21,888 nt of DNA from a virus. The number at the start of each line of letters is the position of its first letter. Within the stretch, counting starts at the first letter, position 1. Below, piece after piece: positions 1 through 21,888 of the stretch. The stretch is taken from IMG/VR virus record IMGVR_UViG_3300036651_001159, positions 1-21,888 of that record; one strand, given 5' to 3'. The notes below the pieces were generated by a model, which saw only the letters and a program-made list of their open reading frames with translations, had not been told where the DNA came from and made no database searches. Both the position numbers and the translations under genes were made by a program.

Positions 1-207
1 GGAACCGCACTCAATGAGGTGTTCGACCAGATCGACGGCAAGTTGGTAGAGACTATCCAGATTCTCGGTGACGACATTTTCATTACCTCTTATGCTTTAA
101 CTGCGCCGCCGGAAGCCCAATTGAATAAGGACGGCGTATTGCAACTCGAAGCAATGCAGGCGCAAAATATGTGGGCGCAGAAGCTCGGAGGCGGTGATGG
201 CCGCTGA
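1..207 (+). CDS. C-terminal end of an unrecognised phage protein (5' truncated)
   Basis: The reading frame is open from the first base of the window to the TGA at 205-207, so this is the last 68 residues of a gene that begins upstream. The visible part is mostly helical and polar, with QIDGKLVETIQILGDD near the left edge and a glycine-rich end (LGGGDGR). I do not recognise a family. Its stop overlaps the start of the next gene by 11 bases, so the two are probably co-transcribed and translationally coupled. The neighbour is a nuclease of a type often found beside phage replication genes, so a DNA-metabolism role is possible, but nothing in these residues shows it. Confidence 0.6.
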   Translation, partial: GTALNEVFDQIDGKLVETIQILGDDIFITSYALTAPPEAQLNKDGVLQLEAMQAQNMWAQKLGGGDGR

Positions 208-490
208 GAACAAGTTACAGACTGAGATTATTAAGTGGTTAAAGAGCAAGGGTGCGTATGTCATCAAAACAAGACCGGCTCCGGGCATACCTGTTGGCTG
301 CCCTGATATTATATTTTTGTTTGAGGGCGCTTGGGGCGCTATTGAGGTAAAGGCCAGTAAGACCGCTAAAATGCAGTCGCTCCAACCGGAGACGCTAATC
401 CGCTTGAGCCGGTGGTCCCCCTTCGTATACAAATGTTACCCGGAGAATTGGGGTGGCATAAAAGCGGAATTGTCAAGCCTCTTTTTTTGA
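197..490 (+). CDS. VRR-NUC domain nuclease
   Basis: A 97-residue protein that is essentially one VRR-NUC (PD-(D/E)XK superfamily) nuclease domain. The signature is visible: GCPD with Asp37, then AIEVK with Glu50 and Lys52, preceded by an N-terminal helix (EIIKWLKSKG) and the basic/Pro segment KTRPAPG that leads into the catalytic strand. Stand-alone VRR-NUC proteins of about this size are common in phage replication regions. They are presumed to be Mg-dependent nucleases acting on branched or recombination intermediates. I chose the ATG at 197 because GGAGG at 187-191 sits five bases upstream; a GTG at 194 in the same frame is too close to that site. The gene overlaps the upstream gene by 11 bases. 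The family is clear; the substrate in this phage is unknown. Confidence 0.85.
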   Translation: MAAENKLQTEIIKWLKSKGAYVIKTRPAPGIPVGCPDIIFLFEGAWGAIEVKASKTAKMQSLQPETLIRLSRWSPFVYKCYPENWGGIKAELSSLFF

Positions 491-498
491 TATAACAT
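470..498 (+). promoter_or_regulatory. Candidate sigma70-type promoter for the rightward structural block
   Basis: TTGTCA at 470-475 matches the -35 consensus at five of six positions. It is followed after 17 bases by TAACAT (493-498), or after 15 bases by the better hexamer TATAAC (491-496). It lies at the end of the nuclease gene, 30-60 bases before the first small gene of the long rightward run, in a noticeably AT-rich spacer. That is a sensible place for a late promoter. This is a visual consensus match only, with no evidence for a phage-specific factor. Confidence 0.35.
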
Positions 499-530
499 AA
501 GCGTATAGGTAACAGAGGTCCCCTAAAGGT

Positions 531-728
531 ATGGCGAACAACGATCATTGGATAGAGAAGGCGACAGCCAATAGCCACGGCCAATTTGCGGCCAAGGCCA
601 AGGCTGACAAGATGTCTACCAAGGCTTACGCGAGCAAAGTGGAGAGCGGCAAGGTCAAAGCCGGTCCGGTTACGCGCAAGCAGGCGGCACTCGCTAGCAC
701 ACTAATGGGTCTTCATAAGAAAGGGTAG
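531..728 (+). CDS. Small basic phage protein, 65 residues, function unknown
   Basis: A short Lys/Ala-rich helical protein. Its pattern, an aromatic N-terminus (DHWIEKATAN), a middle with MSTKAYASKV and an end with RKQAALASTLMGLHKK, resembles a family of small proteins seen widely in phage structural regions, where they have no assigned function. The net charge is strongly positive. It is the first gene of the long rightward block after a 40-base spacer and is followed four bases later by another tiny basic protein. The ribosome site is unusual: AGAGG at 514-518 is 12 bases from the ATG, while AAAGG at 525-529 is almost touching it. Possible roles are nucleic-acid binding or a minor virion component; neither is shown by the sequence. 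Confidence 0.75.
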   Translation: MANNDHWIEKATANSHGQFAAKAKADKMSTKAYASKVESGKVKAGPVTRKQAALASTLMGLHKKG

Positions 729-732
729 TGAA

Positions 733-897
733 ATGGCAAAAGAAGCAGCTCCTAAAAAGAAACCAGTTAACGCAAAACAGGCAGGTGCCGTTGCTGCGTT
801 TTTGAAGCAACAGAAGGGTAACACGGTTGCCGGTGCTCCCGCACTGCCAACCCCACAGTCCAATCCGGTTGCAACCGCTGACGACGACCAGGAGTAA
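733..897 (+). CDS. Tiny protein of 54 residues, basic N-terminus and acidic C-terminus, function unknown
   Basis: The frame runs from the ATG at 733 to the TAA at 895-897. The N-terminus is Lys-rich (KEAAPKKK), the middle has a short helix containing AFLKQQKG, then comes a Pro/Ala linker, and it ends in the acidic ADDDQE. Codon use looks like that of its neighbours. It fits tightly between the previous stop (four bases away) and the next start (five bases away), and AAAGGG lies just upstream of its ATG, all of which supports a real gene despite its size. The AGGAG site of the next gene (890-894) lies inside its last codons. I recognise no family. The charge layout would suit a DNA- or scaffold-associated minor protein, but that is a guess. 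Confidence 0.6.
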   Translation: MAKEAAPKKKPVNAKQAGAVAAFLKQQKGNTVAGAPALPTPQSNPVATADDDQE

Positions 898-902
898 CAG
901 CC

Positions 903-1922
903 ATGAACCTCCAAGGCGGCGGCTTAAACTTCCTGCAAGGCGGTAATCCTATATCGCTACAGAACGGTTCCTCCCCAGCAGTGCAAGGGGGGTCGTCGGC
1001 TGGCACTTTGGCGCAAAACCCGGTGTCCGGCATTGCTTTGAATAATCCGAACACTACTATTACTCAACCCGCTTCTACACCCGCCACCACTCCGAATCAA
1101 CAAACTAATAATCTCCCTCCAGCTCCTTCCACTACTCCCGCCGCTCCCGTATACCAAGATAAAACCAACAGTATTGCCGCTGATAACGCCGGACTGAATT
1201 CAGCAGCCACTTCCCGTGACACGATGCTGAGTTCAATCCAGAAGGCGCTTAGTGCCATGCTGGGGACTTATGATAGCGAGAAGGCTGCGGCCGACCAGTC
1301 GTATCAAAATGAATCTACCGCTAACGAGCAGGACTTACAGGGCAATAAAGAAAGTGCTCTCCAGGCAGCCCGGCAAGGTCGGCAGGGGTTGTTCGGCACG
1401 CTTGCCAGCTTAGGGGCGCTTAGTGGTACTGGTATCGACCTTGCGAACCATGCCGTTCAGCAGGGAGCCAACCAGGACCTTACGACAGCCGCCGATACTT
1501 ACGCGACAAACCAAAACGGGCTTGATAGCTCATACGGCACATGGAACAGGAACGATCAAGAGCGCCGCACCCAGGCGAATACTAACGCCGCGAATGATAA
1601 GCAAATCGCTGAGAATGATTACTATAAGAATGAACAAGCATACCTCACGAACCTGGCGAACGACTACAGTGCCGAGGGCAATGCGGCCCAGGCGAAGAAT
1701 TACACCGATAAGTTAGTGGCGGTCGCACCGCAAATAGCTTCCACGAACGTGCCGCAAGTTGACATCGGTTACTCAGGCGGCGCGTATACCGCCCCGACGC
1801 TTAATTCTTACTTAGGCAGAGCGAACAATACAACTGTTCAGTCAACACCAGGCGCAACACCTTCCGGCAGCGTCTTTAATATCCCCGGCCTCGTTGCCGC
1901 TCAAAAGAGACAGGTAGCGTAA
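903..1922 (+). CDS. Putative internal virion (ejection-type) protein, 339 residues
   Basis: Residues 1-85 are low-complexity Gly, Gln, Asn, Pro and Thr. Residues 86-255 are long Ala/Gln/Asn-rich helices (for example LSSIQKALSAMLGTYDSEKA and DYYKNEQAYLTNLANDYS), with a small-residue segment GLFGTLASLGALSGTGIDLA near 155-175 that could contact membranes. The C-terminus returns to Ser/Thr/Pro/Gly. This composition and the place directly before a giant virion protein are typical of internal or ejection proteins of short-tailed phages. No enzymatic motif is seen. The start follows AGGAG at 890-894. Its TAA shares one base with the ATG of the next gene (TAATG at 1920-1924), so the two are translationally coupled and probably made together. 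The role is inferred from composition and position, not from recognised homology. Confidence 0.6.
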   Translation: MNLQGGGLNFLQGGNPISLQNGSSPAVQGGSSAGTLAQNPVSGIALNNPNTTITQPASTPATTPNQQTNNLPPAPSTTPAAPVYQDKTNSIAADNAGLNSAATSRDTMLSSIQKALSAMLGTYDSEKAAADQSYQNESTANEQDLQGNKESALQAARQGRQGLFGTLASLGALSGTGIDLANHAVQQGANQDLTTAADTYATNQNGLDSSYGTWNRNDQERRTQANTNAANDKQIAENDYYKNEQAYLTNLANDYSAEGNAAQAKNYTDKLVAVAPQIASTNVPQVDIGYSGGAYTAPTLNSYLGRANNTTVQSTPGATPSGSVFNIPGLVAAQKRQVA

Positions 1923-4900
1923 TGGACTTCCTTGGCGGCCTTGGCAACATCTTCCATGCCATAGGCGGCTTCTTCAACGGTGGTAATAACCAACCGCAAC
2001 AGCAGCAGCCCCAACCACAGCCGCGTCCCGTTTCGATTGCGCCGCCAACTCAAGCGCCAGCGCAACTCTTTCGGCCTGGAGCAGCTCCGGCGCAGCAACC
2101 GAACCAAATTAGCCAAGCGCCCGCGACACCCCCACCGAATCAAATAAGTTTGCCGCCCGCGTTGCAAAAGTCTAATCCTCAACCCCTTACATCCTCACAG
2201 CCAAGCCCGTTCGTACACCAATTGGTAACTGGGGCATTGAAGCCCGCGCCCACTCCAGCTCCTACCGGTCCAGATATACCTGACGAGATAGTTTCCGGCA
2301 TAGTTAAGTCTCCCTTTACGCTTGCAAAGTCGGTGATAAGTCCGGTTATTGATGCCGGGAAAGAGGTTGTTGCTAGTGCGACTGGCAATCAGCAGGCGTA
2401 CCAAAATGCTAGTAATGACGCAGTTGCAAATAACATCTTTGCTCCACTTACGAAGGTAGGTGATCTTCTCGCATCGAATTTTACGGAGGGGTCGCGCGAA
2501 AACGCCGCTCAACAATCCGGTCAGCAGAGCGAACAGGATATGCTTAATTTCCTCATCAATAAATATGGGGATAGCCCGCAAGTCCGACAATACGCCCATA
2601 ACTGGGGTCAATACCAACAGCTCACGATGGAGAATCAAAACGCTCAGGATGATATTAAGACGCTTGGTGAATTCAACTTAACGCCTAATTCTGGCCCTCG
2701 TCACGTTCTACTAGCAGGCGCTTTGGCTGGGCTAGATGCCACGACGCCGTTCGCGCTTACGTCGCCTGATGCCATATTAAATCCCGTCGGTAAAGCGCTT
2801 GGCTTCCAGAAGGCCGCGCAATCAGCAACCGACGCGGCTGATGCGGCCACCGCTGCCGGGGAATCATTACATAATGCGGCACCAGCCGAGCCAAATCTTT
2901 TACCGCCAACTCCTACCACCTCCGATCTGTCAGAGGCCATCAAGTCAAATATGGGGAAGGTTAATAACGCACATTTCAGCGACAAGGTAATACAGTCTCA
3001 CTTAGACACTGGCATCCAAGACCCCTACAACTTAACAGTTAATGCTTTGGCGCGGATGACGAATAAGAGCGACATTCGGAATGTGGTACAAAGCTTAGCA
3101 GGAAGCGGTGCCGATAATAACACTGTGAACCGTTTGACGAAGGCATTTACTGCCGCGCAGACGCCAGATGAGGTGCATGGCATTATTGATAACATGACCC
3201 GTGAGGCCACGGAAGTTAGCCCTGGACTTACAAGCGTCAATCCCAACCAGGCGAATGACGCGGCTTCGCAATTGCTTCAGAAAGCGCAGGCTACAAATCC
3301 AGCAGTTTCACCAGCAGAAGTACCCCCGCAGCCTCCAGTAGAAGCATCAATGGGAACATCACCAGGAACACCACCGAATCCGACCGAGGGTCCGGTATCA
3401 GCCAATCCACAAATTTCCACACCCCAACCGTCAATGCCGGTACAGCCAATAGCCACACCGCCAACTGAGCCAATTCCTTCTTCCACGATTGTTCCATCTG
3501 AATCTCCTTTGCCTAACAATGTAGCACAACCGCCCACAGATGTCAATATGCCGCCATCAAACAGGACAGCACCGAACGCACCGAATATTAGAACTGCTCT
3601 TAATCAACGGTTACAGGACGCCGCTAAAATCGCAGGCGAGCCGACCGAACACAATGTCTTAGGGAATAAGGAGCTGCAACAGGCTGGAGAAAATGCGGTT
3701 GCTCAGGTTCCGATAAACGAGCTAGTGCAAAGGTATAGCGGCGTACCCGATTTATCGAAGACTGCTGACCAGGCTTATGCACGAGGGGCAATCATAAAGC
3801 TGTCCCAGGCACTTGAGGGGGCTTCTCCTGAAGATGCTGCCGCCATTAAGCAGGCTATGAATAATATTGGCGAGGGACTGGAAAAAGGCATATCCGGCGC
3901 TGGCCGGTCCATGAACTTCGCTCAGAGCATGATAGATAGTTTACCCCGCCAAGCGAAGATACCATTTGTCATTACCCGGCTCGACAATATACGCGAAGCC
4001 GCTGGGATGCCATTGATTAAAGATGACGTTGCGCTCCAGAGCCAAGTTACGTCGCAATTGGATAAATTATTTGCTCAACAGGAAGCTACTAAAGCTCGGA
4101 TTGCTTCCTTAGAAGACCACGCCAACACAGCGGCACTATCTGCGGAGAATGGCACAAAAGTCGATACGTCCGGTTTGCATAACCAACTTGCCACTGATAG
4201 GGCAACCTTGGCGAAACAGAACGGTGAGATAACTAAGTACTATCAGACGCTAACCCCCGGCTCAACGGTAGGGCAGAAGCTTAATGCCTTAGCCCGGACG
4301 GGTATGTTGAGCAGCCCAACGGGACGCGCGAATACGGTTGGTTTTGCTGGAGCGAATACCTTGTATCAGGGTGCACAGAATATTACACAAGGGCTTCTAG
4401 CTAAAGCCGTCAATCTCGTTAAGCCAGGGTCGGCCACAGATACCCTTCAAGGAAATTCCAAGGTGTTGTCGGGCGTCCGGCAAGGTGGGGCTGATATATG
4501 GGACAAGCTGCATGGAGCACAATTTGTTGACGATACACAGAAAGCATTAAAGGGAGATGCCAGTGCGTTGACCAACTTACGCAGTGGTCCAGGCACTAAT
4601 TACTTCCCAAAGACGACGAATCTGATAAACACCGCTTCTCATGCGTCCTCTGATCTGACACAGGGAGTGCGCGACCAACGACTATACCAGTTGGCTGTCA
4701 AAGAGGGGCAACAAAAGGGGCTAACCGGCGACATGCTGCAACAGTACGCTGAAGGCCGTTCGGCTGTTCCTACCCGTCAGATGTCGGCTAATGCAGATCA
4801 ATTATGGAAGTCTCTTAACCACATGAACGATAACCCGATCAGCAACACGCTGAATCGTCTCTCTAATGCGATTGACCCTGCGAAACTCCCCCCCGATGCG

Positions 4901-6490
4901 ACCTTTGGGGCGAAGATGGGCAACTTTATTGCCGGAGCTATTAAGAACCAAATCTTGCCGTTTACCAGTTTCTTAGGCGGCAACATGTGGAACTCAATTA
5001 CCGACAAAAACGTAGTAGCTTCATCCTTGAAGCTGCTCAATAGCGCAGCGCATGGCGACGTGGATGGTATTGTTGAGAATTTAGCAAAGACGGCCAATAA
5101 CGCTGCTTATACTTACGCGCTCGGTTATTTAATGACCCAACATGGCCTGCTAACCAACACCGATGCGAACGGCTATAACGACGGCGGCGCATATCTGCAC
5201 GTTGCCAACCGGTATATACCCGTCAACGATTTAGGCTTCTTCTCTCCAAGCCTTATACTCGGTAACGCATTGTATCAGGGCTTAAATGGCGGCGGCAATG
5301 CCATGCAACAATTCGGCAAAACACTTGGCGCTTCTATCCTGAACGGCTACAAATCGATTGGCGGTATGCAGCTAGGCGTTGATAATAACGCAGTTAAAAT
5401 ACAGTCTACCTTAACCGGAACCGGTAAGGTTCCCGGCGACCCGGCTGCCGCCGCAGCTCAGGCAGGCGAAGGTGTAGTTTCACAAGGTATCCCCGCCTTT
5501 ACGGGAGACATCAATGCTGTTCTTAACCATACGCCGCTAAACCCAACTGGCGAAGCGGCTCAAACGAAGATTACTAAAGGGCAGGACGGTCAATTAACCG
5601 CTACAGGGCATCTATCGACCGCCAAAGATATTATTCCTTCTTTGGGCGCTAGCCTCTTAAACCGCATACCAGTGGCTAGTCAACTTGCGCTTCCTCGCAA
5701 CCCTGCGGTCAACGCGCCCGACCTGCTTGATCGCTTCACCCGTGGCTCTAGCGTTGGTGCGCCCCAGGCCGCAGCCAAGGCGCAAGCCGCTACTGCTCTC
5801 AGTAAGGCGAAGGATAATTACAATAATGACATTCCGATGTTCAAGCCGGTAGCCGGGTCAGTCCCAAAGGGCTATAACTTCGATGACGTGGTGAATACCG
5901 ATATTCAAACCGGGAACTACGACAAGGCGGTGGCCGGGTTACAGGACAAGTTGAACACATTAGATAACACTAAAGACACCCCGCCGAGCACTAAACAGGC
6001 GCTACAGGATAGCATCACACAGCTTAACGTAGCAGACAAAAACAAAATACCATATTCCGATATGCAACTTTATAACAGCACTAGTAAAGCTGCATGGAAC
6101 GCTATGGGTAATCCCGCCAAGAGTACCTATGACCCAGCGACATATCAAAAATTGTGGGCTATTGACCAAGCGCTTGCACAGGCTGGCGTGGCTGGAGAAT
6201 TCCGTAGCATAAGCGGTTCGAGCGGCACCACTAAGATTAGTAGTAATCAGAAGTATTCGCTTACCGCTAGTAGTTCTAGTGGCTCCAAGTCGGCTGCTAA
6301 TAGGGCCGCTGCTTTGATTAAGAGCGATACGATCAGCGGTTTGCCGAGCCAACCGCGTGAGAGTTTCGTGTCCAACCTCAGCGCGAAGGGAATTACCACG
6401 CAAATCCCACAGATTAAATTGACCCCCCCGCAAGGGCTGATTAAGGCACACGCCATTTCAGTCGGCTTCCCAAGAGGAAATTACAACTAA
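1922..6490 (+). CDS. Giant internal virion protein, 1522 residues (probable DNA-ejection protein)
   Basis: This is the longest gene in the window. It begins with a short Gly/Phe-rich hydrophobic helix (MDFLGGLGNIFHAIGGFF), followed by a Pro/Gln-rich linker (about residues 22-135). A helical Ala-rich region follows, then a second long Pro/Thr-rich linker (about 465-560), and after that mostly helical segments, including a coiled-coil-like stretch near 709-735. Around residues 990-1130 is a hydrophobic, polyvalent-protein-like part containing PFTSFLGGNMW and, near 1059-1078, AAYTYALGYLMTQHGLL, which could span a membrane. The C-terminus is Ser/Lys-rich. Very large multi-segment proteins encoded beside the portal and neck genes of short-tailed phages are usually packaged in the head and leave with the DNA. 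I see no lysozyme or transglycosylase motif. A tape-measure role is less likely without tail-tube genes nearby. Confidence 0.6.
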   Translation: MDFLGGLGNIFHAIGGFFNGGNNQPQQQQPQPQPRPVSIAPPTQAPAQLFRPGAAPAQQPNQISQAPATPPPNQISLPPALQKSNPQPLTSSQPSPFVHQLVTGALKPAPTPAPTGPDIPDEIVSGIVKSPFTLAKSVISPVIDAGKEVVASATGNQQAYQNASNDAVANNIFAPLTKVGDLLASNFTEGSRENAAQQSGQQSEQDMLNFLINKYGDSPQVRQYAHNWGQYQQLTMENQNAQDDIKTLGEFNLTPNSGPRHVLLAGALAGLDATTPFALTSPDAILNPVGKALGFQKAAQSATDAADAATAAGESLHNAAPAEPNLLPPTPTTSDLSEAIKSNMGKVNNAHFSDKVIQSHLDTGIQDPYNLTVNALARMTNKSDIRNVVQSLAGSGADNNTVNRLTKAFTAAQTPDEVHGIIDNMTREATEVSPGLTSVNPNQANDAASQLLQKAQATNPAVSPAEVPPQPPVEASMGTSPGTPPNPTEGPVSANPQISTPQPSMPVQPIATPPTEPIPSSTIVPSESPLPNNVAQPPTDVNMPPSNRTAPNAPNIRTALNQRLQDAAKIAGEPTEHNVLGNKELQQAGENAVAQVPINELVQRYSGVPDLSKTADQAYARGAIIKLSQALEGASPEDAAAIKQAMNNIGEGLEKGISGAGRSMNFAQSMIDSLPRQAKIPFVITRLDNIREAAGMPLIKDDVALQSQVTSQLDKLFAQQEATKARIASLEDHANTAALSAENGTKVDTSGLHNQLATDRATLAKQNGEITKYYQTLTPGSTVGQKLNALARTGMLSSPTGRANTVGFAGANTLYQGAQNITQGLLAKAVNLVKPGSATDTLQGNSKVLSGVRQGGADIWDKLHGAQFVDDTQKALKGDASALTNLRSGPGTNYFPKTTNLINTASHASSDLTQGVRDQRLYQLAVKEGQQKGLTGDMLQQYAEGRSAVPTRQMSANADQLWKSLNHMNDNPISNTLNRLSNAIDPAKLPPDATFGAKMGNFIAGAIKNQILPFTSFLGGNMWNSITDKNVVASSLKLLNSAAHGDVDGIVENLAKTANNAAYTYALGYLMTQHGLLTNTDANGYNDGGAYLHVANRYIPVNDLGFFSPSLILGNALYQGLNGGGNAMQQFGKTLGASILNGYKSIGGMQLGVDNNAVKIQSTLTGTGKVPGDPAAAAAQAGEGVVSQGIPAFTGDINAVLNHTPLNPTGEAAQTKITKGQDGQLTATGHLSTAKDIIPSLGASLLNRIPVASQLALPRNPAVNAPDLLDRFTRGSSVGAPQAAAKAQAATALSKAKDNYNNDIPMFKPVAGSVPKGYNFDDVVNTDIQTGNYDKAVAGLQDKLNTLDNTKDTPPSTKQALQDSITQLNVADKNKIPYSDMQLYNSTSKAAWNAMGNPAKSTYDPATYQKLWAIDQALAQAGVAGEFRSISGSSGTTKISSNQKYSLTASSSSGSKSAANRAAALIKSDTISGLPSQPRESFVSNLSAKGITTQIPQIKLTPPQGLIKAHAISVGFPRGNYN

Positions 6491-6519
6491 AAAGTAAGCA
6501 TTAGAGGTAAGATATAGAC

Positions 6520-7323
6520 ATGGGACCAACGGGATTACTCATAGGCAGCCAAACGGCACAGTTACAGGCGTTCGCACAGAGCGTCTATAAGATGATTAAG
6601 AATCGTTATTATGACGACCTGACAAGCGCCGACGGTCAAACGTATCTGTCGGAAGTCGTGGATTGGCTGAATGAGTTTATTGATGAGCTAGAGACGGAGA
6701 TCAATGCCGACGGCGAACCAATTGATTGGATTTGGGTGCGGCGACCTGGCACTACCCTCGGCGTAGCCACTTATACCGACGGCAAGACGTTACCTTCAAT
6801 TGCCTGGGATAGCACGGATTATAACAATCTATGCGTCGGTACGGAGCGGTTTGTACAAATATTGAACCCAACCGATAGTACGCAGTCGGTCGCCAATTTC
6901 ACGGTTGTTGCGCCGGATGAAATGAGCAACGACAGTCGCCGCAATACCATCGACATGTGCACGCTCGTTAACGGCAATATCTACTTCAGCCGCCCCTTCC
7001 GGCAAGAGGAGAATGGTGGCACGATTATCGGTGACGTAACCACCTACTTACCGCGCGTCACTACCACCATTAACCCGACAACAAGTCAGATTATGGCTAC
7101 TAATACCGACATCTTTAAGACGGTTAAACCGCTAACGCTTTTGAAACTAGGGACCGTCAAAAACGCCATTCTGCCTGACATCGTGATGGGCGGCTTGAAT
7201 CCGTCGTATACGCAGAAGTATAACGACCTTCTGACAAACGCCATCAACCAGAGCACTCGTAGCGCAGTTTCTCCGACGGCCGACTATGATGATCTAGGCG
7301 GTATAGGTGGGATAGGATTCTAA
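6520..7323 (+). CDS. Head-to-tail adaptor (P22 gp4-like) candidate
   Basis: A 267-residue protein. The first 60 residues are helical (SVYKMIKNRYYDDL, then TYLSEVVDWLNEFIDELETE), the arrangement seen at the start of phage adaptor proteins that dock under the portal ring. A beta-rich middle begins with IDWIWVRRPGTTLG, and a helical segment (LLTNAINQSTRSA) precedes a Gly-rich end (GGIGGIGF). Its place, immediately before the nozzle protein and two genes before the portal, supports a neck role. The start is preceded by AGAGGT, about 12 bases upstream, as in the gene at 531. The next gene begins four bases after its stop. The family assignment rests on context and general pattern, so it could be another neck protein. 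Confidence 0.5.
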   Translation: MGPTGLLIGSQTAQLQAFAQSVYKMIKNRYYDDLTSADGQTYLSEVVDWLNEFIDELETEINADGEPIDWIWVRRPGTTLGVATYTDGKTLPSIAWDSTDYNNLCVGTERFVQILNPTDSTQSVANFTVVAPDEMSNDSRRNTIDMCTLVNGNIYFSRPFRQEENGGTIIGDVTTYLPRVTTTINPTTSQIMATNTDIFKTVKPLTLLKLGTVKNAILPDIVMGGLNPSYTQKYNDLLTNAINQSTRSAVSPTADYDDLGGIGGIGF

Positions 7324-7327
7324 AGAC

Positions 7328-9499
7328 ATGCTTACTGGCAAGATAGCCCCAGTTCCGCAGAAAGAAATTACTACGGTAGATGTGCCGAATTTCGCAAGCG
7401 GTTTGAATTTGAATGGCGCCCAACAAGCTCCCATTAACGCCATCATCGACAGCAAGGACGTGATGCTGACACCTGACGGCTTCTTGACGCCGCGCCCCGA
7501 TCTTAGCCCTTTCCTGCCAGATACCGTGGACATTGTATACCAAATTTACCCAGTGCTTTGGAACGGGCTGATTTACTACATCACCGCCGACGCCAAAACC
7601 AAAGGTAGCACGAGCGGTCAGATTATCTATTGTAAGGAAGGCGATACGGGTTGGACGGTCGCCGGGGCAGACACGGGCAGCGTCAACACGGTAACGGTTA
7701 ATAACGGCGGCAAACCGAAGTTCATCCGGGTGCTTGACACGGTGCTCATCCTAAATGGCGATAACGGCGACAAGTTGGCCGAGTTGGATTTGTCTACCTT
7801 CAAAGTGAAACAGTATACGGCGATAGCCGACCCGACAACGGCAATGACCGCTGCCGCCAGCGGCGGTATTACCGGCGCGACCAGTTCATCCAGCCCGAAC
7901 GTCTACCCGATTTATTATGCTTATTCTTACACTACCTCTACCGGCGAAACGAACATTTCCCCCATCCTCACCTACTATGTGAGCGACGTGCGCGATCACT
8001 GGGTTGGGCTTAAAGCCACCGGGGGAGCAGCTAATCCCGGTAAGTTAACCTTGACGCGGCCGGGGACAGCACCGACAGGCGCTCAGCACTGGAACCTATA
8101 TATAGCGTTATCTAGCACCGGCGGTACACCATCACTGGATGATATGCTGCAATTGGCTATTGGCCTCGACCTTAATCAGACTACATTTATTGATGACGGC
8201 TCCCTCTCCATTAACCTCGGCGGTTCGGTGCCTACCAACAACTCCACGGACGGCCCGCGCGTTTCCAATGGCATTATTGAGGAGGGCAACCCGATTTTGT
8301 TTGGCGACCGTGATGTGCCACAGAGCATCTGGATTGGCGGGGGCGGCGTTAATGCCTTGAGCTTCAGTTCAGCGCTTGGCGGCTACAAAGCACAGCCAGG
8401 GCTAGGGACAAACTTCTCAGTGACGCAGGTTATTGGTTTCCGCAACGGCCAAGGCATCCCATCCCTCACCGTCTTGTTCAGTAACACACAGGGGCTTGCC
8501 GAACAAGCGGTATTGCAACAGGAGACGGTCAATTACGGCAACCAGAGCTTTACGGTGTGGGGTGTTACCAGCCAGCACTACGGAGCTGCCGGTGTTGCGG
8601 CTCCTCATAGCGCCATTAACTACAACGGCAAATTAGTGTTTATGTCCACTGACGGCGTGATGATGATGAACACGCAGCCACTTCGCCAGAACGTCATCTC
8701 TACCGACAACCTGACCATCAAGACGATGGCGGCCTACATCCAACAGATTAAGAACTCAGCCATGAATGGGATTGTCGGCACCGCTTGGGACAACCGGTTT
8801 ATGCTCACGATGCCAAGCCAAGGCTTCGACACACCACAGCAGATTCTCGTCATGGACGATAACAGTAAGGTACCTGAAAACGACAACAACGGCGCATTTT
8901 ATACCTTTAATATCCCGGCCCAGTGGATTGATATTGTCAGTCCGGCAAATGAGGCAGCGTTTATCTATGTCACTCAGGGCAACCACTCTTACAAATTGCA
9001 ACCAGGCGCGGTTACGGCCGATACTATCGGCGGCGTGCCGACACCGTTCTCAACTAACGCCACCGGCTCGCTCGCACCTATGTATGGCGCAGCGGGGCGT
9101 AATCGCTGGCAGGCGACTGTTCAGACTGTTTTCTACGTTAGCGGTCTTGTCGGTTCTATCACCGTCGGCGTCAATTACCGTAACCAGAACGGCAAGATGA
9201 AGACTAAATCTAAGCCTTATCAGGGTCCGGCATTTGCCCCGACTAAAGGTGGCGGCTGGGGTGATACCCAGTGGACGTATGCCGGGTTCCCGGCCATCCC
9301 TGGCTACGCTGACGCGCCGAAGATTGATACGAGCCAGGTAGCCCTTGCGCCGGTAGACGTGCGTATCCCTCTCCAGATTGATGATATTACCAACGAGGCA
9401 CAGTGGTGGTACATCACCAACGCCGGGTTTAACAACTATAAATTGCGAGTGGTGAGTTACGAAGGTGTTGACCTTGGTGTCCGACCAGATTTGCAATAG
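7328..9499 (+). CDS. Tail nozzle / DNA-stabilisation hub protein (P22 gp10 or T7 gp12-like)
   Basis: A 723-residue, almost entirely beta-stranded protein. Residues 18-64 show the characteristic opening of this group: VDVPNFASGLN, then an Asp-rich strand turn (IDSKDVMLTPDGF) and TPRPDLSPF. In phage nozzle and hub proteins this segment introduces a beta-propeller that describes a path of known values. Repeated short strands with Gly/Asp turns follow, and the C-terminal third has long beta strands (residues about 560-723). Such proteins form the lower part of short tails, bind the adaptor ring, and hold packaged DNA until infection. It sits between the adaptor and portal genes. An AGGA at 7314-7317, inside the preceding gene, serves as ribosome site. 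The family is likely; the exact P22 or T7 type is not decided here. Confidence 0.6.
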   Translation: MLTGKIAPVPQKEITTVDVPNFASGLNLNGAQQAPINAIIDSKDVMLTPDGFLTPRPDLSPFLPDTVDIVYQIYPVLWNGLIYYITADAKTKGSTSGQIIYCKEGDTGWTVAGADTGSVNTVTVNNGGKPKFIRVLDTVLILNGDNGDKLAELDLSTFKVKQYTAIADPTTAMTAAASGGITGATSSSSPNVYPIYYAYSYTTSTGETNISPILTYYVSDVRDHWVGLKATGGAANPGKLTLTRPGTAPTGAQHWNLYIALSSTGGTPSLDDMLQLAIGLDLNQTTFIDDGSLSINLGGSVPTNNSTDGPRVSNGIIEEGNPILFGDRDVPQSIWIGGGGVNALSFSSALGGYKAQPGLGTNFSVTQVIGFRNGQGIPSLTVLFSNTQGLAEQAVLQQETVNYGNQSFTVWGVTSQHYGAAGVAAPHSAINYNGKLVFMSTDGVMMMNTQPLRQNVISTDNLTIKTMAAYIQQIKNSAMNGIVGTAWDNRFMLTMPSQGFDTPQQILVMDDNSKVPENDNNGAFYTFNIPAQWIDIVSPANEAAFIYVTQGNHSYKLQPGAVTADTIGGVPTPFSTNATGSLAPMYGAAGRNRWQATVQTVFYVSGLVGSITVGVNYRNQNGKMKTKSKPYQGPAFAPTKGGGWGDTQWTYAGFPAIPGYADAPKIDTSQVALAPVDVRIPLQIDDITNEAQWWYITNAGFNNYKLRVVSYEGVDLGVRPDLQ

Positions 9500-9522
9500 A
9501 ATGTAAAGCATAAGGATTATAT

Positions 9523-11289
9523 ATGAACGGCCAGAGTTTATCATACGCAAACCCGCAGTCACTCGCTTTAGGCGACGACCCGACCATTTGGGATGCTGAC
9601 CAAGCCCTATCGCTCGTCAATACCACCGGTATCGACATGGGCGCTCTTATTAACGAGTGGAACCTTGCTACCGAGTATGTACGGTTGTATACCCGTGACT
9701 TTAAGTTCCTCGATGATCTTGTAGATGGGGTGCCATTGAACCATGAAAACGGCGCACCGTTCGTTGGCGATACCACACTTGCCGGGCTAGTCCGGTCAAT
9801 TCCTCGTGACAGTCTACAGCAACTTCCCGTTCTCAGTGTCAGTATTAACGGCACCAAGAATTCTATCTCCGCGTTGCTCGCCACCTATCTCTTGAAGCAT
9901 ACCGCGTTTAACGAAGACACATTTGGAAAAGGTCTTTTGAGCACGTTGCAAATCGGCGCGGAGCAAGCGTTAAGCCACGGGTATGCCCCCTTCATGGTCG
10001 CTACCGGAAGTATGTTTAACAATTTCGGTACGACCTTGAAGCTTTTGCACTTCATGGATAGTTGCCCTGAGCCGGGTATCCAAGACCACAACGAGACGGG
10101 ATACGATTATATCGTAGCTAACCTGACGCCGAGCCGGGTACGCAAGATTTTGCGGGCAGCGAAAAACAACCCGGATACCAGTTGGAATATCGCTGGGCTT
10201 GAAGAAGTCCTGGCCTCCACGCCACAATCGACAACCTACTCTATTTATGAAAGCGCTCCCCGCCGTAACCAGCCAGGTGAAGAAAGCGGTCCGACATACC
10301 AATTCGTCACTCGCTACGAGACTGGCCCTGACGCGACCATCGTGACCTTCTGCCCGCAGGTGCGTGAAGTACCGTTACGGGTGATCGACAACAAGAGCAA
10401 GTGGGGCTACCCGCGCGTTATCTACCTCGTTATTGACCCGTCAGCGCTGAACCCATTTGGCGTCTCGCGCGTGCGTCTTGCCAGCCCGAATCAGAACCTT
10501 ATGAACATCTACTATGGCAACATCGCCTCGATGCTCCTGCTTAACAGCAAGCCGCCGATTTTGCAAAAGGGTCGCTTCTCTACCCCGGTTGTGCTTAAAC
10601 AAGGGGCGGTTTGGAAGGCGATTGACGCCAGCGCCAGCGCTGAACTCAAGAACATGGACAACGGTGCGCTTGAACAATTCGTGCCGATGGCCGGGTTCTT
10701 CTCCGGTCAGATACAAAACATCATGGGACGTCCAACTAGCCCAGGCGGTCCAGGGGGCAAGCCGAGCGGCACCGCTCCTGGTGTTGAGGAACAGCAGCAG
10801 TTAATGGGAACGGCCGTCAACCAGATTACGAAAATCTTAGAAAACTTCTTGCGCCAATACGGGCTAGTAGCCCTGGACACGCTGTTGTCTGAGCAAGAAG
10901 GCGAAGAAGATATTATTGTTGACGACGACACGATGGAAGCTATCAACGATCTCGTTCCTGGCACGATTGGCGACAACCATAAGATACACATGGTATGGGA
11001 GCGTTTCTACCAAGACATAGAGGAGTGGAGCGTTGATGTTGAAGTCAGCCTAAGCGCCGACCAGCTCAAGGATAAGAAGCGAGCAGAGATTCAAGACACT
11101 ATGACCGTGTTAGCGCAAATGGCTCCGTCGCTTGGTCCTGACGCCGTACAGAAGGTGCAGCGCCTTAGCGATCTACTCATGCAGGATGCCGCCAACGATG
11201 TCGGTCCCATGCCTCCGTCGGCCGCTCCCGCGCCCGCGCAAGCGGCTGCCCCGATGCCGGTGAACCCGGCAGTCGGCGTCCAGCAATAA
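9523..11289 (+). CDS. Portal protein
   Basis: A 588-residue protein with the mixed helical/beta pattern of portal subunits, which form the dodecameric ring at the DNA vertex. The strongest part is about residues 296-347: YPRVIYLVIDPSALNPFGVS, then a Gln/Asn helix (ASPNQNLMNIYYGNIASMLL) and NSKPPIL. This is the usual portal order of a Pro/Gly strand, a GxS turn, the long clip/stem helix and an NxPP segment. A Pro/Gly loop near 405-425 is followed by a helical crown region, and residues 560-588 are an Ala/Pro/Gln tail. The length suits P22-like or similar portals. AAGGAT at 9512-9517 precedes the ATG by five bases. The scaffold gene follows after one small gene, as expected for a head module. 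Confidence 0.8.
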   Translation: MNGQSLSYANPQSLALGDDPTIWDADQALSLVNTTGIDMGALINEWNLATEYVRLYTRDFKFLDDLVDGVPLNHENGAPFVGDTTLAGLVRSIPRDSLQQLPVLSVSINGTKNSISALLATYLLKHTAFNEDTFGKGLLSTLQIGAEQALSHGYAPFMVATGSMFNNFGTTLKLLHFMDSCPEPGIQDHNETGYDYIVANLTPSRVRKILRAAKNNPDTSWNIAGLEEVLASTPQSTTYSIYESAPRRNQPGEESGPTYQFVTRYETGPDATIVTFCPQVREVPLRVIDNKSKWGYPRVIYLVIDPSALNPFGVSRVRLASPNQNLMNIYYGNIASMLLLNSKPPILQKGRFSTPVVLKQGAVWKAIDASASAELKNMDNGALEQFVPMAGFFSGQIQNIMGRPTSPGGPGGKPSGTAPGVEEQQQLMGTAVNQITKILENFLRQYGLVALDTLLSEQEGEEDIIVDDDTMEAINDLVPGTIGDNHKIHMVWERFYQDIEEWSVDVEVSLSADQLKDKKRAEIQDTMTVLAQMAPSLGPDAVQKVQRLSDLLMQDAANDVGPMPPSAAPAPAQAAAPMPVNPAVGVQQ

Positions 11290-11294
11290 TATGC

Positions 11295-11323
11295 TTGTGC
11301 TTAGTCCTACAAGGTGCTACGAT
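11295..11323 (+). promoter_or_regulatory. Weak candidate promoter after the portal gene
   Basis: TTGTGC (11295-11300) and TACGAT (11318-11323) are separated by 17 bases in the 51-base gap between the portal and the next small gene. Three of six and four of six positions fit the consensus. A transcript from here would start about ten bases before the ATG at 11341, which would explain why that gene has no convincing ribosome site. The match is modest, and read-through from the portal gene may be all that is needed. Confidence 0.2.
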
Positions 11324-11340
11324 TGCAGTACATTAGCATT

Positions 11341-11646
11341 ATGAACAACGACGAAGAAGTACCATACCGCAGTCCGTTTAACTTGAGCCAAGTAACGGAA
11401 GACACCAAATTCTCGAAAGACGAGGAGGAGGAGAGCACTTTACGCCGCGTGTTCAAGCTCTTAGACAGCGCGATGGCCGACCTTGATAAGTGGCACGCAT
11501 TTGACATTGCTGAGAGCGAACTGAAGATAAAGCAACAGATTAAAGCCCATGCGATCGCAGCGGCAATTATTGCGCCATGCCTCGAAGAAGTCCGGCAAGC
11601 GCTAGCAACCGTTGATGAAAAATTTAGACGAAGGAACCAAAAATGA
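11341..11646 (+). CDS. Small helical protein between portal and scaffold, function unknown
   Basis: A 101-residue protein: an acidic, disordered start (about residues 1-30, rich in Asp/Glu) and then two predicted helices, one from STLRRVFKLLDSAMADLDKW and one running through AHAIAAAIIAPCLEEVRQAL, with a basic end (KFRRRNQK). I do not recognise a family. It overlaps the scaffold start by four bases (ATGA at 11643-11646), so it is translationally coupled to it and likely acts in head assembly. I chose the ATG at 11341. An in-frame GTG at 11314 would add nine residues, but its AAGG touches the start codon. Neither start has a good ribosome site. A small-terminase or portal-associated role is possible but not shown. 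Confidence 0.6.
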   Translation: MNNDEEVPYRSPFNLSQVTEDTKFSKDEEEESTLRRVFKLLDSAMADLDKWHAFDIAESELKIKQQIKAHAIAAAIIAPCLEEVRQALATVDEKFRRRNQK

Positions 11647-12764
11647 ACAATGATGCTCTTGCTGCTTTACAAAATGGTGGTGAACCACCGGCACCTCCTG
11701 AAGTGGTAGTGCCTGACGCACCCGTTGATCAGTCTGATAGCACCGGCCAAATGAACGCTGACGACCAAGCAGACGCCGCCGAGTGGGACAAGGCAGCCGA
11801 CAACATATTCCCTGAGCTAAAAAACACTAATGAAGATAAGGATGGTAATGGGAAAACCAAGTCAGGCCAAAACGCTGAAGAAAATGGCACGGGCGAAGAA
11901 GCTGCACAAGGCGAAGATGGCAGCAAAAAACCAGGGTCAGATAACAGCGCACAATCTCAGAAACAAAATGGTGAAGATGGCGAACACGCCACAAAGACAG
12001 GTGATGATAAAGCAGATGGTGGAGATGGAAAAGACGGCGAAAAAAATGATGCGCCTGAACCCACAGACGCTTCTGCCCGCCTTACCGCTAGAGAGCAACA
12101 GGCAGCCGTAGAAGCCGTCAAAAGTGAGATACGGGAGAAGATGTTTAAGGACGTGCCGACCCAGTTGAAGGACGCCGATGGCGACCCGATTCATACTATC
12201 GACGACGTGATGAAGCATAACAACCCGCGCACCGGCCAACCCTTTACCGAGGAGGAAGCCGGATTATGGTTGCTCCAGGCACAGGCACAGCTCCGTGACA
12301 GCGTTAGCCAAATCAACGAGCAGGTGCAGCAGATCGCTGAAACCAACCTGGCTATTAAGGATGAGGCCGACGTTATCAATTATGAATACGGCGAACTGCT
12401 TAGGGCTATGCCGGAAATCCGGCAGCAACTATGGGAGGAGTACTCTAAGACATTCCAAACCGACCCGAAAAGCGGTGTTATCGTCAAAGCGCCGGTGTCA
12501 TTGCAACGGTTCTATGCTGCCGCTTTGGAACCATACGCAGCGCTAGGACGCAGGCTGGAGGCTGATGGGAGTATCCAGACGCCCGCTGCCGCTCAAGCTC
12601 CCCAGCAGCCCCAGCAATCACCACAGGCCCAACAGCAAGCCAAACAGCAACGCCGGGCTGACCGCTCCGACATCTACGCCGCCGGTAAGCTCGATACGGC
12701 GACTGATGAGGAGAAGGAGTGGGGTGCGGCCGCTCAAGCGGTGTTTGGCGATCAATTAAGGTAA
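11643..12764 (+). CDS. Scaffolding protein candidate
   Basis: A 373-residue, highly charged protein directly after the portal region. Residues 1-145 are acidic and disordered, dominated by Asp, Glu, Gly, Lys and Asn (for example EDGSKKPGSDN, KADGGDGKDGEKND). Residues 147-255 are long polar helices (TAREQQAAVEAVKSEIREKM; LRDSVSQINEQVQQIAETNL). The end has a Gln/Ala/Pro run near 315-335 and a basic helix (QQRRADRSD). Long helices, strong charge, low complexity and the portal-adjacent position are the usual signs of an assembly scaffold, which lines the procapsid and is then released. The start overlaps the previous gene, with AAGGAA at 11631-11636. The first third is visibly more A-rich than its neighbours. 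Function is inferred from these properties; no protease domain is seen. Confidence 0.6.
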   Translation: MNNDALAALQNGGEPPAPPEVVVPDAPVDQSDSTGQMNADDQADAAEWDKAADNIFPELKNTNEDKDGNGKTKSGQNAEENGTGEEAAQGEDGSKKPGSDNSAQSQKQNGEDGEHATKTGDDKADGGDGKDGEKNDAPEPTDASARLTAREQQAAVEAVKSEIREKMFKDVPTQLKDADGDPIHTIDDVMKHNNPRTGQPFTEEEAGLWLLQAQAQLRDSVSQINEQVQQIAETNLAIKDEADVINYEYGELLRAMPEIRQQLWEEYSKTFQTDPKSGVIVKAPVSLQRFYAAALEPYAALGRRLEADGSIQTPAAAQAPQQPQQSPQAQQQAKQQRRADRSDIYAAGKLDTATDEEKEWGAAAQAVFGDQLR

Positions 12765-12774
12765 GGAGAAAATT

Positions 12775-13272
12775 ATGGCACTTAAATGGATAAACATTAG
12801 AAGCGGCGAAAAAGTAGTCGCAGAGACGGAACCGCAAATTGCAGGGTTGTGGTCTAGCTCAGACCATAGTCCAAACATCACACAGGGGCAGGATTTCGGT
12901 TGGCGGCTTGCCCCGGAAATTGTCGTGGAAATGAAGAAGATCAAGCAGGACATGGACATGCTAGAGCGCATTGCCCGACGTTTCGGCAAGTCAGTAGACG
13001 ACGTGGTAGAGACGGATATTCTCACCTATATATCCAATAAGACTAAGTTGGAAGAAGCCCCGCAACCTGAAGCCAATCAGTTTGAGGACGAATACGATCA
13101 GCAGATTCGAGCACTTGAAGGCAAAACTGACAAGACGGTTCACGATTTATTCGCTGACGACGAAGGAGCTAAACCGCTTTCTATGATGTCTACCGAGGAA
13201 TTGGCGGCTGAACTAGAGCGTCGTAAAGCCGGTCCAGGGCCTACCACCACTACCACGACGACAACAAAGTAG
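12775..13272 (+). CDS. Unrecognised 165-residue head-region protein ending in a threonine run
   Basis: The N-terminal half looks structured: LKWINIRSGEKVVAE, a WSSSDHSPNITQGQDFGWRL segment, then a helix (EIVVEMKKIKQDMDMLERIA) and RFGKSVDDVVETDILTYI. The second half is acidic and disordered, with the helix STEELAAELERRKAG near 142-156, and it ends in Pro followed by eight threonines and a lysine. The Thr codons are mixed (ACC, ACT, ACG, ACA), so the run is kept at protein level rather than made by repeat slippage. A strong TAAGGAG site at 12762-12768 overlaps the scaffold stop. I recognise no family. Position after the scaffold suggests a minor capsid, head-completion or decoration protein. 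Confidence 0.65.
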   Translation: MALKWINIRSGEKVVAETEPQIAGLWSSSDHSPNITQGQDFGWRLAPEIVVEMKKIKQDMDMLERIARRFGKSVDDVVETDILTYISNKTKLEEAPQPEANQFEDEYDQQIRALEGKTDKTVHDLFADDEGAKPLSMMSTEELAAELERRKAGPGPTTTTTTTTK

Positions 13273-13302
13273 TAAACTATAAGCATTAAACAAGGATTCA
13301 TT

Positions 13303-13548
13303 ATGGAAGACGATAAGACAACGACAACACCAACGACCGAGACGGAAGAAGATACCTCGGCAGCTCCAGAACCAACAACGACAACAACGACAACCTTTAT
13401 GCCGCAATCAGGGCTGGCACAATTTGCTCCGATTCAAACCCACGAGGAACGGATGGCTGATGCACGCGCAACAGCTATGGTGAACTATGCCAACGAAAAG
13501 GGGCTAAGTTCAACCGACCAGAGCACTACTGAAGAAGAAGTCGCTTAA
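13303..13548 (+). CDS. Small acidic protein of 81 residues with threonine runs, function unknown
   Basis: The first third is Thr, Glu and Asp with Pro (DKTTTTPTTETEEDTSAAPE), followed by seven consecutive threonines. A short possible helix (HEERMADARATAMVNYANEK) comes next, and the end is acidic (STTEEEVA). The whole protein is probably disordered. It shares the Thr-run feature with the gene just upstream, suggesting the two are functionally linked or related in their tails. AAGGAT at 13292-13297 precedes the ATG. Its stop codon overlaps the stop of the convergent terminase gene (four bases of overlap, 13545-13548). It is the last gene of the rightward block, and transcription probably ends at the hairpin some 65 bases further on. 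Confidence 0.7.
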   Translation: MEDDKTTTTPTTETEEDTSAAPEPTTTTTTTFMPQSGLAQFAPIQTHEERMADARATAMVNYANEKGLSSTDQSTTEEEVA

Positions 13549-14909
13549 AGATACGGGTTAAATTGCGGCGCGAGATCAATCTTTTCGCTGTCGTAAGTGA
13601 CCTCTTGAGAATCGGGACTGTACAAAAACAGTCCCGTTTTTGGGTCAAATTCCTGGTCAATAGCCGCATACATATAGCGGTGTTCGTCGGCGGCGTGGGA
13701 ATTGGTGTTGTGTTCCGGCCCCATGTAATCACCTGTTATGCCATTAAATTTACGCTTATACATACTCAGTTTCCGGCGCAAATCTTCGGTGGTCGCTTCG
13801 TTGAACTCGGTGTTTGGCGTAGCCGCCACCGCCCGTTTTATGCCTTCCTCTTTCAGTTCCCGGCGCAGGAGACTGGAGTTTGGTAAGCCGAGCTGCCGGA
13901 TTTTCTCGACACGTTCGATAGCATCGCTATCCCGCACCGCACCATCGTGCGGCAGGAAGTGCCACATGATGTTATACGGCTTGCTCTTGACGATAGCCAC
14001 CGTGCTTTCATAGGCGACGTCATGCGTCTCATAATAATCAATTACCCGTGGCCGCTTACTGACGTACTGCCAGAAGCCGACGGCCAACATATCGCTCATA
14101 CCAAGGTCCCAGCTCGTGAAACAGGGGTGTGCCGGGTCGTAGGGGAAGCGGCCGACATTTCCCCGGCGCATACCTAGCATTAGCGCTTCGGCGTAATAGT
14201 TGGTAGCGCTGGCCTGTCCCCAGTCACAGAGGAACTCTTGTCTAAACCAGAAGTCGTTGCCATTACGCGCAACTGTTTCCTCGCGGATGTCATCAAGCTG
14301 TTCTTTTGTCAGGTAGGCATCGGCGGTAACGCGGCTAGCGAACTGCTTGCCGCTACTTTTCATAACGCTTATGGCCCGATCGAACAATAGCTTAAACGTA
14401 CCGCCGGAAATGCCGTCTATCTTTGGCGTAGATTGAATAATAATCTGACCGCCGTTGACCAGCACGATAGGCCGGATAGCGTCAAGCGCTGCTACTGGGA
14501 TGTCTACGAACTCAGAGAAAATATAGATAAAGCCGTTGGCCCCGCGCAAGGCTTCTGGTTCACTTGCGCCAAGCAGGGTAAGCGTCGAGCCGTTCTTCAG
14601 CGTGATGTGCATATCTGTCGGGCTGTTGGTACGCTGCTCAACGAGGCCGCTAGGGATGTGATCGAGCACCGGCATACCATCATTACTAATCGTAGTCCAG
14701 AAGTTATCATACCCCTGCTTCTTTGTCGGCCAGACGATGACCACATTGATCGGCCGCTCCACCATTTTCTTAACGGCATAGGCAAAAGCGGTGAAATCCT
14801 TGCCGCCGCGTCGTGACCAACACCAGACGTTCATTACCGACCCCATGTCTAGGGCGGCCAGCGCTTCGGCTTGGTAGTCGCGTGGGATAAAGTTAAGCGG
14901 TATATTCAT
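13545..14909 (-). CDS. terL: Terminase large subunit (ATPase and nuclease)
   Basis: The 454-residue DNA-packaging motor. The ATPase domain shows a Walker A motif WSRRGGKDF (31-39). The Walker B strand FIYIFSEF (127-134) has Glu133 as the catalytic carboxylate, and a Ser stands where an Asp is usual. The coupling motif QSTP is at 159-162. The nuclease domain of RNase H type shows TSWDLGMSD (Asp268, Asp273), PHDG (Asp322) and HAADEHRY (Asp408). The length is normal for the family. It pumps DNA through the portal and cuts the concatemer. Its ATG shares one base with the stop of the AP2-type gene before it (TAATG on this strand), so the two are coupled. It lies on the strand opposite to all other structural genes, and its last codons contain a terminator that serves the other strand. 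Confidence 0.93.
   Translation of the reverse strand: MNIPLNFIPRDYQAEALAALDMGSVMNVWCWSRRGGKDFTAFAYAVKKMVERPINVVIVWPTKKQGYDNFWTTISNDGMPVLDHIPSGLVEQRTNSPTDMHITLKNGSTLTLLGASEPEALRGANGFIYIFSEFVDIPVAALDAIRPIVLVNGGQIIIQSTPKIDGISGGTFKLLFDRAISVMKSSGKQFASRVTADAYLTKEQLDDIREETVARNGNDFWFRQEFLCDWGQASATNYYAEALMLGMRRGNVGRFPYDPAHPCFTSWDLGMSDMLAVGFWQYVSKRPRVIDYYETHDVAYESTVAIVKSKPYNIMWHFLPHDGAVRDSDAIERVEKIRQLGLPNSSLLRRELKEEGIKRAVAATPNTEFNEATTEDLRRKLSMYKRKFNGITGDYMGPEHNTNSHAADEHRYMYAAIDQEFDPKTGLFLYSPDSQEVTYDSEKIDLAPQFNPYL
13613..13641 (+). terminator. Intrinsic terminator of the rightward block, inside the terL coding end
   Basis: CGGGACTG (13613-13620) and CAGTCCCG (13629-13636) form a perfect eight-base-pair stem with an eight-base loop (TACAAAAA), followed at once by TTTTT (13637-13641). 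The T-run is on the plus strand only, so the signal ends rightward transcription. It lies about 65 bases after the stop of the last rightward gene (13548). The same bases encode the terminase residues KTGLFLYSPD near its C-terminus. Confidence 0.85.
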
Positions 14910-15121
14910 TACTCAATCATCCCCGCGAACATCTGCTCGGCGTTCTTACGGACCTTTATCGCCATCACTTTGCTGGTATACCAACCGAGGTGAATACGGC
15001 GGCTATGGACGGTAATGGTTGCCTGGTAACGGTTTTTCTTCTGGTGGAAGTAGACGCCCGACACGCCTGTTTTACTATCACACCGGACGCTCCGGCTACT
15101 GTAGTCATTTTTGTACCCCAT
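14909..15121 (-). CDS. AP2-domain DNA-binding protein, 70 residues, no nuclease part
   Basis: A small basic protein with an AP2-type fold pattern: SKTGVSGVYF (16-25), RYQATITV (31-38), RRIHLGWYTS (41-50) and the closing helix AIKVRKNAEQM (54-64). This three-strand plus helix module binds DNA. In phages it usually forms one part of HNH homing endonucleases, but here no HNH catalytic part is present before or after it. The gene is first in the leftward unit and coupled to the terminase gene by TAATG, the slot where a small terminase is often found. It could be a regulator, a packaging-site recognition protein, or the remnant of a homing endonuclease. The ribosome site is weak and the promoter candidate is so close that the message may be nearly leaderless. 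Confidence 0.75.
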   Translation of the reverse strand: MGYKNDYSSRSVRCDSKTGVSGVYFHQKKNRYQATITVHSRRIHLGWYTSKVMAIKVRKNAEQMFAGMIE

Positions 15122-15132
15122 CGTTACTCTGA

Positions 15133-15141
15133 ATTATGCCA
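15133..15141 (-). promoter_or_regulatory. Candidate extended -10 promoter for the leftward AP2-terL unit
   Basis: On the minus strand TGGCATAAT forms a TGn-extended -10 element (hexamer at 15138-15133), preceded by an A-rich tract (complement of 15144-15154). No good -35 is seen at 17 bases. Transcription would start near 15126, leaving about five bases before the ATG at 15121, consistent with the weak ribosome site there. Support is the motif and the divergent spacer only. Confidence 0.35.
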
Positions 15142-15151
15142 CCTTTTTTGT

Positions 15152-15181
15152 TTGTAGTACAGCGGTGAAAGCGATTATGAT
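15152..15181 (+). promoter_or_regulatory. Candidate promoter for the capsid block
   Basis: TTGTAG (15152-15157), an 18-base spacer and TATGAT (15176-15181) lie in the 115-base divergent spacer before the major capsid gene. Four and five of six positions match the sigma70 consensus. A start near 15188 would give a leader of about 50 bases that begins at the inverted repeat described at 15188-15208. The capsid gene needs strong expression and has no upstream gene on its strand for about 1.7 kb, so a promoter must be near. Confidence 0.45.
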
Positions 15182-15187
15182 TAAAGC

Positions 15188-15208
15188 GTAAACAATAATA
15201 TTGTTCAC
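15188..15208. promoter_or_regulatory. Inverted repeat in the divergent spacer (operator or leader hairpin)
   Basis: GT-a-AACAAT, the three-base centre aat, then ATTGTT-c-AC: eight of nine positions in each arm pair. The AT-rich palindrome lies between the two divergent units and directly downstream of the capsid promoter candidate. A dimeric regulator binding there could block that promoter, or the RNA could form a short stem that protects the 5' end of the capsid message. It is not followed by a T-run, so it is not a terminator. No second copy was noticed in the window. Confidence 0.4.
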
Positions 15209-15236
15209 TATTAAATAATAGAGAAGGTATAAACAT

Positions 15237-16151
15237 ATGGCATGGTCATACGGCACAAAAACCGCGAATATAATGGACATCCCGTTGCATATCAGCAGCG
15301 TGGTTGCCCCCTATCTTGGCGATAACGGTTACAAATGGGACGGCGTGAACTCAGTTCGCGTTCTGTCAATCGCTGATGGCACACTCAGCAACTACGATGA
15401 AACGAACGCTTCTACGCCATTCGGCGCAGCTTCGCTAGTTGTACCTAACGAACAAGTGCTCCAGCTCGCTTATAACAAATCAATGCTGCTCCGCATCCAG
15501 CGCACGCAGATTCAAGACATCCCAGTTGGTCAGTTCGCAAAGCAGGTTGCTTTGCAGCAAGCTAACGACGTTTTCGTTCCTGCACACGACGCTTACTCAC
15601 TCGCTAAGATTTGGGCAGCTCGGCCAGCAGGCAATATCATTGCCCTCGATACGACTGACCCGACGGGCGGCAACCAGATTCCTGGTTACGCGCTTTCGTT
15701 CAGCAAGATGGTCAGCAAGTCACGCACCTACAGCGGTGGTAATGTATCCAACCTCATCGCTTGGGTATCATACACCTTCAAGGATACGGCCGGTGCACAG
15801 ATTAACTTCACTGGTTCTCAGACTGGCTACGCTGCCGGTAAGAACGGCTACCTCGGCAAACTCGCAGGTGTACCTTGCGTAGAAATCCCTGATAGCTACC
15901 TGTTCCCAGGTGTCCTCGCAATGGTTGTTGACAAGCGTGCTGTCATCAATGTCACACCAAAGATGGACCCGAAGGCTGGCGGTATGGTCATTGTCGACCC
16001 AGTTCCAGGCTTCAGCGGTATCGAAATCCAGCTCCGCGACCGAAGCGACACATTTGTACTCAACCAAAAAGTCAACTCAGTTGCCTCACTTGAAAACGCT
16101 GCAAGCACGACTGCAAGCACAACCGCTACGACTGTCACCGCTGGCGCTTAA
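15237..16151 (+). CDS. Major capsid protein (HK97-fold type)
   Basis: A 304-residue protein forming the capsid shell. It has the expected order: a short N-terminal arm, ASLVVPNEQVLQLAYNKSML, a spine-helix region (VGQFAKQVALQQANDVFVPA), then NGYLGKLAGVPCVEIPDSYL, the G-x-G-x-x-x-G-x-P pattern typical of the P-domain strand of these proteins. A strand-rich C-terminus follows, with DPVPGFSGIEIQLRD. Codons are well chosen and regular, and the gene has its own spacer with a promoter candidate and AAGG at 15224-15227, all signs of strong expression. The last 20 residues are an Ala/Thr/Ser tail (STTASTTATTV), probably flexible and exposed. It follows the divergent spacer rather than the scaffold gene, because the terminase module is inserted between them. 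Confidence 0.88.
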   Translation: MAWSYGTKTANIMDIPLHISSVVAPYLGDNGYKWDGVNSVRVLSIADGTLSNYDETNASTPFGAASLVVPNEQVLQLAYNKSMLLRIQRTQIQDIPVGQFAKQVALQQANDVFVPAHDAYSLAKIWAARPAGNIIALDTTDPTGGNQIPGYALSFSKMVSKSRTYSGGNVSNLIAWVSYTFKDTAGAQINFTGSQTGYAAGKNGYLGKLAGVPCVEIPDSYLFPGVLAMVVDKRAVINVTPKMDPKAGGMVIVDPVPGFSGIEIQLRDRSDTFVLNQKVNSVASLENAASTTASTTATTVTAGA

Positions 16152-16171
16152 TCCTAGTTAGGACCGGCACC

Positions 16172-17053
16172 ATGAAAGTGATATTGGCGCAGCCCTCTAT
16201 CCCCCGATTCCAATGGGAGCTAGAGGTGCTGCTCACCAATATCCGGCAGTTCACGGATATGGAAGTAGTGTTACTGTTCAGTAAGCCACATGACTATAAC
16301 AGCGCCGTACCTCCTTACTTGGTCCACAAGTATATGGGGGTACGCGCTTTTGTATACGAGGATAGGCGGTTTGACAAGAGTTACATCCCCGCTATCCGAC
16401 CGTACTTATGGTGGCAGTATTTAAGCAAAGACCCGGCACGAGAGCGGGAATCGTACTTTTACATTGATAGCGACGTGATTTTCCGTGAGTGGCCCAAGGT
16501 CAGTCAGTTGTCAGTTGACGCGAAGCACTGGGCCGGAAGCGACTGCGGTAGTTATATCGATTACAACTACATCAAGCAGTGCGAACGCGGGCCAGAGATC
16601 ATCGAGCGTATGGCACGCATCTGCAATATCACGCCGCAGCAAATGATCGGCGTACCAGGTATCGGAGCACATCTTGTCATTGCTCAACCGACGGCTGAGA
16701 TGTGGGAGAAAGCCTACAACCGCAGCCTCACTATTTGGCACTACTTCGATGGCGTGCATAGCAATATCCAGAAGTGGACGGCCGAAATGTGGGCGCAGCT
16801 CTGGACCATGGTAGAAGCGGGTATCACGCTAACCGCCCCAAAGGAACTGGATTTTTGCATGTCTACCGACCCGATTGAGAAATGGGACCGAGTAAAGATT
16901 TTGCACAATTCAGGCGTCACGGAGGATACTGGCAAACTGTTCTTCAAGGGCAAGTACCAATCAAGCGTGCCGTTCGGGGAAGACTTCAGTTGGGTTGACC
17001 AAACAAAGTGTTCGCACAGGTATGTCGATGCGATTGAAAGAGTGTTAATATAA
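16172..17053 (+). CDS. Putative GT-A type glycosyltransferase
   Basis: A 293-residue soluble protein with a glycosyltransferase outline: a beta-strand start (MKVILAQPSIPRF), an alternating helix/strand first half, then YFYIDSDVIFREWP with the DxD motif (Asp99, Asp101) that binds a metal and nucleotide sugar. The second half has GVPGIGAHLVIAQPTAEMW (159-177), a Trp-rich acceptor region, and ILHNSG with His245, similar to the C-terminal metal or substrate residue of such enzymes. There is no signal peptide or membrane segment, so it acts in the cytoplasm. It is 20 bases after the capsid gene with no terminator between them, so it is probably co-transcribed, and it is followed by tail genes. It may modify a virion protein; modification of phage DNA or host surface sugars is possible. 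The enzyme class is fairly clear, the acceptor unknown. Confidence 0.75.
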   Translation: MKVILAQPSIPRFQWELEVLLTNIRQFTDMEVVLLFSKPHDYNSAVPPYLVHKYMGVRAFVYEDRRFDKSYIPAIRPYLWWQYLSKDPARERESYFYIDSDVIFREWPKVSQLSVDAKHWAGSDCGSYIDYNYIKQCERGPEIIERMARICNITPQQMIGVPGIGAHLVIAQPTAEMWEKAYNRSLTIWHYFDGVHSNIQKWTAEMWAQLWTMVEAGITLTAPKELDFCMSTDPIEKWDRVKILHNSGVTEDTGKLFFKGKYQSSVPFGEDFSWVDQTKCSHRYVDAIERVLI

Positions 17054-17069
17054 CCATAAGGATTATGAG

Positions 17070-17849
17070 ATGGCTGATTATCAATATTTAGAGGCAAGCA
17101 ACGGGAGCGGGGACGCGTCCCTAATGCACGTTCAAAGCACCCGATCTATCGGGGGGACTGTTATCAACGTTGATAGCGTCGTCAATGTACCGGCCAAATT
17201 TATCGCCACACAAGGGACGCTACTGAGTACAGGATTTATTGACCCCACAACCAAGTGCGACTTCAAAGGCCACGTCTCCGGCACGACGCTTGTTATCGAC
17301 GGTTTCGAGCCGGGCAGCACCGACACCGGTAGCGCGTCAGGTCAGGTGATTATTATTAAACCGAACACGATATGGGCTAACCTCGTCGCCAGCTTCATTA
17401 TGAACGCTACCGGCAACGGGACACCGGAAAACCATACCGTCGCGCAGCTTGCAGCTACCGACGTGACCACGGGTACTTTAGAAGTCTCTGGAGCGGCCAC
17501 CTTTAGCGGGAACGCAAGTGTGGCGGGAACCTCTTGGCTCGTCGCACAATCGACTGCTACCATCAACGGCAGCGGCCAAATCATACCAGTTAGCCAGGTG
17601 TACCGTGTCACCGCGCTAGCGGGGGCTGCTACTATCCTCACGCCTACCTATACACCGCAAGACGGCATGACCGGCGAACTCCGCATCTACGATAACGGCA
17701 CCGCGCAATCCTTAACATGGGCAACCGGTTGGAAGGGTATCGGCGTTACATTGCCGACAACGACTACCGTGGGCCAGTTCATTTATGTTTCATACGAGTA
17801 CAGTGCAGTTGACAGCAAGTACCACGTTCTGAGCGTGGCGAGGGGGTAG
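17070..17849 (+). CDS. Beta-rich tail or appendage protein, 259 residues
   Basis: The N-terminal 110 residues carry a pattern I associate with phage appendage proteins: STRSIGGTVINVDSVVNVPA, a LLSTGFIDPTTK strand, FKGHVSGTTLVIDGFEPGST and GQVIIIKPNTIWANLV. The middle is a short linker with SGAATFSGNAS repeats. The C-terminal 85 residues (from about 175) form another domain that reads as a tip or trimerisation module, with TPQDGMTGELRIYDNGTAQS, WATGWKG and a closing VDSKYHVLSVARG. No enzyme motif is seen. AAGGAT at 17058-17063 precedes the ATG, and the next gene follows after six bases. It probably attaches to the neck or baseplate-like part of the tail. The specific role is not determined. 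Confidence 0.6.
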   Translation: MADYQYLEASNGSGDASLMHVQSTRSIGGTVINVDSVVNVPAKFIATQGTLLSTGFIDPTTKCDFKGHVSGTTLVIDGFEPGSTDTGSASGQVIIIKPNTIWANLVASFIMNATGNGTPENHTVAQLAATDVTTGTLEVSGAATFSGNASVAGTSWLVAQSTATINGSGQIIPVSQVYRVTALAGAATILTPTYTPQDGMTGELRIYDNGTAQSLTWATGWKGIGVTLPTTTTVGQFIYVSYEYSAVDSKYHVLSVARG

Positions 17850-17855
17850 TGCACC

Positions 17856-18557
17856 ATGACAGTAACCTTCGGCGGCTCGGCAGGCGGCTATTTTACTCTC
17901 CATGCTGACGTAACTGAAACTGCGGTCAATACCGGCGCTAACACTTCGACCGTTCATTGCCACGTTTATATCACTTGTAGCAACAGCGGCACCGGCGTCT
18001 ACGATCTATCCGGCGCAGCGAGTTGGTCAGCGACCGTCTCAGGCAATACTCAGTCGGGGCATTTTACCTATGACGAGCGCGGTAACACCAACACGATTGA
18101 TCTAGGCAGTTTTGATACGACCGTAGCCCATAACTCTGACGGCACCGGTTCTGCCGGTTACAGCGCAAGCGCCAATATGGACAACTCACCGTATGTCACC
18201 ACGGCTAGCGGCGGTGGCACCCTAACGCTTACTACTATTGCCCGTTACGCAGTCATAGACGGCGGCCCAAACATCAATGATTGTACCGACGAATGGATTG
18301 AGTTCGCATGGCACGCCGACCGAAGTTGTGATTACTATACTTGGTGGAGCACGGCTTACGATGGGGGCGGCCATCACGACACACCAACCAGCGGGCAGGG
18401 GTGGTGGATTATCGACCTGCATAATCTGAAATCGAATACGCAATATGACATCACGGTGGGAATACGGAACGCCGCCAGCGGCTTATGGACATTCAGCAGT
18501 ACGGTATACACGACAACGAAAAGTCAAAATAACTTCATACGGGGGAGGACGTTATGA
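17856..18557 (+). CDS. Beta-rich minor structural protein (DUF859-like)
   Basis: A 233-residue protein made of Gly/Thr/Ser-rich strands: FTLHADVTETAVNTGANTST, then a strand pair ending SGHFTYDERGNTNT, and TTVAHNSDGTGSAGYSASAN. This order (a long strand with N-T-S-T-V, a Y-D turn, then AHNSDGTGS) is that of a phage minor structural family, often found in receptor-contact proteins of tails. The last 90 residues are aromatic-rich (EWIEFAWHADRSCDYYTWW), resembling a fibronectin-like or carbohydrate-contact domain. A GAGGGGG run in the end of the previous gene serves as ribosome site. Its TGA overlaps the next ATG by four bases (18554-18557). It probably faces the outside, but a receptor cannot be named. 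Confidence 0.6.
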   Translation: MTVTFGGSAGGYFTLHADVTETAVNTGANTSTVHCHVYITCSNSGTGVYDLSGAASWSATVSGNTQSGHFTYDERGNTNTIDLGSFDTTVAHNSDGTGSAGYSASANMDNSPYVTTASGGGTLTLTTIARYAVIDGGPNINDCTDEWIEFAWHADRSCDYYTWWSTAYDGGGHHDTPTSGQGWWIIDLHNLKSNTQYDITVGIRNAASGLWTFSSTVYTTTKSQNNFIRGRTL

Positions 18558-18934
18558 GTGAAATTTTGTCGTGGGCGGCAGGCATTATTGCGGTAACAGG
18601 AGTTGTTACCCTATTCATGGCTTCGTTCAAAGGTAATTTAAGCCAAGATACTATCAAATTGCTACAAGACAACCGGGGGGCACAAGACGCTGCCATTAAG
18701 CGGTTGGAGGAGGCAGATAAGGAAAAGACTGAGCAAATCTCCAACTTAAACGGTCAAATCCAAACCCTTAAAGATGTCCCGTTGGCACAAATAGCGAAAA
18801 GCATGGAGATGGTCAGCGCGACCCACATCGAGTTACAGCAGTTTCTTAAACAGCACCAAATTCAGGCGCAAGTTTTAGCCGACGGGATTGCTGATAAGGT
18901 GATACAATTCTTAAAGGATAACCATAATGTCTAA
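18554..18934 (+). CDS. Membrane-anchored coiled-coil protein (possible holin-like), 126 residues
   Basis: One hydrophobic segment near residues 5-25 (LSWAAGIIAVTGVVTLFMAS) is followed by a polar, heptad-like helix region (about 28-70, with LLQDNRGAQDAAIKRLEEAD and QISNLNGQIQTL). A second helical part runs to the end. No signal-peptidase site is obvious, so it likely stays in the inner membrane with the helix in one compartment. A single N-terminal span with a long coiled coil is seen in some phage holin-like or lysis-accessory proteins encoded among tail genes, but no endolysin is in view. A strong GGGGGAGGA site (18541-18549) lies four bases before the ATG, inside the preceding gene, and the next gene starts eight bases before its stop. 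Other membrane or tail-assembly roles are equally open. Confidence 0.6.
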   Translation: MSEILSWAAGIIAVTGVVTLFMASFKGNLSQDTIKLLQDNRGAQDAAIKRLEEADKEKTEQISNLNGQIQTLKDVPLAQIAKSMEMVSATHIELQQFLKQHQIQAQVLADGIADKVIQFLKDNHNV

Positions 18935-19316
18935 CGTCATAGAATTTCCAAGAGGCGACGCGATAACGCATACATTTTCCATACCGCAAACGGCATGGAG
19001 TTCAGGCGGCAAGCTTATCTTTGAGGCGAAACCAGCAATCGACGACGACAACACAGATGCCGCCGCAGTCATTAGCCAGGAATGGACAGACGCCTCCACG
19101 TCAGTCGTAACGATTAACGGCATCCAATACATCCAATACGCTTGCGCTTTCCCCCCAAGCGCTACGAATAGTATCCCCAGCAACGGTGCCGACAGCGCTA
19201 CCTATAAAGGTGAATTCCAGTGGGTCAACGCGGCAGGGGTCCCTACCACCTACCCACCGAACGACCCGAAACTACCAGTAGTAGTGTACTTCGACGTGGT
19301 TAGAAAGACGACGTAA
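18927..19316 (+). CDS. Small beta-sandwich tail protein (BppU N-terminal-like)
   Basis: A 129-residue protein with an N-terminal domain of the kind seen at the base of receptor-binding appendages: FPRGDAITHTFSIPQTAWSS, GGKLIFEAKPAIDDDNTDAA and AVISQEWTD, then an end with YKGEFQWVN and VVVYFDVVRKT. This R-G-D-x-x-x-x-F start with an F-x-A-K-P strand and acidic D-D-D/N-T-D turn is usual for small proteins that sit between tail and spike. AAAGGAT at 18913-18919 precedes the ATG. Only one base separates its stop from the tailspike start, so the two are coupled and probably assemble together. The assignment is by pattern; no fold prediction was made. Confidence 0.55.
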   Translation: MSNVIEFPRGDAITHTFSIPQTAWSSGGKLIFEAKPAIDDDNTDAAAVISQEWTDASTSVVTINGIQYIQYACAFPPSATNSIPSNGADSATYKGEFQWVNAAGVPTTYPPNDPKLPVVVYFDVVRKTT

Positions 19317-19317
19317 T

Positions 19318-21786
19318 ATGGCAGATATACTCGTTAGCAGTGAAAGCGGCACTCAAGCTATCATTCAGACTGCCACACCAGCCGCTATCGTAGTGGAGGG
19401 AGTGCTTAAAGGCGCCCCCGGCGCTATCGGACCACAGGGAATCCAAGGGGTTCAGGGAATCCAGGGCGTGCCTGGTTCGAGATGGTACGAGGGCACGGGC
19501 GCTCCAACCACCACCTATAGCAACGGCGACTTATACTTAAACACAACCACCGGCGACATTTACCAACAGGCTGCCGGAGCCTGGGGCAGCCCAATTGGTA
19601 ATATCGCAGGACCAGCCGGCCCAGCCGGACCAACTGGCCCAGCCGGACCAACTGGCGCAACCGGCCCCCAAGGCCCGGCTGGCGTTGGCGTGCCGATCGG
19701 GGGAACTACCGGCCAGGTCCTGGCGAAGAACTCGAATACTAACTACGACACCGGCTGGACCAGTTCCAGCTCGATTCCCAGCGGCAGCGCTGGCGGCGAC
19801 CTCACCGGCGCTTATCCAAACCCGACGCTCGACCTCACCAAAGCCCACACCTGGACGGCCAGCCAGACGCTGCCACTGATTGACGCCGGCGGCCAGGTCC
19901 TCAACGTCTTCGCTTACGGGGCCAAAGGCGACGGCTCGACCGATGATTCGACGGCCATTAATAGCGCCCTGACCGCCGCTGCCGTCGGTGACACCGTGCT
20001 CCTCCCCGCCGGTCACATCTATAGCATCGCCCACCAGTTGGTAGTGCCGCCCTACATCACCCTCCAGGGCGGCCACGGCAACCGTACCGACAATACCCAG
20101 CTCAGCACCACGCTCCGCCCGACCGCTGGCTTTACCGATGACGCGGCGATCCGCTTCAAGGACAAGGAAGAAGCCGGCTATGCCGTGGAGAATGAAGGTA
20201 TCCGCATCCGCAACCTGACGATTGACATGTCACTGACCGCCGGCACCATCTCCGGGATCAAGGCCAGCGGCTACGTCCACGGCGTGGTCCTCGATAACGT
20301 CTGCGTCCAGAAAGCGCCGTACCGGGGCTTCTACTGCACCACCTACACCCGCCTCAGCAGCGTCACCTACCATCCCTACTCCTGGAACGTCTGGAACTGC
20401 TTTGCCTGGCAGTGTGGCGATGTCGGCTTCTTCTTCGGCAACCAGCAGGCCGACATGACGCTGGTCAACTGTGAGGCCCTCGGCTGCACCGGCAACGGCT
20501 TCGAGCTGACCTACTGCGCCAACAGCCACTTCATCGGCTGCCGGGGCGAGTGGTGCAACAACGGCTTCCACCTGACCGGCTCCTGGGGCACCGGCACCGG
20601 CTCCGGCGGGGCGTTGTTCACCGATTGCTCGACCGACCGCAACACCTTAAATGGCGTGCTGATCGACGCCACCGGCAACACCCCGATCCTGTTTATCGGC
20701 CTGATGACCCGCCGCGATGGCCGCAACGCCAAGCTCGGCGGTGGCGGTTACGCCGGGGTAAAAGTCAGCGCGGCGACCGTCCCGGTGGTTATTAACGGTA
20801 TCACCTGCTACCCAGGGGTCGATGACGACGGCACCGGCGTCAACTCGCCGGACTACGGTTTCACCGCCAGCGGCAGCACCTCGGTAGTGATCAATTCTGG
20901 GTACCTACAGGGCCAAGTGGCCGGCTATAACGACGGTGGCACCAACACCGTGCTGCGACGGGGGATGAACCTCATCACCGCCACCGGCGCGACCTCCGCC
21001 CCGACGATTGCCACCTCTAACCCCTGGAATACCAACGGCAACGGCACGATTGCCCTGAATACCGCTGACCAGGCGGCGCTGTCGATTACCAACTCGGCCG
21101 GCAACACCGGCCTGTCGCTGATTGATGTCACCGGCTCGGCCAATACCTCGCGGATGCTCGATGGCCAGGTGACTGGCGACACCACCCGCCGCTTCGATCT
21201 GCGGGTTGACGGGCAGATGCAGTGGGGTCCAGGTAGCGCCAGTCGGGACACCACGCTGGCTCGGTCGGGCGTCGGGGTCCTGGCCCTGACTGGCGGCCTG
21301 ACCATCTCTGCCCCCGGCACAGCCGCCGGCTCTGCCGCCACGATTGACGGCACCCAGACGCTGACCAGTAAGACGATTGCGGCCGGCAGCAACACAATTA
21401 CCGGCCTGGGCGTCTCCAACCTCGGTGGCGTCTCCGGCACCCCGAGCTCAACCACCTACCTGCGCGGTGACGGCACCTGGTCAACCCCGGCCGGCGGGAG
21501 CGGTTCGGGCATTACCCGTTCCGTCGCCTCGATTTCCACCGCGACGACCGCCGGTTCGAGCGCGGTCACTGACTATGTGTACCTGGTGTCCGGCACGACC
21601 ACCTTGACCCTGCCGACTGCCGTGGGTAATTCCAACTGCTACACCGTCAAGAACGTTGGCACCGGCACCGTCACCATCGCCACGACCTCAGCCCAAACCA
21701 TCGATGGGAGCGCCTCTGCCAGCCTGCCGGTCAAGTACACCAGCGTAGATTTAATATCCGACGGCGCTAACTGGAACGTCGTCTAA
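19318..21786 (+). CDS. Tailspike with collagen-like repeats and pectate-lyase-type beta helix
   Basis: An 822-residue receptor-contact protein. In order: an N-terminal virion-attachment part (1-31); a first collagen-like G-x-x stretch (about 32-54); a module with WYEGTG, DLYLNTTTGDIYQQ and W (55-98); a second collagen-like stretch (98-123); a linker; and a pectate-lyase superfamily start VFAYGAKGDGSTDDSTAINS (197-216). A right-handed beta helix follows to about 560, then repeat-like strands with LRGDGTWSTP (about 713-722) and a tip domain ending in SDGANWNVV. Such proteins are trimers that bind and often cleave surface polysaccharide; the active site cannot be read from sequence. No good ribosome site is seen, so translation is probably coupled to the previous gene. 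From about 19600 to 21740 the base composition is distinctly richer in G and C than elsewhere, suggesting a domain exchanged from another source. Confidence 0.82.
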   Translation: MADILVSSESGTQAIIQTATPAAIVVEGVLKGAPGAIGPQGIQGVQGIQGVPGSRWYEGTGAPTTTYSNGDLYLNTTTGDIYQQAAGAWGSPIGNIAGPAGPAGPTGPAGPTGATGPQGPAGVGVPIGGTTGQVLAKNSNTNYDTGWTSSSSIPSGSAGGDLTGAYPNPTLDLTKAHTWTASQTLPLIDAGGQVLNVFAYGAKGDGSTDDSTAINSALTAAAVGDTVLLPAGHIYSIAHQLVVPPYITLQGGHGNRTDNTQLSTTLRPTAGFTDDAAIRFKDKEEAGYAVENEGIRIRNLTIDMSLTAGTISGIKASGYVHGVVLDNVCVQKAPYRGFYCTTYTRLSSVTYHPYSWNVWNCFAWQCGDVGFFFGNQQADMTLVNCEALGCTGNGFELTYCANSHFIGCRGEWCNNGFHLTGSWGTGTGSGGALFTDCSTDRNTLNGVLIDATGNTPILFIGLMTRRDGRNAKLGGGGYAGVKVSAATVPVVINGITCYPGVDDDGTGVNSPDYGFTASGSTSVVINSGYLQGQVAGYNDGGTNTVLRRGMNLITATGATSAPTIATSNPWNTNGNGTIALNTADQAALSITNSAGNTGLSLIDVTGSANTSRMLDGQVTGDTTRRFDLRVDGQMQWGPGSASRDTTLARSGVGVLALTGGLTISAPGTAAGSAATIDGTQTLTSKTIAAGSNTITGLGVSNLGGVSGTPSSTTYLRGDGTWSTPAGGSGSGITRSVASISTATTAGSSAVTDYVYLVSGTTTLTLPTAVGNSNCYTVKNVGTGTVTIATTSAQTIDGSASASLPVKYTSVDLISDGANWNVV
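19612..19683 (+). repeat. Tandem repeats encoding the second collagen-like segment
   Basis: An 18-base unit (CCAGCCGGACCAACTGGC) occurs twice in perfect tandem at 19621-19638 and 19639-19656, flanked by degenerate nine-base versions. Each nine bases codes for G-P-A or G-P-T triplets in frame. Similar but less exact repeats (GGAATCCAAGG / GGAATCCAGGG) at 19439-19467 encode the first collagen-like part. Repeat copy number could change by recombination and alter spike length. Confidence 0.8.
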
Positions 21787-21796
21787 AGGAGAAACT

Positions 21797-21888
21797 ATGA
21801 GTTATAACCCCGTCAACCCCAATGGCCAAACGACCAAAGCCAATAGCGCCCCCGTCACACTCGCTAGCGACCAGGGCGCACTGACCGC
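21797..21888 (+). CDS. Start of another appendage protein (3' truncated)
   Basis: The first 30 residues of a gene that leaves the window: MSYNPVNPNGQTTKANSAPV followed by TLASDQGAL. The pattern NPNGQ-x-x-x-ANSAPV-x-LASDQ is a very common opening of phage structural proteins found next to tail fibres. AGGAG at 21787-21791 lies five bases before the ATG. The gap to the tailspike stop is ten bases, so it belongs to the same unit. Nothing can be said about the rest. Confidence 0.7.
   Translation, partial: MSYNPVNPNGQTTKANSAPVTLASDQGALT

Follow-up and report, generated by a model that had tools for sequence, protein, structure and literature searches.

How can a transcription unit be brought to an end where the next gene is inverted and leaves it no room? 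The question is posed by the window, a viral record of 21,888 bases analysed here at its full length, in which a run of rightward genes meets the oppositely oriented gene of the terminase large subunit, terL (13545-14909, minus strand; phrog_2, E 9e-28). The run, on the plus strand, includes a portal-like gene (9523-11289; named for its position and size, without PHROG match), a scaffold-like gene (11643-12764; named for its place in the gene order, without family match), a gene for a 165-aa protein that is kept as a neighbour in both synteny classes described below (12775-13272; weak PHROG match only) and, as the last member, a gene for an 81-aa protein (13303-13548; homologues in L003, L018, L020 and L021). 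Both of these proteins contain threonine runs, the 165-aa one towards its end (13230-13272) and the 81-aa one in its first half (13315-13400). The stops of terL and of the last rightward gene have four nucleotides, TTAA, in common, so that no spacer separates the two convergent genes and the inversion of terL leaves no intergenic room for a terminator. Upstream of terL, the leftward unit also holds a small HNH-like gene (14909-15121, minus strand; phrog_99, E 5e-13), and a divergent spacer (15122-15236) separates this unit from the major head protein gene (15237-16151, plus strand; phrog_422, E 5e-5), which opens a second rightward unit. Farther along, 19318-21786 encodes a long protein whose early part contains collagen-like GPQGIQG repeats and which is probably tail-fibre-like, the label being a guess.

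A candidate signal lies inside terL itself. On the plus strand, a 9-bp GC-rich stem formed by CGGGACTGT (13613-13621) and ACAGTCCCG (13628-13636) encloses the 6-nt loop ACAAAA and is directly followed by five T residues (TTTTT, 13637-13641), which correspond to the A run of CCA-AAA-ACG on the terL strand. The hairpin (13613-13636) begins 64 nt downstream of the stop of the 81-aa gene, lies 68-91 nt inside terL as measured from the end of the terL stop, and is antisense to the codons ACG-GGA-CTG-TTT-TTG-TAC-AGT-CCC-G (T-G-L-F-L-Y-S-P-D). An initial annotation had placed a hairpin within the end of terL, next to overlapping convergent stops without a spacer, and this placement was borne out; its stem and T5 tail were also as described, except that eight of the nine pairs had been recognised. 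In GC content, length and loop size the stem is of the kind expected of intrinsic terminators (GC-rich, about 7-9 bp, short loop). The minimum free energy of the RNA from 13603-13651 (49 nt) is -20.6 kcal/mol compared to -8.3 +/- 2.2 for shuffled versions (z -5.7), and none of 200 shuffles folds as well as the native sequence. When the terL protein is held fixed and codons are drawn from the gene's own usage, an equally strong hairpin in the last 55 codons is rare (p = 0.005). Among all terminator-like sites on both strands of the window the hairpin ranks strongest; in 8000-21888 there are no more such sites than chance would give (13 against 15.3 expected), and the case is therefore built on the strength of this hairpin and on the comparison with relatives. 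An Rfam search of the window gave no match above the gathering score. Folding, the terminator scan, covariation and the codon null together make it very probable that the element is a one-way intrinsic (Rho-independent) terminator of the rightward portal/scaffold operon, embedded antisense in the 3' end of terL.

Relatives were collected by terL searches, which returned 16 loci at first and then 62 loci with alignment, in addition to one contig of a Candidatus Saccharibacteria MAG. The neighbouring genes occur in the same order in two layouts that differ in the direction of terL. In class A (35 loci, 32 distinct) terL is inverted relative to the portal-like, scaffold-like and capsid genes, and in class B (23 loci, 21 distinct) it is colinear with them. 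Inverted terL is seen in the window, L018-L035, L043, L056, L061-L067 and L070-L073, and colinear terL in L036-L042, L044-L055, L057, L059, L075 and L076, with the same neighbours in both sets. The codon null and the peptide comparison covered 53 of 67 sequences, the window included. Near or exact copies (L031, L038, L040, L062, L078), truncated terL genes (L060, L068, L069, L074), a broken frame (L058) and distant relatives that lack the neighbours (L015, L016, L017, L077) were dropped; L002 and L004-L013 are represented by later, longer loci that cover the same places. The interrupted copy (L058:802-2140) has an in-frame break in terL and a weakened stem, and is either a decayed copy or a sequence error. 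One of the dropped copies (L078:8407-9726) shares its exact terL with L064; its 17-kb contig was assigned by binning to Candidatus Saccharibacteria, a lead to the host or possibly a binning error. In a terL tree of 58 rows, class B forms one clade (95/84) and class A falls into two parts, A1 (20 distinct) and A2+A3 (8+4 distinct), the rooting by four distant relatives being unsure because of their long branches. A second tree, of 19 rows, was built without the hairpin residues.

A hairpin with a T-rich tail is present at the homologous place in 27 of the 32 distinct class A phages, among which the window is counted, namely in 19/20 of A1, 8/8 of A2 and 0/4 of A3. The one A1 member in which the site is lost, L025, which stands outside the 19-row A1 alignment, has, 20-45 nt from the terL end, a different hairpin that is likewise strong and followed by a T-rich tail (p 0.0025). 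A hairpin is missing from the homologous register in all 21 distinct class B phages, a comparison that the initial annotation had proposed for relatives with terL placed otherwise. Hairpins elsewhere were found in three of them (L042, -15.0; L047, -10.1; L055, -10.9 kcal/mol); that of L055 lies near the homologous place, is non-significant against the codon null and pairs, by eye, in a different register. A covariance model built on the 19 aligned A1 loci, which match by construction, was searched across 64 sources. It recovered three of the 8 A2 loci at E < 0.02 and one at E 1.5, matched no A3 locus and, among the colinear loci, hit only L055 near the homologous place, weakly (E 3.8). The orientation of terL and the presence of the hairpin agree except in A3, and since the tree implies only about one change of orientation, the contrast between inverted and colinear phages counts as one event and not as 53.

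The same picture emerges when each protein is kept and its codons are redrawn from the gene's own usage. Hairpins are stronger than this null at p < 0.05 in 20/20 A1, 7/8 A2, 0/4 A3 and 2/21 B loci, with p <= 0.04 in all 20 of the A1 and in the seven A2 loci; the weak A2 locus is L014 (p 0.20). Convergence is shared by the whole of class A. With the convergent frame chosen mechanically as the longest ORF ending within 80 nt, it overlaps the terL stop or comes within 2 nt of it in 32/32 loci. The four A3 phages (L056, L064, L067, L072) have an inverted terL and a 17-nt convergent overlap, and no stem at the place. A scan of their terL genes with up to 700 nt on each side found rightward sites in L067 only, namely one at 1172 nt into terL (-11.0 kcal/mol) and a second, weaker, past the terL start. 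Convergence thus does not always require a terminator. Relatives with the same gene order and no stem had been named in advance as evidence against the reading; these four are such relatives, set beside the 27 of 32 that keep the stem. They may be compared to the convergent genes of Rickettsia, which often end without a defined site (PMC3027695).

If the helix is functional, its arms should have changed together. With the first base of the Thr codon taken as position 0, pairs were indexed by the sum i + j. All 19 aligned A1 loci and four of the eight A2 loci follow i + j = 25, and the other four A2 loci (L014, L066, L071, L073) follow i + j = 23. Across the 19 A1 loci, 97.7% of 171 pair cells can pair, compared to 66.0% after shuffling and 33-45% when the arms are slid by 1-3 positions, a slide control that leans towards the counted structure because this was derived from the same sequences. 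Cells changed on both sides number 49 (18.3 in shuffles) and the covariation score is 0.789 (0.211 in shuffles); neither these two values nor the paired fraction was reached by any of 500 shuffles. Two further counts are unexceptional: 99 of the 500 shuffles reach the 7 pairs changed on both sides, and 111 reach the 14 further pair types. RNAalifold proposed the same helix unprompted. Individual pairs have switched identity: pair 2-23 is C-G, G-C or A-U, pair 3-22 is G-C or U-A, and pair 5-20 occurs as five types. Parsimony on the tree without hairpin residues, whose deep forks are weak, requires at least 6 changes at pair 2 and at least 8 at pair 5.

A sceptical reading of these patterns would be that no selection on RNA is involved and that a conserved peptide motif and codon bias yield the hairpin by chance. 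The region TG.F.Y.. is indeed partly conserved in colinear relatives without the hairpin. The codon null keeps the proteins and is therefore a separate test of the structure, and here register 25 is informative, as it joins third codon positions to third codon positions in three pairs (2-23, 5-20 and 8-17). Judged by the letters of the sense strand, these wobble positions pair in 54 of 57 cases, compared to 25.0 +/- 3.5 and a maximum of 36 in 2000 same-protein draws, and counting G.U in the rightward RNA the score rises to 57/57. Over all nine pairs, 158/171 cells pair, compared to 116.8 +/- 5.4 and a maximum of 133 in 2000 such draws. The comparison of related terL genes that the initial annotation had proposed thus shows both arms co-varying, synonymous sites included. 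Together with the coupled Gly/Pro and Cys/Gln residues considered next, the same-protein draws leave the sceptical reading practically no credence, and chance or codon bias is ruled out as a source of the hairpin. Comparison of the loci shows selection on the pairing and on the U tract, acting at synonymous sites as well as by way of coupled amino-acid replacements.

The coupling at the amino-acid level stems from pair 3-22, which joins the first base of a Gly or Cys codon to the second base of a Pro or Gln codon. Ten of the 19 aligned A1 loci encode Gly..Pro and nine encode Cys..Gln, and mixed combinations are absent. The tree without hairpin residues implies at least 3 changes between the two states, or fewer in view of its weak deep forks. 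Among the A2 loci, the members without the Pro (L014, L071, L073) carry Ser-Gln, Ser-Leu or Thr-Leu and pair in register 23, that is, shifted by two bases. As both residues of Gly..Pro and Cys..Gln change in concert, the TerL protein seems to have been shaped by RNA pairing. It is likely that the pairing of the antisense terminator drove these paired replacements, and that what looks like coevolution within a protein would reflect transcription termination and not a protein contact.

The strand on which the element acts can be read from two asymmetries. The eight bases after the stem contain on average 5.6 T in the rightward direction and 2.2 T in the terL sense (19 A1 loci). The rightward tail holds 5-6 T of 8 in every one of the 19, as expected of the U tract of an intrinsic terminator, and the low T count in the terL sense means that the A tract before the stem that would mark a bidirectional terminator is not found in these loci. 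The Lys, Glu and Gln codons in the tail end in A in 33 of 33 cases (14.3 expected). In addition, 10 cells form a G.U pair when read as rightward RNA but an A.C mismatch when read as terL mRNA, compared to one cell in the reverse situation; the loop-closing pair holds six of the ten and the single reverse cell, and without it the count is 4 to 0. Both asymmetries fit a signal in the rightward transcript, and they support the earlier proposal that the hairpin works on the plus strand only. The element might instead act in the terL mRNA, by translational pausing or frameshifting, or as DNA, in the form of a packaging-site or protein-binding palindrome. Its location in terL, the palindrome that is necessarily present in the DNA as well and a slippery-looking C-CCA-AAA before the stem in the window could be taken in this sense. 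Such a role is very unlikely and is disfavoured by the G.U cells, by the T tail on the rightward side only and by the absence of the hairpin at the register when terL is colinear; the arm sequences, moreover, change freely, which leaves no fixed binding sequence. Frameshifting at the slippery site was rejected, the heptamer being missing from most relatives.

The structure and its strand would suit a second function of the same RNA equally well. The hairpin could mainly serve to stabilise or process the 3' end of the rightward mRNA, by blocking exonucleases or marking the point to which the transcript is trimmed, with termination elsewhere, for example Rho-dependent and downstream. Such an element would lie on the same RNA strand and at the same place after the last stop, and the structural evidence fits both roles; the U tract, however, is kept separately from the stem, as the tail codons indicate, and a pure stability hairpin would have no need of it. 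We regard this function as improbable compared to termination. With a terminator, RNA polymerase would read about 95 nt past the rightward stop into terL, the hairpin and U tract would be made in the rightward RNA and the polymerase would be released. Rightward polymerases would thereby be kept from running through terL, and antisense RNA to terL would be confined to its last ~97 nt. The initial annotation had described a dual-use sequence, a description that the comparison supports, with termination as its predicted outcome.

A predicted stop at this position raises the question of how the capsid operon beyond terL is transcribed. It probably has its own promoter in the divergent spacer between terL and the capsid gene, where the window holds the candidate TTGTAG-18-TATGAT, ending 55 nt upstream of the capsid start. 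Of the 29 loci compared, 19 have a best promoter-like site whose end lies 47-58 nt upstream of this start; the position alone is common to them, as the scores are not above those of shuffles (mean 8.6 vs 8.0, 29 loci). By eye, the divergent spacer contains ATTATGCCACC in members with the HNH-like gene and CTATTGC in many others. The window, L003 and L018-L021 carry that gene between terL and capsid, and the window's copy as query was unmatched in the other relatives. A search for phage RNA polymerase (PF00940) in 14 records gave no match, and neither did the control search. No conserved terminator in the opposite direction, for the leftward terL transcript, was found within 1.5 kb. The layout may be read as a first rightward unit, a terminator in the opposing terL, the leftward terL unit, divergent promoters and a second rightward unit.

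An inverted gene within a run of co-oriented genes is also the hallmark of non-contiguous operons, and terL has this position. According to a review, such operons occur in phages too (PMC7154746). The hairpin could then be an attenuator or leaky terminator that sets the ratio of partial read-through, antisense to terL, into the capsid gene. The matching layout, a single opposite-strand gene inside a run of rightward genes, and the four A3 phages without a terminator at the junction would agree with this possibility. The stem is, however, strong in most loci, and read-through is not obviously needed given the recurrent promoter-like sites before the capsid gene. An attenuator is improbable, if slightly less so than a stability element, and a conserved terminator would, unlike a non-contiguous operon, cut the long transcript short at the inverted gene.

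As a one-way terminator, the phage element can be placed among known systems. It shares with intrinsic terminators the GC-rich perfect stem, the short loop, the adjoining U tract and the position immediately downstream of a unit's last gene, and differs in lying wholly inside the coding sequence of a gene on the opposite strand and in being kept by codon and amino-acid covariation. Ju et al. 2019 reportedly described bidirectional terminators between convergent genes. Terminators in this location, often bidirectional, are also reported in PMC7566282. The phage element likewise sits at the meeting point of two convergent genes, but is one-way, poor in T in the terL direction, and intragenic rather than between genes. 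Transcript 3' ends inside the coding sequence of a convergent neighbour, with excludon-type overlap, are known as well (PMC7154746); in the part of that source available to us, no covarying hairpin conserved across a phage group is described. In the literature searched, which covered few subscription journals, we found no terminator that is kept by covariation in an opposing viral gene and coupled to its amino acids.

Judged by sequence comparison, the locus is a clear example of a transcription stop signal and a protein that occupy the same bases on opposite strands and that both adjust in evolution. The phages with inverted and with colinear terL provide a built-in comparison of why the signal is needed. 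Co-varying protein residues can stem from RNA pairing on the opposite strand, which is a warning for the interpretation of such residues. The finding further suggests that terminator searches confined to intergenic DNA miss selected sites. For compact phage genomes, a terminator of this kind would be a way to place the end of an operon where a spacer is absent.

Follow-up and report, generated by a model that had tools for sequence, protein, structure and literature searches.

An AP2-only DNA-binding protein encoded directly ahead of terL in one phage clade: probable endonuclease origin and a candidate role in regulating its own operon

The AP2-terL locus

We analysed a 21.9-kb fragment of a viral genome (21,888 nucleotides, referred to here as the window), in which a small gene for an AP2-type protein directly precedes the large terminase gene. 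Positions 4-7765 are identical to part of contig IMGVR_UViG_3300037069_000968 (loci L041 and L120; 100% over 7,762 bp); this contig continues the virus leftwards and has the replication genes. The locus comprises the following features:

13545-14909, minus strand: terL, large terminase, 454 aa (phrog_2, E 9e-28); its start overlaps the AP2 stop (TAATG)
14909-15121, minus strand: AP2-only DNA-binding protein, 70 aa; disordered at 1-16, beta-beta-beta-alpha at 22-64
15122-15236, no strand assigned: intergenic region from which AP2-terL and the major capsid gene diverge
15237-16151, plus strand: major capsid protein gene (phrog_422, E 5e-5), divergent from AP2-terL

The AP2 gene is the first of a two-gene unit with terL. 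The junction between them reads GAGTAATGAAT, with a single base of the stop/start overlap TAATG common to both reading frames, and the AP2 gene contains, towards its 3' end and ahead of terL, an SD-like G-rich stretch. The sequence-only reading of this DNA had described a 70-residue AP2 ORF that has no HNH part and shares one base with the terL start, and this description was borne out by the ORF check, the PHROG match and the predicted fold.

The match of the protein to Pfam AP2 (PF00847) is weak (14.6 bits, E 0.042; cut-off 33.3). It matches the AP2 part of phrog_99, a phage HNH-endonuclease family, with E 5e-13 (profile positions 205-257 of 383), and further PHROG matches are to phrog_4578 (E 2e-10) and phrog_374 (E 1.4e-7). 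What is matched in the HNH-AP2 profiles is their C-terminal part, namely the AP2 module and the linker preceding it. No HNH nuclease domain was found in the 70-aa ORF or in the adjoining intergenic DNA. Javan629 was considered as a source of a short AP2 protein from a known phage and was rejected because the match belongs to a 200-aa ORF.

In the predicted structure, strands at residues 22-26, 31-38 and 41-48 form a three-stranded sheet packed on one helix (51-64). Residues 1-16 are disordered, and mean pLDDT is ~75-92 per ten-residue block from residue 21. The best matches among solved structures are the AP2 domains of Arabidopsis TEM1, WRI1 and ATERF1 (Z 5.3-5.5; rmsd 1.5-1.8 over 46-47 residues). 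In the complex of ATERF1 with DNA, the base contacts are carried by the second and third AP2 strands. Residues that are invariant in all six members of the clade described below cluster on these two strands (A34 T35 I36 T37, H39 and R41-W47), and Y24, H26, K29 and R31 are also invariant; the strands predicted to contact DNA are nearly invariant, as in ATITxHxRRIHLGW.

Several other features of the window were recorded. A strong terminator-like hairpin (13613-13636, plus strand; 9 pairs and a T run) is contained in the 3' end of terL, shortly after the portal-scaffold gene run finishes at 13548. Beside the capsid gene is a core gene (16172-17053, plus strand) that is 42-78% conserved in relatives and has no Pfam match; a YIDSDVIF stretch in its product resembles, by eye, the glycosyltransferase DxD motif. 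The product of the gene at 19318-21786 (plus strand) is probably a tail spike, in which a collagen-like stretch and a domain resembling pectate lyase (PF12708, E 8e-15) were recognised.

Distribution and origin of the AP2 gene

TerL searches, which gave 16 and then 62 loci, placed the AP2 ORF in six of six members of one clade and nowhere else among more than 60 TerL relatives. The five nearest relatives of the window virus (terL 70-79% identical) have an AP2 ORF of 66-70 aa in the same place with 66-74% identity, and their AP2/terL junction is TAATG, or ATGA in one. The ORF is therefore not a chance one, since both its sequence and its start/stop junction recur in five relatives. The major capsid protein is 85-93% identical within this clade. 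In all other loci the AP2 ORF is missing from the slot, and profile searches of whole records returned only the six. The gene is also missing from seven complete sister or outgroup genomes with orthologous TerL (48-64% identical), which are 35.7-40.2 kb long and were judged complete by identical ends of 51-127 bp. Conservation of the AP2-terL pair among related phages, which had been suggested as a check, holds throughout one clade but does not extend to the other relatives.

In a TerL tree of 52 rows the AP2 phages form a single branch (SH-aLRT 97) that is nested within phages lacking AP2, and a single gain of the gene in the clade ancestor is the simplest account. The spacing of the neighbouring genes was also compared. 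In divergent AP2-less relatives the capsid and terL starts are 84-132 bp apart at 24 of 26 loci, the exceptions being L109 (256 bp) and L098 (816 bp, with an HNH gene in the interval). The corresponding distance in the AP2 clade is 309-329 bp, the excess being the AP2 gene itself.

Two further observations concern the TerL relatives. The orientation of terL flips in place: the gene points the same way as the head genes in about 23 relatives, and in the window's clade and a third clade it has the same neighbours but the opposite orientation; the TerL tree does not root the direction of change (loci compared: window 13545-14909; L078-L099, L117 and L118; L103-L115). The sole TerL relative in genome_contigs (L136, 44% identity) is a 17-kb contig binned in a Saccharibacteria MAG, which is a weak hint at the host group, as binning errors are possible.

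Across pairs of AP2 sequences pN/pS is 0.14-0.36, compared with 0.11-0.30 for terL, although these ratios are only a rough measure because dS is saturated in many pairs. Judged from them, purifying selection acts on the AP2 sequence about as strongly as on TerL, and the gene is not a decaying remnant. Such selection could reflect regulation or another role, in packaging, nucleoid binding or the control of host genes.

HNH genes are found at the same edge of terL in relatives. L098 has an HNH gene (188 aa, with a C-terminal HTH) between the capsid gene and terL, and the HNH gene of L093 (189 aa) ends 3 bases into terL. In L084 an HNH-AP2 gene (238 aa) lies on the opposite strand at the 5' edge of terL; its match to phrog_374 (E 6.6e-37) spans the HNH domain and the region also matched by the window AP2 protein. 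HNH or HNH-like Cys-rich genes were recorded at L084:3323-4039, L093:3435-4004, L095:2058-2417, L098:3425-3991 and L118:1872-2207. Such genes are thus inserted in relatives at several places near portal, scaffold and terL, which suggests a homing hotspot. An AP2 gene that comes and goes among relatives in the manner of a homing-endonuclease remnant had been named in advance as evidence against a packaging role. This is largely the situation observed, in that HNH and HNH-AP2 genes occupy the same spot 5' of terL in relatives; AP2 itself is kept in 6/6 clade members. The other such evidence named was a clear small terminase elsewhere in the genome, for which candidates by position and by core conservation are described below.

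Barth et al. (2023) report that HNH-AP2 homing genes are associated with terminase genes, that the splitting of an endonuclease gave rise to an AP2-only ORF (ICP1 gp115/gp116) and that the DNA-binding domain of a homing endonuclease was co-opted as the capsid repressor CapR (PMC10448857). The AP2 protein of the window very probably derives from the DNA-binding module of a phage HNH-AP2 homing endonuclease. Because no HNH remnant adjoins the AP2 gene, its arrival as part of a full endonuclease is inferred from family and position.

Small-terminase candidates and a conserved element ahead of AP2

We compared core genes between six sister genomes and the AP2 clade, which was represented by G004, G005 and the window virus (the window plus the overlapping contig). 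All 17 gene families that are present in every one of the six sister genomes are also present in the AP2 clade. Because all of these families are retained, no core gene was exchanged for AP2, and the sisters' small terminase (TerS), whichever protein it is, is therefore still present unless it has diverged too far for recognition. The sequence-only reading had seen no small-terminase candidate besides AP2 except perhaps the helical protein at 11341-11646. That view was incomplete, because three conserved, uncharacterised core proteins could fill the role, none of them with certainty:

12775-13272, plus strand: conserved 165-aa core protein (alignment A5), a positional small-terminase candidate
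1-207, plus strand: 3' end of a conserved 253-aa core protein (alignment A6), an alternative candidate
11341-11646, plus strand: helical core protein encoded between the portal and scaffold genes (alignment A3); named earlier as an alternative

A homologue of the 12775-13272 protein is encoded directly upstream of terL, on the same strand, in 16 of the 19 co-oriented loci inspected; an HNH gene lies between the two in a further two loci, and the homologue was not detected in the remaining one. The 253-aa core protein, of which the overlapping contig L041 has a full copy, carries two similar motifs, AIKLALNRIDGKLKTPV and ALNEVFDQIDGKLVETI. Its structural model is moderate (pLDDT 68, pTM 0.51), and a fold search with it in PDB and BFVD gave no convincing match. 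There are weak DUF5681 hints for this protein; we found no literature tying DUF5681 to TerS, and it could not be aligned to the TerS annotated in Alteromonas phage ZP6. When sequence profiles for the 165-aa, 110-aa and 253-aa core proteins were compared with PDB sequences, no meaningful match emerged, and the nearest annotated phages with TerL relatives (HTVC010P, ctVRi840 and BUCT708) have no annotated TerS adjoining terL. By conservation and position, the 12775-13272 protein and the 253-aa core protein appear to be better TerS candidates than the AP2 protein, although they are candidates only.

The divergent region in front of AP2 contains one further feature:

15133-15143, minus strand: GGTGGCATAAT, an 11-bp candidate operator and promoter, invariant in 6/6 members of the AP2 clade

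Aligning the divergent region shows no long invariant block other than this element, which covers 11 columns; an invariant run of this length arose in 1 of 20,000 shuffles of the invariant columns. Each AP2-clade record has a single copy of the element, 11-14 bases upstream of the AP2 start codon, and no other fetched locus contains it. Its 3' part reads as an extended -10-like TGGCATAAT, and a hexamer that weakly resembles a -35 box (TGTACT in the window) is found 17 bases further upstream, so the element may be a promoter, an operator or both. A consensus promoter scan of the window did not list a promoter ahead of AP2; the putative promoter is argued from conservation across the clade. AP2 domains are said to prefer GC-rich sites (PMC10448857), and the GGTGGC within the 11-mer is G-rich and would fit this preference, which is suggestive only.

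In the sister clade, terL is preceded by another conserved box, TATGnTAnnAT, 5-10 bases before its ATG; as the box differs, the terL leader changed when AP2 arrived. In many sister phages (L064-L077) this extended -10-like box is accompanied by a conserved GCAATAG. A box ending so near the ATG suggests a near-leaderless terL mRNA in these phages.

Interpretation and comparison with known systems

The first proposal made for the AP2 protein was that it serves as a small terminase or recognises the packaging site, and this is not supported, given that the gene is restricted to one clade and was added without loss of any core gene. In its full form the proposal makes the AP2 protein the clade's small terminase or packaging-site subunit, which would bind pac or cos and pass the DNA to TerL. 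The position of the gene and its overlap with terL in 6/6 members, the conserved DNA-binding face and the lack of an annotated TerS are as expected for such a subunit. However, AP2 is absent from the seven complete genomes with orthologous TerL, and the retention of all 17 core genes of the six sister genomes means that nothing was replaced. The protein itself is only 70 aa long with a disordered N-terminus, no oligomerisation segment is predicted in it, and it has no TerS-family match, PHROGs giving only HNH and unknown families. We therefore regard this role as most unlikely, and the AP2 protein is almost certainly not the sole small terminase. It is also very improbable that an AP2 domain from a homing endonuclease took over or joined packaging-site recognition as an accessory subunit beside an unrecognised core TerS. 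Adjacency to terL alone is thus an unsafe basis for naming a small terminase.

Other explanations leave packaging to the core proteins. The AP2 ORF could be a passive remnant, kept only because its translation is coupled to that of terL, with an inert product. The TAATG or ATGA overlap in 6/6 members, the SD-like G-rich stretch within its 3' end and the change of leader from the promoter-like box of sister terL genes are all compatible with this, but AP2 pN/pS is as low as that of terL, and coupling alone would not demand that the fold and binding strands be kept so strictly; we consider this unlikely. A still-active selfish part, in which the AP2 protein works with a nuclease encoded elsewhere (through collaborative homing or as an HK97-gp74-like terminase partner), is highly unlikely. 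HNH genes do adjoin terL in relatives, HNH proteins work with the terminase in HK97 and collaborative homing has been described (PMC10448857), yet the AP2 gene has been inherited vertically within one clade with no spread beyond it, and no HNH gene was seen in its neighbourhood, the part of these genomes that was inspected for one. Finally, the protein could be a regulator whose targets lie elsewhere, at further phage promoters, in the host chromosome or in a competing phage, with the terL operon merely carrying its gene. The conserved binding surface would suit this role, and such domains have been co-opted against rivals, as in CapR (PMC10448857). Against it, the only clade-specific invariant motif seen, in the divergent region that was aligned, lies directly ahead of the protein's own gene, and we judge such action improbable.

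Regulation of terminase expression by the AP2 protein, which the sequence-only reading had offered as a second possibility, is now the preferred reading and appears plausible, because the gene evolves under purifying selection, heads the terL operon and is preceded by a unique conserved 11-bp element that overlaps a putative promoter. An HNH-AP2 gene would have landed at the 5' edge of terL and would then have lost its nuclease part. The terL gene would be read through the AP2 gene and probably be translationally coupled to it, as the stop/start overlap and the SD-like stretch lead us to infer, and the AP2 module would have been retained for DNA binding. By binding the candidate GGTGGCATAAT over the promoter, the protein may autoregulate AP2-terL and perhaps also tune the divergent capsid gene. 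Taken as a whole, the account in which the AP2 module of an HNH-AP2 homing endonuclease became fixed ahead of terL in the clade ancestor, binds this putative site and tunes its own operon has, in our estimate, a little better than an even chance of being right; for local regulation by the protein as such, the sequence comparisons put the chances at roughly even. The 11-mer may instead be a promoter only, its 3' part reading TGGCATAAT.

If the regulatory reading is true, a phage has domesticated the DNA-binding half of a selfish endonuclease to regulate its own packaging gene. Plant AP2 factors have been proposed to originate from endonucleases by the same step, as has CapR in a phage satellite. 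The sister phages without AP2, the clade with AP2 and the relatives with intact HNH genes at the same edge form a clean before/after set.

Among known systems, the HNH-AP2 homing endonucleases (IPA-HNH; PHROGs 99, 374 and 4578) share with the window protein the matching AP2 module and linker and the site beside terL that is typical of the group (PMC10448857), whereas the window protein has no HNH nuclease domain and is inherited clade-wide rather than sporadically. The split HNH-AP2 gene of ICP1 (gp115/gp116) likewise yields an AP2-only ORF (PMC10448857), but in ICP1 the HNH half remains next to it and the two are regarded as an inactivated gene, whereas in the window's clade the HNH half is gone and the AP2 half is under purifying selection. 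HK97 gp74-type HNH proteins are also encoded by homing-endonuclease-like genes beside the terminase genes, although the window protein differs in having no nuclease domain. Phage small terminases (phrog_51 type, T7 gp18) are similar in that the gene for a DNA-binding protein lies directly upstream of terL; the AP2 protein, in contrast, has no sequence match to them and no oligomerisation part, and is missing from relatives that share this TerL. CapR, the PLE-encoded capsid repressor directed against phage ICP1, is likewise a homing-endonuclease DNA-binding domain without its nuclease, linked to late structural genes. However, CapR has a T5orf172-type zinc-finger domain, is satellite-borne and acts against a phage, whereas the AP2 domain of the window is phage-borne and its action as a repressor is a proposal only.
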